The translations under genes and the position numbers were made by a program. From Zunongwangia sp. HGR-M22 (GTDB taxonomy: Bacteria; Bacteroidota; Bacteroidia; Flavobacteriales; Flavobacteriaceae): a stretch of DNA of 64,000 nucleotides. This document shows, piece by piece, positions 1-64,000 of the stretch. The DNA lies in the NCBI RefSeq assembly GCF_027594425.1, contig NZ_CP115159.1:1-64000 (forward strand). The letters are read 5' to 3'. Numbering within the stretch: position 1 is the stretch's first letter; each line of letters opens with the position of its first letter. Below the pieces are notes generated by a model. That model was not told the origin of the DNA. It did not search any database and was given only the letters and a program-made list of their open reading frames with translations.

Positions 1-278
1 TCACGATGAAAACCATATTTCTCTAATGATTTATCAATAGAATCATCTCCCCAGGGATAATAAAAGCTAAAAAATTTTTCGCTTTGTTTATCGCCTAGTC
101 CGGTGTCGATTAAAATTAATTTATCACCATCTTCGATCAAAAGGCTGCGAGCACCAATATCGATCATGTTATTGCTATCTGCAGGATTTGTTCGCTGCCA
201 TAAACTCTTTGGCACCACGCCAAACATAGCGCCACCGTCTAGTTTAAAGTTTCCTGCTTCGATAGGATATAATTTCAT
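1..278 (-). CDS. MBL-fold metallo-hydrolase (N-terminal part, runs off the window)
   Basis: The first 278 bases encode, on the minus strand, about 92 residues beginning at the ATG whose complement is at 276-278; the rest lies outside the window. The visible part reads like the opening strands of a metallo-beta-lactamase-fold hydrolase: MKLYPIEAGNFKLDGG, then a segment ending LILIDTGLGD, the typical strand and loop before the zinc-binding HxHxDH motif. That motif is not visible, so the family is recognised only from the N-terminal pattern and the substrate cannot be named. It is divergent from the antiporter gene beginning at 450. Confidence is fair for the fold and low for function. Confidence 0.7.
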   Translation of the reverse strand, partial: MKLYPIEAGNFKLDGGAMFGVVPKSLWQRTNPADSNNMIDIGARSLLIEDGDKLILIDTGLGDKQSEKFFSFYYPWGDDSIDKSLEKYGFHR

Positions 279-449
279 AAAAAATCAAATTTAAGCTATA
301 TATCGCAAATTATTAAATCCGTATATTAAATACCGTCAATTGATGTCATTTAACATCATGATTAGAAATAAAGTCAGTTTAAGAAGAGCTTGTGAGCAAA
401 CTAAACTATTTTTAATATTTTTAGCTTTTAAATTAAATCCAAAAGATTA

Positions 450-2333
450 ATGTTAGAATTAGCAGGTATCATCATATTAGGAATATTGGCACAGTGGGTG
501 GCGTGGAAATTTAAAATTCCTGCAATCCTGCCTTTAATATTAATCGGGCTAAGCGTAGGGCCGATTGCAACCTTGTTCACAGAGAACGGAAACAAACTTA
601 TAGAACCCATTTGGAATGGAGAATCTGGTTTATTCCCAGGAGAAAGTTTGTTCTATTTTGTGTCTCTGGCCATAGGCGTAATTCTTTTTGAAGGAGGATT
701 AACGCTGAAAAAAGGTGAAATATTAAATGTTGGTTTTGTAATAGTAAAGCTAATTACCATTGCCGTAATTGTAACTTTTATAGGCGCAGGTATAGCAGCA
801 CACTATATTTTTGATCTAAGCTGGCAAATCTCGTTCTTGTTTGCTTCTTTGATTATTGTTACAGGGCCTACGGTAATTACGCCTATCCTTAGGAATATTC
901 CGTTAAAAAAGGATGTATCCATAATCCTTAAGTGGGAAGGAATTCTTATTGATCCTATTGGTGCACTGGTTGCCGTTTTGGTTTTCGAATTTATTAGTGC
1001 CGGGAAAGGGAAAGAATATACTTCCACGGTACTATTAGAATTTGGTAAGATTGTGCTTTTTGGATTTACATTTGGTTTCACTTTTGCCCATGCATTGGCC
1101 TATAGTATCAAGAAAAATATAATTCCGCATTATTTATTAAACGTACTTACACTGGCGGCCGTTCTAGGTGTATTTGTACTTTCAGATCAATTTGCTCATG
1201 AAAGCGGACTTTTAGCCGTGGTAGTGATGGGAATGGTGATGGGAAATATCGATCTTCCAAACTTAAAAGAACTCTTATATTTCAAAGAATCTTTAAGCGT
1301 TCTTTTAATTTCAATACTATTTATTTTGTTGGCCGCAAATATAAATATGGATGATTTATATTTAATTTTTACTAGTAAAGCTATTTGGTTATTTGCTGTA
1401 ATCGTATTTGTTGTGCGGCCTCTAGGAGTATTTATTAGTAGTATAAACTCTTCACTAAAATTTAATGAAAAGCTTTTTATAAGCTGGGTTGGGCCAAGAG
1501 GTATAGTTGCTGCAGGTATCGCCTCTTTATTTGGTATCGAATTGCAAAGACAAGGCGTAGAAGGCGCAGAATATATTACTCCGCTAGTATTTATGATTGT
1601 GCTGGGAACAGTGCTTTTAAATGCCACAACTGCACGTTTATTTGCTCAGTTAGTAGGTGTATTTTTAAAGAATTCTGAAGGTATTCTTATTATCGGAGCA
1701 TCTTCATTTTCCAGAATCATTGGTAAATACATGGAAGATAACGGCAGGCATGTTGTTTTGGTAGATAATAACGGGATGAATATCAGAAAAGCAAAAAGTA
1801 TGGGGCTAGATGCTATTGAAGAAAATGTATATTCTGAAGATTTAATTAATAATATAGAACTTAATGATATTGGTTATTTAATGGCGATGACCAGTAATAG
1901 CGAAATCAATAAGAACGCTATCAATAAATTTAGAAAGCATTTTGGTGAAAATGGATCCTTTAGAGTGGTCTCTCCGGAAGAAATGTCTGATCCAGAAAAT
2001 AATCCTAAAGAAGGATTATTTTCTCAAACCGATGATTATGTGAAACTAACCAATCTTGCACGAAAATATTCACAAATTCACGAAATTACTTTAAATTCTA
2101 AAGAACATTACGAGGGATTAATTGAAATTTCTAAGACCGATCCAGATATAATTCCCCTTTTCGTTAAAAATGTAGAAGGGAATTTAAGTATCATTCCTTC
2201 CAATAGTAAAGAAGTAGAAATAGAGGAAGATTTTAAACTTGTGTATTTAGGAAAGCAGATGGAAGTTGAGGAAGATTCTAATACTGGTGATGCTGAAGAT
2301 ACCAGAACAAAAACGGAAGAAGGCGAGAATTAA
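450..2333 (+). CDS. CPA1-type cation/proton antiporter with C-terminal TrkA-N domain
   Basis: A 627-residue inner-membrane protein. Residues about 1-400 form many hydrophobic segments of the Na+/H+ exchanger family, including the conserved-looking stretch with LFEGGLTLKKGE and the later WVGPRGIVAAG. From about residue 411 (GILIIGASSFSR) a Rossmann-type TrkA-N nucleotide-binding domain follows, ending in an acidic tail. By family it would exchange Na+ or K+ for protons, with NAD(H) or nucleotide sensing through the TrkA-N domain. It stands alone: the upstream gene is divergent and a strong hairpin terminator at 2350-2388 separates it from the convergent yebC. Ion specificity cannot be read from sequence. 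Confidence 0.9.
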   Translation: MLELAGIIILGILAQWVAWKFKIPAILPLILIGLSVGPIATLFTENGNKLIEPIWNGESGLFPGESLFYFVSLAIGVILFEGGLTLKKGEILNVGFVIVKLITIAVIVTFIGAGIAAHYIFDLSWQISFLFASLIIVTGPTVITPILRNIPLKKDVSIILKWEGILIDPIGALVAVLVFEFISAGKGKEYTSTVLLEFGKIVLFGFTFGFTFAHALAYSIKKNIIPHYLLNVLTLAAVLGVFVLSDQFAHESGLLAVVVMGMVMGNIDLPNLKELLYFKESLSVLLISILFILLAANINMDDLYLIFTSKAIWLFAVIVFVVRPLGVFISSINSSLKFNEKLFISWVGPRGIVAAGIASLFGIELQRQGVEGAEYITPLVFMIVLGTVLLNATTARLFAQLVGVFLKNSEGILIIGASSFSRIIGKYMEDNGRHVVLVDNNGMNIRKAKSMGLDAIEENVYSEDLINNIELNDIGYLMAMTSNSEINKNAINKFRKHFGENGSFRVVSPEEMSDPENNPKEGLFSQTDDYVKLTNLARKYSQIHEITLNSKEHYEGLIEISKTDPDIIPLFVKNVEGNLSIIPSNSKEVEIEEDFKLVYLGKQMEVEEDSNTGDAEDTRTKTEEGEN

Positions 2334-2349
2334 ATAAAGTTTATATCGT

Positions 2350-2388
2350 AAAAAAGCCCAATTTCATGATTTGAAATTGGGCTTTTTT
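2350..2388. terminator. Bidirectional hairpin terminator between the antiporter gene and yebC
   Basis: Two perfectly complementary 17-base arms (2350-2366 and 2372-2388) are separated by a 5-base loop. The arms run from A6 through GCCCAATTTCA, so the hairpin ends in a T-run on either strand. It lies between the convergent antiporter gene (stop 2333) and yebC (stop 2409) and can serve both. Confidence 0.9.
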
Positions 2389-2408
2389 AATAGTATATTT
2401 TGTCTGAA

Positions 2409-3167
2409 TTAATCCTCCTCCATAGCATCAATCAGCTCGTCGGTGATTTCTAGATTATGATATACATTTTGTACATCGTCATCGTCTTCAAATTTTTCAA
2501 TTAGGTTAAGAATTTTTTTAGCGTCTTCAACTGGCAGTTCTATAGTATTTAAAGGAATTCTCTGAACTTCAGAAGATCTAGTTTCGATTTCTAGCTCTTC
2601 TAATTTTGAAGACATAAGACCAAAATCTGGAAAATCGGTATAAACAGTGATAAGGTCCTCTTCTTTTTCAATTTTAGTAGCGCCACCTTCAATAAGTTCA
2701 AGTTCAAATTCTTCAAGGTTCCTTTCAATTTTTTCCTTTTCGAGAACAAAAACTCCTTTTTTATCGAATAAGAATTCTAATGAACCATTTGTACCTAAAC
2801 TACCACCATTTTTAGAGAATATAGATCGTACAGAAGATACGGTACGGTTGGTATTATCGGTGGTACATTCTACGAATATGGCAATACCATTAGGCCCATA
2901 CCCCTCAAAAGTAACCAGCTCATAATTGTCTGCATCTGCCCCACTCGCCTTTTTAATAGCTCTGGCGATGGTATCTTTTGGCATATTTACACCTTTAGCA
3001 TTGCTTATAGCATTTCGCAAGCCTGGGTTAGATTCGGGATCTGGTCCTCCTCCTTCTTTAACTGCAACACTAATTTCTTTAATTGCTCGGGTAAATTGTT
3101 TTGCACGTTTTTTATCCTGTGCACCTTTGCGATGTTTTATATTTGCCCATTTACTGTGTCCGGCCAT
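2409..3167 (-). CDS. yebC: YebC/PmpR-family protein
   Basis: A 252-residue protein beginning MAGHSKWANIKHRKGAQD, the hallmark N-terminus of the YebC/TACO1 family, and matching the family's usual length (about 240-250). Family members are DNA-binding regulators or ribosome-associated translation factors that relieve stalling; which applies here cannot be told from sequence. The acidic C-terminus is also typical. It is transcribed on the minus strand after lepA in map order but with 236 bases between them including lepA's own terminator, so it is probably a separate unit. Confidence 0.93.
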   Translation of the reverse strand: MAGHSKWANIKHRKGAQDKKRAKQFTRAIKEISVAVKEGGGPDPESNPGLRNAISNAKGVNMPKDTIARAIKKASGADADNYELVTFEGYGPNGIAIFVECTTDNTNRTVSSVRSIFSKNGGSLGTNGSLEFLFDKKGVFVLEKEKIERNLEEFELELIEGGATKIEKEEDLITVYTDFPDFGLMSSKLEELEIETRSSEVQRIPLNTIELPVEDAKKILNLIEKFEDDDDVQNVYHNLEITDELIDAMEED

Positions 3168-3351
3168 TTTATCCTTCTTTTTCTGGTTTTTAATCAGTTT
3201 TACTTCAATTTAAGTCGATTTTAATCAAAAATGAAGCAATTTTCACAAATTTAAGAAATTGAGAAGTCAATAAGAAATGAGAGACATCTTCCGTAGAAAT
3301 CCATACAGGAGCATAAAACGAAGCCGATTATTTTCTAACTTTTCTAAAACT

Positions 3352-3386
3352 AAAAAGCCCCATAGCTAAAACTATGAGGCTTTTTT
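3352..3386 (-). terminator. lepA terminator
   Basis: Read on the minus strand, a stem of about 14 pairs (arms 3352-3365 and 3372-3386, one G-U wobble) with a 6-base loop is followed by a U-run, 18 bases beyond the lepA stop codon. The opposite strand would carry an A-C mismatch, so the hairpin is better formed in the lepA transcript. Confidence 0.85.
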
Positions 3387-3403
3387 ATAATTGGTTTAAT
3401 TTC

Positions 3404-5200
3404 TTAATCGTTTAGTTTTAAAACGGCCATAAACGCTTCCTGAGGAATTTCTACATTTCCTACTTGTCGCATACGTTTTTTACCCTTTTTCTGCTTTTCT
3501 AAGAGCTTTCTCTTACGGGAGATATCTCCACCATAACATTTAGCAGTTACATCCTTTCTAAGAGCTTTTACGGTCTCTCTGGCTATAATTTTAGCACCGA
3601 TCGCTGCCTGTATAGGAATATCAAATTGTTGTCTTGGTATTAATTCTTTCAGCTTTTCACACATTTTCTTACCAATATCGTACGCATTGTCTTGGTGCAG
3701 TAAGGCTGAAAGTGCATCCACTTTATTTGCATTAAGTAAAACATCTACTTTAACAAGTTTAGAAGCGCGCATTCCAATAGGAGAATAATCAAAAGAAGCA
3801 TAGCCACGAGAAACTGTTTTTAGACGATCGTAAAAATCAAAAACAATTTCAGCTAACGGCATATCAAAAGAAAGTTCAACACGCTCTGTAGTTAAATATG
3901 TTTGATTAGTAATTTCCCCTCTTTTCTCGATACACAGGGACATTACATTCCCTACATAGTCGGCTTTAGTGATTATAGTAGCTTTTATAAAAGGCTCTTC
4001 TACCCTATTTAAGGTTGAAGGCTCTGGTAAATCTGATGGATTATTTACTAAAATAAGTTCATCAGGATTTTTATTGGTATAAGCATAGTAAGACACGTTA
4101 GGTACCGTAGTAATAACCGTCATGTTAAACTCTCGCTCTAATCGCTCCTGAATTATTTCTAGATGGAGCATTCCTAGGAATCCACATCTAAAACCAAAAC
4201 CTAGTGCTGCAGAGCTTTCTGGCACGAAAGTTAGTGAAGCATCATTAAGCTGAAGTTTTTCCATAGAAGCTCTAAGCTCTTCGTATTCCTCGGTATCTAC
4301 TGGATAAATCCCTGCAAAAACCATTGGTTTTACATCTTCGAAACCGGCAACAGCTTCTGTAGTTGGATTTTTAGCATCGGTAATGGTATCCCCTACTTTT
4401 ACTTCTCTTGCGTCTTTTATACCGGTAATCAAATACCCAACATCGCCGGTTTTGATTTCCTGTTTTGGATGCTGAATTAATTTGAGCGTTCCTACCTCAT
4501 CGGCTGAATAATCCTTGCCTGTAGCGACAAATTTAATGTGCTGTCCTTTTTTGATACTTCCGTTTATAACTCTAAAAAAAGTCTCTACACCACGAAACGG
4601 ATTGTAAACAGAGTCAAATATCAATGCTCTAAGCGGCGCATCAACTTTGCCACTTGGTGCAGGAATTCTCGTGATAATGGCATGCAAAATTTCTTCGATC
4701 CCAATACCTGTTTTTGCACTTGCAGGAATTACTTCTTCACGATTGCAACCTAAAAGATCTACAATATCGTCGGTTACTTCTTCTGGATTCGCACTAGGTA
4801 AATCTACTTTATTTAAAACGGGAATAATTTCTAAATCATTCTCTAAAGCCAGGTACAAGTTAGAAATTGTTTGTGCCTGTATGCTTTGTGCAGCATCAAC
4901 AACCAATAAAGCACCTTCACAGGCTGCGATAGATCTAGAAACTTCGTAAGAAAAATCTACGTGTCCCGGGGTGTCGATAAGGTTAAGTGTATATTGCTCA
5001 CCTTCGTGAACATAATCCATTTGGATTGCATGACTTTTAATAGTGATACCACGCTCCCGCTCCAAATCCATACTATCCAAAAGCTGTGCTTGCTTTTCTC
5101 TTTCTGTTACCGATCCTGTAAAGTCTAAAAGTCTATCTGCTAGTGTACTTTTACCATGATCGATATGGGCGATGATACAAAAGTTACGTATGTGTTTCAT
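3404..5200 (-). CDS. lepA: Elongation factor 4 (LepA)
   Basis: A 598-residue translational GTPase of normal LepA length. It opens with [20 protein letters not shown], containing the G1 motif AHIDHGKST, followed by DTPGHVDF (G3) and NKVDLPSA (G4). The C-terminal domain contains the lepA-typical [20 protein letters not shown] stretch. By family it is a ribosome-binding GTPase that acts on stalled or pre-translocational ribosomes in the cytoplasm. It ends in its own hairpin terminator, and a candidate TAnnTTTG promoter box lies about 180 bases upstream. Confidence 0.97.
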
Positions 5201-5633
5201 GCAATTGTGAACGTTAATTGGTTTATACCTTTTACAAGGTTTATTAAGGAACTATCCTCAATTATTTCAATTTTAATGCTAATTTTTTAATTCTTAGCAA
5301 CTTCTCAAAATTCTATTTTATTTTTAATTCCGAAGAAAAATTAGTTTTCCGCAGTATAATTATAAAATTTTTGGGCTGCAAATATAGTGTATTTCAAATA
5401 CCTGATAGAAACTTTAAATAGCTCTTTAAAAATATGATGAATGAGATGACCTATTTAATAATTCTAATTAAAAAATTAAATAATGTTATTGTTAATTATA
5501 AAAAAAGTTAATAAAGTGTTTAAGTTTCATAAAAAAGTTTCTTTTTTTTGTAAAGAAGCTTTTCTGTAAAATTCTAAGATTTGAATTTAAGCTTTTTCAA
5601 AATGCTAATTTAAAACACGAGTAAATAAATATT
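5201..5633. other. AT-rich intergenic region between divergent lepA and the sugar permease gene
   Basis: This 433-base stretch separates two divergently transcribed genes and should carry both promoters. On the minus strand TATATTTG (complement at 5379-5386) matches the Bacteroidota -7 box TAnnTTTG, but I see no TTG at the right distance. No coding signal, repeat or RNA gene was recognised; the permease-side promoter could not be placed. Confidence 0.4.
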
Positions 5634-6893
5634 ATGAGCAATAACTCGAATACTTCCGGAACAAGCAGATCGATCATCATCATTGGGGTCTTATTTTTCA
5701 TCTTTGGTTTTGTAACCTGGTTAAACTCAGTGCTGATTCCGTATTTAAAAACAGCAAACGATCTTAATAACTTCCAATCGTTCTTTGTGGCTTTTGCCTC
5801 TTATATTTCATATTTCGTAATGGCTATTCCTTCAGCTAAGGTTTTAGAAAAAACAGGATTTAAAAAAGGGATGAGTTTAGGTTTAGTGGTGATGGCGGTT
5901 GGCGCATTAATTTTTATTCCGGCCGCAGCATCTAGAACTTATGCTTTATTTCTTACAGGATTGTTTGTACAGGGAACAGGATTAGCACTATTACAATCTG
6001 CAGCAAATCCATATATTACGGTTTTAGGACCTATAGAAAGTGCAGCGAAACGTATTAGTATTATGGGAATTTGCAATAAGGTTGCTGGTGCGCTTGCGCC
6101 ATTAACCTTAGGTGCGATCCTTCTTAAAAACATGGATCAGGTAGAAGCGCGATTAAGTCAACTAAGTGGTGCTGCTCGTGAGGCCGAATTAGATCTTCTT
6201 TCATCTAGAGTAGAAATGCCTTATATTGTAATGGCAATTGTTTTGGTTGGTCTGGCAGTGCTAATTTATTTTTCCTCTTTACCAGAAATTGAAACCGATA
6301 AAGAAGACGAAACTTTAGCCGCAGCAAATAAAGACAAAACGAGTGTTTTGCAATTTCCTAATTTGCTTTTAGGTGCTCTTGCTATGTTTTTATATGTTGG
6401 TGTTGAGGTTATTGCTGGTGATACGGTAATTACATATGCTAAAGATGGACAGGGAATTGCTACTGAAGTGGCTAAGAATTTTACATCGTATACGCTGATT
6501 GCAATGATTGTTGGATATCTAATTGGTACGGTAACTATTCCTAAATTTATAAGTCAGGCAAAAGCCCTTCAAATTTCAGCAATTTTAGGAATCGTTTTAG
6601 GTCTTGCCGCAATTTTTAGCGACGGTTTTGTATCGGTAGTTTGCATATCTATGCTTGGTTTAGCAAATGCGGTTGTTTTTCCTGCAATCTGGCCTTTGGC
6701 TTTAGATGGTTTAGGAAGATTTACCAAAATAGCATCTTCATTTTTAATTATGGCGATTGCTGGGGGAGCTATTGTACCTTTGGCTTATGGATCTTTGGCA
6801 GATAGTATTGGTCTTCAGCAAGCATATTGGGTAGTGATCCCTTGTTACTTATATATTCTTTTCTTTGCAGTAAAAGGACATAAAATAAGATAA
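5634..6893 (+). CDS. FucP/NagP-type sugar MFS transporter
   Basis: A 419-residue inner-membrane permease with about 12 hydrophobic segments. The N-terminus (FFIFGFVTWLNSVLIPYLK) and the LFVQGTGLALLQSAANPY stretch are characteristic of the FucP sugar:H+ symporter subfamily that includes GlcNAc permeases (NagP) of marine bacteria. It is the first gene of a tight operon with a GH20 hexosaminidase (7-base gap) and murQ, which suggests GlcNAc, MurNAc or a GlcNAc-MurNAc product as substrate. This assignment by context is inference; the family itself also transports fucose, galactose and glucose. Confidence 0.85.
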   Translation: MSNNSNTSGTSRSIIIIGVLFFIFGFVTWLNSVLIPYLKTANDLNNFQSFFVAFASYISYFVMAIPSAKVLEKTGFKKGMSLGLVVMAVGALIFIPAAASRTYALFLTGLFVQGTGLALLQSAANPYITVLGPIESAAKRISIMGICNKVAGALAPLTLGAILLKNMDQVEARLSQLSGAAREAELDLLSSRVEMPYIVMAIVLVGLAVLIYFSSLPEIETDKEDETLAAANKDKTSVLQFPNLLLGALAMFLYVGVEVIAGDTVITYAKDGQGIATEVAKNFTSYTLIAMIVGYLIGTVTIPKFISQAKALQISAILGIVLGLAAIFSDGFVSVVCISMLGLANAVVFPAIWPLALDGLGRFTKIASSFLIMAIAGGAIVPLAYGSLADSIGLQQAYWVVIPCYLYILFFAVKGHKIR

Positions 6894-6900
6894 AATTTAA

Positions 6901-8415
6901 TTGATGAAGCTTTTTTTCTTTTCGGTTGTAGTTGTTTTTTCAATGATATTCAATCTTAATGCTCAGGATAAACCGGCAATTATCCCAAAGCCTAATAAAA
7001 TTGAATGGACCGATGGGGAGTTTCAGTTTTCTTCTATAATAAATTACTATTCTAATCCTGAAGCTGATAAAAACTTAGCTCGATTAGAAGATTTACTGAA
7101 AACAACTGGCAGTGAACTGCAAAAAACTTCAGAAGAAGAGGCTCATGTTTCTTTAAAAATTGATAAAAATCTTGCCTCAAAATTAAGTACAGAAGGATAC
7201 CAACTTAAAATCACTTCAGAAAAAATAGAAATTATAGCGGCAGAGAATAGCGGACTTTTCTACGGAATTATAACCCTACGACAGCTATTTCCAGCTGAAG
7301 TAGAAAGTGGTAATATAACGTCAGCATTTACGATTCCTACGGTAAATATTCAGGATAAACCTTACTATCAATGGCGCGGTACCATGATCGATATGGCACG
7401 CAGCTTTTTTGGTTTAGAGTACTTAAAAAAGCATATCGATCGAATGGCTTTATATAAATTAAATCGTCTTCATTTACATTTGAGCGACGATCAAGGCTGG
7501 AGAATAGAGATTAAAAAATGGCCAAAATTAACTGAAATAGGAGGAAAGTCGGCTATAAATGACGGCCAATCTGGTTTTTTAACTCAGGCTGAATTTAAAG
7601 AATTGCAGGCTTATGCCAAAGAGAGAAACGTGATGATTATTCCTGAAATTGATATGCCGGGACATACTTATGCAGCTTTACAAAGTTATCCTGAACTAAA
7701 TTGTGAGAATTTTGAAAATTTAGATCCAAAACGTGCAACGCCACCTGAAGCCTACAACGGTACTGAAGTTGGCTGGAGCAAGTTTTGCATGGAAAAACCG
7801 TTGGTTTACGAATTTATTGCTGATGTTATTGCCGAACTTGCTGAAATTACTGAAGCCCCTTATCTTCATATAGGAGGCGATGAGATTGAGGATAAACATT
7901 ATAAAGATTTCGTTATAAAGGCAGAAAAACTTGTTCGCTTAAATGGGAAAACGACTATTGGTTGGGAAGAAGTAACTCAGGCTCAAGTAGACGTATCGTT
8001 TATTAGTCAGCGTTGGACAGGCACTACAGAGAGTGTTGTTGATACTCGGGTAATCGAATCTATTTGCAAAAACTTTTACCTAGATCATGGCAATGTTCCC
8101 GATCAACCAAATACCTATAGCTGGTGCAAAAAAGACGGTGTTTCTCTAGAAAATGTATATAGTTTTATTTCTGAAAATCGAAAAGCAATTGGAGTAGAAG
8201 GTGCATTATGGACCGAACTTGTACATAATGCTGCAACGGCAGACGATCGCCTTTGGCCAAGAAGTATTGCTGTTGCTGAAGTAGGTTGGACAGCTCCTGA
8301 AAAAAAGAATTATACTGAATTTACTAAACGACTAGGATTGCATGGCAAAAGATTATTTAATTTAGATGTAAATTTCTATACAACACCAAATGTAGATTGG
8401 AATACTACAAAATAG
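6901..8415 (+). CDS. GH20 beta-N-acetylhexosaminidase
   Basis: A 504-residue secreted or periplasmic protein with an N-terminal signal peptide ending about NLNAQ. It has the GH20b-type N-terminal domain (about 25-145), then a TIM barrel starting near YYQWRGTMIDMARSFFGLE. The catalytic pair is in HIGGDE (D327, E328), and the sequence HLHLSDDQGWRIEIKKWP is typical of the family. GH20 enzymes remove terminal GlcNAc by substrate-assisted catalysis. Between the sugar permease and murQ it probably trims GlcNAc from imported disaccharides such as GlcNAc-MurNAc or from chitin oligomers. The barrel looks slightly shorter after HIGGDE than in common chitinolytic GH20s. Confidence 0.92.
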   Translation: MMKLFFFSVVVVFSMIFNLNAQDKPAIIPKPNKIEWTDGEFQFSSIINYYSNPEADKNLARLEDLLKTTGSELQKTSEEEAHVSLKIDKNLASKLSTEGYQLKITSEKIEIIAAENSGLFYGIITLRQLFPAEVESGNITSAFTIPTVNIQDKPYYQWRGTMIDMARSFFGLEYLKKHIDRMALYKLNRLHLHLSDDQGWRIEIKKWPKLTEIGGKSAINDGQSGFLTQAEFKELQAYAKERNVMIIPEIDMPGHTYAALQSYPELNCENFENLDPKRATPPEAYNGTEVGWSKFCMEKPLVYEFIADVIAELAEITEAPYLHIGGDEIEDKHYKDFVIKAEKLVRLNGKTTIGWEEVTQAQVDVSFISQRWTGTTESVVDTRVIESICKNFYLDHGNVPDQPNTYSWCKKDGVSLENVYSFISENRKAIGVEGALWTELVHNAATADDRLWPRSIAVAEVGWTAPEKKNYTEFTKRLGLHGKRLFNLDVNFYTTPNVDWNTTK

Positions 8416-8466
8416 ATTTTCTACAATTGAAAAATAATTAGAACTTGCAGGATGTAATTTTAGCAA

Positions 8467-9291
8467 ATGGAAAGTAAAAAACCCGATACCGAAAAGCAGT
8501 CGAAATATAACGATCTTGAAAAGATGAGTACAGCAGATTTGCTGTCAAACATTAATAAAGAAGATCAAACGATTGCTGAAAATGTACAAAAGCAATTACC
8601 CGCCATTGAAGCCTTGGTAAATGTAATTGTCGAAAATATGCAAAAAGGAGGACGGTTATTTTATATTGGCGCAGGTACTAGCGGTAGATTAGGTGTTTTA
8701 GATGCATCAGAATGTCCGCCAACATTTGGGGTGACGGCAGATATGGTTATTGGTTTGATCGCAGGTGGAGATACAGCCCTAAGAAATGCTGTTGAAAATG
8801 CCGAAGATGATACCAATCAGGCGTGGAAAGATCTTGAAAAGCATAAAATTTCATCAAATGATACTTTAGTTGGTATTGCAGCTTCAGGAACTACACCTTA
8901 TGTAATTGGTGGAATAAATGAAGCCAGAAAACATGGAATTTCAACGGGATGTGTCGCATGTAGCAGTGGAAGCCCTTTAGGCGAAGCTTCAGAATTTCCT
9001 GTAGAAGTAGTTACGGGACCTGAATTTGTTACCGGTAGTACAAGAATGAAAGCAGGTACCGCACAGAAGATGGTTTTAAACATGATTTCTACCAGCGTGA
9101 TGATAAAATTGGGACGAGTAAAAGGCAACCGAATGGTAGATATGCAACTTTCAAATAAAAAATTGGTTGGCCGTGGTACCCAAATGATTATGGAAGAACT
9201 ACAAGTTGCCCAATCTGAAGCTAGAGACTTATTACTAAAACATGGTAGCGTAAGAAATGTTCTTGTTAATTATAAAAAAGAACTCAAATAA
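8467..9291 (+). CDS. murQ: N-acetylmuramic acid 6-phosphate etherase
   Basis: A 274-residue cytoplasmic SIS-domain protein with the MurQ signature YIGAGTSGRLGVLDASECPP (residues 67-85, likely catalytic E82) and TGSTRMKAGTAQKM near residue 190. MurQ cleaves the D-lactyl ether of MurNAc-6-phosphate to give GlcNAc-6-phosphate and D-lactate, the committed step of MurNAc recycling. It is slightly shorter than the usual 295-305 residues at the C-terminus. It follows the GH20 gene by 51 bases in the same operon. The kinase that makes MurNAc-6-phosphate is not in the window. Confidence 0.96.
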   Translation: MESKKPDTEKQSKYNDLEKMSTADLLSNINKEDQTIAENVQKQLPAIEALVNVIVENMQKGGRLFYIGAGTSGRLGVLDASECPPTFGVTADMVIGLIAGGDTALRNAVENAEDDTNQAWKDLEKHKISSNDTLVGIAASGTTPYVIGGINEARKHGISTGCVACSSGSPLGEASEFPVEVVTGPEFVTGSTRMKAGTAQKMVLNMISTSVMIKLGRVKGNRMVDMQLSNKKLVGRGTQMIMEELQVAQSEARDLLLKHGSVRNVLVNYKKELK

Positions 9292-9312
9292 TATCGAAAT
9301 TTGATTTTTAGT

Positions 9313-10068
9313 TTAGAGTAATTTTAAACCTGCTTTTTGATATTTTTGAAGTGATTTTTCAGTAGGATCCAATTCGGTTACCAACGTATCTACCTGGGTA
9401 AGATCACATATTTTATATCTATTTACTGTATTTAGCTTTTTCGAAATACTTAATGAAACGATCTTTTTAGATGAATTAACCATCGCTTTCTTCATCTGTG
9501 CGATTTCCCAGTCAATTTCGGTAATTCCTTTTTCCAGATCCATATAGCCGGTTCCCAAAAAACAGATATCTGCAGTAATTTCAGCTAAAGTATTGATAGA
9601 ACTTCCCCCGGTAGCCAGCTGCGATCCTTTAGACAGTTTACCACCAATTAAATGTACTTCGCTTTGCATTGAAGAATTATTAAGCAATTCTACCGCCATT
9701 GGTAAGCTTGGAGTAAAGAATGTAAGATTCATCTTTTTGGGTAATAATTTCGCCAATTCTAAATTTGTAGACCCACCCGTTATAAGCACAACGTCGCCAG
9801 TATTCAATAAAGAAATACCTTTTTTCGCAATAATAGATTTGTTTTCGTATTCGTAGATTTCACGATTTTGATCGGTATGAATATTGAAACCATTAGAAAC
9901 TGCACCGCCATGAACTTTTTTTAGAAGTTTTTGTTTATCTAACTCAACAAGGTCTCTACGAACGGTATCCATAGAAACATTTAGTATGCTGGTCAAATCA
10001 CTTAATAGTACTCTGTTATGTAAATGAACCTCATTAAGAATGATGTCGTGACGCTCTGTCTTTTTCAT
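9313..10068 (-). CDS. DeoR/GlpR-family transcriptional regulator
   Basis: A 251-residue regulator with an N-terminal DeoR helix-turn-helix (residues 5-57, including LLSDLTSILNVSMDTVRRDL and KKVHGGAVS) and a C-terminal DeoR sensor domain that binds phosphorylated sugars. It is convergent with murQ and divergent from the SusC/SusD pair, so it is well placed to control the amino-sugar operons on both sides. The inducer is probably a sugar phosphate such as GlcNAc-6-P or MurNAc-6-P; this is inference from context. Confidence 0.92.
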   Translation of the reverse strand: MKKTERHDIILNEVHLHNRVLLSDLTSILNVSMDTVRRDLVELDKQKLLKKVHGGAVSNGFNIHTDQNREIYEYENKSIIAKKGISLLNTGDVVLITGGSTNLELAKLLPKKMNLTFFTPSLPMAVELLNNSSMQSEVHLIGGKLSKGSQLATGGSSINTLAEITADICFLGTGYMDLEKGITEIDWEIAQMKKAMVNSSKKIVSLSISKKLNTVNRYKICDLTQVDTLVTELDPTEKSLQKYQKAGLKLL

Positions 10069-10254
10069 AATTTCTCAGCAATAATGCTTATCCAGTTAAT
10101 AAGTTTTTAATTCAGTTTTAAATTTGTTAAAAAAATAGTAAAAATGAAAGTATGTATAATTTATAACTAATGCTAATAATGCGACTTAAAACTGCAAAAT
10201 TATATTCTTATTTTCTTAATTAATGCATTTATTTTTAATATTTGCTGTTTTTTA

Positions 10255-10285
10255 TTGCATTTAATGTTATTATATGATAAGTTTG
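10255..10285 (+). promoter_or_regulatory. Bacteroidota-type promoter of the susC/susD operon
   Basis: TTG at 10255-10257 and TAAGTTTG at 10278-10285 (matching TAnnTTTG) are separated by exactly 20 bases, the spacing expected for the Bacteroidota primary sigma factor. The susC-like ATG follows at 10314, leaving a short leader of about 20 bases. Confidence 0.7.
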
Positions 10286-10313
10286 TTTATAACCAATTGT
10301 TAACTAATTTCTT

Positions 10314-13300
10314 ATGAAAGAACAACTACGTAAACTTTTCTTCATTTTACTCTTGCTTTTTTCGATTAGCAGCTGGGCCCAGGAGAAAGAGGTTTCAGGA
10401 ACTGTAGTAGACGAAAATCAAATTCCTTTGCCGGGTGTAAATGTGCGGGTAAAAAATTTGAATGTTGGTACAGTGACAGATTTTGACGGTAACTTCAGGC
10501 TATCCATTCCGGATAACAATGATGCGATTTTAGTATTTTCCTCTGTTGGTTTTCAAACTCAAGAAATTAATACAGGAGATAAAGTAACCTTCGATGTAAG
10601 GATGGCAGTCGATAGGGAAAGTTTAGACGAGGTAGTGGTAACTTCCTTCGGTATTGAAAGAGAGAAAAAAGCTCTAGGATATGCCGTACAGGAAATTTCT
10701 TCGGAAGAAGTTCTTGAAGGAAATCAGCAAAATGTAGTCAGCGGACTTCAGGGAAAAGTTTCTGGGGTTACCATTGGAAATTCTGGTGGAGCACCGGGTT
10801 CATCTTCGGTAATTTTAATTAGAGGAGGTACATCGATAACGGGCGACAATCAGCCTTTATTTGTGGTAGATGGTATTCCTATAGATAATTCAACAGGTTC
10901 TAGTTTAACCGTTGCTAGTGTTAACCGTGCTGCCGATTTGAATCCGGAGGATATAGAAAGCATATCAGTACTAAAAGGACCAGCAGCAGCAGCACTATAC
11001 GGTATTCAGGCCGCGGAAGGAGCTGTAATTATCACCACTAAAAAAGGAAAGGCAGGAAGCAGCACTATTTCTTACTCGGGCTCATTTTCTGTAGATGAAG
11101 TTTTAGGAACTCCAAATGTGCAGCAACAATATGGGCAGGGTACACAAATATTGAGTACAGGTGGATTTAGTTATGAAACTGAATCACCATTTAGTTGGGG
11201 ACCTGAAGTTTCTTCGGGAACTCAAACTTACGATCATATAGATGATTTTTATCAAACCGCTATAACTCAAAATCATAATGTGAGTTATTCTGGAGGTACC
11301 GAAAAAGGAACGATGTATTTGTCAATTGGAGACTTATCTCAGGATGGTGTAATCGACGCAACTAGTTATGATAAAACTTCTTTCAAGATTAATACCTCCT
11401 CGCAAGTAAATGATAAATTAACTATAGGTGCTTCTGCTAATTATATTGTTAGTGAAATTGCAAGTACCAAACAGGGAAATGCAAGTGGAAGTAGCTATAG
11501 CAGTTTATTATCCTATCCAGTGAATATAGACATTCGTGACTATTATAATGAAGATGGATCACAACGAATGTTTTATAACGATCAACGTTTTGATAACCCT
11601 TATTGGAGCGCAGAAAATAGCCCAAATGATAATAAGGTAAATCGTCTTTTAGGTATTGTAAATGTGAGCTATGATTTTTTAAACAATTTTAATATTTCTT
11701 ATAAAATTGGTACAGATTATTTTAGAGAGTTCAGCAAAAGAATTATTGGTACAGGCTCATTGATAGAAAATAGAGATGAAGGTTATATAAGTCAGTATGA
11801 AAGGGAAAACAGAAGAACAACTTCAAACCTAATTATAAGTTACGATAAAGATATTACAGAAGATTTTTCTATTGATGCTTTGGTAGGGAATATGGTTGAA
11901 GATCTAAAAGTTCATACGGTTTATACTTATGGTGATGGTTTCCAGGCTCCAGGTATTTATAGTATTGGAAATGTATCTCAAGAAAATCAATCTATTACTG
12001 AAATTGTTAGAAGAAGAAGAGCAGTTGGTGTTTTTGGAGAAGTTAAGTTTGGATGGAAAGATGCCTTATTTTTAAACTTTACAGGAAGAAATGACTGGAG
12101 TTCCACACTACCTAAAGAAGATCGTTCATTCTTTTATCCTTCTATAGGAACCTCTGCGGTGCTTACAGATTTATTAAGCCAGGGCGGTAATGATATAACT
12201 TCGGATAATGGTTTATCATTTCTGAAATTACGAGCTACATGGGCGCAGGTAGGTAAAGACGCACCAATTGGTGCATTAGAAAGTTTTTTGGGTACTAATA
12301 TTAATTCACTGGCGAGTTCAGCATACACTTACAACGGTGTTGATATTGGTAATCCTGAATTAGAGCCAGAGTTTACAAATAGTTATGAAATTGGTTTCGA
12401 TTCTAGATTCTTTCAAAATAGAGTGGGATTAGATATGAGTTTCTACTATAGTAAATCTGAAAATCAAATACTTGAGGATATAAGAGTACCACCATCTGCA
12501 GGAACTTTCTATGCAACACTTAACGGTGGTTCTATAGAAAACAAGGGGATAGAAGCCTTGCTTACTGCTAGAATTTTCCCAAGAGAAAATGATTTTCAAT
12601 GGGACATGACTTATAATCTAGGGATAAATCAAAGTGATGTTATCGATTTACCTGGCCAATTAGATGAAGTTTATCTCTCAGATTCATGGACTTTTGGAAA
12701 CACAGCAGCTGGAGCAGCAATTTTAGGAGGATCACTTTTTGGCCTGAGAGGCTACAAAGCGGTTAGGAATGATGCTGGAGAATTGATTATAGGAGCAGAT
12801 GGCTTACCAGAATTAGAAACCGTTATTTTTGATGATGTTAATCGTTTGCCAGATTGGACTTTGGGAATTACAAACACATTTTCTTATAAAAACTTTAATT
12901 TCACTTTTCTACTAGATTTAGTTCAGGGTCAGGAAGCTTATAATGCTACCAAATCTGCATTTTCATATTATGGTTTAGCTGAAGAAACTCTAGGTAGATC
13001 TACAGATGGTACACGAGTGGTGGAAGGCGTAACTGCGAATGGAAGTCCAAATACAGTTGAGGTAACTGATCAACAATATTTTCAGCAATATTGGTCACAA
13101 AACGCTGAAAACTTTATAGAAGATGCCTCTTATGCAAGATTAAGATATGTAACACTTTCTTACGATCTGCCAACAGACTTTCTGGCGAAGCTAAAAATTG
13201 TTTCAGCACAACTTTCGGTAACGGGAAGGAATTTATTTACAATAACGGATTATTCAGGAGTAGATCCAGAAGTTAATACTTATGGTGCAGGAATTCAGGG

Positions 13301-13379
13301 AGCTGGTTCTATGGGTATAGATAATTTGGGAACACCAAATACCAGAGGTTTTGATGTAGGATTACGATTTAAATTTTAG
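10314..13379 (+). CDS. SusC/RagA-family TonB-linked outer-membrane transporter
   Basis: A 1021-residue outer-membrane protein. After a signal peptide (ending about SSWAQ) it has a carboxypeptidase-regulatory-like domain (VSGTVVDENQIPLPGVNV...VGTVTDFDGNF), a plug domain with the SusC-typical VVVTSFGIEREKKALGYAVQ and SISVLKGPAAAALYG, and a long beta-barrel ending in the C-terminal phenylalanine (GLRFKF). It forms an operon with the susD-like gene 5 bases downstream. SusC proteins import glycans or peptides captured by SusD lipoproteins, using TonB energy. The neighbourhood points to peptidoglycan or chitin fragments, which is inference. Confidence 0.96.
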   Translation: MKEQLRKLFFILLLLFSISSWAQEKEVSGTVVDENQIPLPGVNVRVKNLNVGTVTDFDGNFRLSIPDNNDAILVFSSVGFQTQEINTGDKVTFDVRMAVDRESLDEVVVTSFGIEREKKALGYAVQEISSEEVLEGNQQNVVSGLQGKVSGVTIGNSGGAPGSSSVILIRGGTSITGDNQPLFVVDGIPIDNSTGSSLTVASVNRAADLNPEDIESISVLKGPAAAALYGIQAAEGAVIITTKKGKAGSSTISYSGSFSVDEVLGTPNVQQQYGQGTQILSTGGFSYETESPFSWGPEVSSGTQTYDHIDDFYQTAITQNHNVSYSGGTEKGTMYLSIGDLSQDGVIDATSYDKTSFKINTSSQVNDKLTIGASANYIVSEIASTKQGNASGSSYSSLLSYPVNIDIRDYYNEDGSQRMFYNDQRFDNPYWSAENSPNDNKVNRLLGIVNVSYDFLNNFNISYKIGTDYFREFSKRIIGTGSLIENRDEGYISQYERENRRTTSNLIISYDKDITEDFSIDALVGNMVEDLKVHTVYTYGDGFQAPGIYSIGNVSQENQSITEIVRRRRAVGVFGEVKFGWKDALFLNFTGRNDWSSTLPKEDRSFFYPSIGTSAVLTDLLSQGGNDITSDNGLSFLKLRATWAQVGKDAPIGALESFLGTNINSLASSAYTYNGVDIGNPELEPEFTNSYEIGFDSRFFQNRVGLDMSFYYSKSENQILEDIRVPPSAGTFYATLNGGSIENKGIEALLTARIFPRENDFQWDMTYNLGINQSDVIDLPGQLDEVYLSDSWTFGNTAAGAAILGGSLFGLRGYKAVRNDAGELIIGADGLPELETVIFDDVNRLPDWTLGITNTFSYKNFNFTFLLDLVQGQEAYNATKSAFSYYGLAEETLGRSTDGTRVVEGVTANGSPNTVEVTDQQYFQQYWSQNAENFIEDASYARLRYVTLSYDLPTDFLAKLKIVSAQLSVTGRNLFTITDYSGVDPEVNTYGAGIQGAGSMGIDNLGTPNTRGFDVGLRFKF

Positions 13380-13384
13380 AAAAT

Positions 13385-14893
13385 ATGAAGAAGATATATA
13401 ACTATATAATATTAGTTTCATTGGTGAGCTTTTCATTTTCATGTAGTGACGACTATTTTGATGTCAATAGCTCAGAAACGCAACCTACAAATACAGGTTT
13501 GGCTCCGCAGTATAGAATTGAAGGAGCGATAGAAAATACGGTTGCAACTGCACAATATCGAGGGGTTAGAGAAGTATTAGGAGTCGTTCAATACGGTTCG
13601 CAAAATACAGCAGCCTATTATTCAGAATCGTGGAATACTTTTCTTACAACAGGGAGTTATTTTTTGTGGCAAAATGTATATGTATATGCGTTACCAAATA
13701 CAGCCGATTTAATTTTTCTTGGTGAAGAATACAATTCACCACATTATACAGCGGTAGGTAAAATTTTAAGGGCTTATCTTTTTGGGATGGCTACAGATCA
13801 ATACGGAGCTATTGTTACAGATGATAGTTATGATCCTGGACAGACCATACAATTAGAGCCAGAATTTGTATCTCAAGAAGAAGTATACGAAGAAATATTC
13901 CTTTTATTAGATGAGGCATTAGCAGAGTTGGATATGGAAAGTGAGCTTGGCTTAGATGACGAAGATGGTGATATTTTATATCACGGGGATCTTGAGCAAT
14001 GGAAGCGTTTTGCTAATTCAACAAAAGCAAGATATTTAAACCATTTAAGTAAGAAATCTTCAGGCGAACACGCTTATGATCCTCAAGCTATAATCAGCGC
14101 TGCCGAAAATGGATTTAATTCTAATGAAGATAATGCGCTAATTCAATATGGTGGTGGAGAAGCTAGTAATGACAATCAGCCTTTTAGTGAGAGCGGTTAT
14201 GGTTCAACAAGATTTGATTATTTTTCAGAGTTTTTTGTAGAGCTTTTAAAGAATCCTTTAAATATTAGTAGTGATTTTCAAGATCCACGACTTTCAGTAA
14301 TTGTTCCAGAAGCTATAAACGGAGGGTATCAGGGAGTACCGACAGGAGCCGGAGTAGATAATGAGGATGAAGAAGGAGATAATTATTCTGTTGGTAACGG
14401 TGGTTTTTATACTTCACCTGATTCTCCAACTTATATGATGACCTATAGTGAAGTAAAGTTTATTGAAGCTGAGGCTAGATTTAGAAGTGGAGACGTTGCC
14501 GGAGCGTACACGGCTTATAAAACCGGTGTAGAAGCAGATTTACAAAAGCTAAATATATCTGCGGAAGAAATTTCCAATTACTTAACCAAAATTGATACTG
14601 AAATTGGACAAACTGAATTTGATTTATCCCAGATTTTCGTTCAGAAATATATCGCAAATATGCTGAATCCAGAAACTTGGGTAGATTTTAGAAGAGTAGA
14701 TTACAGTTCAGATATATATCCCGGATTGGAACGTCCAGAAAATGTGAATGTAAGCATTTTTCCAAATGAAGACGACTGGATTAGAGCAATGATGTATGAG
14801 TATAATGAAGAAGATCGTAATTATGAAAATATGCCAAATAACGATCCATCAGTTAGATTAACTACGCCGGTTTGGTGGGATATCGAAGAATAA
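13385..14893 (+). CDS. SusD/RagB-family surface lipoprotein
   Basis: A 502-residue lipoprotein with lipobox SFSFSCSDD near residue 20, followed by a SusD-like (SusD-like_2 type) helical fold rich in acidic and aromatic residues, ending in the C-terminal RLTTPVWWDIEE typical of the family. SusD proteins sit on the cell surface as the substrate-binding lid of the SusC transporter. It lies 5 bases after the susC-like gene and before a strong terminator. The preferred ligand cannot be read from sequence. Confidence 0.93.
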   Translation: MKKIYNYIILVSLVSFSFSCSDDYFDVNSSETQPTNTGLAPQYRIEGAIENTVATAQYRGVREVLGVVQYGSQNTAAYYSESWNTFLTTGSYFLWQNVYVYALPNTADLIFLGEEYNSPHYTAVGKILRAYLFGMATDQYGAIVTDDSYDPGQTIQLEPEFVSQEEVYEEIFLLLDEALAELDMESELGLDDEDGDILYHGDLEQWKRFANSTKARYLNHLSKKSSGEHAYDPQAIISAAENGFNSNEDNALIQYGGGEASNDNQPFSESGYGSTRFDYFSEFFVELLKNPLNISSDFQDPRLSVIVPEAINGGYQGVPTGAGVDNEDEEGDNYSVGNGGFYTSPDSPTYMMTYSEVKFIEAEARFRSGDVAGAYTAYKTGVEADLQKLNISAEEISNYLTKIDTEIGQTEFDLSQIFVQKYIANMLNPETWVDFRRVDYSSDIYPGLERPENVNVSIFPNEDDWIRAMMYEYNEEDRNYENMPNNDPSVRLTTPVWWDIEE

Positions 14894-14906
14894 TTTTAGG
14901 TTAGTT

Positions 14907-14952
14907 TAATAAAGCTTGTTCAAGAATAACTAATTTTGAGCAAGCTTTATTA
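14907..14952 (+). terminator. Terminator of the susC/susD operon
   Basis: Seventeen-base arms (14907-14923 and 14936-14952; all paired with one G-U) enclose a 12-base loop and are followed by TTTT. It begins 14 bases after the susD stop and separates the operon from the next gene. Confidence 0.88.
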
Positions 14953-14969
14953 TTTTATAATTCAGCTTA

Positions 14970-16667
14970 GTGAATTTAACCGATATTATGCGCATGCTAT
15001 CTTTAATGAAAAGATCTTCCCTACTTAAAAACAGTTTAGCTGCTTTTAGTTTATTTTTAATTTTCTCCTGTAAAACCCAGCAAACAGCACAACCTTCCAA
15101 ACCTCAAAATCAGCCGGAAGTTGTAGAAACTCAAATTCCTAAAGAAGAAAAAGAAGCTGAAGTTGATACCACAAAACCTGCTGAGGTCACTCCGGAAGAA
15201 TTGCCTGATACCGTTGAGGTGGAAAAAGAGGTTTTAAAAAACGAACCACCAATCGATGTAGCCGAGTTTCGTGCCGCATGGATAGCGACGGTAGCGAATA
15301 TTAACTGGCCATCACGTTCGGGTTTGCCAACTGCGCAGCAACAGCAAGAAGCGATAAAATTGCTCGATTTTTTAGCGAATCATAATTATAATGCGGTAAT
15401 CTTTCAGGTGCGTCCGCAAGCCGATGCTTTGTATCAAAGTGATATTGAATCCTGGTCGTATTTTTTAACCGGGCAACAAGGAAAAGCGCCACAACCTTTT
15501 TACGATCCGCTTACTTTTTGGATCAATGAAGCGCATCAACGCGGAATGGAATTACACGTTTGGTTAAACCCATATCGTGCTTATCATACCACCGGTGGCG
15601 AAATTAGCGAAGCTTCCGTAGTAAAAACCAATCCGGAGATGGTGTTGAAATTGCAAAACGGAATGTACTGGATGGATCCTGCTCGCAAAGATGTTCAAGA
15701 TCGTACAGCTGCAGTGGTAGAAGATTTGGTACAGCGTTATGATGTAGACGGAATTCATTTTGATGATTATTTTTACCCATATGATTCGTACAACGGAGGA
15801 AAAGATTTTCCCGACGATCAAAGTTGGAACGCGTATAAAACTGCCGGTGGAAAATTAAGCAGGGGAGACTGGCGTCGTAAAAACGTAGATGATTTTATCG
15901 AGCGTGTGGCAAAATTGGTTAAAAAAGAGAAAGATTTTGTGAAGTTTGGGATTAGTCCGTTTGGGATTTGGCGTCCCGGTTATCCGCAATCTATCGCCGG
16001 TTACGATCAGTACGAAAAGTTGTATGCCGATGCCAAAAAATGGTTAAACGAAGGTTGGGTAGATTATCTTACGCCGCAGTTGTATTGGAAAACCGATCAA
16101 ACTGCGCAAAGTTTTCCGGTTTTATTAAACTGGTGGGAAGAAGAAAATACTAAAAACCGACATCTTTGGCCGGGAATTAATGCCGGATTAATTAAAGAAG
16201 AAGGTTATGAAAATGAGTTATTCAACCAGATTTTGATTACTCGTGGAATGTTAGCTAAAGATGCCGGAGCCGTGTTGTGGGATTTAAAAGCATTGATAAA
16301 TGATAAAGAAGCTGAAAAAGCTTTAGCGGAAAACTATTTCAGAAAACCGGCCTTGGTACCGCCAAGTCCGTGGATAGATAATAAAGCGCCAAAATTACCT
16401 GAAGTTTCAACTAATCTTGATGTAAATACATTACGAATTTCGTGGGAACATCCCAATGAAAATGATGTGTTTAGATGGGTGTTGTATTTTCAGTACGAAG
16501 GCAGTAAATGGGATTTTAAGATCCTGAATAACGATCAGCTTTCAGAGCTTAAAACCACGCTTTCTTATTTGGTTGGAGAAAAGAAAGTGAAATTATCGAA
16601 AATAGGAATTACAGCGGTAGATCGTACCGGGAATCAAAGTGATTTTAATGAAATTATTTTGGAATAA
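14970..16667 (+). CDS. GHL10 (family 10-like) glycosyl hydrolase, predicted lipoprotein
   Basis: A 565-residue protein. The best start may be the ATG at 14988 or 15006 rather than 14970; the signal sequence ends in a lipobox near SLFLIFSCKT. After a Pro/Glu-rich linker (about residues 40-95) comes the GHL10 barrel, opening EFRAAWIATVANINWPS and continuing IFQVRPQADALY and DGIHFDDYFYPY, with a C-terminal fibronectin-like segment. E. coli DigH, of the same family, cuts denuded (peptide-free) peptidoglycan strands. Following the susCD pair and preceding dipeptide-salvage genes, a peptidoglycan substrate is a good guess. Codon use here is visibly more GC-rich than in the preceding susD gene. Confidence 0.88.
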   Translation: MNLTDIMRMLSLMKRSSLLKNSLAAFSLFLIFSCKTQQTAQPSKPQNQPEVVETQIPKEEKEAEVDTTKPAEVTPEELPDTVEVEKEVLKNEPPIDVAEFRAAWIATVANINWPSRSGLPTAQQQQEAIKLLDFLANHNYNAVIFQVRPQADALYQSDIESWSYFLTGQQGKAPQPFYDPLTFWINEAHQRGMELHVWLNPYRAYHTTGGEISEASVVKTNPEMVLKLQNGMYWMDPARKDVQDRTAAVVEDLVQRYDVDGIHFDDYFYPYDSYNGGKDFPDDQSWNAYKTAGGKLSRGDWRRKNVDDFIERVAKLVKKEKDFVKFGISPFGIWRPGYPQSIAGYDQYEKLYADAKKWLNEGWVDYLTPQLYWKTDQTAQSFPVLLNWWEEENTKNRHLWPGINAGLIKEEGYENELFNQILITRGMLAKDAGAVLWDLKALINDKEAEKALAENYFRKPALVPPSPWIDNKAPKLPEVSTNLDVNTLRISWEHPNENDVFRWVLYFQYEGSKWDFKILNNDQLSELKTTLSYLVGEKKVKLSKIGITAVDRTGNQSDFNEIILE

Positions 16668-16675
16668 ATCATAAA

Positions 16676-17695
16676 ATGAAGATCGAATATCACCAATATC
16701 AACTGCAATTAAAAGACACCTTTAGGATTAGTCATGCGTCGCGTGATGTGCAGCCAAGTTTGGTGGTTTCTGTATCTCATAATGGTTGTACCGGTTTTGG
16801 GGAAGCAGCCGCAACTTCGTATTACGGAGTGACTGTAGAGGGGATGATTCGGTCTTTAAAAAAAGTCGAAAAAATTGTCGAAGATTATATCGAAGAACCT
16901 CCGGAAGTGATTTGGGAAAAGCTTTATCCTGAATTAAAAACTGAAACCTTTGCGCTTTGTGCTTTAGATATGGCCTTGCACGATCTCTACGGAAAAAGAA
17001 AGCAAAAACCGCTCTATAAATTGTGGAATCTTGATCCTTCTGAAGCGCCGCAAACCAGTTACACGATTGGAATTGCTTCAACCGAAGATATGATTCGCAA
17101 GATCAAAGATTTTCCGTGGCCATTATACAAGATTAAATTAGGAACAGATCATGATATCGAAATTATAAAAGCGCTTCGAAAACATACAAATTCGGTTTTT
17201 AGGATCGATGCGAATGCAGCGTGGACTGCCGAGCAGGCAATCGAAAATAGCCATATTTTAAAAGAATTAAACGTGGAATTTTTAGAGCAGCCGCTTCCGG
17301 TAGATGATTTTGAAGAGCAAAAAATGCTCTATAAAAATTCAGCATTACCAATAATTGCAGACGAAAGTTGTATTGTAGAAACCGATGTTGAAAAGTGTGC
17401 TAATAATTTTCATGGCGTAAATATAAAACTGACTAAGTGCGGCGGAATCACTCCGGCGTTGCGAATGATTTCAAAAGCAAAATCACTGGGTTTAAAAACT
17501 ATGGTGGGTTGCATGACCGAATCGACCGTAGGGATTTCAGCGATTGCACAACTCGCGCCCATGCTCGATTATGTAGATATGGACGGGGCTTTGTTGTTGA
17601 AGAATGATACTTCAACCGGAGTGAAAATTACTTCAGAAAAAGTCATTTATCCCACAGAAAATGGAACCGGTGTAAAATTGTTTAAATTTGAATAA
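16676..17695 (+). CDS. Dipeptide epimerase (L-Ala-D/L-Glu epimerase type)
   Basis: A 339-residue enolase-superfamily enzyme of the muconate lactonizing subgroup. Visible active-site residues are K152 and K154 in YKIKLG, metal ligands D178 (RIDANAAW), E204 (EQPLP) and D229 (ADES), and the second general base K251 in NIKLTKCGG. Enzymes of this type convert L-Ala-D-Glu from murein peptides to L-Ala-L-Glu so that ordinary peptidases can degrade it. It lies 8 bases after the GHL10 gene and 79 bases before an NlpC/P60 peptidase, the same partnership as ykfB-ykfC in Bacillus subtilis. Confidence 0.93.
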   Translation: MKIEYHQYQLQLKDTFRISHASRDVQPSLVVSVSHNGCTGFGEAAATSYYGVTVEGMIRSLKKVEKIVEDYIEEPPEVIWEKLYPELKTETFALCALDMALHDLYGKRKQKPLYKLWNLDPSEAPQTSYTIGIASTEDMIRKIKDFPWPLYKIKLGTDHDIEIIKALRKHTNSVFRIDANAAWTAEQAIENSHILKELNVEFLEQPLPVDDFEEQKMLYKNSALPIIADESCIVETDVEKCANNFHGVNIKLTKCGGITPALRMISKAKSLGLKTMVGCMTESTVGISAIAQLAPMLDYVDMDGALLLKNDTSTGVKITSEKVIYPTENGTGVKLFKFE

Positions 17696-17697
17696 AT

Positions 17698-17724
17698 CGT
17701 CATCCTGAACGTGATTTAGGATCT
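17698..17724. repeat. REP-like intergenic element
   Basis: The short stretch beginning CGTCATCCTGAACGTG and ending TTTAGGATCT resembles the imperfect hairpin repeat (CGTCATCCTGAA...CAGGATCT) commonly scattered between genes of Flavobacteriaceae. TCCTGAA and TTTAGGA pair with one wobble. Only one copy was seen in this window, so the family assignment rests on recall. Confidence 0.45.
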
Positions 17725-17774
17725 CATCCAATATGGCTTGAGAGATAGTAAAGAACCGATTAATAATATCTAAA

Positions 17775-18983
17775 ATGAAGATAAAAAAATATAGTTTTTG
17801 GACATTAGTTTTAGCAGTGGTATTGGTAAGCTGTAACGAGAAACCTAAGAATGCTTCCGAAGAAAAAAATCAGGCACAAATAGTCATTGATAGTTTGGAG
17901 AATGTGTATGCGCCAGATGGCAGAGTAGCGTTGTTTGATATTGAAGCTGAAAAAAATGCTGAGGGTTTTACGATCGAAGGAGAAACCAATATGCCCGAAG
18001 CTGCAGAAGATTTAGAGAAAGTATTGAAGCAAAAAGGAATTAAATTCACCTCGAATATTGAAACTTTACCGGATGCTGAAGGTTTAGAAAATCAAACAAT
18101 AGGTGTAATCAAAATTTCGGTAGCGAATCTTCGTGAAGAACCTCGCCACGCTTCGCAATTAGTTACTCAGGCAACATTGGGAATGCCGGTAAAAGTGTAT
18201 AAAAAGGAGGGAAGTTGGTATTATATTCAAACTCCAGAAGGATATTTGGCTTGGGTAGATTATGGTGGCATTCAGAATATGACTAAAGAAGAATTTGCTG
18301 ACTGGAAATCTAAAGAAAAACTGATCTACTTAAATCCTTACGGGAAATCGCTAAAATCAGCTAAAAATGACGCTGAGGTAGTTTCCGATCTTGTTGCCGG
18401 AGATATTTTAGAATTAACTTCAGAAGAAAACAATTTCTACGGTATTTCGTATCCTGATGGCAGAACAGCTTTTGTACCAAAAACAGAAGCAAAACCTTAT
18501 AAAAGCTGGTTAGAAAATCTTGATGTTGATGGGGAAACCTTAGTTGCAACCGGTGAAAAATTAATGGGACTTCCTTATTTGTGGGGAGGAACTTCACCAA
18601 AAGGAGTAGATTGTAGTGGTTTTACCAAAACGGTTTACTTTTTAAATGGAATGGTAATTCCACGTGATGCTTCGCAACAAATTCATACCGGAGTTTTGGT
18701 CGATTCTACCAAAAACTTCGATAATCTGGTAGCGGGTGATTTGTTATTCTTCGGAAAACCAAAAACTGATTCTACTAAAGAACGCGTAATTCATGTAGGA
18801 ATGTGGATTGGCGATCACAAGTTTATCCATGCTATGGGCGATGTTCACATCAGCACGATGGACACTACCGCTGAAGATTTCGACGAATATAACTATAACC
18901 GTTATCTACGAACCAAAAGAATTTTAAACGAAAAAGACAAAGGATTACAGTATTTAAAGGAACAGGATATTTTTACGGAGTAG
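17775..18983 (+). CDS. NlpC/P60 cysteine peptidase with SH3-like domains, lipoprotein
   Basis: A 402-residue protein with lipobox LVSCNE near residue 20, bacterial SH3-like domains between about 100 and 240 (LREEPRHASQLVTQA...; SWYYIQTPEGYLAWVDY), and a C-terminal NlpC/P60 domain with catalytic Cys280 in GVDCSGFTK, a His in HVGMWIG and a polar third residue near KFIHAMG. The layout matches YkfC-type gamma-D-glutamyl-diamino-acid endopeptidases, which release L-Ala-D-Glu from murein peptides. Together with the upstream epimerase it forms a peptide-salvage unit. Confidence 0.92.
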   Translation: MKIKKYSFWTLVLAVVLVSCNEKPKNASEEKNQAQIVIDSLENVYAPDGRVALFDIEAEKNAEGFTIEGETNMPEAAEDLEKVLKQKGIKFTSNIETLPDAEGLENQTIGVIKISVANLREEPRHASQLVTQATLGMPVKVYKKEGSWYYIQTPEGYLAWVDYGGIQNMTKEEFADWKSKEKLIYLNPYGKSLKSAKNDAEVVSDLVAGDILELTSEENNFYGISYPDGRTAFVPKTEAKPYKSWLENLDVDGETLVATGEKLMGLPYLWGGTSPKGVDCSGFTKTVYFLNGMVIPRDASQQIHTGVLVDSTKNFDNLVAGDLLFFGKPKTDSTKERVIHVGMWIGDHKFIHAMGDVHISTMDTTAEDFDEYNYNRYLRTKRILNEKDKGLQYLKEQDIFTE

Positions 18984-19060
18984 TTTTTTAAGTACGCATC
19001 CTTTTCAGTCTTTTATTATCCAAATAAAATCTCAGTGACTTTTATTAACTACATAAAACT

Positions 19061-19891
19061 GTGAAAGAAGGTATACTATATTGGGATATGGATCCCGTAA
19101 TCTTTTGGATTACCGATTCTTTTCCGCTGAAATATTACGGCTTATTTTTTATGACCGGTCTATTCTTAGGCTATTTTATTGTAAAAGCTATTTACAAAAA
19201 AGAGAATATACCGGTTCAGGATTTAGATAACTTGCTTACTTATATCATTTTAGGGACGCTTATTGGAGCAAGATTAGGCCATTGTTTGTTTTATCAACCC
19301 GACTATTTTTTGAGTCGGCCGCTAGAACTATTTTTACCTATTCAAAAAATAGGAGAATCCTATCAATTTGTAGGATATCAAGGTCTGGCCAGTCATGGTG
19401 GTGCAATTGGTGTTTTGATAGCTATTATACTTTATTGTAAAAAATATCAGGTAAATGTCTTATGGTTATTGGATAGAGTTGCCATTGGTATTCCGGTGAC
19501 CGGTGCTTTTATACGTTTTGGTAATTTTATGAATTCAGAAATCTATGGAAAACCAACCCATGCGAATTGGGGAGTAGTTTTTATGCGAGATGATATGATT
19601 CCAAGGCATCCTACTCAACTTTACGAAGCATTTTCATATTTATTGATTTCAGTGATTTTGTATAGGGTTTACAAATCAGAAAATATCAGAATTAAAAATG
19701 GGCAATTATTTGGTCTCTTTTTAATACTGCTATTTTTGGCTCGTTTTATTATTGAATTTTTTAAAGAGAATCAAGTCGCTTTTGAAGATAGCCTTACGTT
19801 AAATATGGGACAGTGGTTAAGTGTTCCTTTTATAATTGCAGGTACAATGCTAGTAGTTTGGAAAAGGAATAATTTGATTAATACTGAATAG
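19061..19891 (+). CDS. lgt: Prolipoprotein diacylglyceryl transferase
   Basis: A 276-residue polytopic inner-membrane enzyme with about seven hydrophobic segments and the Lgt signature region VAIGIPVTGAFIRFGNFMNSE (shortened here to its key part: residues G, R, N and E around RFGNFMNSE). A conserved His-Gly pair appears in GLASHGGAIG. It transfers diacylglycerol from phosphatidylglycerol to the lipobox cysteine of lipoproteins. I chose the GTG at 19061 because the conserved N-terminal stretch LYWDMDPVIFWI begins just after it; the next ATG (19088) would cut into that stretch. Its presence beside several lipoprotein genes is probably coincidental. Confidence 0.95.
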   Translation: MKEGILYWDMDPVIFWITDSFPLKYYGLFFMTGLFLGYFIVKAIYKKENIPVQDLDNLLTYIILGTLIGARLGHCLFYQPDYFLSRPLELFLPIQKIGESYQFVGYQGLASHGGAIGVLIAIILYCKKYQVNVLWLLDRVAIGIPVTGAFIRFGNFMNSEIYGKPTHANWGVVFMRDDMIPRHPTQLYEAFSYLLISVILYRVYKSENIRIKNGQLFGLFLILLFLARFIIEFFKENQVAFEDSLTLNMGQWLSVPFIIAGTMLVVWKRNNLINTE

Positions 19892-19955
19892 TATAATCGA
19901 AAAGAATTATTATTGCGTAGAATTTTTTATTTAAGATTAATTTAATTTTATAAAT

Positions 19956-20495
19956 ATGGGGCTGTTTAGAATTTTGAAATTCAATATCTTAGCAATTATT
20001 ACACTTTTATTTTTTGCTTGTTCATCTAATGATGATAGTAATGATGAAGATTGCATGAAAACCATAACCTTATCGCAGTATTATTTTTATAATAATCAGT
20101 CGTATAGTTACGATATTACTCAGGAAGTGCCGTGCGACACCCCAGAACCCACAGAAGCAGAAGAAATTGAGCCACCGGTATTAGAAAGTTTTAATTATGA
20201 AGTTTTAGTTTTAGAAACTACTACTAATACTGAAAGTAATACTGTAAGATTATATTTCGAAATTAAATTGAATAATCCTAATGATTATGGCATTACCGGA
20301 ATTCCATTTATAACATTAGAATATCCTGATGGAACGAAAGTAACCAGTACTTTCGCTAATAGTATTTCTAACTCTTGTAACAGCATTGGCGCAAATTCTA
20401 ACTGTGTTTTAATTTTTGATGAGCAGGATTCATTAGATAAGGAAATACCCGAATCCATAGAAATAGTTGATGTTCAATTTTTACTTACAGATTAG
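19956..20495 (+). CDS. Hypothetical lipoprotein
   Basis: A 179-residue protein not recognised. It has a signal sequence ending in a lipobox (TLLFFACSSNDDSND), a Cys-containing segment, then a probable beta-rich domain (residues about 70-175) that could be immunoglobulin-like, with two closely spaced cysteines (SNSCNSIGANSNC). It lies between lgt and a terminator and has no obvious partner. It is likely anchored to a membrane; function unknown. Confidence 0.75.
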   Translation: MGLFRILKFNILAIITLLFFACSSNDDSNDEDCMKTITLSQYYFYNNQSYSYDITQEVPCDTPEPTEAEEIEPPVLESFNYEVLVLETTTNTESNTVRLYFEIKLNNPNDYGITGIPFITLEYPDGTKVTSTFANSISNSCNSIGANSNCVLIFDEQDSLDKEIPESIEIVDVQFLLTD

Positions 20496-20534
20496 TCAAT
20501 TCAGTAAAATACATTAAGTATTATTTTATAAAGT

Positions 20535-20575
20535 GAACGAGCAACCAAACTTAATTTAGTTGCTCGTTCTTTTTT
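20535..20575 (+). terminator. Hairpin terminator
   Basis: Perfect 11-base arms GAACGAGCAAC (20535-20545) and GTTGCTCGTTC (20559-20569) are followed by six Ts, 39 bases after the hypothetical lipoprotein gene. Confidence 0.92.
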
Positions 20576-20740
20576 AGCTTTAGTCAAATTTCAATTCTTA
20601 ACTATCTTCAAAATAACCATAAACCTACTTAATAGATAGGTTTTATGATTTTATAGAGAAAATCTTATAACTGAATTTCTTTTTTCAGATTATAATTTGT
20701 CTATTTGCGTTTTAGTTTAAAACTTGCTACCCACAAATCT

Positions 20741-22450
20741 ATGAAAATCAAATACTCTATTAACCTAGTAATTCTATCGGGTTTATTATTATTTTCTTGT
20801 AAATCCAAATATCCGGAAACTTCAGAAGCAAAAATAACCGGTGAAATTGCCGAAAAAGCAATGATCGTTTCTGCGAGAAAAGAAGCCTCTAAAATAGGTG
20901 TAGCGATCATGAAAAATGGCGGAAACGCTTTTGACGCCATGTTCGCTACTGAAATGGCTTTGGCGGTAAGTTACCCGTTTGCCGGTAATTTAGGGGGCGG
21001 CGGTTTTATGGTATATCGCACTTCCGATGGTGAAATAGGTACGTTAGATTATCGCGAAAAAGCACCCTTAGCGGCATCAAAAAACATGTATTTAGATGAA
21101 AATGGAAATGTAATTGATGGCGAAAGTACATTAGGAGCTATGGCCTCTGGAGTTCCGGGAACTATTGCAGGAATATTCAAAGCACATGAAAAATTTGGGA
21201 ATTTACCAATTCAACAATTACTGAAACCAGTTATCGAATTAGCCGAAAAAGGCGTTGTGGTTACCCAAAAACAAGAAGAGCGATTACAAAAATATCGTGA
21301 GGTTTTAATGCAGGTAAATAAAGATACTATTCTTTTCACTAAAAATTATTCCGAGGGCGATACTATTAAAAATATAGCTTTAGCCAATACTTTAAAACGA
21401 ATTTCTAAAAATGGAAGAAGCGAATTTTATGGAGGCGAAACCGGTCAAAAAATGTTGGCATTTCTGCAAAACCAAGGCGGAATTTTAACGGAAGAAGATT
21501 TGAAAAAATATGAGGCTAAATGGCGAAATCCGGTTCGTGTTCAATACAAAGATTATCAAATAATTTCGATGCCACCTCCTTCTAGCGGCGGAATTGTATT
21601 AGGGGAAATTTTAAAGATGATCGAACCATTTCCGCTAGAAGAATACAATCAAAATTCAACAAAATATATTCAGGTTTTAACCGAAGCTGAACGAAGAGCG
21701 TATGCAGATAGAAGCTTTTATTTAGGCGATTCCGATTTTTATGAGGTACCGCAAGATACCTTATTATCCACTTCATATTTAAGCGGTAGAATGGCCGATT
21801 TTAGTTTTGATGAAGCTACTGCTTCTTCTTCCATAAAACACGGTGTAATTAGCGGATACGAGAGCAACGAAACCACTCATTATTCGATTGTCGATACTGA
21901 AGGAAATGCGGTGTCGGTAACAACTACGTTAAACGGAGCCTATGGATCGAAATTATACATCCCTGAACTCGGTTTTTTTATGAATAATGAAATGAACGAT
22001 TTCAGCTTAAAACCGGGAGTACCCAATATGTTCGGATTAATAGGTGCAGAAGCCAATGCGATTGAACCCGAAAAGCGAATGCTTAGTTCGATGACGCCTA
22101 CCATTATTGAAAAGGAAGGAAAACTTTGGATGGTAGTAGGTTCACCGGGAGGTTCTACCATTATCACTTCAGTATTGCAAACCTTTTTAAATGTTGCTGA
22201 ATTTGATTTATCCATGCAAGAAGCTGTTTCAGCAAAACGCTTTCACCATCAGTGGTTGCCCGATGAAATTATGATGGAACCTGAAGGGTTTTCAGAAAAA
22301 ACAATCAAAGAACTTCAACAGAAAGGATATCATATTAATCAAAAAGAATCTAGAATTATCGGTAAAGTAGATGCAATAAGAGTATTGCCTAACGGTAATT
22401 TAGAAGGAGGGGCCGACCCCAGAGGCGATGATACCGCTATCGGCTTTTAA
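20741..22450 (+). CDS. ggt: Gamma-glutamyltransferase, lipoprotein
   Basis: A 569-residue Ntn-hydrolase. The ATG at 20741 is preferred to an upstream TTG because it directly begins a lipoprotein signal (MKIKYSINLVILSGLLLFSC). The autoprocessing and nucleophile Thr is T378 in ETTHYSIVDTEGNAVSVTTT, and LSSMTPTI and GSPGGSTI match the oxyanion-hole region of the family. GGTs cleave gamma-glutamyl bonds, classically of glutathione; here, near murein peptide enzymes, the gamma-D-Glu linkage is a conceivable but unproven substrate. It is followed 28 bases later by a TonB receptor gene, suggesting an operon. Confidence 0.94.
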   Translation: MKIKYSINLVILSGLLLFSCKSKYPETSEAKITGEIAEKAMIVSARKEASKIGVAIMKNGGNAFDAMFATEMALAVSYPFAGNLGGGGFMVYRTSDGEIGTLDYREKAPLAASKNMYLDENGNVIDGESTLGAMASGVPGTIAGIFKAHEKFGNLPIQQLLKPVIELAEKGVVVTQKQEERLQKYREVLMQVNKDTILFTKNYSEGDTIKNIALANTLKRISKNGRSEFYGGETGQKMLAFLQNQGGILTEEDLKKYEAKWRNPVRVQYKDYQIISMPPPSSGGIVLGEILKMIEPFPLEEYNQNSTKYIQVLTEAERRAYADRSFYLGDSDFYEVPQDTLLSTSYLSGRMADFSFDEATASSSIKHGVISGYESNETTHYSIVDTEGNAVSVTTTLNGAYGSKLYIPELGFFMNNEMNDFSLKPGVPNMFGLIGAEANAIEPEKRMLSSMTPTIIEKEGKLWMVVGSPGGSTIITSVLQTFLNVAEFDLSMQEAVSAKRFHHQWLPDEIMMEPEGFSEKTIKELQQKGYHINQKESRIIGKVDAIRVLPNGNLEGGADPRGDDTAIGF

Positions 22451-22478
22451 TGACTTACTAAACTAAAAAACAAAAAAA

Positions 22479-25337
22479 ATGAACAAAATTTTTACCCTAT
22501 TCTTTTTGCTTATTGGCAGTAGTATACTCGCACAGCAAGATAATATAACGGGAAATGTAACCGATGAAAATTCTGAGCCTTTACCGGGTGTAAGTATTCA
22601 GCTTAAAGGAACACAAACCGGAACGGTAACCGATTTTGACGGCAATTTTAGTATTGAAGCTGAATTAGGAGAAACACTGGTTTTTACTTTTGTAGGATTT
22701 GAAAAAAAGGAAGTAGAAATAACGAAAACCAATTTACAAATTCAATTAGTAAGCGGGACTAACTTAGAAGAAGTGGTATTAGTTGGTTCCAGAAACCGAA
22801 GTAGAACAGTTACTGAGTCTGCCGTTCCGGTAGATGTCTTGGATGTTGAAGAGCTTCAGGTTTCTGTACCACAGGTCAATGTAAACCAGATTCTTAATTA
22901 CGTAGCGCCTTCATTTACCTCTACTACTCAGTCTTTATCAGACGGGACAGATCATATCGATCCGGCTTCGCTACGTGGTTTAGGGCCAGATCAGGTTTTG
23001 GTATTAATCAACGGGAAACGTCGGCATACTTCTTCTTTAATTAATGTAAATGGAACTTTTGGTAGAGGTAGTGTGGGGACCGATTTAAATGCAATTCCTG
23101 CAGCGGCAATCAAAAGAATTGAAGTATTACGAGACGGTGCTGCAGCGCAATACGGATCTGATGCAATTGCCGGTGTTATAAATGTGGTTTTAAAAGATGA
23201 GGTGAACACCCTTAATTTTAATGTAACTACGGGTGCAAATGTATCTCGAAATGCGAATGAACAAACTGGTGGAATAGATGGTGAAAGCGTTAATGTAGCG
23301 GCGAGTTACGGAATTCCATTAGGCGAAAATGGCGGTTTTATAAATTTCTCTGGAGACTTTGATTATCGGGATTCGTATAACCGAATGAAAGTTTGGGAAG
23401 GTGATATTTTTAATGCCTACAACGCAGTTGAGTGGCGGGCTAACCAAGACAATGCTGATATTAGTGATTTATCCAATCAGCAAATTCAAAATTATGCGCA
23501 GCAGGTAGATTATTTTTCTAACGATTTTAAAAGTGAAATAGCTCAGGCTAACGATCGTGCTACGCTGCAAAATTTATTAGGAAGAGATGTCACTGAAGAA
23601 GAGTTGGCTGCACGTGGTTTGAATCGATCTGATTTTAATATGCGCGTAGGACAATCGGAATTAAGGGGTGGTCGTTTATTTGCCAATTTTGCATTACCAT
23701 TAGATGATAATGGAACCGAGCTTTATGCTTTTAGTGGTTTAAGTTCCAGAAAAGGAAATGCAGCCGGATTTTACCGATTACCGAATCAAAGCCGTACGTA
23801 CACGCCATATTACATTAACGGATTTTTACCAGAAATAAATTCTAAAATCACTGATAAATCTATAGCTGCCGGAATACGTGGAAAAGTGGGAGACTGGAAT
23901 GTAGATTTTAGTAATACTTGGGGAGAAAATGAATTTATGTATATCATTTCAAATACGTCTAATGCTTCTTTAGAAGGAACTAGCCCAACCACTTTTGATG
24001 CCGGTGGATATTCTTTTTCTCAAAACACGACCAACCTTGATGTTTCTCAGTTTTATCCTGAAATTTTTGAAGGTTTCAATGTAGCTTTTGGTGCCGAATA
24101 TCGATTGGAAAATTACAATATTATTGCTGGTGAAGAAAAATCGTATTCGCAATATACCGAAGATGGAACTATTATTACGAACTCCAGCCAGCAACCGGCA
24201 ACCGATTTCTTTGGCAGTGCAAGAGCAGGCGGAGCACAGGTTTTTCCTGGTTTTACGCCAGATAATGCTATTTCCAGACAGCGAAATAGTGTCGCTGCTT
24301 ATGCCGATTTTGAAGCCGATGTAACCGAAGATTTTCTATTGACTTTGGCCGGAAGATTTGAAAATTATTCTGATTTTGGATCGACCTTAAATTTTAAAGT
24401 AGCTTCCAGATATAAACTTACTGAAAATTTAAATCTACGAGCAGCGGTGAATACAGGTTTTAGAGCACCTTCGTTACACCAAATTTATTATAATTCAACT
24501 TCTACTGTTTTTGATGATTTTGGAGATCCGGTACAAGTAGGAACCTTTTCTAATGATAGTAGAGCGGCAAAGTTGTTGGGAATTCCAGATTTAAAAGAAG
24601 AAACTTCTAAAAGTGCTAGTTTAGGAATAACGGCTAAAATCCCAGATGCCAATTTAACCATTACTGCAGATGCTTATTTTGTAGCGATAGATGATCGTGT
24701 GGTTTACACAGGGCGTTTTAGTGACGATGATCCGGATTCAGAAATTAGTCAGATTCTTAGAAGTGCAAATGCTGAATCTGCTGCGTTTTTTGCCAATGCG
24801 ATAGATACCGAATCTAATGGGCTGGATGTGGTAATTACACAAAACACCTATTTTGATAATGGTTGGAAACTGAAAAATGATTTGGCCGGTACTTTTACGC
24901 AAACTAAAAGAGTTGGGGACATTCATGCTTCCCCTTTACTACAAGGAAAACTAGATACTTATTTTTCTGAAGACAATCGTATTTATTTAGAAGAATCCGT
25001 TCCTAGAACTAAAATCAATCTTACTAATGTATTGACTGTAAACTATTTTAATTTTTTCGTTCGTAATGTGTATTTTGGTGAGGTAACCCAACCTTCAAAC
25101 ACTCTTGCGAATCAAGAAATTTATTCGGGAAAAGTGGTAACCGATCTTTCAGTAGGTTATAATTTTTCAGAATCGGTTAATTTAACAATCGGAGCTAATA
25201 ATCTGTTTGATTTATATCCAGATAAAAACCGGGTGGAAGATAACCGTAGTAGCGGAAGGTTCGATTGGCCCAGAAATGCTCAATTTGGCATTGGCGGGCG
25301 CTATCTATTTGCCAGATTACATCTAAATTTAGATTAA
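22479..25337 (+). CDS. TonB-dependent outer-membrane receptor
   Basis: A 952-residue receptor with signal peptide (ending ILAQQ), carboxypeptidase-regulatory-like domain (ITGNVTDENSEPLPGVSI...TGTVTDFDGNF), plug domain (PVDVLDVEELQVS...IKRIEVLRDGAAAQYGSDAIAGV) and a beta-barrel ending GRYLFARLHLNLD. The plug pattern is of the classical TonB receptor type rather than SusC, and no susD follows. It shares a transcription unit with the gamma-glutamyltransferase, so the ligand could be a peptide or amino-acid derivative; this is inference. Confidence 0.93.
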   Translation: MNKIFTLFFLLIGSSILAQQDNITGNVTDENSEPLPGVSIQLKGTQTGTVTDFDGNFSIEAELGETLVFTFVGFEKKEVEITKTNLQIQLVSGTNLEEVVLVGSRNRSRTVTESAVPVDVLDVEELQVSVPQVNVNQILNYVAPSFTSTTQSLSDGTDHIDPASLRGLGPDQVLVLINGKRRHTSSLINVNGTFGRGSVGTDLNAIPAAAIKRIEVLRDGAAAQYGSDAIAGVINVVLKDEVNTLNFNVTTGANVSRNANEQTGGIDGESVNVAASYGIPLGENGGFINFSGDFDYRDSYNRMKVWEGDIFNAYNAVEWRANQDNADISDLSNQQIQNYAQQVDYFSNDFKSEIAQANDRATLQNLLGRDVTEEELAARGLNRSDFNMRVGQSELRGGRLFANFALPLDDNGTELYAFSGLSSRKGNAAGFYRLPNQSRTYTPYYINGFLPEINSKITDKSIAAGIRGKVGDWNVDFSNTWGENEFMYIISNTSNASLEGTSPTTFDAGGYSFSQNTTNLDVSQFYPEIFEGFNVAFGAEYRLENYNIIAGEEKSYSQYTEDGTIITNSSQQPATDFFGSARAGGAQVFPGFTPDNAISRQRNSVAAYADFEADVTEDFLLTLAGRFENYSDFGSTLNFKVASRYKLTENLNLRAAVNTGFRAPSLHQIYYNSTSTVFDDFGDPVQVGTFSNDSRAAKLLGIPDLKEETSKSASLGITAKIPDANLTITADAYFVAIDDRVVYTGRFSDDDPDSEISQILRSANAESAAFFANAIDTESNGLDVVITQNTYFDNGWKLKNDLAGTFTQTKRVGDIHASPLLQGKLDTYFSEDNRIYLEESVPRTKINLTNVLTVNYFNFFVRNVYFGEVTQPSNTLANQEIYSGKVVTDLSVGYNFSESVNLTIGANNLFDLYPDKNRVEDNRSSGRFDWPRNAQFGIGGRYLFARLHLNLD

Positions 25338-25364
25338 TCAACCCTATTATCTTTTCATGAAAAC

Positions 25365-25398
25365 AAAAACCTCACAATTTTTTAAACTGTGAGGTTTT
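25365..25398. terminator. Hairpin terminator downstream of the TonB receptor gene
   Basis: AAAAACCTCACA and TGTGAGGTTTT arms surround an A/T loop of about 11 bases; the 3' arm ends in TTTT. It lies 28 bases after the receptor stop. Confidence 0.85.
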
Positions 25399-25624
25399 CT
25401 GATTTTTATATTAGTATAGAGTTGAAAAAAGGCTTCAGTGATCAGCACTCAGCCTTAATCAAAATTCAGATCAATTTTCGGCTTAAAGTTGTAAGCTTTC
25501 AGTTAAAAATCATTCAAAATTCAGCATTTTGCATACAAAATAATTTGATCCTGATTCTTGACTCTTAAATCTTGCTTCTTTAGTTTATTTTCTAACAGCG
25601 AAGCGGTATAAAGTCTGAATCGAA

Positions 25625-26575
25625 CTAAAGCGATTTTCGATATAAATTATAAAGAATTTTAATTTCTTCAGCATTTAAAATGCCGTCTACATGTTCTTTT
25701 TCCTGAAGAAAGTGGATTTGAAAGCTTTTAATTGCCGCATCAAGATCGTCAACATTGTAACCTATAATTCTCAAAGCTTCAGCAATATCGAAATTAGCCG
25801 GAATTACGTTCGGAAATAAAAATTTATCAAGGATAGGGATTCGCTCGCTAAAAATAGGATCAATATTGTCTATTTTCAACGGATTTTCTTTGAAAAATTC
25901 ATTTTCAAATTGAATATTTTCGATAGCTTCTTCATCATACCATATTCCGTAGCCTTCTTCAGCTAAACGTTCCCAGGGAAAATCGGCGCTAGGATCCACT
26001 TTTCTTCCGGGAGCAATATCTAAATGGCCAATAAAGTTTTCCGCAGGAATTTTATAGTCTTCTTTTAGCTGTTTTAAAACTTCAAGTAAGCTTGAAATTT
26101 GAGCTTCAGAAAAAGGTTCTTTGCCGTTATTATCAAGTTCAATACCTATTGAAGAGGAATTAAGATCTGTAGTGTGTCCCCACTGGCCAATACCACCATG
26201 CCAGGCACGATAGTAATTGTTGAGCATATGGAAAACTTCTCCGTCATCACCAATTAAATAATGAGAACTTACCTGAGTTTTTGGAATGGTAAACGTATTT
26301 AGTGTTTGAATTGTAGAATCCTGAGCGGTATGATGGATCACTACAAAGTTTGGGCGTCGAAGATTAAAATTAGTAGTTCCCACCGGATACTCACCATAAT
26401 TGAGTGCGGAGTCGTTCTGGGTTTCTTCAAGCGGAAACTTACTAAGCTCTTTTGCATAGGCTTTCGCCTTTTTTGCATAAACTTTATTGGTAGTTCGGTA
26501 AGGGTTTGAAGAACATGAGATCATCAAACCCAAACCCACTAAAATCAAAAATTTTCTATAATAGTACATGGTCAC
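25625..26575 (-). CDS. N-acetylmuramoyl-L-alanine amidase (AmiD-like lipoprotein)
   Basis: A 316-residue protein with lipobox (LGLMISCSSNP) and an Amidase_2/PGRP fold: zinc ligands are visible in VVIHHTAQDS and in GHLDIAPGRKVDP, with an intervening SSIGIELDNNG. C-terminal helices follow (about 220-316). AmiD enzymes remove the stem peptide from MurNAc or anhydro-MurNAc. It is the third gene of a minus-strand set ROK regulator - nagB/PIG-L fusion - amidase, separated from the fusion gene by 39 bases, which ties peptide removal to amino-sugar catabolism. Confidence 0.93.
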   Translation of the reverse strand: MTMYYYRKFLILVGLGLMISCSSNPYRTTNKVYAKKAKAYAKELSKFPLEETQNDSALNYGEYPVGTTNFNLRRPNFVVIHHTAQDSTIQTLNTFTIPKTQVSSHYLIGDDGEVFHMLNNYYRAWHGGIGQWGHTTDLNSSSIGIELDNNGKEPFSEAQISSLLEVLKQLKEDYKIPAENFIGHLDIAPGRKVDPSADFPWERLAEEGYGIWYDEEAIENIQFENEFFKENPLKIDNIDPIFSERIPILDKFLFPNVIPANFDIAEALRIIGYNVDDLDAAIKSFQIHFLQEKEHVDGILNAEEIKILYNLYRKSL

Positions 26576-26614
26576 AATTTCTAACCAAAATACATAATAT
26601 TGGTTAGAAAAGAA

Positions 26615-28534
26615 CTAGAATTTCCATCTAACAAAGGCTTCTATAGCTTCATAATTTGCTAAACCAAGATTATGATATTCTAATGCTGTTTCGCTGTTAC
26701 GTTCCTCGGCACGTACCCAAAATTCGCGCTCGTCATCCCCAGGGAATACCGGAGTATCTTTTTGTGACTGGTGCTTAAATATAGCTTCACGTTTTCTAGC
26801 CACTTCTTGTGGAGAAAGTGGTACAGCCATTTCGATATCGTGCATATCAAACTCCTGCCATGCACCACGATACATCCATAACCAGCAGTCTTTAGTCCAT
26901 TCTTCCGTTTCTCTAAGTCTGTTCATAGCTTCAATGATAATATTGAAACAAACTACATGTGTACCGTGTGGATCGGCAAAATCACCGGCTGCAAAAATTT
27001 GATGCGGTTTTACTTTTTGAAGTAAATTCATCGTTATTTGCACATCTTCTTCAGTTACCGGACTTTTTAATTTCTTACCAGTTTCGTAAAACGGCAAAGC
27101 CATAAAATGAATCTTCTCGTCTTTTAAACCGGCATAACGAGCACCTGCAATAGCTTCAGTTTTACGAATAAACCCTTTTACATCCATGATCTCACGGAGG
27201 TCAATGTCATTTGGACGTTTTTCAGCAATAAATTTATTGAAGTTATTGTAAATCTCTTTTAGCTTGCTAGTATCTTCACCAATGCTTTTATTAAAATCGA
27301 TGGCAAATTCTACATAACGTAATACATCAGTATCCCAAACAGCGGTATTTCCTGAAGTTTGATAAGCCACATGCACATCGTGTCCCTGGTCTACCAATCT
27401 TATAAAAGTACCTCCCATAGAAATTACATCGTCATCTGGGTGTGGGCTAAATATTATCGAACGTTTTTTAGCAGGCTCGGCACGTTCTGGACGCTGAGTA
27501 TCGTCTGCGTTTGGTTTTCCACCAGGCCATCCGGTAATGGTATGTTGTAATTGGTTAAATACGTCGATATTTATGTTGTAAGCTGGCCCTTTTTCTGTAG
27601 CTAGCTGCGCCATACCGTGGCTGTTGTAATCCTCGTCGGTTAATTTTAAGATTGGCTTATTAACCGCATTAGATAACCAAATCACAGCTTTTTTAATTTG
27701 ATCTTTACCCCAGCTACAGTCTTTTACTAGCCAAGGGGTGTCGAATCTTGTTAATTCTGAAGCAGCATCTTCATCTAAAATAAATTCAACATGATCGTTT
27801 AATTGAAGGTAGGTTGCTGGTACGCTTCCAGAAATTTCACCTTCAACAGCCTTTTTAATAATTGAAGCTTTCTTTTTGCTCCACGCCATCAAAATAATTT
27901 CGCGAGCTTTGAAGATAGTACCAATTCCCATGGTTATGGCTTTAGTAGGTACATTCTCTTTACCACCAAAATCACGAGAGGCATCGCGTCTTGTTAGGTC
28001 GTCCAGCGTTACTAAACGTGTACCGCTATTGGGCGCAGATCCTGGCTCGTTAAAACCAATATGCCCTGTTCTACCAATACCTAAAATCTGAAGATCTAAA
28101 CCGCCAACTTCGGTAATCTTTTTTTCATACTGTAAACAAAATGCAGCGATATCTTCTTTATCTAGAGTCCCATCTGGAATATTGATATTTTCTCTTGGAA
28201 TATCAATATGATTAAACAGATTCTCGTCCATAAACTTTACGTAGCTCTGGTTTTCATCTGGCTGCATAGGGTAATATTCGTCCAGATTAAAAGTGATAAC
28301 GTTTTTGAAGCTAAGCCCATCTTCCTTGTGAAGGCGAATAAGCTCTTCATATACTTTTACAGGAGTAGCTCCAGTAGCAAGACCTAAAACAGCTTTTTTA
28401 CCTTCTTCCTGTTTTTTCTTGATGATCTTAGCAATACGCTTTGCAACTTTTACAGATGCTGTTTCCTCGTCTTGATATACTTTAACGGGGAGCTTCTCAA
28501 AACGTGTTTCTTCTAAGAGATTTAATCTGGCCAT
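26615..28534 (-). CDS. nagB: Glucosamine-6-phosphate deaminase fused to a PIG-L-type deacetylase domain
   Basis: A 639-residue two-domain protein. Residues 1-270 are a NagB isomerase/deaminase (TFNLDEYYPM, LGIGRTGHIGFNEPGS, VTLDDLTRRDASRDFGG), which converts glucosamine-6-phosphate to fructose-6-phosphate and ammonia. Residues about 355-639 form a PIG-L/LmbE zinc deacetylase domain with HPDDD at 365-369 and a second ligand region FADPHGTHVV. PIG-L enzymes deacetylate GlcNAc-containing compounds, so one polypeptide could supply both NagA-like deacetylation and NagB deamination; no separate nagA is seen here. NagB is normally about 260 residues. It lies 11 bases after the ROK regulator. Confidence 0.93.
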   Translation of the reverse strand: MARLNLLEETRFEKLPVKVYQDEETASVKVAKRIAKIIKKKQEEGKKAVLGLATGATPVKVYEELIRLHKEDGLSFKNVITFNLDEYYPMQPDENQSYVKFMDENLFNHIDIPRENINIPDGTLDKEDIAAFCLQYEKKITEVGGLDLQILGIGRTGHIGFNEPGSAPNSGTRLVTLDDLTRRDASRDFGGKENVPTKAITMGIGTIFKAREIILMAWSKKKASIIKKAVEGEISGSVPATYLQLNDHVEFILDEDAASELTRFDTPWLVKDCSWGKDQIKKAVIWLSNAVNKPILKLTDEDYNSHGMAQLATEKGPAYNINIDVFNQLQHTITGWPGGKPNADDTQRPERAEPAKKRSIIFSPHPDDDVISMGGTFIRLVDQGHDVHVAYQTSGNTAVWDTDVLRYVEFAIDFNKSIGEDTSKLKEIYNNFNKFIAEKRPNDIDLREIMDVKGFIRKTEAIAGARYAGLKDEKIHFMALPFYETGKKLKSPVTEEDVQITMNLLQKVKPHQIFAAGDFADPHGTHVVCFNIIIEAMNRLRETEEWTKDCWLWMYRGAWQEFDMHDIEMAVPLSPQEVARKREAIFKHQSQKDTPVFPGDDEREFWVRAEERNSETALEYHNLGLANYEAIEAFVRWKF

Positions 28535-28545
28535 GGGTATTTATT

Positions 28546-29826
28546 TTAACTTAAATGTGATTTTATAATTGAAATCTGATTTTTAAAAATACTATCCATT
28601 ACAGCGATAGTGCCACCGTAAAGGCTAGAATTATTTCCCAGATTCGATAATTCTATATTTGTTTTTTCTTTCAGCTGCATCATGCAATAAATATTCATGG
28701 ATTGCTGAATTGGTGTTGTTATAAATTGTTTTGCTTTGGCGATTTTTCCTTCAAGAACAATTAATTCAGGATTAAAAATTTGAATAAGAATAGCGATTCC
28801 TTTTCCTAAACTCATTCCTATTTCAGAAAGTGAATTTATAGCGAATTGATCGCCCTTATTAGCCGCTTCTACAATAGTATCTGGTTCTAATTTTTCTAAA
28901 GCTTGTGGAGAAAGACTATTTAAAACTGAAGTTTGCCCTTGCTGAAGTCCTTCTTTTACTTTTCTAACCAATGCTAAACCCGAGGCTTCTGTTTCTAAAC
29001 AGCCTCTTTTTCCGCAGTGGCATAACATACCGTCTTCCACCATTGGGATATGCCCAAATTCACCGGCAAAACCCGAAACTCCAGAATGGATTTTTCCGCC
29101 CATAATAATTCCTAGTCCAACACCCCAATCCATAGAAATTACGAGTACATTTTCTTTGTCTTTGGCCAAACCAAAATGAAATTCAGCTAAAGAAGCACTC
29201 TTTGCGTCGTTAAGAATCGCAACTGGTTTTTTAAATCTAGTTTCGAATTTATCTCGAAGGGATGCAGGATCTTGTTCGGTTAAATAATACGTGTAATTTT
29301 TTCCTTCTTCCGAAGAAACTAATCCCGGCATACTTATACCTACCCCCATTATTTTTGCATCATCTACCTCTGATACTTTTAAAAATTCTTCTGAGAAATC
29401 GTAAAGTAGATCTACAATATTAGAATTTGGAGAAATTTGTGTTTCTAAAGTCTCCTCTTTAACAATACTGTGGTTATTATCGATAAGAGCCAATTTTATT
29501 TTAAATCGCTCTATATGTATACTTAATACAAAAAAGGAATGTTCTTTTAATCCGTAAAGATCGGGTTTACGACCACCTTCAGATTTTCCTCTCCCTTTTT
29601 TAATTACCATGCCATCTTCTAGCAGTTGGTTAACAAGGGCCATAGAAGTTGGGAGACTTATGCCAAATTTTGAGCAAATTTCTGCATTAGATGTATCACC
29701 ATTTAGAAACATATGTTTTATGATTCTGGTCTTTTGATGTACTTTTTTTCGCTCAACATTGCTCATATCTTTGATAAGAGCTTCTTCAATTAGAAAATCC
29801 TTTAAATGTAGACTCATATTCGTCAA
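28546..29826 (-). CDS. ROK-family transcriptional regulator (NagC/XylR-like)
   Basis: A 426-residue regulator with an N-terminal winged helix (about 25-90, SNAEICSKFGISLPTSMALVNQLL) and a C-terminal ROK sugar-kinase-like domain. The ROK zinc motif is present as CHCGKRGCLE, preceded by GEFGHIPM. Such proteins sense sugars or sugar phosphates and repress amino-sugar genes. It heads the minus-strand unit with nagB/PIG-L and the amidase and is divergent from the NagZ fusion gene, with a palindrome in the shared 304-base region as a candidate operator. Confidence 0.93.
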   Translation of the reverse strand: MTNMSLHLKDFLIEEALIKDMSNVERKKVHQKTRIIKHMFLNGDTSNAEICSKFGISLPTSMALVNQLLEDGMVIKKGRGKSEGGRKPDLYGLKEHSFFVLSIHIERFKIKLALIDNNHSIVKEETLETQISPNSNIVDLLYDFSEEFLKVSEVDDAKIMGVGISMPGLVSSEEGKNYTYYLTEQDPASLRDKFETRFKKPVAILNDAKSASLAEFHFGLAKDKENVLVISMDWGVGLGIIMGGKIHSGVSGFAGEFGHIPMVEDGMLCHCGKRGCLETEASGLALVRKVKEGLQQGQTSVLNSLSPQALEKLEPDTIVEAANKGDQFAINSLSEIGMSLGKGIAILIQIFNPELIVLEGKIAKAKQFITTPIQQSMNIYCMMQLKEKTNIELSNLGNNSSLYGGTIAVMDSIFKNQISIIKSHLS

Positions 29827-30130
29827 AAAATGTCAGGTCTTTATGCCTTTCGTTAAAAATTTAATTCTTCTTGCAAGAAACTAAATTTCTGAAAAATAAA
29901 AGTATATAAAAAATCTAGTTTAGAAAAGACTTAATGTAAAATTTTAATTAAGATGTTTTGTTTTATTAAATTTTGTAGATTTAATTGAATTAATACAGGT
30001 TATTTATTATAAATAATATCCTTTTACAATGCATCTTTTTTATATGCGTTGTTATTTTTCATACTAATGTGGCTTATTGCTTATATCTTAGACAAAAAGA
30101 AAATTTATATCAAAGTTTAAACCTAACCCT
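29827..30130. other. Divergent control region between the ROK regulator and the NagZ fusion gene
   Basis: Very AT-rich region of 304 bases separating two divergent amino-sugar genes. It holds the perfect palindrome TTCTTGCAAGAA (29868-29879), followed by an overlapping imperfect repeat (AGAAA, 5 bases, TTTCT at 29877-29891). No coding signal was recognised. It presumably carries both promoters and a ROK operator. Confidence 0.5.
29868..29879. promoter_or_regulatory. Perfect 12-base palindrome, candidate ROK operator
   Basis: TTCTTGCAAGAA is self-complementary and lies 42 bases upstream of the ROK regulator start, in the divergent intergenic region. Position and symmetry suggest an operator; there is no direct evidence for which protein binds. 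Confidence 0.45.
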
Positions 30131-33079
30131 ATGCGATTATTTTCTATAAAAAAGTTTCTACTCAGCTCTATCATTTTCTGCGGAATTCAACTGAATTCTT
30201 ATGCACAGGAACAACCTGAATTTTTAGAATATACCAATAGTAAATGGGTAGATTCGGTTATGGAACAGTTAACTCCCAATCAGCGGATTGCCCAGCTTAT
30301 CATGGTAGCCGCCTATTCTAATCGAGATTCGAAACATAAAGAAGAAATTTTAAAACTGGTTAAAGAACAGAAGATCGGCGGACTAATTTTCTTCCAAGGA
30401 ACGGCAAAAAAGCAGGTGAAGTTAATGAACGATTATCAATTAGTTTCTGAAGTTCCGCTTTTAGGAGCTATCGATGCTGAATGGGGATTGGGCATGCGTT
30501 TGGATAATACAATTAGCTTTCCGTATCAAATGGCTTTGGGTGCAATTCAGGATGATACGTTATTGTATAAAATGGGAGAAGAAGTAGCACGGCAGGTAAA
30601 ACGTACAGGTTTACACATGAATTTTGCTCCGGTAGTCGATGTTAATAACAATCCCAACAACCCGGTGATCAATTACCGAAGCTTTGGTGAAAATAAAGAA
30701 AAAGTAGCTGAAAAAGGAATTGCTTATATGAAAGGGATGCAGGACCAAAAAATCTTAACCACTGCCAAGCATTTTCCGGGACATGGCGATACTGATACCG
30801 ATTCGCATAAAGCTCTACCGCAAATAAATCATCCTTTTACAAGATTGGATACGTTAGAAATGTATCCTTTTAAAGAGTTAATCGATGCTGGGATTGGTGG
30901 CGTCATGGTGGCGCACTTAAATATTCCGGCGCTGGATAGTAGCGGAGTGCCTTCAACTTTATCTAAGAAGATTATTAGCGGAATCTTAAAAGAAAAACTC
31001 GGTTTTAAAGGTTTGATCGTAACCGATGCTATGAACATGAAAGGCGTAACTACCGGAAATGAACCCGGCGTTGTCGATAAAAAAGCCATTATTGCCGGCA
31101 ACGATTTATTAGAATTTACTGAAGATGTTCCCAAAGCTATTGCTGAAGTTCGAAAAGCGATACATCAGGGAATTATTTCTCAAAACGATATTGATGAAAA
31201 ATGCCGAAAAGTGCTTGCAGTAAAACAATGGGTTGGTTTAAATAAATACGAGCCATTAAAAACTGCGAATATCGATAAAGAACTGAATAACTCGTACGCC
31301 AATTATCTTCAGCAGAAATTGGTTGAAAAATCGCTAACGGTGTTGAAGAATGATAAGGAAATGATTCCACTTCGCAGGTTAGATACTTTAAAAATCGCAA
31401 GTATTTCAATAGGAGCAGCAAAGCAAACCGAATTTCAGAAAAGTTTAGGCTGGTATACCAAAATCGATCATTTTCAGCTAAAAAATAACGCAACTGCCAG
31501 TCAGATTTCCGCAGTAAAAAAGAAATTAAAGAATTATAACGTGGTTATTGCAGGACTTCATGATCATAGTCGGTTTCCAAGAAATGTAATTCGATATTCC
31601 GATCAGGTTTTAAAATTTATTGCTGAAATTGCCCAAAAAGAAAATACTATTTTTAGTGTTTTCAAAAATCCATATTCGTTAAATAAGATCAATAAAATTG
31701 AAGAAGCTTCCGTTTTAATTGAAGCCTATCAAGATTCAGAATTAACGCAACAAAAGACAGCACAACTAATTTTTGGCGGATTTAAAGCTGATGGGCAACT
31801 GCCGGTAAGTGTGGGTGAAAAATTTAAAGCCGGTGAGGGTTTAAAAACTTCAGAAAAAATCAGATTTTCATACACCACACCGGAAGATGCCGGTATGATT
31901 GCAGATTTTCTTCAGCATAAGATCGATTCTTTAATGCAACAGGCAATGGATGCGAAGGCGATTCCCGGGGGTGTGGTTTTAGTGGCTAAAGATGAAAAAA
32001 TTGTTTTTCAAAAAGCTTATGGATTACATAAATATAGCGATACGGTAAAAGTAAAATTATCAGATTTATATGATCTGGCTTCAGTAACTAAAATTTCTTC
32101 TGCTTTACCGGCATTAATGAAATTGCACGACCAAGGGAAATTTAGTTTAGAAAATGGGATCGATGATTATCTGCCTTACTTTAAAAATTCGAATAAGGAA
32201 GGTATCTCTTTTCGGCAAATCTTAGCTCATCAGGCAAGATTCAAACCCTGGATTGCTTATTGGCAAAATACGCTACGGAAGAATGGAAGCTATAAATGGA
32301 ATACGTTTAAAAAGGATTCTTCAGCACGATTTCCGATAAAAGTTAGTGATGATATGTGGTTGCATCGTAATTACAAAAAGAAAATTTATAAAGCCATTAA
32401 AAAGTCGCCTCTAGAGGAAAAAGCTGAATATAAATATTCTGGGCTTGCTTTTTATTTGCTTCCGCAGATCGTGAAAAATTTGAGTAATGAAGATTATAGA
32501 ACGTATTTAAACAAAAATTTTTATTCGAAATTAGGAGCCACCACGTTAGGATATCGACCAATGGAAGAATTTGAAATTTCAAGAATTGTTCCTACAGAAA
32601 ATGATTTCAATTTTAGACATGAAGCTATCCAGGGGAGTGTTCACGATGAAGGTGCTATTATGATGGGAGGAGTTTCTGCCAACGCCGGATTATTTTCGAA
32701 TGCAAATGATCTAGCAAAACTAATGCAGATGTATCTTAATATGGGAAAATATGGGGGAGAGCGATATATTGAAGAATCTACTTTTAAAGAATGGACAAAA
32801 ACGCAATTTCCAAAGAATAATAACCGTCGTGCGATCGCTTTCGATAAGCCAAATTTAGAATATACGGGGCCGGGAAATAATACTGCTAAAGATGCCAGTA
32901 CGGCTAGTTTTGGGCATACGGGCTTTACCGGGACAATGGTTTGGGTAGATCCTTCTCAAAATCTACTTTTTGTATTTCTATCAAATCGAGTTTTACCTAG
33001 CCGCGAAAACCGCAGATTATATACTTTAAATACGCGTACGCAAATACAACAAGTGCTATATGATGCTATAATTGATTAG
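30131..33079 (+). CDS. NagZ-type GH3 beta-N-acetylglucosaminidase fused to a serine-beta-lactamase-fold (AmiE-like) domain
   Basis: A 982-residue secreted protein with signal peptide (ending SYAQE). The GH3 part (about 35-580) has the NagZ-specific His/Asp loop KHFPGHGDTDTDSHKALP (about 213-230) and the nucleophile in GLIVTDAMNMKG (about D299). The C-terminal part (about 600-982) is a class C beta-lactamase fold with S651-V-T-K654, a YSG tyrosine motif near 770 and GHTGFTG near 930. In Bacillus subtilis NagZ and the beta-lactamase-fold amidase AmiE are neighbouring proteins acting in sequence on muropeptides; here they appear as one polypeptide. Beta-lactamase or esterase activity is the alternative for the second domain. 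Confidence 0.92.
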   Translation: MRLFSIKKFLLSSIIFCGIQLNSYAQEQPEFLEYTNSKWVDSVMEQLTPNQRIAQLIMVAAYSNRDSKHKEEILKLVKEQKIGGLIFFQGTAKKQVKLMNDYQLVSEVPLLGAIDAEWGLGMRLDNTISFPYQMALGAIQDDTLLYKMGEEVARQVKRTGLHMNFAPVVDVNNNPNNPVINYRSFGENKEKVAEKGIAYMKGMQDQKILTTAKHFPGHGDTDTDSHKALPQINHPFTRLDTLEMYPFKELIDAGIGGVMVAHLNIPALDSSGVPSTLSKKIISGILKEKLGFKGLIVTDAMNMKGVTTGNEPGVVDKKAIIAGNDLLEFTEDVPKAIAEVRKAIHQGIISQNDIDEKCRKVLAVKQWVGLNKYEPLKTANIDKELNNSYANYLQQKLVEKSLTVLKNDKEMIPLRRLDTLKIASISIGAAKQTEFQKSLGWYTKIDHFQLKNNATASQISAVKKKLKNYNVVIAGLHDHSRFPRNVIRYSDQVLKFIAEIAQKENTIFSVFKNPYSLNKINKIEEASVLIEAYQDSELTQQKTAQLIFGGFKADGQLPVSVGEKFKAGEGLKTSEKIRFSYTTPEDAGMIADFLQHKIDSLMQQAMDAKAIPGGVVLVAKDEKIVFQKAYGLHKYSDTVKVKLSDLYDLASVTKISSALPALMKLHDQGKFSLENGIDDYLPYFKNSNKEGISFRQILAHQARFKPWIAYWQNTLRKNGSYKWNTFKKDSSARFPIKVSDDMWLHRNYKKKIYKAIKKSPLEEKAEYKYSGLAFYLLPQIVKNLSNEDYRTYLNKNFYSKLGATTLGYRPMEEFEISRIVPTENDFNFRHEAIQGSVHDEGAIMMGGVSANAGLFSNANDLAKLMQMYLNMGKYGGERYIEESTFKEWTKTQFPKNNNRRAIAFDKPNLEYTGPGNNTAKDASTASFGHTGFTGTMVWVDPSQNLLFVFLSNRVLPSRENRRLYTLNTRTQIQQVLYDAIID

Positions 33080-33129
33080 ATTATTTTTAAAGAATTCTTT
33101 TAGTAATTAGGTAATTAGGAGTAAAAATA

Positions 33130-33137
33130 TATATTTG
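33130..33137 (+). promoter_or_regulatory. Candidate -7 promoter box for the TonB receptor gene
   Basis: TATATTTG matches TAnnTTTG and lies 30 bases upstream of the ATG at 33167. No TTG was found 20 bases further upstream, so support is partial. Confidence 0.4.
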
Positions 33138-33166
33138 TTATTGATCTTCAATTTAAAAGAATTTGA

Positions 33167-35602
33167 ATGAACAAACTACCACACTACCTATCTCTTACGC
33201 TTGTCTTATTTATATCTAACCGTTTATTTTCTCAGCACGAAGTTAGGGGTTATTTGATAGACGGAAATAAAGAACCTATAAGTTTTGCTAATGTTATTTT
33301 AATGAATGCTGAAGATTCTACCACTGTAGTTAAAGGGGTTGTTTCTGAAGATGATGGACGTTTTTCTATCAAAGAAATTTCTGATAACACCTATCTTCTT
33401 AAAGTTAGTTTTTTAGGTTATGCTGAATACTTGAAGCAGATCGAAGTTACTGGCGATACCAATCTCGGTAAAATTATAATGCAAGAATCTAGTGACGATC
33501 TAGGTGAAGTTACCGTAACTGCCAGAAAGCCCAAAATTGAAAGGAAAATAGACCGAATTTCTTTTAATGTAGAAAATTCATCACTTTCCGGTTTAACCAC
33601 TTATGATATTTTAAAACGAACGCCTGGAGTAATTGTTAGTCAGGGACAATTATTGGTGAAAAACAGGCCAGCTACCGTTTACATAAATGACAGGAAAGTT
33701 TATTTAACAACCTCAGAGTTAGAACAACTTTTATCGGGTTTAAGCGGTGAGAGTGTAAAATCTGTTGAGGTAATTACAACGCCACCAGCCAAATATGATG
33801 CCGAAGGTGGTGGTGCTATTTTGAATATTGTAATGTCTAAAAACCCTTCGATTGGTTATAAGGGAAGTTTAAATGCTTCTAATACCATTGCTGTTGTTCC
33901 CAAATATAACATTGGTACGAGCCAATATTACAAGAGTAATAATGTAAATGCGTTTGCCAGTTATAACTTCAACGCAAAAAATATATATAAAAATGATGAA
34001 AGTAATGTCACTTATTTTGAACCGAACGGTACTGAAAATTCCACTTGGTTAGGCGATTTTGAGCGTGATACTAAAGACTATGGGCATAGCTTAAATACGA
34101 TCTTAGATTTTGCGCTTTCAGAAAAAAGTAAATTGAGCTTAAGCGCCAATTTGTTATTTACGCCAAAAAATGATTCCGATCTAAACGGAAGAACAGATAT
34201 TTACGATCCTTCAGATAATTTAAATTCTTTATTTACAACCGATAGCCGATTAGAAAATGAATCTAAAAATCTATTATTCAATGCAGATTATTCCACGAGT
34301 TTAGGCGACAACGGCGCAGCATTATCGGCACAGGCAAATTATATTCGGTATGACGATGATCAGGATCAGGATCTAAGCACAACTTATTTTGACGGTAATG
34401 GGGACGAAATTAGAAATAATATGATTTTCACTCAGGCCTTTCAAAATACAGATATTTATACCGGGCAGGTAGATATTACGGCAAACATGGGAAATCTGCC
34501 TATAGAAACCGGATTAAAATATTCTGGAATAACTTCGAATAGTGGATTAGATTTTTATAATGGTGCTGAAAATGTTTTTAATACAGAATTATCTGATGCT
34601 TTAGATTACGAAGAAAATATCTATGCCGCTTATTTTAGTACTTCTAAAGATTTGGAAAAATGGAGTTTTAAGGCTGGTTTACGCGGGGAGTACACTGATA
34701 TTGCAGGGATTTCTGAACAAAACGGACTTGTAAACGACCAGGATTATTTTCAGTTATTTCCAACTTTTTATGCAATGCGGAGTTTGGGAGAAGAAAATTC
34801 GATTAGCCTGGAATATAACCGCAGAATCGAGCGTCCAAGATTTCAAAGTTTAAATCCATTTCAATATTACATAAACGAAAATAATGTAAAAGAAGGAAAT
34901 CCATCCTTAGTACCAGGAATTTCAAATAAGATCAATTTTAATTATTCTTATAAAAGCTTTTTATTCTTCGATTTATATTGGGATCGCGTAGATAATTCAC
35001 CTTCAGTTTTGGCATTTCAGGATAACCAAAATCAAATTTTAAGGACTTTAAACGATAATTTAGATTATACTCAGCAATTCAGCTTAGATATCACTTACGC
35101 CAATTACATAACCAACTGGTACTATCTTTACGGATACGTTTCAGCATTTTATATGGAGAATCAGTTTTATGCACTAGAAAGCACTGCTGAAACTTCCAAG
35201 ATCGACACTTTTAGTACTTTTTTAAACATAGCGAACTATTTCTATTTTGGTAGTGATGGTAATTTCAGCGGAAATATAAACACGTATTTTCTTCCTAATA
35301 TCCTGGCGGGATCTTACAAATACGAAGATCCTCAGTTTGGTTTAGATATCGGTTTGCGAAAAAGTTTTATGAACAAGAAAATTTCAGTGGCTATAAATGC
35401 TGAAGATCTTTTTAGAACCATGAATATCCCATTACAAAGTCAGTATTTAAATCAAGATAACGGATTTTATGCAATTTCTGAAACTAGAAAAGTTACCTTC
35501 AGTGTACGTTACAACTTCGGAAATTTCAGATTAAATGATAACAGCCGCGCGATTAATGCAGATGAAGAAACCAGACTTAAGGAAAGAAATGTTTTAGATT
35601 AG
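33167..35602 (+). CDS. TonB-dependent receptor / outer-membrane beta-barrel family protein
   Basis: An 811-residue outer-membrane protein with signal peptide, carboxypeptidase-regulatory-like domain (EVRGYLIDGNKEPISFANVI), a plug-like region (ILKRTPGVIVSQGQLLVKNRPATVYINDRKV is shortened here to its core TPGVIV and VYINDRK) and an outer-membrane beta-barrel of the PF14905 type. The final segment FSVRYNFGNF precedes a charged tail. These proteins are common in Bacteroidota and their ligands are mostly unknown. It follows the NagZ fusion gene by 87 bases but has its own candidate promoter box. Confidence 0.88.
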   Translation: MNKLPHYLSLTLVLFISNRLFSQHEVRGYLIDGNKEPISFANVILMNAEDSTTVVKGVVSEDDGRFSIKEISDNTYLLKVSFLGYAEYLKQIEVTGDTNLGKIIMQESSDDLGEVTVTARKPKIERKIDRISFNVENSSLSGLTTYDILKRTPGVIVSQGQLLVKNRPATVYINDRKVYLTTSELEQLLSGLSGESVKSVEVITTPPAKYDAEGGGAILNIVMSKNPSIGYKGSLNASNTIAVVPKYNIGTSQYYKSNNVNAFASYNFNAKNIYKNDESNVTYFEPNGTENSTWLGDFERDTKDYGHSLNTILDFALSEKSKLSLSANLLFTPKNDSDLNGRTDIYDPSDNLNSLFTTDSRLENESKNLLFNADYSTSLGDNGAALSAQANYIRYDDDQDQDLSTTYFDGNGDEIRNNMIFTQAFQNTDIYTGQVDITANMGNLPIETGLKYSGITSNSGLDFYNGAENVFNTELSDALDYEENIYAAYFSTSKDLEKWSFKAGLRGEYTDIAGISEQNGLVNDQDYFQLFPTFYAMRSLGEENSISLEYNRRIERPRFQSLNPFQYYINENNVKEGNPSLVPGISNKINFNYSYKSFLFFDLYWDRVDNSPSVLAFQDNQNQILRTLNDNLDYTQQFSLDITYANYITNWYYLYGYVSAFYMENQFYALESTAETSKIDTFSTFLNIANYFYFGSDGNFSGNINTYFLPNILAGSYKYEDPQFGLDIGLRKSFMNKKISVAINAEDLFRTMNIPLQSQYLNQDNGFYAISETRKVTFSVRYNFGNFRLNDNSRAINADEETRLKERNVLD

Positions 35603-35791
35603 TTTTTTTAGTGCAAGATCATTAAAAATCACTGCTGAAATTATCGATTTTTGACTATTGTTTTTCTGAAGTAATCGCTGTAAAAATTACGATCTAGGTT
35701 CCTTAATAGAAAAAAATCTTTCGGTGATAGTCTTTAAACGCTTGAAAAAAAGGTAGTTTAATTGAATTTTAAATACTTCAATCTTATTTAC

Positions 35792-35799
35792 TAATTTTG
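35792..35799 (+). promoter_or_regulatory. Candidate -7 promoter box for dusB
   Basis: TAATTTTG matches TAnnTTTG, 22 bases upstream of the GTG start at 35822. The expected upstream TTG at 20-base spacing is not present. Confidence 0.4.
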
Positions 35800-35821
35800 C
35801 ACTTTCTAAAAATAAAAGACT

Positions 35822-36814
35822 GTGGCGAAAATAGGAGATATAGATGTAGGAGAGTTTCCATTGTTGTTAGCACCAATGGAAGATGTGAGTGATCCACCTT
35901 TTAGAGCCTTGTGTAAAGAAGAGGGGGCTGATGTCGTGTATACCGAATTTATCTCTTCTGAAGGCTTAATACGCGATGCCGCCAAAAGCACCATGAAGCT
36001 AGATATTTACGAGAAAGAGCGGCCTGTTGGTATTCAGATTTTTGGTGCGAATCTAGAGAGCATGCTACAATCGGTTGAGATTGTAGAAAAATCGGGCCCA
36101 GATATTATAGATATTAATTTTGGATGCCCGGTAAAGAAAGTGGTATCTAAGGGTGCCGGTGCCGGGATTTTAAAAGATGTAGATCTAATGGTTTCCCTAA
36201 CCGAAGCTATGGTTAAGCATACCAATTTGCCTGTAACGGTTAAGACGCGTTTAGGTTGGGATCACGATTCGATTAAAATTCTAGAAGTAGCAGAACGTTT
36301 ACAAGATGTTGGCTGTAAAGCAATTTCTATCCACGGTCGTACCAGAGCACAAATGTATAAAGGTGAAGCCGATTGGAAACCGATTGCTGAGGTTAAGAAT
36401 AATCCGCGTATGCATATTCCGGTTTTTGGAAATGGAGATGTTGATACTCCTGAAAGAGCTATGGAAATGCGCGATAAATATGGCTTAGATGGGGCGATGA
36501 TTGGTAGGGCAAGCATTGGTTATCCATGGTTTTTTAGAGAAGTAAAGCATTATTTTAAAACCGGAGAACATTTAGCGCCACCAACATTGCAGGAGCGTGT
36601 AGAAGCTGCGAGAAGACACCTACAGATGTCTATAGATTGGAAAGGAGAGAAGCTTGGTGTTTTTGAAACTAGAAGGCATTATACTAACTATTTTAAGGGA
36701 ATTCCTCATTTTAAGGAATATCGTATGAAAATGGTTACCAGCGATGACTCTGTTGATGTTTTTAAAGCTTTTGATGAAGTAGAGAGAGATTTTGCGGGCT
36801 ACGAGTTTGGCTAG
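35822..36814 (+). CDS. dusB: tRNA-dihydrouridine synthase B
   Basis: A 330-residue FMN-dependent TIM-barrel enzyme. It begins at a GTG (35822), chosen because the conserved N-terminus KIGDIDVGEFPLLLAPMEDV follows directly and no ATG is available upstream. Key motifs are APMEDVSDPPFR, the catalytic cysteine in NFGCPVKKV, and VKTRLGWD. Dus enzymes reduce uridine to dihydrouridine in the tRNA D-loop. It stands alone between unrelated genes. The assignment to DusB rather than another Dus type follows the usual Bacteroidota annotation. Confidence 0.94.
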   Translation: MAKIGDIDVGEFPLLLAPMEDVSDPPFRALCKEEGADVVYTEFISSEGLIRDAAKSTMKLDIYEKERPVGIQIFGANLESMLQSVEIVEKSGPDIIDINFGCPVKKVVSKGAGAGILKDVDLMVSLTEAMVKHTNLPVTVKTRLGWDHDSIKILEVAERLQDVGCKAISIHGRTRAQMYKGEADWKPIAEVKNNPRMHIPVFGNGDVDTPERAMEMRDKYGLDGAMIGRASIGYPWFFREVKHYFKTGEHLAPPTLQERVEAARRHLQMSIDWKGEKLGVFETRRHYTNYFKGIPHFKEYRMKMVTSDDSVDVFKAFDEVERDFAGYEFG

Positions 36815-36969
36815 TAATAAAAAATTAGATCTCCACTGATAGATTAGAATGTAGAGAATAAAAGATAGACTAGGGAAGATTAATATTGTATAATTTACTG
36901 GTCTTTTTTGTTAAAAGCTGAAAGCGGTGGTTTTTCTTCTAAATGTTAACCGTAAGCTTATATTATTAA

Positions 36970-38166
36970 CTATTCCGCTAGTGCTTTTTTGCTTCTACTC
37001 GCAGCCAAAAAAGAAGCAAATAATCCTAAAATTCCTATCGTAAGAATAACTGTTAAAATATTACTAATCTCGATACTTACAGGGTAAGGAAGGCTTGGAG
37101 TGATCATTACCAAATCAAATTGCATTTGCAGGTAGATAAGAATAAGAGAAAACAAAAGTCCGATTCCACCACCAATAGTGCACATCAACATGCCTTGCGT
37201 AAAGAAGATATTCTTTATTTGTTTAGGAGTTGCACCCAAACTTTGCAGTGTTTTTATATTATTTTTTTTATCTAAGATCACCATGATAATCGATCCCACA
37301 ACGTTGAAAAGCGCGATAATTAGGACGAGGGTGAAAATTAAATAAACCGCCAAATTCTCGGTATTCAGCATTTTATAGAGTACTTCATTTAATTGAGCAC
37401 GAGTCTTAATTTCAACATTATCGCCAAAAAACTTCAGAATATTCTCTTTTAGAATTTCTTCATCAGCTTCCGCAGACATTTTAATTTCTATGGCACTATA
37501 TGTATTTTCATCTAAGTTTAGGAGACTTTGGGCAAAACTAATATTAGAAAAAACGTATTTTCCGTTGAGGTCTGAATTGATATTGTAGATCCCACTTACG
37601 ATAACATTTTTTTGGTTGAATGCATCAGTAGGATTGGTAACTTGTCCTTTCCCCGGTTTGGGAACTATCAATCGCATTAAGTGATTATAATTAAATATTC
37701 CGGGATTTAATTTTCTGGAAATATCTGCGCCAATCACCACCTGAGGCTCGGAAGAAGTAAACCAAGTACCATCTACCGAACTATCGATTTGTGTGACCTG
37801 TTGGTAACGCTCATCCACACCTTTTATAAATGCCCAGGCTGTCTTTTCCTGATATTCTAAAATAACCCGCTCTTCAATTGTTTTTGTATAATTGGCTATA
37901 CCTTCAATTTTATTAAAATCTGCTTCTTTTGTTTTAGAAAAAGCAATCGTTTTTCCTTTTTTTGGAATAACTTTTAAGTCAGGATCAAATTCATTAGAGA
38001 AAGCAAGACTAAATTCCCGTAAGCCAGAAAATCCAGATAAAACAATAAATAGAGAAAAAGCACCAGCAAAAACACCAATAGCTGCAATAATGGTGATTAT
38101 ATTAATTGCATTATTGCTGCTTTTAGAAAACAGGTAACGCTTGGCGATGTATAAAGGGAATCTCAA
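36970..38166 (-). CDS. FtsX-like ABC transporter permease (LolC/LolE type)
   Basis: A 398-residue inner-membrane protein with an N-terminal helix (AINIITIIAAIGVFAGAFSL), a large periplasmic domain (about 50-270), and three C-terminal helices typical of MacB/FtsX permeases, including LQSLGATPKQIKNIFFTQG. Proteins of this type work in lipoprotein release or other ATP-driven envelope processes. The ATPase partner is not in the window. It lies 2 bases after rbfA in the same direction, so the two are cotranscribed. Confidence 0.9.
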   Translation of the reverse strand: MRFPLYIAKRYLFSKSSNNAINIITIIAAIGVFAGAFSLFIVLSGFSGLREFSLAFSNEFDPDLKVIPKKGKTIAFSKTKEADFNKIEGIANYTKTIEERVILEYQEKTAWAFIKGVDERYQQVTQIDSSVDGTWFTSSEPQVVIGADISRKLNPGIFNYNHLMRLIVPKPGKGQVTNPTDAFNQKNVIVSGIYNINSDLNGKYVFSNISFAQSLLNLDENTYSAIEIKMSAEADEEILKENILKFFGDNVEIKTRAQLNEVLYKMLNTENLAVYLIFTLVLIIALFNVVGSIIMVILDKKNNIKTLQSLGATPKQIKNIFFTQGMLMCTIGGGIGLLFSLILIYLQMQFDLVMITPSLPYPVSIEISNILTVILTIGILGLFASFLAASRSKKALAE

Positions 38167-38168
38167 GT

Positions 38169-38561
38169 TTACGACTTTTTCCTACGCTCCAAAAGATCTG
38201 GATTGTTAATTGGGTCTTCCTTGCCTTGTAGTGATTTATCTATATTTTCAATATATTCTAAAGAGTCGTCTATAAAAAAGCTCAAATCTGGCATTTTGCG
38301 TAACTGATTTTTGGTACGCATCGCCATCTCATGCTTTATCTTATACTTTACTTCGTTTAATTCTTTTAAAATCTCCTCGGCATGTTTTTGCGGAAAAACA
38401 CTAAGGTATGCTTTGGCTATACTAAGATCTGTTGTTACTTTAACTTTAGAAACAGAAATTAAAATTCCATTAATTCCGGCATCTCTTAAAAAATTATTTA
38501 CAATTTCGGCCAGATCCTTTTGCAGTACGCCTCCTATTTTTTTCTGTCTATTTGTTTCCAT
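38169..38561 (-). CDS. rbfA: Ribosome-binding factor A
   Basis: A 130-residue protein of the RbfA KH-like family (opening METNRQKKIGGVLQKDLAEI, then KVKVTTDLSIAKAYLSVFP and a C-terminal MRKMPDLSFFIDDSLEY-like stretch, read here as LRKMPDLSFFIDDSLEY). It assists maturation of the 30S subunit, particularly under cold conditions. The length is normal. It is upstream of and nearly overlapping the permease gene. Confidence 0.95.
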   Translation of the reverse strand: METNRQKKIGGVLQKDLAEIVNNFLRDAGINGILISVSKVKVTTDLSIAKAYLSVFPQKHAEEILKELNEVKYKIKHEMAMRTKNQLRKMPDLSFFIDDSLEYIENIDKSLQGKEDPINNPDLLERRKKS

Positions 38562-38761
38562 GTTGCAAAAATAGTACTTTAAACTTAGCTGTAGATTTAT
38601 TGAAGATAAGAATAATTATTTTAGTTGAATCTTTGCTCGATAATTGAGATTGCATGTGCTTATGGATGTCTCAGTATAAAAAGTAATTTATTAATTAAAT
38701 TCCTCATTGAGTTGCTCTTAGTAAACTTACTGAAATTAGGATGGATTTTAAATAATTTATA

Positions 38762-39163
38762 ATGAAAAAGATTGAACATATAGGTATTGCCGTTAGTGAT
38801 CTAGAAGCGGCCAATAAAACTTATGAAGCTTTAATGGGAAAGCAAAATTATAAAACTGAAGCGGTTTTAGCTGAGGGCGTAAATACTTCGTTTTTTGAAA
38901 TAGGAGAAAGTAAGATCGAATTATTAGCAGCAACTTCAGCCGATAGTGCGATTGCAAAATCTATTTTGAAAAGAGGGGAAGGCATGCATCATATCGCTTT
39001 TGCGGTAGATGATATCCAATCTGAGATACTTAGGCTAAAAAATAAAGGTTTTCGACTTTTAAATGAAGAACCGAAAAAGGGCGCGGATAATAAGTTGATA
39101 GCCTTTATACATCCCAAAGATGCCAACGGAGTTTTAATCGAGCTTTGCCAAGAAATAGAGTAA
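38762..39163 (+). CDS. mce: Methylmalonyl-CoA epimerase
   Basis: A 133-residue single-domain vicinal-oxygen-chelate protein opening MKKIEHIGIAVSDLEAANK, with metal ligands plausible at His6, in GMHHIAFAVDD and at the C-terminal Glu in VLIELCQE. It interconverts (S)- and (R)-methylmalonyl-CoA in propionate and branched-chain metabolism. It is a stand-alone core gene just upstream of the tRNA that marks the start of the accessory region. Confidence 0.93.
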   Translation: MKKIEHIGIAVSDLEAANKTYEALMGKQNYKTEAVLAEGVNTSFFEIGESKIELLAATSADSAIAKSILKRGEGMHHIAFAVDDIQSEILRLKNKGFRLLNEEPKKGADNKLIAFIHPKDANGVLIELCQEIE

Positions 39164-39230
39164 ATTTTTAAAGGAAGTGCTTTATCTTCAAAGGATTGAA
39201 TGTTAGGTATCCACTAATTTAAAAAAATGT

Positions 39231-39261
39231 TTGGCACATAACAGAGATTTATCTAAATTTG
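39231..39261 (+). promoter_or_regulatory. Promoter of the tRNA gene
   Basis: TTG at 39231-39233 and TAAATTTG at 39254-39261 are separated by exactly 20 bases, matching the Bacteroidota consensus. The tRNA begins 27 bases further on. Confidence 0.75.
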
Positions 39262-39287
39262 CGCACCCATAAGTAAAATTATGGACT

Positions 39288-39364
39288 GGTCCTATAGCTC
39301 AGCTGGTTAGAGCACTTGACTCATAATCAAGGGGTCCCTGGTTCGAGCCCAGGTGGGACCACCA
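39288..39364 (+). tRNA. tRNA with anticodon CAU, probably tRNA-Ile2
   Basis: All arms fold: 7-bp acceptor (GGTCCTA/TGGGACC, one G-U), 4-bp D stem (GCTC/GAGC), 5-bp anticodon stem (CTTGA/TCAAG) with loop CTCATAA (anticodon CAT at 39322-39324), 5-bp T stem (CCTGG/CCAGG) and an encoded CCA. CAU tRNAs can be initiator or elongator Met or lysidine-modified Ile2. The first pair is Watson-Crick, which argues against initiator. Pairs C4-G69 and C5-G68 match the determinants known for E. coli TilS recognition, so Ile2 is favoured over elongator Met. The accessory region begins directly behind it. Confidence 0.95.
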
Positions 39365-39375
39365 GTAAAATCAAG

Positions 39376-39408
39376 GCTTCAGCGCATTCTATGTTCTGAA
39401 GCTTTTTT
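39376..39408 (+). terminator. tRNA terminator
   Basis: Arms GCTTCAG (39376-39382) and CTGAAGC (39396-39402) are followed by six Ts, 12 bases after the tRNA CCA end. Confidence 0.85.
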
Positions 39409-39430
39409 ATTTGCACGCAATTTGCACGCA
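39409..39430 (+). repeat. Tandem 11-base repeat
   Basis: ATTTGCACGCA occurs twice back to back (39409-39419 and 39420-39430), immediately after the tRNA terminator. Its position suggests an attachment or recombinase-arm sequence, but that is inference. Confidence 0.6.
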
Positions 39431-39446
39431 GATTGAATATAAATAA

Positions 39447-39482
39447 AATTTGATATTAAAACAAGGTATTTAATATCAAATT
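39447..39482. repeat. 14-base perfect inverted repeat
   Basis: AATTTGATATTAAA (39447-39460) and its exact complement TTTAATATCAAATT (39469-39482) are separated by 8 bases. It lies between the tRNA and the first island gene and could be a protein-binding site or hairpin. Confidence 0.7.
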
Positions 39483-39553
39483 CGATATATCAATATTTGA
39501 TTCAACATAATATCGATCAAGTATATTTAATTATTAATTGATTGTATTTTTAT

Positions 39554-39587
39554 TGGAAATAATCCTATTTTTACATGGAAATAATCC
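39554..39587 (+). promoter_or_regulatory. Direct repeats with 22-base period
   Basis: TGGAAATAATCC occurs at 39554-39565 and again at 39576-39587, a spacing of 22 bases or about two helical turns, about 90 bases upstream of the DUF4007 gene. It fits cooperative binding of a regulator on one face of the helix. Confidence 0.5.
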
Positions 39588-39620
39588 GTAATTGATGATT
39601 TGTGAATAAAAAGGTTTAAG

Positions 39621-39644
39621 TAAATGGAGACATGTCTCCATTTA
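39621..39644. promoter_or_regulatory. 24-base perfect palindrome, candidate operator of the ssp-like operon
   Basis: The sequence is self-complementary over 24 bases, with core TGGAGACATGTCTCCA. It ends 29 bases before the ATG of the DUF4007 gene. It shares the half-site GGAnACA with the palindrome upstream of the XRE regulator gene, suggesting one protein may bind both. Confidence 0.6.
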
Positions 39645-39673
39645 AAATGTAAATTGCAATAAAATTTATTTTT

Positions 39674-40588
39674 ATGCCAAATTTACGCTTCTCGGGTCAT
39701 GATACATTTCATTGTCGTGAACAGTGGTTATTAAAGGGTTTGGAACTAATTGATAATAAGAATGATAGGCTGGGTTTTGATGGTGGTATCTCAAATTTTA
39801 AAAGTAATGCAGCTATCCCTGAGTTAGGAGTAGGTAAAAATATGGTGCGTTCAATTTTACATTGGATGAAGGCTTTTAATGTTATTGATGATGATCAAAA
39901 TGAAAAAGGTAGACTGGCAAATATTCTATTTAAAGAATTAGAATTGGATCCTTATTTGGAAAATGAGGGATCTTTATGGTTAATGCAGTACTACTTATGT
40001 TCTACTGGGTATGCGTCTATTTTTCCCTTCATATTTCGTGACTATTTTTCAGACAAGGCGAGTTTAGAATTTTCTGAAACTCAGATAAAATCTTTCCTAC
40101 ACCGAGAAATTGAAAGAAACAATCAAAAATCAGTTACAGATAAAACTTTAAATTCCGATTTTAAAGTTTTTATTAAAACTTACGTTGCTCCCAAAAAAAA
40201 TATAAAAACTGTGGAGGATGATTTTAATACTCCTTTACTTGCCCTTAATTTAGTTTTAAATACGAATAGGAGGAATGAGAATAATGAGTTCGTTTATCGT
40301 ATTAACAGGAGTTTTCATTCTTCTTTAACACCTGAAATTTTCGGTTACTGTCTTTTAAATGAGTTTCCTAATGAAGCGGTTGTAAATTTTGATAAAATTC
40401 GGTTGACAATTGCCTCTTATTTGTGTTTATCAATAGAAGGTTTAGAAATCATGATAGATAAACTGTGTGATGCTTATTCTCAATTTGTCTATAAAGATGA
40501 TGCAGGAGTAAGACAAATTCAATTTAAAGATTACTCTGAAAATTTTATGATCAACCTTTTGAGAAAGCATTATGAGTTACATAGCTAA
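39674..40588 (+). CDS. sspB: DUF4007-family protein (SspB-like)
   Basis: A 304-residue protein opening MPNLRFSGHDTFHCREQWLLKG, then FKSNAAIPELGVGKNMVRSI; this matches the DUF4007 family as I know it. In the Ssp phosphorothioation system SspB is a DUF4007 DNA nickase needed to place single-stranded phosphorothioate. It is the first gene of a plus-strand operon with an SspC-like ATPase (17-base overlap) and an SspD-like PP-loop protein, which supports the assignment. No nuclease motif can be confirmed by eye. Base composition is more AT-rich than in the core genes upstream. Confidence 0.8.
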   Translation: MPNLRFSGHDTFHCREQWLLKGLELIDNKNDRLGFDGGISNFKSNAAIPELGVGKNMVRSILHWMKAFNVIDDDQNEKGRLANILFKELELDPYLENEGSLWLMQYYLCSTGYASIFPFIFRDYFSDKASLEFSETQIKSFLHREIERNNQKSVTDKTLNSDFKVFIKTYVAPKKNIKTVEDDFNTPLLALNLVLNTNRRNENNEFVYRINRSFHSSLTPEIFGYCLLNEFPNEAVVNFDKIRLTIASYLCLSIEGLEIMIDKLCDAYSQFVYKDDAGVRQIQFKDYSENFMINLLRKHYELHS

Positions 40589-43500
40589 TATTTCAACTAA
40601 TATACTTAGAGATGAGGAGAAGGATATAGAATATATTGTTACTCCGAATACAAAAGAAATATTCGAAAGAATTTTCATATATAATCATGGGGCAAGTAAG
40701 TCTTTTAACTTAATTGGAAACTATGGTACTGGAAAATCTACCTTCCTTTGGGCTCTAGAGAAAAATCTAAATAATGAAAAACTATTCTTTGCTAATTTCG
40801 AGTCGAGCAAAGATATAGAAGGTTATCAAGTTGTTAAAATGGTTGGTAGTAATGAGCCGTTTTCGGAAGCGATCTCTAAGGCTTTAAAATTGAAGAATAT
40901 TACTAGTGATAATATTTTAACTTCCTTAAGAAAAAAAAGAGATAAAGCTCATGAAAAGAAGCTCGGTTTTGTATTAGTTGTTGATGAGTTTGGGAAGTTT
41001 TTAGAAAACGCTTCAAGAAATAATGCATTAGACGAACTTTATTTACTTCAACAAATTTCAGAGTGGACTAATGATGAAAATTTTGAATCCTATTTCATAA
41101 TCACTCTTCATCAGACCTTTTCCTCATATGGTAAAAATTTATCCAACCAAGATAAGTTAGAATGGGAAAAGGTAAGAGGTAGATTTGTAGATCTAATCTT
41201 TAATGAACCAGTAGAGCAATTAATATTTTTTGCTAGTAAGAAATTAGATGAGTTTAAACTACCTGTTAAACTCAAAAGCAATTTTAAAAAATTAAATTCA
41301 TTGATTCAAGAATCGGGTTTGGTTAATTCAAGCGTTAATTCTGATCTAACTGAATCACTATTTCCTTTAGATTGGTTGTCTACAAACGTGTTAGTTAATT
41401 CTCTACAACGTTATGGACAAAATGAGCGATCATTATTTTCTTTCTTGAACGATGATTCTAAGTATGCTATTAGAAAGCAGAAGGGAGGTTTCTTTCCGGT
41501 CTCAAAGGTTTTTGAATATCTAGTACACACCATGCCAGCAGAAATCAATAGCCCAGAGAATCCTCATCGGCCACAATGGTATTCTTCATTTAGGGCTTTA
41601 GAAAGAGCGGAATTAATTTTTGAGGCTGATTATTCAGTAGCAACAGAAGTAATAAAAACGATTGGCTTAGTGAATATTTTTGCGAAAGCTGGAGGGCGTT
41701 TCGATAGAAAGTTTTTAATAGAATATTTTAGACTAACAAAGGATGTTGATATTACTGAAGTTGTAGAGAAATTATTATCGGCTTCTATTATAAGATTCTA
41801 TAAGCATAGTAAAAAGCTGAATTTTTTAGAGGGAACCGATATTGACCTAGAGCAAGAATTAATTTCTATTGGAAAGGAAATTAATCCAAATTTTTCAGTT
41901 AGTGATGAGATAGGTAATCTTATAGATTATCCTATTGAATTGGTTAAGAAGTATACCTTCGATAAAGGAACTCCTAGATTTTTCGAATATCGATTAACTA
42001 AAAGTGAAGAGATAAATGATGTGAAACCAGCTGTTGGAGCCATTGATGGTTATATCAACTTAATTTTTGAAGAGGTTGATGTAAAAAAACTTCTTAAGGT
42101 TTCTAAGACCAAACCCGGGAATATTTTCGTTGTTTACAATAATTCTGCCCAGATTAAAGATGAACTTTTCAAGATCAAGCAATTTGATCTTTTGCTTGAA
42201 AAACATCAAGAAGATAAAAATGCTTTAAAATTATTGAATGATGAAAGGCAATTCCATCTCAATAATTTAGAATCATTGGTGGTGAGCCAAATGTTTGAAA
42301 AAGAAATTAATGTTTGGATTCACATGGGCCAATTAGAGGAGGTGTCAAACAAGCAAAGATTATATAAATGGTTGGCAGAGATTTGTGATGAAATTTATTC
42401 TAAAGCTCCAGTGCTCAAAAATGAATTAATTAACAAAGAGTATTTAAGTGCTCCAATTAATGCAGCGAGGAAAAACTTCATTAGAGCTTTATTAAGTTCG
42501 AGTTCGAAAGAAAAGCTTGGTTTTGAAGATTTTAAATTTCCGCCTGAAAAAGCTATTTATATAAGCTTGTTAAAGAAATCTGGAATACATAAGAAAAACG
42601 AGAATTTAGGCTATTATGAATTATCTGCACCTGAAAATGATTCAAATCTTTATGTGCTTTGGAATGAGAGTGAGAAGTTCCTAAAGTCAACTCTTGCTAA
42701 CAAACGGAACTTAAATGAGTTACTCGATTTATTAATGGAGCCTCCTTTTAAGCTAAAAAAAGGTTTGATTGACTTTTGGTTACCTACATTTTTAATCGCA
42801 AAGCAGGAGGATTTTGCTCTGTTTCATATTGATGGAGGTTATATACCTTATTTAGATGAAGATGTACTAGATTTAATTCATAAGAAGCCAGAAAACTTCT
42901 TGATCAAAAGTTATGATGTTTCAGGATTAAAGGTGAATCTTTTAGAGAGCTATAAGGAAATTGTCCAAGGGGATAATTTAAAAGATAAAGGAACACAATC
43001 GGTATTCCTTTCTATTTTTAGTAATTTTTTGAGATTTCAAAGAGGGTTAAATAGTTATTCTTTGAAAACAATGAAGCTTTCGAATAAGGCCATTGCTTTA
43101 AGAAAAGCAATAGTTGATGCAAAAGATCCAGAAGATGCGCTTTTCAATTTATTTCCGGAAGCTTTAGGTTATCATGGAATGTCGATCAAGGAAGATGAGA
43201 AAGTTTTGGAAAGTTTTTCCAAACAAATTCAAGATGCTATTCGGGAGCTACGTAATTCTTATGGAGAATTGTTAAATAGAATTGAGAAGACGATCATTTC
43301 TTCATTCTATTGTAAAAGTGAAGTTTTCGAAAAGTATAAGGAAGAAATTTTTTCTAAGCTTGCAGATGTAGATTCAAATACGCTTGGAGAAATTCAAAAT
43401 ATATTTTACAAACGATTAATTTCTCCTTTAGATGATCGAGCAAGTTGGTTAAAATCTGTGGCAGATGTTGCCTTAGGGAAAAATATAGATGAACTAATTG

Positions 43501-43796
43501 ACGAAGAAGAGCCATTGCTATTGAAAACCATCGAAGATCTATGTGATGGTCTAATTAAGGCGGGAGAAATTCACTCTTTTAACAAAGCATCTAATCAAGA
43601 GAAATTATTTTCTTTTCGTTTCTACAATGAAACTGGAAAGCCAATAGAAGAAAAACTTATTGTAAATCAAAATAGTAGTGATTCTGATATATTAAGCAGA
43701 ATTAAGACAGATATCGATAAATTGATCGAAAATCTTGAGTCTAAAAAAAGAAAAGAAGTTTTGATTGAATTACTATCCAAAAATATGGAAGTCTAA
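40572..43796 (+). CDS. sspC: Large P-loop ATPase (SspC-like)
   Basis: A 1074-residue protein with Walker A GNYGTGKST (residues 49-57) and Walker B LVVDEFGK (D138, E139) in an N-terminal AAA-like domain; the remaining about 800 residues are helical and not recognised. Position between DUF4007 and PP-loop genes matches SspC of phosphorothioation systems. It overlaps the upstream gene by 17 bases and ends one base before the next ATG, so translation is probably coupled. BREX BrxC-type ATPases have a similar general build and were considered, but the neighbours do not fit BREX. Confidence 0.78.
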   Translation: MSYIANISTNILRDEEKDIEYIVTPNTKEIFERIFIYNHGASKSFNLIGNYGTGKSTFLWALEKNLNNEKLFFANFESSKDIEGYQVVKMVGSNEPFSEAISKALKLKNITSDNILTSLRKKRDKAHEKKLGFVLVVDEFGKFLENASRNNALDELYLLQQISEWTNDENFESYFIITLHQTFSSYGKNLSNQDKLEWEKVRGRFVDLIFNEPVEQLIFFASKKLDEFKLPVKLKSNFKKLNSLIQESGLVNSSVNSDLTESLFPLDWLSTNVLVNSLQRYGQNERSLFSFLNDDSKYAIRKQKGGFFPVSKVFEYLVHTMPAEINSPENPHRPQWYSSFRALERAELIFEADYSVATEVIKTIGLVNIFAKAGGRFDRKFLIEYFRLTKDVDITEVVEKLLSASIIRFYKHSKKLNFLEGTDIDLEQELISIGKEINPNFSVSDEIGNLIDYPIELVKKYTFDKGTPRFFEYRLTKSEEINDVKPAVGAIDGYINLIFEEVDVKKLLKVSKTKPGNIFVVYNNSAQIKDELFKIKQFDLLLEKHQEDKNALKLLNDERQFHLNNLESLVVSQMFEKEINVWIHMGQLEEVSNKQRLYKWLAEICDEIYSKAPVLKNELINKEYLSAPINAARKNFIRALLSSSSKEKLGFEDFKFPPEKAIYISLLKKSGIHKKNENLGYYELSAPENDSNLYVLWNESEKFLKSTLANKRNLNELLDLLMEPPFKLKKGLIDFWLPTFLIAKQEDFALFHIDGGYIPYLDEDVLDLIHKKPENFLIKSYDVSGLKVNLLESYKEIVQGDNLKDKGTQSVFLSIFSNFLRFQRGLNSYSLKTMKLSNKAIALRKAIVDAKDPEDALFNLFPEALGYHGMSIKEDEKVLESFSKQIQDAIRELRNSYGELLNRIEKTIISSFYCKSEVFEKYKEEIFSKLADVDSNTLGEIQNIFYKRLISPLDDRASWLKSVADVALGKNIDELIDEEEPLLLKTIEDLCDGLIKAGEIHSFNKASNQEKLFSFRFYNETGKPIEEKLIVNQNSSDSDILSRIKTDIDKLIENLESKKRKEVLIELLSKNMEV

Positions 43797-43797
43797 T

Positions 43798-44928
43798 ATG
43801 GGAAAAGTAAATCACGTTTTAGGAATATCTGGAGGGAAAGATAGTGCCGCTCTTGCAATTTACATGAGTAAAAATTATCCTCAATTGGATATTGAATATT
43901 ATACTTGTGACACTGGAAAGGAGTTAAAAGAAACTTATGACTTAATAAAAAAGTTGAATTCTAAACTTGGTAAGAATATTAAGTTGTATAAGTCAATGAA
44001 TGAGGAAAACTCACCTCTCAAAAATCCTTTCGATCACTTTCTAGCTTTATATGGGGGGTATTTGCCTTCACCTATGGCTAGGTGGTGTACAAAAAAAATG
44101 AAACTAAAGCCGTTTGAGGATGAAGTAGGAGATACGCCAACCATTTCATATGTAGGGATCCGTGGAGATGAAAATCGTGAAGGTTATATTTCCAAGAAAG
44201 AGAATATACAGACCATCTTCCCTTTTAGAAAAAACATTTGGAGCGAAGATGTAATTAAAAAGGTCCTTTCAAATTCAAACATTGAACAGATTGTCAAATA
44301 TTACAAAAACAATGTTTCTACCTCTGGGCTCTTAGAAAATATATTAGCCTATGTTGAGCAACCTATTTCGGTTCAATTTACTCAAAAACAGAAATTAAAT
44401 GCACTTTTAGATGCTGATGTAAAAGCGTTTAATAAGGTAGTATTTGAATTTTTAAAAACTACCGACTATCCTATTGGTCAGTTAGATGAGTTTCCTTTAG
44501 TTGATAATTCCGATAACTTAGGTATTGAAGATATTTTTAAGCTTTTAGAGGATAGTGGTGTAGGTATTCCTGCTTATTACAAGCCAATTGAATACCAAGT
44601 TGAGATTGATGGAGAAATTAAAACTGGAACTTACTCCCGGAGTAGATCCGGATGTTTCTTTTGTTTCTACCAGCAAAAGATTGAGTGGGTTTGGTTGTTA
44701 GAGCAACATCCTGAACTATATGATAAGGCGGTGGAATATGAAAAAGAAGGATATGCATGGGCAGAAGAAACTTTGGAAGAGCTAAGAAAGCCAGAAAGAG
44801 TGAAAGCAATTAAAAAGGAGCATTACCTAAGAACCTTACGTCAAGAGAAAAGGTCTAGAACGAATTCTTCTTGGCAAGATGAAATTTTACAAGCCGAAGG
44901 AGAAGGGTGCGCCAGTTGCTTTATTTAA
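43798..44928 (+). CDS. sspD: PP-loop ATP pyrophosphatase / PAPS reductase-like protein (SspD/DndC-like)
   Basis: A 376-residue protein. The ATG at 43798 is preferred because the PP-loop follows at once: SGGKDS at residues 11-16. Conserved cysteines occur at C37 (YTCDTGKE), C97 (ARWCTKKMKLKP), and C286/C289 (SRSGCFFCFY), suitable for an iron-sulfur cluster and sulfur transfer as in DndC. It would activate the DNA backbone with ATP and deliver sulfur from the cysteine desulfurase. The ATG overlaps no coding sequence but follows the sspC-like stop by one base. Confidence 0.85.
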   Translation: MGKVNHVLGISGGKDSAALAIYMSKNYPQLDIEYYTCDTGKELKETYDLIKKLNSKLGKNIKLYKSMNEENSPLKNPFDHFLALYGGYLPSPMARWCTKKMKLKPFEDEVGDTPTISYVGIRGDENREGYISKKENIQTIFPFRKNIWSEDVIKKVLSNSNIEQIVKYYKNNVSTSGLLENILAYVEQPISVQFTQKQKLNALLDADVKAFNKVVFEFLKTTDYPIGQLDEFPLVDNSDNLGIEDIFKLLEDSGVGIPAYYKPIEYQVEIDGEIKTGTYSRSRSGCFFCFYQQKIEWVWLLEQHPELYDKAVEYEKEGYAWAEETLEELRKPERVKAIKKEHYLRTLRQEKRSRTNSSWQDEILQAEGEGCASCFI

Positions 44929-44940
44929 TTGCAATAAATA

Positions 44941-45666
44941 ATGGGAGATATAATTAGTTCATTAAAGGAATTTATCTGGGATATAATTGGTTATCTAATT
45001 CCAGGTTTTTTACTAATTCTAATGTTCAACTTCATTATAGTACCAGGATTGATATGGGACAATAATTTTCTTTTCAACTGGGAGTTATTTATGCCTAGTC
45101 TAATAGTCGTATTATCCTATTGCTTAGGTTTTGTTGTCTATTCTTTAACCATTTTTAAGGTAAGGAATCAAGATATTATAGTCGATTTTTTAAAAAGGAA
45201 ATTTGATTCGAATTTGAATAATGAGAGAGCGAAACAAAGATTCAATAGTTATATCGGATCTAAGCATAGCAGGTATTGGGAATTAAGTTTTTTAAAATCT
45301 TCAACAATAGAATCTGCAAAAACTTTTTTAAAAAATGAAGGTTATGAGAATGTTGATCAAATGAAAATTAATGAGATGAGAAATATTTTAATGTCACGAA
45401 ATCCTGAAATGGATGATAAGGTTTATACTTTTATGTTCAGATCGTCTGTTTTCGATCATGTCTCAACAATTTTGATGTTGGTATGCTTTATTGCCTTAGT
45501 TCAATTAACTCTATTTTGGATAGGAACGGAAATACAAATCATAAAAATAGAAAAAAGCTATCTGGTATTATACTTTATCTTTTTAGGCTTAATACCTTTA
45601 TTAGGCAATAGTAAAAGAATGTTTCGATCAATTTCACAAAGAATTCCATTTTCAAATTTAAATTAA
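44941..45666 (+). CDS. Four-TM membrane protein of unknown function
   Basis: A 241-residue protein, not recognised. Hydrophobic segments lie at about 12-35, 50-75, 175-200 and 208-226, with a charged cytosolic-looking middle part (about 80-170, RNQDIIVDFLKRKFDSN...). It follows the SspD-like gene by 12 bases and its stop codon overlaps the next start (TAATG), so it is translationally coupled to the deoxyribosyltransferase-like gene. A membrane protein paired with a nucleotide-processing Rossmann protein resembles predicted nucleotide-signalling defence pairs; this is inference. Confidence 0.7.
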   Translation: MGDIISSLKEFIWDIIGYLIPGFLLILMFNFIIVPGLIWDNNFLFNWELFMPSLIVVLSYCLGFVVYSLTIFKVRNQDIIVDFLKRKFDSNLNNERAKQRFNSYIGSKHSRYWELSFLKSSTIESAKTFLKNEGYENVDQMKINEMRNILMSRNPEMDDKVYTFMFRSSVFDHVSTILMLVCFIALVQLTLFWIGTEIQIIKIEKSYLVLYFIFLGLIPLLGNSKRMFRSISQRIPFSNLN

Positions 45667-46049
45667 TGCAAAACAAAATTTATTTAGCTGGTGGTTTCAA
45701 AGGAGAGTGGCAAGAAAAAGTTATTAATAATCTTGGAAACGATTTTTTTATTTTTAATCCAGCTAAACACGATCTAGAAAACCCCACTGAATATACTAAT
45801 TGGGATTTATTTCATGTTGAAAAATGCGATATACTTCTTGGATATATGAGTCAAGATAATCCTTCTGGTTATGGTTTGGCTTTAGAAATTGGTTATGCAA
45901 AAGCCAAAAATAAATTGATAATATTGATAGATGAAAGATCTCCAAGAGATAAGAAATTTGAGAGATACTTTGCCATATGTCATGAATCTTCAAATATAAT
46001 ATTAGATTCCTTAGAGGATGCCATTAGATATTTGAAGGGATTTATATAG
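45666..46049 (+). CDS. Nucleoside 2-deoxyribosyltransferase-like protein
   Basis: A 127-residue protein opening MQNKIYLAGGFKGEWQEKV and continuing CDILLGYMSQDNPSGYGLALEIGYAKA. The ALEIGYA glutamate matches the catalytic Glu of the nucleoside 2-deoxyribosyltransferase fold. Classical enzymes swap bases on deoxynucleosides; short divergent members occur in bacterial conflict systems where they may modify or hydrolyse nucleotides. Here it is the last gene of the ssp-like operon and is coupled to the membrane protein by a 1-base overlap. Substrate unknown. Confidence 0.75.
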   Translation: MQNKIYLAGGFKGEWQEKVINNLGNDFFIFNPAKHDLENPTEYTNWDLFHVEKCDILLGYMSQDNPSGYGLALEIGYAKAKNKLIILIDERSPRDKKFERYFAICHESSNIILDSLEDAIRYLKGFI

Positions 46050-46058
46050 TTGTAACAT

Positions 46059-47426
46059 CTATATGTGTTTATAAACTATCTCCTCAAAATTTTTTAATGG
46101 TATAAGACTAATTAATGGTTCCTCCAACTTAATATATTTATATATTGAATTTAGATCGCTGTAATTTCGAATACTCAAAATGTCTTCTGTTCTAGGAATT
46201 AAACTAATGTAGTTCCTTCTGTAAAACGCTTTTATCGGCATTACAATATTGGGGTTATTGGATGAATGAGGTTCTATATTTTCATTCCAGGCTTTTTCAA
46301 ATTTATATTTCAATTCATCTATTGAAATTTTTATCTCTCTGTTTTCATTATAAATCCTGTATAAGCTAAGAAGTAGGATAATTTGATGTGGCGCAATCTT
46401 TCCTCTGGCTTTATCTCGTTTTAATCTTCTAATAAAGTTAGCGATGCCTGATTTTTCATTTTTAAATTCATGCTCTTCGTTACCAATATAAAATATCACT
46501 TCACTATGTCGTGGCTTTGAATAGGTGAAGTTTTTATCAAAATGGCAAATCCAATCGTATAAAATATTTACGATAAGTTCTTTTTTCAATTCCCAACTGC
46601 GGGGAGTTGGGACAGTTGTAGTGTTGGTTTGAATCCATCGTAAGACACTACCATATCTCATAGATTGTTCTTCTGCAATATTTTGCTTAAGAGCAATGAT
46701 GAATGGATGAGAATTGAATTTTAATCCTAATAATTGATCAAAATTATTTCTATCCAAACTGTCAGGTAATTCATATAGTGCTAAATCATGTGCAGCGTAT
46801 AATAATTCCTCATTAGTTGAGTTTTCTAGGCGCGAATAAGTGTTATAAAGATTATCGACTGTTCTGCTCATTGGCAAATCGGACAGTAAGAATTTATTTT
46901 GAAGTTTTTCTTCAAGACTTTTTATAATATATGGCTCTTGAGGCTCTTCAATTTTGCCAATCTTTTCAACCTGCGCTGCTATTTTGGAATATAGACTATC
47001 ATTTAAATACTGGCTCTCTTTTAAGATTTGGTTGAAATATTTAATGGTATTAAATTCGATTTTTTCCTTTAAACCATTTAGCTCATAATTAAACCTTCCG
47101 TTTTCACCAATACCTTTGTTTGTTATGTTTGCAGAACCAAATAATACGGAACCATTGTCATTCCACATTACTTTCATATGTAGACGTGTATTTCTGAATA
47201 GTGCAATTTGATTTTCCTGGCAATAATCGTAAACTTCGAGATCAGAAACTTCCTTGCAAAGGTCAAGAATTTCCCATCTCACAATGATTCGTTTTACATT
47301 TTTAGATCTGTTAATTTTTTTAATTTCATCTAGTTTTATATAAGCTGAAAAAATAGTAACTTTTTCATTAGAATCAACGAATTCTATCGCGCTAGATTCT
47401 AGGTTAGTTCCACTGATATATAACAT
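46059..47426 (-). CDS. PLD-family nuclease, restriction-endonuclease-like
   Basis: A 455-residue protein with one complete phospholipase-D HKD motif: H83, K85, D90 in HMKVMWND followed by GSAN (97-100) and an upstream strand VKRIIVRWEILDL. A single HKD motif per chain is typical of BfiI/NgoFVII-type endonucleases, which dimerise to form one metal-independent active site. The C-terminal 300 residues are not recognised and may carry DNA binding. It faces the deoxyribosyltransferase gene (9-base gap) and is divergent from the NERD helicase gene with only 36 bases between starts. A restriction role in the ssp-like cassette is inferred. Confidence 0.8.
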   Translation of the reverse strand: MLYISGTNLESSAIEFVDSNEKVTIFSAYIKLDEIKKINRSKNVKRIIVRWEILDLCKEVSDLEVYDYCQENQIALFRNTRLHMKVMWNDNGSVLFGSANITNKGIGENGRFNYELNGLKEKIEFNTIKYFNQILKESQYLNDSLYSKIAAQVEKIGKIEEPQEPYIIKSLEEKLQNKFLLSDLPMSRTVDNLYNTYSRLENSTNEELLYAAHDLALYELPDSLDRNNFDQLLGLKFNSHPFIIALKQNIAEEQSMRYGSVLRWIQTNTTTVPTPRSWELKKELIVNILYDWICHFDKNFTYSKPRHSEVIFYIGNEEHEFKNEKSGIANFIRRLKRDKARGKIAPHQIILLLSLYRIYNENREIKISIDELKYKFEKAWNENIEPHSSNNPNIVMPIKAFYRRNYISLIPRTEDILSIRNYSDLNSIYKYIKLEEPLISLIPLKNFEEIVYKHI

Positions 47427-47462
47427 TCGGACGGTTTGTTTTAATAAAAATATCTATAATAA

Positions 47463-49100
47463 ATGATTTATCCAGAATTTTTTCCGGAAGAAAGAAATAA
47501 TGAATTTTCTGAAAAGAAAGTTTTTGAGAGATTAAAAAGTATTTCTGAAAAATACGATGTCTTTTACTCTAAGCGATTTGTAACCGATGGAGTTGGTAAA
47601 AAATCTGAATTCGAAATCGATTTTATAATAGCAGATCCTTGTAAGTCAATTGTTTGTTTAGAGGTAAAAGGAGGAATGATCAATTATGACGGGGTTTCGG
47701 ATAAATGGTATCAAAATAGTCAACGAATGAATAAAAGACCAGACTCTCAAGCAAGTTCAGCTGCGCATTCTCTTGCCAATAATTATAAAAGTTTAATTAC
47801 TGATATGCCCGTTGGTTGGGGTTTATGCTTTCCTGATTGTTCAATTGCCAATAAAAATTCTTTACCCAGTGCCATTCATAAAGATCAATTAATTGATCAA
47901 GACCAGCTACACTATATAGCAGATTCTTTACCGTACCTTTTTGATTTTATTAAGCAGCAGAATCCGTCAAGAAATGGGGTAAGGAAATGGCAATATGAAA
48001 AATTTAAAAGCTTGTTGCTACGAGGAATCGGTTTTGTTCAAATCTTAAGTACCAGGATAAAATACGATGAACAAAGATTTGTTGAGCTTACGGATTATCA
48101 ATTAGGTTTATTCCAACGAGCCACATCCAATAAAAATATTGTGACAAAAGGGCCAGCTGGATCTGGTAAAACTATAGTTGCAAAGACCTTAGCAAAGGAT
48201 TTTCTAGCGGATGGTAAAACTGTACTTTTTTTATGTTTTAATCGAACACTTGCGAATAAAATTAGATATGAGTTTGATAGGAATCAAGAGGGTTTAGAGG
48301 TGAAAACTTTCCATTCGTTCGCAAGAAACATTATTGAGAAATTTGATCCTGATTGGTGGAGTGAAAATTCAAGTAAGGAAGAAGAGTTCTGGAATCTTGA
48401 GGTTCCGATGAAATTAGAGGAGTATATAAATCTTGGAGAGCAAAAGTTTGATGTTCTAATCATAGATGAAGGTCAAGATTTTAAAGAATTTTGGTACGAG
48501 ATATTATTCAATCAGATTAAAGATGAGGGAAAAAAATTTATCTTTTTAGATGCAATGCAAAATATATTTAAGCACTATTCTACTATACCTAATTCTATTA
48601 ATTTCTTTCATTATGAATTACCTGAAAATTGTCGAAATACGCAGAATATTATTAAATATCTTTCTAAGCATTCAGGGTCTGAAATAGAATATTTTGAGAA
48701 AACCCCAATTGGTTCGAAAGTAGAAATAAGATCATTTAATGATAAAGATGAAAATTTGAGGTTTTTGCGGGATGAAATTTCATCTCTATTAAAACAAGAG
48801 AATATTGATCCTGCACAAATTCTTATTCTTTTGAATTCTAAGAAGGCAGATAGCTCTATTTCAGAATTGGATACTATAGATGAACTACCATTGAGGTCTT
48901 TGGATAACAAAGCTAGGTTTCAAAAAAACACTATAAACTATACAACAATAAATACTTTCAAAGGATTGGAGGCAGATATAGTATTTATTTTGGATTCGCA
49001 TCTAATCGATGAAAAAAATAAACCCGAGAAGCTTTATACTGAAGCTTCTCGGGCTAGGCATAAATTATATAATTATTCTATAAATAAATCTTCAATGTAA
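47463..49100 (+). CDS. NERD nuclease-domain protein fused to UvrD-like helicase
   Basis: A 545-residue protein. The N-terminal NERD domain (about 10-130) has the PD-(D/E)xK pattern D53 in EIDFII and E67-x-K69 in CLEVKGG. A superfamily 1 helicase follows, with Walker A GPAGSGKT (230-237), DEGQDFKEFW as Walker B region, and a C-terminal INTFKGLEADIVF. NERD-helicases occur in defence islands and mobile elements and could process broken phage DNA. Its 3' end overlaps the opposing GHKL gene by 28 bases, an unusually tight convergent arrangement. Confidence 0.85.
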   Translation: MIYPEFFPEERNNEFSEKKVFERLKSISEKYDVFYSKRFVTDGVGKKSEFEIDFIIADPCKSIVCLEVKGGMINYDGVSDKWYQNSQRMNKRPDSQASSAAHSLANNYKSLITDMPVGWGLCFPDCSIANKNSLPSAIHKDQLIDQDQLHYIADSLPYLFDFIKQQNPSRNGVRKWQYEKFKSLLLRGIGFVQILSTRIKYDEQRFVELTDYQLGLFQRATSNKNIVTKGPAGSGKTIVAKTLAKDFLADGKTVLFLCFNRTLANKIRYEFDRNQEGLEVKTFHSFARNIIEKFDPDWWSENSSKEEEFWNLEVPMKLEEYINLGEQKFDVLIIDEGQDFKEFWYEILFNQIKDEGKKFIFLDAMQNIFKHYSTIPNSINFFHYELPENCRNTQNIIKYLSKHSGSEIEYFEKTPIGSKVEIRSFNDKDENLRFLRDEISSLLKQENIDPAQILILLNSKKADSSISELDTIDELPLRSLDNKARFQKNTINYTTINTFKGLEADIVFILDSHLIDEKNKPEKLYTEASRARHKLYNYSINKSSM

Positions 49101-50899
49101 TCATCTAAAGATATTGATAATGTATTTTTAAATTTTTTGAGATATTTGGTAATATTTCGGTCATCTGATTTGTTTGATATCTCTGCTTTAACCAAAGAAC
49201 AAATCAATAGCCGTATTGACCTAAGTTTCTTTAAATTTTCAGGTTTACTAGTGTCATCTTCTAATTTAGATATAAAGTAAATGTAAAAAGGATGATTATA
49301 ATTAATTTCAATCAAAGTCGCTATACCCGGAATATTTGTAAATGAATATAGGTCTGTTTCACCTAAATCGGAATAAACAAATATATATTTGTCACTGATA
49401 CTTAAGGCCCAATTTACTCGTGATTCGATTTCTTTACTAGTAAGGCTTTCATATCTTTCTTTAATCCAATCATATAGAAATTGTTTATTCTTATCTGTAG
49501 GTTTCTCTTCAGGTTTTTCGTCATGACCAGGTTCTGTAGGACCTATAGGGGTCTTATCAATGTCACCTTTTTTTCCTCCCTTTTCTTTATTATTTATTTG
49601 ATGGTATTGTGAATTTATCTCCTTTTTTAATGTAGATATATTGTTAGAGATAGTTTCTGAAATCCAGGTAAGTATTTCATGACTATCATTCTCTTCATCT
49701 GCATCAAGAAATTTAATATTAGAAGCTTGCTGCTTTTTATTGTCTATACCAATTATGGTGTCTAAAACTGGTTCTGTTTTGATCTCGACTGACCACCATC
49801 TTAAAGTCTGGTCAGAGACATCTCCAATAAATCCATAATCCCCATTATCAATCTCTCTGTTAGCCCTAACTATAGAAATGTTGTTATATCCTCTTGTGAA
49901 TGGAATATTACGCTTTTTGTAAGTTTTTCCAAAGCTAGTGTCTCCTGGATTATGAATAGTTTCTCTATATCTTTCCTCTAGCTTGACGTGTGAAAAGGCG
50001 ATCTCAACCTTTGTTTTGACTTTCTCTAATTGATTATGAGAATTTGGAATTTCAATTTCAAATTCTTTTTCCTCAATTCTTCCTAAAAGTTTATTCGTTG
50101 GATGATTGAAATTTTTAAATTCATCCTCCATTTGCGTATTTGGCATCAAGAACATTGGATCAAAAGGTTTTACCTCTCGAATGGATTGAGCCAAGTTTAA
50201 ATCATAATTTTTTCCATTAAAATCATAAACTAAAACATTCAATTTAGTTTTTGTTAATTGCTCATTATTACTTTGAAAACCAGATAAATAATATCTGAAA
50301 ATTCTTCCCGCTAGACGATTAATGTTTTCAACTAATAATCGAATAGTTTTAGGTCTTATGTTGTTAGGATCCACCCACCTAACAATTGTACCCGTGTTTG
50401 AAAGCTTATAGTCTGTTTTATGGAACAATTCAATATCAATCGAATTAGATTCTTCTACTTCGGGTAGATATGGTTCTTGAGTTAAGTGAATTTCATTTAG
50501 GTCTATATAGTTATATAATAACTTTGAATCTTTTTTGGTGTAAACCTCTACTCTTTGTGTTTGGGATATTGATGCATTGGGTAGACCTTGACCGTATTTC
50601 CCCAATCCCTTTTTTGCACCTCCTCTTGTTCCACTATTCATCATTAAGGCTTTGTCAAAGGTATTTCTATCCATACCTTCTCCGTTATCTACAATTAACA
50701 ACTCAGAAATTGTGGATGAGCTTTTATTTGTGTTATTAACTATTATAACATCAATATTGTCCGCACCTGCCTGGATGCTATTATCTATTATCTCAGCGAT
50801 AGCATATACTGAGTTTTTATATCCGTTATTTTGTAGGTCTAAAATATTTGCCGTACCCATTAGCGGACGGCGTACTTTTGTTTCAATCATTATCTCCAA
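49073..50899 (-). CDS. GHKL (HSP90/MORC-like) ATPase
   Basis: A 608-residue protein with the Bergerat ATP-binding fold: N-box E36, D39, N40 in EIIDNSIQAGA; G1 DNGEGMD at 71-77; G2 GLGKYGQGLPNAS near 98-110. A charged linker (about 440-485, KEKGGKKGDIDKTPIGPTEP) separates this from a C-terminal domain of unknown type. MORC/MutL-type ATPases in prokaryotic restriction systems are thought to act as DNA clamps with helicases and nucleases. Its start overlaps the upstream SF2 helicase by 10 bases and its end overlaps the convergent NERD helicase by 28 bases. Confidence 0.85.
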   Translation of the reverse strand: MEIMIETKVRRPLMGTANILDLQNNGYKNSVYAIAEIIDNSIQAGADNIDVIIVNNTNKSSSTISELLIVDNGEGMDRNTFDKALMMNSGTRGGAKKGLGKYGQGLPNASISQTQRVEVYTKKDSKLLYNYIDLNEIHLTQEPYLPEVEESNSIDIELFHKTDYKLSNTGTIVRWVDPNNIRPKTIRLLVENINRLAGRIFRYYLSGFQSNNEQLTKTKLNVLVYDFNGKNYDLNLAQSIREVKPFDPMFLMPNTQMEDEFKNFNHPTNKLLGRIEEKEFEIEIPNSHNQLEKVKTKVEIAFSHVKLEERYRETIHNPGDTSFGKTYKKRNIPFTRGYNNISIVRANREIDNGDYGFIGDVSDQTLRWWSVEIKTEPVLDTIIGIDNKKQQASNIKFLDADEENDSHEILTWISETISNNISTLKKEINSQYHQINNKEKGGKKGDIDKTPIGPTEPGHDEKPEEKPTDKNKQFLYDWIKERYESLTSKEIESRVNWALSISDKYIFVYSDLGETDLYSFTNIPGIATLIEINYNHPFYIYFISKLEDDTSKPENLKKLRSIRLLICSLVKAEISNKSDDRNITKYLKKFKNTLSISLDDYIEDLFIE

Positions 50900-52509
50900 A
50901 AATTATTAAATGAGTTAAATAAATCGTCATAATCACCATGATTTAAGTTATCCTTAATCGTATATAATGTGTTTTGACTATTACCTTTTCCGTTGTAGGG
51001 TCCCCTCAAAATTCTACCTACCATTTGAGAATACATTACAATTGAGTCTATTGGGCGAGCAATAATGCAAACATTAGTCTTGGGTGCATCAAATCCAGTC
51101 GTTAAAACACCATAATTTAATAGTACATTCAAGTTTCCATCTCGAAAATCAGAAATGATAGCCTCCCTGTTTTTGGTGCCTTGGTCAATGATTTCTGAAA
51201 CTATGTCGTTATACTTTAGTATAGTTTTCAAAATTTTATTATGGTCTAGGCCACATGTAAAAACTAAAATTTTTTCATTTTTTTCTACATGTTCCTTGAT
51301 TATGTTTATGATACTAGCATTTCTTTTTGGATCTTTAGTTAATGTTTTAAGGGTGGATTTTTTAAATTTAAATCTTCCTCCTTGAAAATCAGAAATACCA
51401 TTACTGATCGAAGTTTGAGACACAATATCGTTTCTCTCTATTTTTGCTAAAAATTTGCGTTTAACCAAATAATCTATAGGCTTATCAATGGTTGAATAGT
51501 ATTCATCCATTAAAGTAATTTTATTGTTATCGTAATACTTAGACAATCCATAATTTTTTACCGATTCATCTTTTGAGCCTGATCCTGGCGTAGCTGTAAG
51601 GCCAATTAGATTTACGGCATTATTTTGGACGAAATAATCTAGGGCCTTGATCCACTGAGATGCAATAGATCTATGGGCTTCATCTACAACTACCAAGTAA
51701 TTATCATTTCTAATTTTTTCCCATATCGGAGTTTTGTAATTAATAAGTAATTTTTGAATAGATGTGAAAATTATTGCCGAATCGTCTAAAATACTTGGGT
51801 TGATATTATGATGACCGTAAAAATGACCAAAGGAAATATTATTAGTGCCTTTTTTATTATATATAGATTTTAAGGTTTCATATGCTTGTATACATAGTTC
51901 TTCTGACTGGGCTACCCACAAGATTTTAAGCTTTTCATTTAATAGTGTGAAACTGGAATGCAATCGTATAAAATCAATAATTATTTCTGCTGCAGTCCTA
52001 GTTTTACCTGCACCTGTCGGCATATGAATAAGAAATTTCTTCTTATTTCTATATATTAAGTTTATAACTTTACGTCGAATTCTTTCTTGGTAATCATGTA
52101 AAGTTGTGTCGCATTCAGAATTTAATTGAAGCTTGTATTCTATAGTTGGTGTCTCAGGTAATTTTAAATCATAATAATCTATTAGACAATCTCTCAACTT
52201 ATTATCGGATAATTGTTCTGAATGGATTTGAATAACGTCCTGAGTTATTTGATCAATAAGATTTTTATTGAATAACTTTAAATCATTTATAAGTTTTTTA
52301 TTATATATAATATTAGGGAATTCCGATATTAATATTTCATTTAAATCAATATCATCGGTAGAAAATATTTCATGATATTTTGATATACCCTCTATGAAAT
52401 CTTTACCGAGGTAAGTTAATTTTCTACCCTGTGGGATATGATTTAAAAGATCATTAATTTTTATCTTCTGACTATTATTAGAAACTGATCCTAAGTACTT
52501 TTTCTGCAT
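50890..52509 (-). CDS. Superfamily 2 DEAD/DEAH-box helicase
   Basis: A 539-residue protein with an unrecognised N-terminal 130 residues, then helicase motifs: Q/Ia-like DYQERIRRKV, Walker A MPTGAGKT (163-170), DEAH at 276-279, LTATPG, and motif VI-like QMVGRILRGPYNGKG. This pattern is of the type III restriction-subunit/DEAD-type helicases that translocate on double-stranded DNA. It overlaps the cysteine desulfurase gene by 32 bases and the GHKL gene by 10, so the three are one translationally coupled unit. Confidence 0.88.
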   Translation of the reverse strand: MQKKYLGSVSNNSQKIKINDLLNHIPQGRKLTYLGKDFIEGISKYHEIFSTDDIDLNEILISEFPNIIYNKKLINDLKLFNKNLIDQITQDVIQIHSEQLSDNKLRDCLIDYYDLKLPETPTIEYKLQLNSECDTTLHDYQERIRRKVINLIYRNKKKFLIHMPTGAGKTRTAAEIIIDFIRLHSSFTLLNEKLKILWVAQSEELCIQAYETLKSIYNKKGTNNISFGHFYGHHNINPSILDDSAIIFTSIQKLLINYKTPIWEKIRNDNYLVVVDEAHRSIASQWIKALDYFVQNNAVNLIGLTATPGSGSKDESVKNYGLSKYYDNNKITLMDEYYSTIDKPIDYLVKRKFLAKIERNDIVSQTSISNGISDFQGGRFKFKKSTLKTLTKDPKRNASIINIIKEHVEKNEKILVFTCGLDHNKILKTILKYNDIVSEIIDQGTKNREAIISDFRDGNLNVLLNYGVLTTGFDAPKTNVCIIARPIDSIVMYSQMVGRILRGPYNGKGNSQNTLYTIKDNLNHGDYDDLFNSFNNFWR

Positions 52510-53533
52510 TTTTTATTTTTAATGCGTTTAAAACGTGAGATTGTTGGATAATTTCAGAATTACAAGCACTACCGGTAGATGCTAAAAATTCTTTGGATTT
52601 CATCATTAAAAATTCATCGGCTTCAAAATTATTTAAAGTAATACTAAGAATGTGAGGAGCTGTTTCAATATCCTTAAAATTCACTATGCCGATTGCATTT
52701 GCCGTAAAATGTTTTTCCAGTTCTTCCTTTTTAGTTTTTAAGGAGAGAAAATTTTCTTTAAATTCAGACTTCGCTATTTCACAAGCTTTACCAAGTCCAA
52801 TAATTAATGGGCTATTGTAAGTGCCTCCTCTTAGACCTTTTTCTTGTCCTCCTCCATGAATAAGTGGAGTAATCTCAATTTCAGGTTTCTTATATAGAAC
52901 TCCTATTCCTTTAGGACCATATAATTTGTGTCCACTAAAGCAAAGCATGTCAACATAAATTTCTTGAAGATCCACAGGAATTTTTCCTATAGCTTGAGTC
53001 GCATCTGAAAAGAAGGTGATATTGGTTGATTGGGCGATTTTGCCAATTTCCTTGATTGGCTGAATTATACCAGTCTCATTATTCACCCACATTATGCAAA
53101 TAAGGAAAGTGTTTTCTTGAATACTGGTTTTTAAATCTTCTAAATCAATTAAGCCATTTTTATCTACATCAAGATATGTTACTTCTATGCCTTTTGTTTC
53201 TAAATACTCGCAAGTATTTAAAACAGCCTTATGTTCAGTTTTAACGGTAATTATATGATTCCCCTTACAAGAATTGGCTTCGACAAATCCTTTCAATGCG
53301 AGGTTGATGGATTCAGTTGCACCTGATGTGAAAATGATTTCGTCCTCGAAACAATTCAGAAGACTAGACACTTGACGTCGAGATTTTTCAATAGCTTTTT
53401 TTGCAATTTTCCCAAATTCGTGTTGGCTCGAAGCATTACCATATAATTCCGAAAAATAAGGAAGCATTTCTTTTATAACACGATGATCAACTTTTGTAGT
53501 TGAAGCATTATCGTAATAAATTGGATCAATCAC
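52478..53533 (-). CDS. sspA: Cysteine desulfurase (SspA/DndA/IscS-type)
   Basis: A 351-residue PLP enzyme opening MIDPIYYDNASTTKVD. The PLP lysine is K203 in SGHKLYGPKG and the catalytic cysteine is C324 in STGSACNSE. It removes sulfur from L-cysteine as a persulfide; here it would feed the PP-loop protein for DNA phosphorothioation. The C-terminus stops at VLRISF, roughly 25-30 residues earlier than typical IscS proteins, and the helicase gene starts inside its last codons (32-base overlap). It is on the opposite strand to the sspBCD-like genes. Confidence 0.88.
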   Translation of the reverse strand: MIDPIYYDNASTTKVDHRVIKEMLPYFSELYGNASSQHEFGKIAKKAIEKSRRQVSSLLNCFEDEIIFTSGATESINLALKGFVEANSCKGNHIITVKTEHKAVLNTCEYLETKGIEVTYLDVDKNGLIDLEDLKTSIQENTFLICIMWVNNETGIIQPIKEIGKIAQSTNITFFSDATQAIGKIPVDLQEIYVDMLCFSGHKLYGPKGIGVLYKKPEIEITPLIHGGGQEKGLRGGTYNSPLIIGLGKACEIAKSEFKENFLSLKTKKEELEKHFTANAIGIVNFKDIETAPHILSITLNNFEADEFLMMKSKEFLASTGSACNSEIIQQSHVLNALKIKNAEKVLRISF

Positions 53534-53686
53534 CTTCAGTTTATTGAATAAAGTATTAGAAAATTAATGAGTAGGGTAGAAAAATTACACAAGTTTAATA
53601 TTTCTTTAATAGAACTCCAATATTTTGAGATCTTATCTTATTAAGATACTATCAGTTTAAAGTAATAATTACTTTAAGCCTTAATT
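53534..53686. promoter_or_regulatory. Intergenic region between the XRE gene and sspA-like gene with two palindromes
   Basis: Two near-perfect inverted repeats lie here: 53634-53648 (arms TATCTTA/TAAGATA, 1-base centre) and 53657-53677 (arms TTAAAGTAAT/ATTACTTTAA, 1-base centre). They could be operators or a weak terminator of the XRE gene and leader of the sspA-like operon. Very AT-rich, so chance symmetry is possible. Confidence 0.4.
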
Positions 53687-53935
53687 TTATTCGTTATTAA
53701 ATAACTGGAATACTTCTACTTTTAGTTCCTTAGCTATCTTAAATAATGTTTCAAAAGTAGGATTTGTATTTCCTCGTTCAATTTCTCCAATTGTTTTTTT
53801 TGCATTTCCTGTTCTTAATCCTAATTCTTCTTGCGAAATAGGCTTATTTGTTTCTGGATTGATGACTTTTTTTCTGAGTTCAGAAATTCTTAATCCTAGT
53901 GCTTTCTTCTCTTGTATGAGCTTTTTATCTGACAT
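53687..53935 (-). CDS. XRE-family transcriptional regulator
   Basis: An 82-residue Cro/C1-type helix-turn-helix protein. I chose the inner ATG (complement at 53933-53935, MSDKKLIQEKK) rather than one at 53977, because the longer start would lie inside a long palindrome that looks like an operator. The HTH is visible as ISQEELGLRTGNAKKTIGEIERGNTNPTFETLFKIAKEL. It heads the minus-strand unit with the sspA-like, helicase and GHKL genes and probably controls the defence cassette. Confidence 0.88.
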   Translation of the reverse strand: MSDKKLIQEKKALGLRISELRKKVINPETNKPISQEELGLRTGNAKKTIGEIERGNTNPTFETLFKIAKELKVEVFQLFNNE

Positions 53936-53964
53936 CGGATTAAAAGTCCCATTTTCTAATATAA

Positions 53965-53992
53965 AAAAAGGATACATATATGTATCCTTTTT
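53965..53992. promoter_or_regulatory. 28-base perfect palindrome upstream of the XRE gene, candidate autoregulatory operator
   Basis: A perfect palindrome centred between 53978 and 53979, with core GGATACATATATGTATCC and flanking A5/T5. It sits 30 bases before the chosen XRE start. The half-site GGAnACA also occurs in the palindrome at 39621-39644. A hairpin terminator is an alternative reading, but no gene would use it. Confidence 0.6.
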
Positions 53993-54386
53993 AATTTTTT
54001 TACTATATTCGAATTATATAAGCTTACATGTAAGGAATTTTCATATCCTATTTGCTAATTATTATTTTAACCAATTAGAAGGAAAAATCATATTAAGAAG
54101 AAAAATTAGAATAACCTGGTATAACCAAACCTATAAGAAGAAACAAACCACCGTTTAATGAATTAGCCATTTAGTCTAGGCTAGAAGCCAGAAAGCCTTC
54201 CCTTAAGCTCATAGCCTTTCCCACTTGTTTATCGGCAATTTGGGAAGGCCTATGGTTTCGAACTAGATAAAAACAAACAAAAACCACAGCATACCATGAA
54301 AATTATAGACCATACCGAAAGACTCGTATTAGTTATTAATACAGTATCCATTCGAAGATCCGATCCAACATTTAAACCTATTGGCT
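53993..54386. other. Intergenic region between the defence cassette and the sigma factor gene
   Basis: About 390 bases without a gene. It contains TCTAGGCTAGA (perfect 11-base palindrome near 54176) and an 8-base inverted repeat GCCTTCCC (54195-54202)/GGGAAGGC (54242-54249) with a 39-base spacer. The first arm matches the end of the guide RNA scaffold further downstream. It presumably holds the promoter of the sigma/dCas12f operon, which I could not place. Confidence 0.45.
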
Positions 54387-55166
54387 ATGGAACGTGAGTT
54401 TAAACTTTTAAAAGAAGGGCATCCCGATGCTATGGAGTTTATTTATGCCAGATATCGCCAAAAACTCTTTTGGATGGGGAAGAATTTAATTAAAGATGAA
54501 TTTGTTATTGAGAACATTCTTCAGGATACGTTCCTTAAATTATGGGAAAAAAGAGATCATATAGAAGATCCTAAACATATTCTCTTCTTCCTTCTGTATG
54601 TCATGAAACGGCAGTGTATCTATTACTATTGCCGCCCAAGGAATAGGTTTCACCGGAATATGAACAGACTGGAGTTTTTTCCAGGCTATCAGGAATATAT
54701 GCATGGATTTGACCCGGAGTCAGAAGATATGCATTTTCAGGATCAGGAGGCCGACCAGAAAGCCTTTGATCGGATAAGCCGTGTCTTTCCGTTGTTAAGT
54801 GCTGAAAGACGTCGTCTCATTGAACTCTGCATAAAATACGGTTTTCAATATAAAAACATTGCCCAGGTTATGGGAACCAGTATTACCTACACCAGTAACG
54901 AGGTGAAAAGAGCGATCGAGGATATTAAAAAAATTATCCATCAAGGGAACGATTTGGAAACCAAACCCAAACAGGTGGTTACGGTAAAACTACAGGGCAA
55001 GATGACAGAGGAGCAGGAAAAGGTATTACAACTGCGTAATGAAAAGCAGTATTCCTTTACGGCAATTGCTGAAGAACTGCAACTATCTCAAAAAGAAGTC
55101 CATAAAGAATTTATGGCCGCCTATAGGTTGCTACAGGAAAAACACCAACAACAACAATCGGCTTAA
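54387..55166 (+). CDS. Extended ECF-type sigma factor, partner of the nuclease-dead Cas12f
   Basis: A 259-residue protein; the ATG at 54387 is preferred to a TTG six bases upstream. Sigma region 2 spans about 5-82 (FIYARYRQKLFWM...VIENILQDTFLKLWEKRD), and region 4 about 132-183 (LLSAERRRLIELCIKYGFQYKNIAQ...NEVKRAI, shortened to its landmarks). Unlike ordinary ECF sigmas of about 180 residues, it has a further C-terminal HTH (about 203-252, MTEEQEKVLQLRNEKQYSFT...IAEELQLSQKEVHKEF). It directs RNA polymerase to promoters. It ends 2 bases before the TnpB/Cas12f-like gene, so the two are co-expressed; I infer that the latter's guide RNA recruits it. Confidence 0.88.
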   Translation: MEREFKLLKEGHPDAMEFIYARYRQKLFWMGKNLIKDEFVIENILQDTFLKLWEKRDHIEDPKHILFFLLYVMKRQCIYYYCRPRNRFHRNMNRLEFFPGYQEYMHGFDPESEDMHFQDQEADQKAFDRISRVFPLLSAERRRLIELCIKYGFQYKNIAQVMGTSITYTSNEVKRAIEDIKKIIHQGNDLETKPKQVVTVKLQGKMTEEQEKVLQLRNEKQYSFTAIAEELQLSQKEVHKEFMAAYRLLQEKHQQQQSA

Positions 55167-55168
55167 TC

Positions 55169-56269
55169 ATGGGAAAAGAAACTATAAAACTCACCCGAAA
55201 AATCCAGTTGCTAGTGGACGCCCCTACCAAAGAAGAAAGAAAAGAGGCTCTTGATACCCTATACCGTTGGCAGAATCGAAGCTATAGGGCGGGTAACCTT
55301 ATTGTTACCCACCAGTATATTCAGGAAATGATTAAGGATTTTTTTTATTTATCTGAAGGGATAAAATATAGGCTGGTAGATGATAAGAAAGCTGAAGATG
55401 GCATGCTTAATCGTTCCAGGAGCAATTGTACCTACCGGGTGGTATCCGATCGTTTTAAAGGTGAGGTCCCAACCAACATTTTAGCCTATATGAATTATAA
55501 TATCATGAATAATTTCAGTAAAAACTTGGTGCAATATAGGAGGGGAGAGCGCTCGCTAGCAAATTATAGAAGGGATATTCCTTTTCCATTTGGAACGATA
55601 GGGATTCATGGATTATCCTATAAAAAAGAAAAAAAAGCATTTTGCTTTCGTTTATTTTCTATTCCTTTTAAAACCTATTTAGGGAAGGATTATACGGATA
55701 AACGAAGCTTGCTGGAACAGGTAGTAGCCGGCCAAATCAAACTTTGCGCTTCTAAAATTCAACTGAAAAAAGGAAAAATTTATTGGTTAGCCGTATTTGA
55801 AGTTGCGAAAGAAAAGCATTGCCTAAAACCGGAAATAATTGCAGAAGCCTCCCTATCTCTTGAATATCCTATTATAGTGAAATCTGGTAAAGCAAAGCTT
55901 AATATTGGTAGTAGAGAAGAGTTTTTATATAGAAGATTAGCCATTCAGGCTGCTTTAAAAAGAGTGCAAAATGCTACTGCCTATTGTAGATCAGGAAAAG
56001 GATATAAGCGCAAAACAAAAGCAGTAGAAAGATTTCACGAAAAAGAAAGAAATTATGTAGATAACCGTTTGCATGTATACAGTCGGATGCTTATTGATTT
56101 TTGTATCAAACAGCAAGCAGGTACACTCATTTTAATAAATCAGGAAGATAAAATGGAGATCGCCAAAAAGGAAAATGGATTTGTTTTAAGGAATTGGAAT
56201 TATTATGAACTTATGACCAAAATAAAATATAAGGCTGAAAAAGCCGGAATTGAACTTATCGTGGATTAA
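55169..56269 (+). CDS. Nuclease-dead Cas12f/TnpB-like RNA-guided protein
   Basis: A 366-residue protein matching the Cas12f/TnpB layout: an N-terminal helical/wedge part (about 1-215), then a RuvC-like domain. Landmarks are the RuvC-I strand region ASLSLEYPIIVKSG (225-240), a helical bridge with EEFLYRRLAIQAALKRVQNA, the conserved KERNYVDNRLHVYSRMLIDF (292-311), and RNWNYYELMTKIKYKAEKAG (341-360). The RuvC-I Asp is replaced (S228 by my alignment), the RuvC-II Glu position reads I/N in LILINQED (322-327), and the chain ends at IELIVD before the zinc ribbon and RuvC-III Asp. It should bind RNA and DNA without cutting. Three guide-RNA-like units follow its stop codon. Confidence 0.87.
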   Translation: MGKETIKLTRKIQLLVDAPTKEERKEALDTLYRWQNRSYRAGNLIVTHQYIQEMIKDFFYLSEGIKYRLVDDKKAEDGMLNRSRSNCTYRVVSDRFKGEVPTNILAYMNYNIMNNFSKNLVQYRRGERSLANYRRDIPFPFGTIGIHGLSYKKEKKAFCFRLFSIPFKTYLGKDYTDKRSLLEQVVAGQIKLCASKIQLKKGKIYWLAVFEVAKEKHCLKPEIIAEASLSLEYPIIVKSGKAKLNIGSREEFLYRRLAIQAALKRVQNATAYCRSGKGYKRKTKAVERFHEKERNYVDNRLHVYSRMLIDFCIKQQAGTLILINQEDKMEIAKKENGFVLRNWNYYELMTKIKYKAEKAGIELIVD

Positions 56270-56276
56270 AATTAAA

Positions 56277-56379
56277 AATGAGGGTGCTTGTACACCCGTA
56301 AGGTGAGGTCTCAATAGCACTCACTAAATGCCCGCAGCATATACAACATGCCTTCCCCTTAGAGTTGAGAGGAAATAAA
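56277..56379 (+). ncRNA. Guide RNA unit 1 (scaffold plus guide)
   Basis: Scaffold 56277-56357 and guide-like segment from 56358 (CTTAGAGTTGAGAGGAAATA and on). Predicted pairs: GGGTG (56282-56286) with CACCC (56293-56297), and GTGAG (56303-56307) with CTCAC (56320-56324). TTGTA (56288-56292) can pair with TACAA (56342-56346), and AAGG (56300-56303) with CCTT (56351-56354), suggesting pseudoknots as in Cas12f and omega RNAs. It begins 8 bases after the dCas12f stop, same strand. The 3' boundary is approximate. Confidence 0.82.
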
Positions 56380-56440
56380 ATAATGATCAAAAGACTATAA
56401 AAAAGATGTAAGTCCATAATTATCTTGGATTAAATATAAT

Positions 56441-56545
56441 AATGAGGGTGCTTGTAAACCCGTAAGGTGAGGTTCTATTTACGCTCACTAAATGCGCGCA
56501 GCATATACAACAAAAGCCTTCCCCTTAGAGTTGAGAGGAAATAAA
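56441..56545 (+). ncRNA. Guide RNA unit 2 (same guide as unit 1)
   Basis: Scaffold 56441-56523 (83 bases) and guide-like segment 56524-56545 identical to that of unit 1. The hairpin loop differs from unit 1 while both stems (GGGT/ACCC and GTGAG/CTCAC) are kept, which supports a folded RNA. The sequence after the guide is also identical to that after unit 1, showing a duplication. Confidence 0.82.
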
Positions 56546-56606
56546 ATAATGATCAAAAGACTATAAAAAAGATGTAAGTCCATAATTATCTTGGATTAAA
56601 TATAAT

Positions 56607-56708
56607 AATGAGGGTGCTTGTAAACCCGTAAGGTGAGGTTCTATTTACGCTCACTAAATGCGCGCAGCATATACAACAAAAGCCTTCCCGCGATGAGATA
56701 AACTGAGA
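56607..56708 (+). ncRNA. Guide RNA unit 3 (different guide)
   Basis: Scaffold 56607-56689 is identical to unit 2 over 83 bases, but the following segment is different: GCGATGAGATAAACTGAGA (56690-56708). Downstream, similarity to units 1 and 2 partly resumes (ATGATnAACAAAA-like), which brackets a variable segment of about 19-22 bases. This is what a guide exchange or divergence would look like. Confidence 0.82.
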
Positions 56709-56752
56709 ATTATGATGAACAAAAATATTTATACTTGGTCATTAAAAATTAA

Positions 56753-56908
56753 CTACGATCTAAGATTTTTGGTGTAAGTACACTTTGGATAATTAGAACA
56801 TCCGTAGAAATTACCATAACGGCCTTCTTTTAATAATAATTCACTTTGACACCTCGGACAAATCTTTAAATGCGTTATGATTTCTTGGTCTTTAATCCGC
56901 CTTTTAAC
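56753..56908 (-). pseudogene. Topoisomerase-type zinc-ribbon fragment
   Basis: On the minus strand an open frame of 51 codons without a start codon reads ...LKICPRCQSELLLKEGRYG then NFYGCSNYPKCTYT before a stop. The four cysteines (CPRC...C...C) match the C4 zinc ribbon found at the C-terminus of topoisomerase I and fused to some nucleases. An in-frame stop at 56909-56911 cuts it off, so it is a gene relic; the parent gene is unknown. Confidence 0.65.
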
Positions 56909-56954
56909 CTAATTCCTTTCGATTAGGAGAATCAAAATATACGGAAACAACGAT

Positions 56955-57104
56955 TTATTTTTTCTTTGGGAAATCGCTGTTTAATAAACTCTTTTTTAAT
57001 TCTCTATTGGATTTAGTGATCTTAACTAAAAATATAATGGCATAGATGATAAGGGTAAAACCTATTCATAGGATAATTATTTCATCTGGGGATAAGTTCT
57101 GCAT
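56955..57104 (-). pseudogene. Small membrane protein gene with internal stop
   Basis: From an ATG (complement at 57102-57104) the frame reads MQNLSPDEIIIL, a TGA stop, then IGFTLIIYAIIFLVKITKSN and RELKKSLLNSDFPKKK. The TGA sits where a tryptophan (TGG) would complete a membrane helix, so a small one-TM protein gene has probably been disrupted. Function unknown. Confidence 0.5.
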
Positions 57105-57545
57105 TTCTACGAGTATAATTAAGAAAGCTAGTAGGGCAAGGCTCTCTTATTAACGAACTATAATCATAATCGGGATGCAAAAAGTATTTAAAATTAGTTT
57201 AAAGATGTTGGGTGAAAGCCTTTAAATAATCTACTTCATTCGTCGCTTTCAATTGCTGTTTTTTTAATATAAGAATCTGTCATACAGTTTGTTTAGGTCG
57301 ATTATTGATTGGCTTAAATATTCCGATGTGGTAATTGTATTCATCCTGAGATAAATAATTCTGCATTATTACAAGATGAAATACATAGATTCTTAGTATT
57401 TGTGTAATGCGATGTCATATAGTAATGCAGGATAGTAATGCTTCTTGCATTTAGTTTCCCTTCCGGCTATTGTGCTGTTTCTTCCTAATCGGTTTTTAAT
57501 TCACTTCAGTGCCCCTTAGCCTTCTTTTTTTGGGTTGCAAAACAC

Positions 57546-57625
57546 CAATATTTTGGAGTTGAACCGGACTGCATAAGCCGCTCCCTGCGTTCGCTTTTAT
57601 AAGTCCTAATCAATCCAAAATATTG
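57546..57625. repeat. Spaced inverted repeat
   Basis: CAATATTTTGGA (57546-57557) and its exact complement TCCAAAATATTG (57614-57625) flank 56 bases. It could be a stem-loop, a regulatory site or a remnant of a small element. Confidence 0.5.
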
Positions 57626-57848
57626 AATCGTGTAAGCATCAAAAAAAGATAACAGCTATACGGCACTATGGGAAGTAAATCAAAACAGTTCAATATGAAA
57701 TCAACAGCGACATATCTATTCGGAAGGGAAACTAAAAAATCAAAAAATGGAAAAACGCTTCCGGATATAATAAGTAAATCATTTTTTCAAACAAGTTCAA
57801 TGTATGTGTAACCGTCTGCCTCCGGGTAGACCTCTAAATCTTTTTATT

Positions 57849-58187
57849 ATGAGTACTATTAGAAACAAAGTTCAGTTAATCGGAAATGTGGGAAACACTC
57901 CCGAAATTACTAATCTTGACACCTCCAAAAAAGTGGCGCGTTTAAGTCTTGCTACTAATGACTATTACCGAAACCAAAAAGGGGAATCCGTTCAGGATAC
58001 TCAATGGCATAATCTTGTTGCTTGGAATAAACAGGCCGAGATTATCGAAAACTATGTGCCGAAAGGAAAGGAAATTGCCATCGAAGGCAAACTGATTTCC
58101 AGATCTTACGAAGATAGGGAAGGGAATAAACGTTATGTGACCGAAATCTTAGTGAGTGAAATTCTACTCTTAGGTAGTAAGGATTAA
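57849..58187 (+). CDS. ssb: Single-stranded DNA-binding protein
   Basis: A 112-residue OB-fold protein. The ATG at 57849 is chosen because it begins the conserved MSTIRNKVQLIGNVGNTPEI; an in-frame ATG 45 bases upstream gives an unlikely leader. Landmarks are TQWHNLVAWNKQAEI and YVPKGKEIAIEGKL. It is short (112 versus about 150-180 for chromosomal SSBs) and lacks the acidic C-terminal tip, as is common for SSBs of plasmids and conjugative elements. It probably protects transferred single strands. Confidence 0.93.
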   Translation: MSTIRNKVQLIGNVGNTPEITNLDTSKKVARLSLATNDYYRNQKGESVQDTQWHNLVAWNKQAEIIENYVPKGKEIAIEGKLISRSYEDREGNKRYVTEILVSEILLLGSKD

Positions 58188-58202
58188 TACAAGCCTTAGA
58201 AA

Positions 58203-58233
58203 AACAAGGGCGGAACCCCTTCGCGCCCTTGTT
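58203..58233 (+). terminator. Hairpin downstream of ssb
   Basis: Perfect 10-base arms AACAAGGGCG (58203-58212) and CGCCCTTGTT (58224-58233) with an 11-base loop, followed by GCTTTTG. The T-run is short, but position 15 bases after the stop supports termination. Confidence 0.75.
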
Positions 58234-58351
58234 GCTTTTGAGATAATCTTAAGCCTAAAGCTTAGGTCTATAAATTTAATCAATATCATTAAAAAAGGGT
58301 GTATCCTCTCCAGAATTAACACCCCCTTTATTTAACCTTAATCTATTAATT

Positions 58352-58801
58352 ATGTCTTCTAAAGTTAACGAAATAAAACTATGCTACAAAGACCGGATAA
58401 CAATTTCTAATTGTCCCAAAATTACCTGCTCCCAGGATGCAGCGAACCTTTACTATACCAATTGGGATAAAAACGAAATTCAATTACAGGAATCTTTTAA
58501 AGTGATGCTCCTGAATAATTCCAATATCGTTAAAGGGATTTGCCAAATCTCGACCGGTGGAATTACCGCAACCTTAGTGGATATGCGAATTATGTTTGCC
58601 CTAATTCTAAAAAGTCTTTCTACCGCAATTATTGTTTGCCATAACCACCCCTCAGGAAAACTACAGGCCAGCGAAGTCGATAAAAAACTGACCTCCAAGA
58701 TTCAAAAGGCCTGTGATTTTCTGGATATTAAACTACTAGATCACCTGATCATCAACAGCGAAGGAAATTACCTGAGCTTTGCCGATGAAGGAATTTTATA
58801 A
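58352..58801 (+). CDS. RadC-like JAB-domain protein
   Basis: A 149-residue protein with the JAB/MPN metalloprotease-like motif HNHPSGKLQASEVD and preceding STAIIVCHNHP, as in RadC. It lacks the N-terminal helix-hairpin-helix of chromosomal RadC (about 220 residues). Such short RadC-like proteins are frequent in conjugative elements and phages of Bacteroidota, and their function is not settled. It lies between two terminators, so it is transcribed alone. Confidence 0.92.
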   Translation: MSSKVNEIKLCYKDRITISNCPKITCSQDAANLYYTNWDKNEIQLQESFKVMLLNNSNIVKGICQISTGGITATLVDMRIMFALILKSLSTAIIVCHNHPSGKLQASEVDKKLTSKIQKACDFLDIKLLDHLIINSEGNYLSFADEGIL

Positions 58802-58823
58802 TACTTAATTACTTAAGAAAAAT

Positions 58824-58849
58824 AAAGGGAGCCCTAAAGCTCCCTTTTT
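58824..58849 (+). terminator. Terminator of the RadC-like gene
   Basis: Arms AAAGGGAGC (58824-58832) and GCTCCCTTT (58839-58847) with a 6-base loop, continuing into TTTTT. Confidence 0.9.
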
Positions 58850-59417
58850 GTATTATTCCATTTTGTAGGCTAATACAAATTAACGAAATAATGATTAGGC
58901 AGTACAAAACTAAAAGTTTAGTTTTAATAGATCTAAGGTTTACTGTTAAAATAACTAAGTTTTTAGTTCTAATGATTGTGTCTACTAAAAAACAATAATG
59001 CTGGAGGGGTTCAGCACATTCCCACTACATTTCGCAAAAGCTTTATTTCGGGAAAAGCGCTTCACGATAAAAGTCTTGGATCCCATCAAAGAAATTTAGA
59101 CCTCCATTACACGCACCGATGAAAAATCAGAAGGCTACATGGAATTCGAAATTTTTCGATGACGTCGGCCTGATCAAAATTCTTGAATTCTGTGTTCAAT
59201 TTTTGATCGATTTTTTCTTGCTGAACACTGAAAATCTGCCGTCGTAATTTTTTGAATTTCTCAGATTTCCCCGTTTTTGCTACAAATAGCAGCAATTCAT
59301 AGCAAATCAAATGTTGAATTCATATTATTTGTATTTATATGTTTTGTAAATTAAAGTGTTGATATATTGCTATTTATATGCCGTATTAATTACCGTATTT
59401 GACTTTCACTTTTTTGA

Positions 59418-59560
59418 TTCCCCGGATCATAATTGTCCGGGGAATTTTTCAATTCTAATTCTAATAATGCGCTTGGTGTAAACCAATACGTATGAAAATT
59501 TTGTCCCGTGTTCGGGACGAAATCGAATAGCAAGAGGGTAACACGTTTCACGGTGTTGTT
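59418..59560. other. Candidate origin of transfer (hairpin cluster)
   Basis: Four hairpins occur in about 140 bases just upstream of the mobilization genes: TTCCCCGGA/TCCGGGGAA (59418-59426, 59436-59444), TTGGT/ACCAA (59473-59477, 59482-59486), TTTTGTCCCG/CGGGACGAAA (59499-59508, 59513-59522, one wobble), and AACAC/GTGTT just after. Transfer origins usually carry such inverted repeats next to the relaxase operon. No nick site can be named from sequence. Confidence 0.5.
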
Positions 59561-59704
59561 CGATTTCTTAGGCGTCAAAAGCCCCGTTTTTCGGTGTGTT
59601 TTAAAATTTTTAGGCAGAAAAGTAGCCACCCCGATGGATACAATGCTCTAAAAACCCCCGAAAATACAGGAAGAGAATAGCCACTAAAACTAAAAAGACT
59701 AGCC

Positions 59705-60232
59705 ATGACCGCAAAATCCAGACTTCAGGTGAAAGCTCATACCGCTAATAGGTTTCGGGAGTTTTCAAAGAAAAACAATTCGAATCAGTCCCAAACTTTG
59801 GATCTGATTCTGGACTTTTTTGAGAAAAATAACCTCTCGCCTTTTGAAAGCTTGGTGCCCTCCAAAGTGAGCCTCGAGCAGCTTATCAAAAAAAGAATTG
59901 ATGCGGTGATCGCTATTCTGAAAAATATTGAAAAGACGCAAACAAAACCGGGATTCCTGATGCTGGAATTATTACTGGAAGGTCGCAACCTGCCAGCGGC
60001 ATCGATCAAAGAAAAAAAGCAAAAAGCTGTACCGGGTGAGCAAAGCCGAGAACAACTGGAATTGGAAATTGCCCGATTGCAGGAGACCTTAAAAGCTACC
60101 CAAAAGGATTTGGAATACCTGCTTCAACAGGTTGAAATTAAAGGGAATGCCTTTGGAGCGGATTACCTGAAACTGGATATCCCCAGAACGGAATTCGAGC
60201 AGTTTAAAATTGCGATAAAACGTAAAACTTAA
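59705..60232 (+). CDS. BfmA/BtgA-family mobilization accessory protein
   Basis: A 175-residue protein opening MTAKSRLQVKAHTANRFREF and continuing SKKNNSNQSQTLDLILDFFEKN, the small DNA-binding (ribbon-helix-helix-like) N-terminus typical of BfmA/BtgA mobilization proteins of Bacteroidota, followed by helices and a predicted coiled coil (about 112-150, EQSREQLELEIARLQETLKA). It likely binds oriT and loads the relaxase encoded 11 bases downstream. Its family is recognised from memory of such proteins. Confidence 0.85.
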   Translation: MTAKSRLQVKAHTANRFREFSKKNNSNQSQTLDLILDFFEKNNLSPFESLVPSKVSLEQLIKKRIDAVIAILKNIEKTQTKPGFLMLELLLEGRNLPAASIKEKKQKAVPGEQSREQLELEIARLQETLKATQKDLEYLLQQVEIKGNAFGADYLKLDIPRTEFEQFKIAIKRKT

Positions 60233-60243
60233 TAAAACTTAAG

Positions 60244-61269
60244 ATGTATATCACGATCTCCCCTCAAAAGCTTGGTGGCGCTTTTTCGCAAAGTGCAGGG
60301 GATTTTGTGAACTATCTGGAAAAAGAAAACCAGGGGAAAGATCCCTCGGAAAAGGAATTTTTCTTTAATCAACAGGAAGATGGAATCAAACCGTTTCAGG
60401 TGATCAAAGAGATTGATGGGAATACGGATCGACTGAAATTGAAAGAACCTAAATATTATTCGATCACTATTAATCCCAGCCGTTATGAATTACAACATAT
60501 TCAAAACAATCCTGAAAAACTTAAAGCTTTTGTTCGGGAAGCGATGAAGGAATATGCGAGTTCCTTTCACCGGGAAATAAACGGTCGGCCGGTTTCTATT
60601 GATGATATTAAATATTTCGCGAAAATTGAACAGGAGCGATCTTATAAGACGAATGATATCGCTATCCGGGAGAATAAGCCCTATTCGAAACAAATAGCAC
60701 ATCTCAAAAATGAGCTTCGAAAAGTAGCTCGAGGAGAGATGCCCGGAAATACTCAAAAAATAGAGAATGAGATTCAAAAACTGATCCGCGAGGCGCCATA
60801 CAAAATTAAAGGGCAGATGGTGGAACCGGGAATGAAAAAGGAAGGCCTGCAAAGTCATATCCATATTATTGTAAGCCGTAAAGATGCCTCCAACTCCTAT
60901 AGCCTGTCTCCGGGAAGTAAGTATAAGGCTTCCGAAGTGAAGATGCATGGGAAACTGGTGAAACGGGGTTTTGAACGGGATCGGTTTTTTCAGCATTCGG
61001 AAAAGGCTTTTGATAAAATGTTCCAATACAATCGCAACTATGTGGAAAGCTACTCAGCGAGAAAACTCCTGAGTAAAAACCCTAAACAATATTTTATGTC
61101 CTTAAGGAGTCTCGGAGTTAACGAGAAAAAACTTGCCTTTAAAATGATCCGACAAGCAGGAATGCAATTGCCTGCTTTACACCTGCCCCAAAGTAAAGTG
61201 GGGTTTGCGTATAAACAACTTAAAAAAATAATCGAAGCCGGTATTAAAGCTAGCTCTATCGGCTATTAA
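60244..61269 (+). CDS. MobB-type relaxase
   Basis: A 341-residue protein of the Bacteroidota MobB/DUF5712 type. The opening MYITISPQKLGGAFSQSAGDF, the KYYSITINPSRYEL strand, and the histidine motif SHIHIIVSRKD (about 207-217) are relaxase-like; a tyrosine in the N-terminal region (Y34 in FVNYLEKEN) could be the DNA-linked residue, as inference. It would nick oriT and pilot the strand into the recipient. It lies between the accessory protein and the coupling protein genes. Confidence 0.85.
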   Translation: MYITISPQKLGGAFSQSAGDFVNYLEKENQGKDPSEKEFFFNQQEDGIKPFQVIKEIDGNTDRLKLKEPKYYSITINPSRYELQHIQNNPEKLKAFVREAMKEYASSFHREINGRPVSIDDIKYFAKIEQERSYKTNDIAIRENKPYSKQIAHLKNELRKVARGEMPGNTQKIENEIQKLIREAPYKIKGQMVEPGMKKEGLQSHIHIIVSRKDASNSYSLSPGSKYKASEVKMHGKLVKRGFERDRFFQHSEKAFDKMFQYNRNYVESYSARKLLSKNPKQYFMSLRSLGVNEKKLAFKMIRQAGMQLPALHLPQSKVGFAYKQLKKIIEAGIKASSIGY

Positions 61270-61281
61270 AACCTATCAGTT

Positions 61282-62886
61282 ATGTTTAGCAATTTGTATA
61301 TTCTTACTTTTTTTATCACTGTATCAGTGATTATCTTCTATTTCAGCCTTAAAGTATCGACCTGGGGAAATGCCATTAATCTCGGCTATATTTTTACCCT
61401 CTTATTAATCAGCTTTTCAAAAGGTTTTGATTTTGATATGTTCGTGCTGGTGTGGACGCGTTTAGTGATGCCCCTTATGATCATTAATGCAATTATGTAT
61501 GAATTATTATTCCATGTTGGAAAAGGAAAACCGGAAAAACAATATGTCTTTCGGATGCCCCTTTCTTCGGGTTCAATGAAATTAAAAGATATCCGGCGCG
61601 GGGTGTCCATTATCGGGGCGGCAGGAAGTGGAAAGACCGAAAGTGTCGTGGCGCAATTTCTTAGACATTTTAGCCGTCATAGCTTTAGTGGGATTATTCA
61701 TGATTATAAAAATTTTGAACTCTCCAGAATTGCCTATCCCTTATTTAAAGAGAGTAAGCTCCCTTTTTACCTGATTTCTTTTGATCGGGTATTTCATAAA
61801 GTGAATCCCATTGCTCCACGTTATATGCTGGATGAAGAGAGTGTAAACGAAATTTCAAGGGTGCTGCTGGAAAATCTACTGGAAAAGAAAGAAAGTTCCT
61901 TTTCGGGAAGTTCGAAGTTTTTTAATGATGCTGCGGAAGGAATTATCGGGGGACTGATCTGGAAATTGAAAACAGATTATCCTCATTATTGTACGCTTCC
62001 TCATATGATTGCCATATTCCAACAATGTACTACCTATGAACTGGTGGAATTGTTGAGTTCTAATTTCACCTCAAAGGCGATGGCCAATGCTTTTATCAAT
62101 GGTGTGGAATCGGAACGCCAAACCGCAGCGGTTAAAAGTACTCTTTCTAATGCTTTTAAAAAGATTAGTACCCAACGGATCTTTATGGTGCTTTCTGAAG
62201 ATGAGATTCCACTGGATATTAATAATGCAGAAAATCCGGGAGTGATCTCCGTAGTGAATAATCCAAAATTCGAATCAGCCTATTCTCCTATCATCGCCAC
62301 TGTTATTCATAGCATCACCAAACAAATGAGTGTGCATGATCGTTTGGGTTCTTTTATTCTTATGGAAGAGGCTTCTACGATCCGACTACTGAATATGCAG
62401 CGTATTCCGGCTACCTTAAGAAGCTATAATATTTCGACAGTTTATGTCATCCAGGATAAGATCCAGAATGATATCCTATACGGTAGGGAAGCAGGAAAAG
62501 CCATTCTGAGTAATTTGTCTTACCAGTTCTTCGGAAAGGTGAACGATCCGGAAACCGCAAAATACTACGAAAGTTTTTTTGAGATCGTAAAGCGTAAAAG
62601 TATTAGCGTAAGTAAAAGTGATAACCTGAATTTTGATACCCGAACTACCAAAAGTGAACGCGAAGTGGCTAAGATCAGGGCAGATCTTTTCTTTCGATTA
62701 AAACCTGGACAGTTCGTAACTTTCTCAGACGGGAAAGATCGAAAGGTGAAATTCGCAGCTCCCCAATGGTCAAAAGAATTGCCTACGCCTAAACATGAAG
62801 TGACACCGGAAGAACTGGAATCGAATTTTCAGAAAATATACCGGGAGGTGAAAACGATTATCGCCACAGAAATTCAGAAGAAATGA
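61282..62886 (+). CDS. Type IV coupling protein (TraG/TraD/VirD4-like)
   Basis: A 534-residue inner-membrane ATPase with two or three N-terminal helices (about 1-80), Walker A GAAGSGKTES (around 110-119), and the FILMEEASTIRLLNMQ Walker B region, with a C-terminal acidic tail. Coupling proteins hand the relaxase-DNA complex to the type IV secretion channel. It ends overlapping the next start by 4 bases (ATGA). It is somewhat shorter than full TraG proteins (about 600-670). No other tra genes are in the window, so this could be a mobilizable element or the edge of a conjugative one. Confidence 0.9.
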   Translation: MFSNLYILTFFITVSVIIFYFSLKVSTWGNAINLGYIFTLLLISFSKGFDFDMFVLVWTRLVMPLMIINAIMYELLFHVGKGKPEKQYVFRMPLSSGSMKLKDIRRGVSIIGAAGSGKTESVVAQFLRHFSRHSFSGIIHDYKNFELSRIAYPLFKESKLPFYLISFDRVFHKVNPIAPRYMLDEESVNEISRVLLENLLEKKESSFSGSSKFFNDAAEGIIGGLIWKLKTDYPHYCTLPHMIAIFQQCTTYELVELLSSNFTSKAMANAFINGVESERQTAAVKSTLSNAFKKISTQRIFMVLSEDEIPLDINNAENPGVISVVNNPKFESAYSPIIATVIHSITKQMSVHDRLGSFILMEEASTIRLLNMQRIPATLRSYNISTVYVIQDKIQNDILYGREAGKAILSNLSYQFFGKVNDPETAKYYESFFEIVKRKSISVSKSDNLNFDTRTTKSEREVAKIRADLFFRLKPGQFVTFSDGKDRKVKFAAPQWSKELPTPKHEVTPEELESNFQKIYREVKTIIATEIQKK

Positions 62887-63212
62887 GTGAGGTAAATTAT
62901 ATACGCCATCTTAATGCCGTGCTCCGGAGATTTGCAAGAGATGATCGCATCGCGGTATCACATCGTAGCCTCTATCTGGCCTTTTTTGAGCTGTGGAATC
63001 AAAAGCATTTTCCCAGGAATTTGATGGTCAATAGTCAGCAGGTGATGGGATTGGCTAAAATACGCTCCCGGACAACGTATCATAAGTTGGTTCGGGAGCT
63101 TAAACATTGGGGGTATCTCCAATACCATCCCTCTAGTAGTCCGAAAATAGGATCAGTAGTGTACATGTTCAGATTTGATACACTTCCTGATCAAAAATTG
63201 ACCAGGGAATGA
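62883..63212 (+). CDS. Small winged-helix-like protein of the mobilization operon
   Basis: A 109-residue protein coupled to the coupling-protein gene by a 4-base overlap. Residues about 45-105 (MVNSQQVMGLAKIRSRTTYH...LVRELKHWGYLQYHPS) look like a winged helix with the pattern of replication-initiator or MarR-like regulators. Similar small proteins often follow transfer genes in Bacteroidota elements. Function unknown; regulation of transfer or replication is a guess. Confidence 0.75.
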   Translation: MSEVNYIRHLNAVLRRFARDDRIAVSHRSLYLAFFELWNQKHFPRNLMVNSQQVMGLAKIRSRTTYHKLVRELKHWGYLQYHPSSSPKIGSVVYMFRFDTLPDQKLTRE

Positions 63213-63849
63213 TCAAATTCTGGACAGCTGTTGTTCAAAAATTGGTCTCTTTTATTAAACTTTAATAATAAACAATAAATAAACCTTTTATAAACATGTC
63301 CCATATATGGACAGGCAGTGGACAAGTAGTGGTACTGTGCTATGAAATAGATATTGTTCAAAATCAATATTGCTCTAACTTCGATGAAGTAGTATGGGAG
63401 AATTATAAACTAATAAAACAATCCAAAACAGGAACTTTTTTATTTTTTTAAATTTTTTTTGCGGGTGAAATAAAACAGCTGAAACTTTAAAGCAGTGTCC
63501 CATAGATGAACAAGCTTAAGATAAGTAGGAATATCTAGTATTCAATTTCTAAAAGAAAATAATAGGCATTACTTAAGGAAAATTAAATACGCTTTAGAGC
63601 TTATCATAACATCAACTGCATTTGGAAATTAGAATTTGAAAACAATTTCGCTGAGAGAAGTATTGAAAAATTCGGAATATTAGTTAGTTCAATGGGGGAT
63701 ATTCTTAAAACTCAGAAATTTCAAGTTTTAAAACCACTGATACACATGAGTTTTTAGTAATATTGCCAAGCTTTTAATGTGAATAGATATTTAGGAATCA
63801 ACACTTAACACGATATTTGACAATATTTAAAACGCTTACTACCCCTACA
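63213..63849. other. Intergenic region with diverged direct repeats
   Basis: 637 bases without a recognisable gene. TGTCCCATATATGGACAGGC (63297-63316) recurs as TGTCCCATAGATGAACAAGC (63496-63515), 17 of 20 identical, 199 bases apart. ATCAAAAATTGACC near 63188 and TTCAAAAATTGGTC near 63234 are a second related pair. GGACA occurs several times. It presumably includes control sequence for the response regulator or the transfer operon. Confidence 0.5.
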
Positions 63850-64000
63850 ATGAAAGTCGTTATTATTGAAGATGAAGATTTAGCCGCAGATTCCTTAGAG
63901 AGTTTATTGTTGAAGTCAAAATATGACATTACAATTGCGGCCAGGTTAGAGAATATTAAACAGGCTAAAGAATGGTTTGCAAATCATTCATGTGATCTGA
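63850..64000 (+). CDS. Response regulator receiver protein (N-terminal part)
   Basis: The last 151 bases encode 50 residues beginning MKVVIIEDEDLAADSLESLL and ending ...WFANHSCDL at the window edge. The acidic pair in IEDED and the typical first helix mark a CheY-like receiver domain; the phosphorylated Asp should fall just beyond SCDL. In Bacteroidota such openings usually belong to LytTR-type regulators of two-component systems, which is a likely but unseen second half. Confidence 0.85.
   Translation, partial: MKVVIIEDEDLAADSLESLLLKSKYDITIAARLENIKQAKEWFANHSCDL

What the first reader, a model, noticed from the sequence alone, without database searches (positions are those of the whole stretch)
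55169..56269. Loss of RuvC catalytic residues and absence of the zinc ribbon
The chain keeps RuvC landmarks (YVDNRLHVYSRMLIDF, NWNYYELMTKIKYKAEKAG) but the RuvC-I Asp is Ser, the RuvC-II Glu position reads I/N in LILINQED, and translation stops at IELIVD just where the zinc ribbon (TSxxCxxCG) and RuvC-III Asp should begin. All three catalytic positions are lost while the frame is intact, which fits selection for binding without cutting.
Basis: partly seen in the sequence, partly recalled or inferred. Interest (0 to 1): 0.82.

Follow-up and report, generated by a model that had tools for sequence, protein, structure and literature searches.

The report
Dead Cas12f paired with sigma factor
This bacterial gene encodes a Cas12f-like protein that has lost its DNA-cutting parts and sits next to a sigma factor and its own guide RNAs, so it most likely switches genes on by RNA guidance, as a recently solved relative does, and here it seems aimed at its own control region.

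Summary
ORF 55169-56269 is an intact 366-aa Cas12f homolog. The RuvC-I Asp is Ser228, the ungapped RuvC-II Glu position is Ile323 (a gapped alignment can place Glu326 there), and the chain ends before the zinc ribbon and RuvC-III. This is fixed in the clade, not a local truncation: all 91 intact copies examined, this one included, end at 364-378 aa, none has Asp at 228, and dN/dS is about 0.10. An ECF sigma gene ends 2 bp upstream, and three tandem guide-RNA scaffolds follow. Both proteins match a solved complex: 9n9c 'Nuclease-deactivated Cas12f' (E 9e-173) and 9n9q chain C 'RpoE' (E 2e-87). It is a new, Zunongwangia-type member of the known dCas12f-sigma system. Beyond this, many guides in relatives match a covarying structured leader upstream of their own sigma gene; copies of that leader also precede SusC/RagA genes. 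Here two of three guides instead match a different leader: G+11 nt, unique in 4.04 Mb, 196 bp before the sigma start. This suggests a private self-targeting loop.

The parts
53687..53977 (-). small divergent HTH (Cro/C1 type) regulator gene upstream of the leader
   Evidence: HTH_3 E 4.5e-11; similar small divergent genes upstream of other leader copies
54191..54202 (+). putative guide target: 5'-G plus 11 nt (AAAGCCTTCCC) shared with guides 2 and 3 (their bases 2-12)
   Evidence: only exact occurrence in 4.04 Mb; coordinates
54192..54249 (+). leader dyad GCCTTCCC ... GGGAAGGC containing the target; not the canonical leader type
   Evidence: folds; model R2 gives only 6.0 bits here
54387..55166 (+). 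ECF sigma factor, 259 aa (ATG 54387; alternative TTG 54381)
   Evidence: 9n9q chain C 'RpoE' E 2.2e-87 over 4-256; TIGR02985, TIGR02937
55169..56269 (+). nuclease-dead, C-terminally shortened Cas12f (dCas12f), 366 aa
   Evidence: 9n9c_A E 9.2e-173 over 1-365; PADLOC Cas12f E 6.8e-52; Foldseek and VIA top hits 9n9m, 9n9c
55850..55852 (+). codon of Ser228 at the RuvC-I Asp position
56135..56137 (+). codon of Ile323 at the ungapped RuvC-II Glu position (Glu326 codon 56144-56146 is the gapped alternative)
56280..56347 (+). guide-RNA scaffold 1 (three hairpins)
   Evidence: model R1, 86.5 bits
56348..56367 (+). guide 1 (ATGCCTTCCCCTTAGAGTTG; 3' end assumed)
   Evidence: no exact G+10 nt match in the own genome
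56444..56511 (+). guide-RNA scaffold 2
   Evidence: R1, 81 bits
56512..56531 (+). guide 2 (AAAAGCCTTCCCCTTAGAGT; 3' end assumed)
56610..56677 (+). guide-RNA scaffold 3
   Evidence: R1, 81 bits
56678..56697 (+). guide 3 (AAAAGCCTTCCCGCGATGAG; 3' end assumed)

Best explanation
A dCas12f-sigma RNA-guided transcription operon. The dead Cas12f binds one of three guide RNAs encoded just downstream, finds DNA that matches the guide behind a 5'-G, opens an R-loop and does not cut. The neighbouring ECF sigma is recruited to it and brings RNA polymerase, which starts transcription downstream of the R-loop. Shown here: protein homology, loss of catalytic parts, sigma coupling, conserved guide scaffold and guide-leader match. 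Inferred from the solved homolog and from recalled abstracts: sigma recruitment, polymerase recruitment, promoter-independent starts, the 5'-G. Inferred here: the first address of this copy is its own leader, so the operon activates itself; its other targets are unknown.
For: Both proteins match chains of one solved system. 9n9c_A reads the same as the Allomuricauda (Flagellimonas) taeanensis protein L029 (searches compared by eye). A sigma homolog lies upstream on the same strand in 98 of 103 loci, 92 of them with at most 33 bp between the matched ends; the other five loci (L018, L019, L020, L025, L026) hold only part of the dCas12f gene. Three-hairpin scaffold: 98.7% of 525 cells paired, 16 compensatory cells against a shuffled mean of 4.1. 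The scaffold model finds three copies in the own genome, all here. Guide-leader match of G+9 nt or more in 24 of 89 loci, shuffled mean 0.03, opposite strand 0. The window's G+11 nt site is unique in the genome. dN/dS about 0.10.
Against: No expression, binding or transcription data exist here. 65 of 89 loci have no leader match of G+9 nt or more, and A. taeanensis itself has none; its guide, searched as G+19 nt with up to 3 mismatches, found only its own gRNA copy. The rule required the 5'-G, so it does not test the TAM; in Chryseobacterium the guide itself begins with G, so the register is ambiguous. The match in the window is only 11 nt and skips the first base of guides 2 and 3; guide 1 shares only 8 nt; no second genomic target was found at high stringency. 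Congeners L015 and L024 share the leader type but not the guides. Shuffles were mononucleotide and the loci are related, so the 24 are not independent events.
Confidence: 0.88

Rival explanations
1. Dead Cas12f acting as an RNA-guided repressor (roadblock), like TldR, with the sigma only a neighbour.
For: Dead effectors can repress; the target lies in the operon's own leader, where a block would give negative feedback. Phage-contig dead Cas12f L141, L142, L144 and L146 show no sigma-like ORF among the neighbours I read by eye.
Against: The sigma gene lies upstream on the same strand in 98 of 103 loci and a homolog is a chain of the solved complex 9n9q.
Confidence: 0.07
2. A locally truncated or decaying nuclease (pseudogene in progress).
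For: The C-terminus is missing relative to active Cas12f. Broken copies do occur in relatives (L018, L026; L094; L098).
Against: 91 of 91 intact copies share the end point and the loss at 228; dN/dS 0.10; none of the 91 has an in-frame ribbon; no PF07282 match at E 0.001 in the genome.
Confidence: 0.02
3. The 'guide' 3' tails pair with leader RNA in trans (sponge or antisense) rather than address DNA.
For: The canonical leader is strongly selected as a structure with G-U pairs tolerated, and the guide is complementary to one arm of its apical hairpin. The window's guides are likewise complementary to one arm of a different dyad.
Against: The homolog has a solved dCas12f-gRNA-DNA complex with a partial R-loop (9n9m).
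Confidence: 0.1

Closest known systems
dCas12f-gRNA-sigmaE system of Allomuricauda (Flagellimonas) taeanensis, PDB 9n9c, 9n9m, 9n9o, 9n9q (9n9c and 9n9m released 2025-12-24)
   Same: dCas12f 70% identical over full length with the same missing parts; homologous sigma partner; same gRNA scaffold family, three hairpins ending ATACAAC
   Different: three tandem scaffolds here against one found there; different guides; a different leader type upstream; a putative self-target, while the A. taeanensis guide has no match at its own leader
Active Cas12f nucleases (Al3Cas12f 9nzo/9nzr, CnCas12f 8hr5, AsCas12f 7wju, UnCas12f1 7c7l)
   Same: same overall fold, VIA Z 16.8-22.4 for these entries
   Different: active Cas12f keeps GVDLG, Glu, zinc ribbon and RuvC-III (seen here in L147, L148, L152, L154); this one lacks Asp, ribbon and RuvC-III
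TldR (TnpB-derived dead repressors; passages of PMC13418256 seen)
   Same: natural loss of RuvC catalysis with kept RNA-guided binding
   Different: this one scores best against Cas12f, is coupled to a sigma factor, and is expected to activate

Membership tests
dCas12f-sigma RNA-guided transcription system | full-length homology to nuclease-deactivated Cas12f 9n9c | tested here: met
   E 9.2e-173, residues 1-365; structure hits
dCas12f-sigma RNA-guided transcription system | linked ECF sigma homologous to the sigma chain of the complex | tested here: met
   9n9q_C E 2.2e-87; sigma stop ends at 55166, dCas12f ATG at 55169
dCas12f-sigma RNA-guided transcription system | RuvC-I Asp and RuvC-III/zinc ribbon lost | tested here: met
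dCas12f-sigma RNA-guided transcription system | RuvC-II Glu lost | tested here: inconclusive
   I323 ungapped, E326 with a 3-residue gap
dCas12f-sigma RNA-guided transcription system | cognate gRNA scaffold downstream | tested here: met
   R1 matches at 56280, 56444, 56610; the A. taeanensis scaffold is a row of the same model
dCas12f-sigma RNA-guided transcription system | guide-matched genomic target with 5'-G TAM (TAM recalled, not from a call) | tested here: inconclusive
   54191-54202 fits and is unique, but the match is 11 nt and untested by experiment
dCas12f-sigma RNA-guided transcription system | sigma and RNA polymerase recruitment, guide-set transcription start | not testable with these tools
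   needs ChIP-seq and RNA-seq
active Cas12f nuclease | Asp-Glu-Asp RuvC site plus zinc ribbon | tested here: not met
TldR | derived from TnpB rather than Cas12f | tested here: inconclusive
   Cas12f models and structures score best, but no tree was built
TldR | no sigma partner; represses flagellin or similar targets (defining features partly recalled) | tested here: not met
   sigma partner present; ten flanking ORFs scanned, none flagellin

The most novel reading that the evidence does not exclude
These systems address a class of covarying structured leaders rather than isolated promoters. One conserved guide would reach the sigma-dcas12f operon and, in the same genome, SusC/RagA operons that carry the same leader and a divergent HTH gene. 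In the window's Zunongwangia lineage guide and leader have changed together, turning the operon into a private self-activating switch cut off from the canonical SusCD leader that the same genome still carries at 1209775-1209887.
Probability: 0.35. Interest if true: 0.68.

Novelty: new member of a known kind. Interest (0 to 1): 0.45.

Why it matters
It adds a Zunongwangia-type member to a natural, programmable gene-activation system. It also supplies a test case: the guide appears to change together with its own leader, so autoregulation and target choice can be tested by exchanging short sequences in a harmless laboratory host. If the leader finding is right, it links RNA-guided transcription to the choice of outer-membrane SusC receptors.

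Tried and rejected
Pseudogene or local truncation: rejected on 91 of 91 intact copies. Orphan guide scaffolds elsewhere in the own genome: none found (150 of 1203 first-look candidates were scored). Further targets of the own guides: the 20-nt search at up to 3 mismatches gave guides 1 and 2 themselves and one site with mismatches within the first 11 nt; G+AAAGCCTTCCC gave only the leader; GATGCCTTCCC gave none. Second copies of the window's leader in the own genome: next best E 0.19 over 38 bases. A. taeanensis guide: only its own gRNA. Rfam: nothing for the locus at E 1, three tRNAs and nothing else above gathering scores in nine sources, two far sub-threshold hits around the own-genome leader copy. 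The pattern search for leader copies allowed 2 mismatches and had a background: the reversed pattern gave up to 4 hits per strand and genome, so I rely on model R2 for counts.

Literature: no paper on dCas12f with a sigma factor appeared in the rows listed (4 of 4; 20 of 852; 5 of 5; 20 of 85; 0; 20 of 34; 8 of 142). One search on SusC leaders (9 of 9 listed) showed none on this element by title and abstract start. Most lists were capped and the library lacks most subscription papers and preprints, so this is no evidence of absence. I saw passages of PMC13418256 and PMC13186708, no whole paper. The papers I recall (Hoffmann, Wiegand, Sternberg and colleagues; Xiao, Chang and colleagues, bioRxiv 2025) were not held.

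Circularity: R2 was built from leaders of 14 of the 22 system-bearing genomes later searched. All 22 matched, 8 of which had given no row to the model. Against 5 of 22 genomes without the protein, p is 7.7e-8 for all 22 and 2.2e-4 for those 8. So the leader is associated with the system but not confined to it.

Full report
Observation. The ORF at 55169-56269 + is open and encodes 366 aa. Pfam sees only traces, below its cut-offs, of OrfB_IS605 and of the first 20 of 60 positions of the Cas12f zinc-ribbon model. NCBIfam and PADLOC place it with TnpB/Cas12f. Aligned with solved Cas12f proteins, 'EASLS' stands where active enzymes have 'GVDLG', so the RuvC-I Asp is Ser228. In 91 intact copies, the window's included, no Asp occurs there. 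The chain ends at GIELIVD. Active relatives from viral contigs (L147, L148, L152, L154) continue with TSQxCxxCG and NAD.NA. For RuvC-II the ungapped reading gives Ile323, the last residue of a predicted strand 317-323, but a 3-residue gap places Glu326 there. Glu326 is E 85, D 2, Q 4 of 91, and the dead phage forms L141, L142, L144 and L146 have K or T at that column. I treat that site as undecided. Two of three catalytic acids are gone beyond doubt.

Not a truncation. All 91 intact copies end at 364-378 aa. Against the Zunongwangia atlantica copy dN is 0.026 and dS 0.254; for the sigma gene 0.051 and 0.288 (Nei-Gojobori counts of my own script). The gene is single in its genome. It was found in 20 of 397 sampled genomes of the family and 8 of 395 of the phylum, the window's own counted in both, and in 76 loci of genome contigs.

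What it is. phmmer against the PDB gives 9n9c_A, 'Nuclease-deactivated Cas12f', E 9.2e-173 over residues 1-365. The ORF 2 bp upstream, 54387-55166, gives 9n9q_C, 'RpoE', E 2.2e-87. 9n9c_A reads the same as the A. taeanensis protein in locus L029 (by eye). An AlphaFold model from an alignment of 29 sequences (mean pLDDT 78.7, pTM 0.54) has 9n9m and 9n9c as best structural matches. A sigma homolog lies upstream on the same strand in 98 of 103 loci; the other five hold only part of the dCas12f gene. I recall, but could not read here, that this system was described as RNA-guided transcription with a minimal 5'-G TAM and starts set by the R-loop; neither paper is in the library.

Guide RNAs. Three tandem repeats with 164-166 bp spacing follow the gene. 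Each carries a 68-nt scaffold of three hairpins that is conserved across the clade. On 35 scaffolds 98.7% of cells pair, with 16 compensatory cells against 4.1 in shuffles. The model finds three copies in the own genome, all here. Rfam has no match at E 1.

Where the guides point. Of 94 loci with a scaffold found, 73 have a guide beginning (G)GCGTGGG. The same letters lie upstream of the own sigma gene in many of them. With a strict rule (G plus at least 9 exact nt) 24 of 89 loci match, 171-232 bp before the sigma start, against a shuffled mean of 0.03 and none on the other strand; 65 of 89 do not, some because guide or leader differs by one base or the leader was not found there. The site lies in an about 113-nt element with strong covariation in 28 aligned copies: 34 pairs, 98.3% of cells paired, 95 compensatory cells against 30.1 shuffled, G-U pairs tolerated. 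The element recurs in the same genomes. Of 13 extra copies fetched, 8 have a SusC/RagA gene over the curated cut-off downstream, six as the first large ORF and two behind another ORF. Two others were tested and were not SusC; three were not tested. A small divergent ORF lies 147-217 bp upstream in all 13. Of ten tested, nine have an HTH domain. The window has the same arrangement with an HTH_3 gene at 53687-53977.

The window's difference. Its leader does not match the model (6.0 bits). It is a Zunongwangia type found once in this genome and in two congeners, one of which has two clear copies and a weaker third, with a GCCTTCCC/GGGAAGGC dyad. Guides 2 and 3 begin AAAAGCCTTCCC. GAAAGCCTTCCC occurs once in 4.04 Mb, at 54191-54202, 196 bp before the sigma start codon. 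The one canonical leader found in the genome, 1209775-1209887, precedes a SusC gene (TIGR04056 E 1.6e-215) followed by a 464-aa lipoprotein-like ORF that I read as SusD; the own guides do not match it. I read this as joint change of guide and leader. It could also be coincidence in a short match: the congeners L015 and L024 share the leader type but not the guides, and Z. atlantica's first guide matches its leader over only G+8 nt, which speaks against strict co-change.

Verdict. Ordinary in kind, because the system type has been solved in a relative. It is a clean new member with an unusual address, and the leader deserves a separate look.

Noticed in passing
G000:C1:1209775-1209887 (L188:2276-2388) and copies in relatives: About 113-nt covarying structured leader (model R2), without a convincing Rfam match, upstream of SusC/RagA genes and of sigma-dcas12f operons; in 22 of 22 genomes with the system (14 of them gave rows to the model, 8 did not) and 5 of 22 without.
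   Followed up: partly
window 53687-53977 and L188-L200 upstream of each leader: A small divergent gene, mostly Cro/C1-type HTH of differing families, stands 147-217 bp upstream of the fetched leader copies (13 of 13 have the ORF; 9 of 10 tested have an HTH).
   Followed up: partly
L141, L142, L143, L144, L145, L146 (IMG/VR contigs): Viral-contig Cas12f relatives without a zinc ribbon; four aligned have Phe or Tyr at the RuvC-I Asp column. In those four (L141, L142, L144, L146) I saw no sigma-like neighbour by eye, and weak gRNA-like scaffolds lie beside them: possibly sigma-free dead Cas12f regulators.
   Followed up: partly
window 40572-53533: Defence-like cluster with SspC, SspD and SspA/DndA-like proteins, a NERD helicase and an HATPase, next to the dCas12f operon.
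   Followed up: no
window 57804-62886: Mobile-element genes downstream: an SSB-like ORF (read by eye), RadC, a DUF5712 protein and a TraG/VirD4-type coupling protein.
   Followed up: no
L003, L016, L017, L028, L038, L040, L072: Several relatives carry 2-4 tandem guide RNAs; in L003, L038, L040 and L072 one resembles the canonical guide and others do not, and targets of the others were not found.
   Followed up: no
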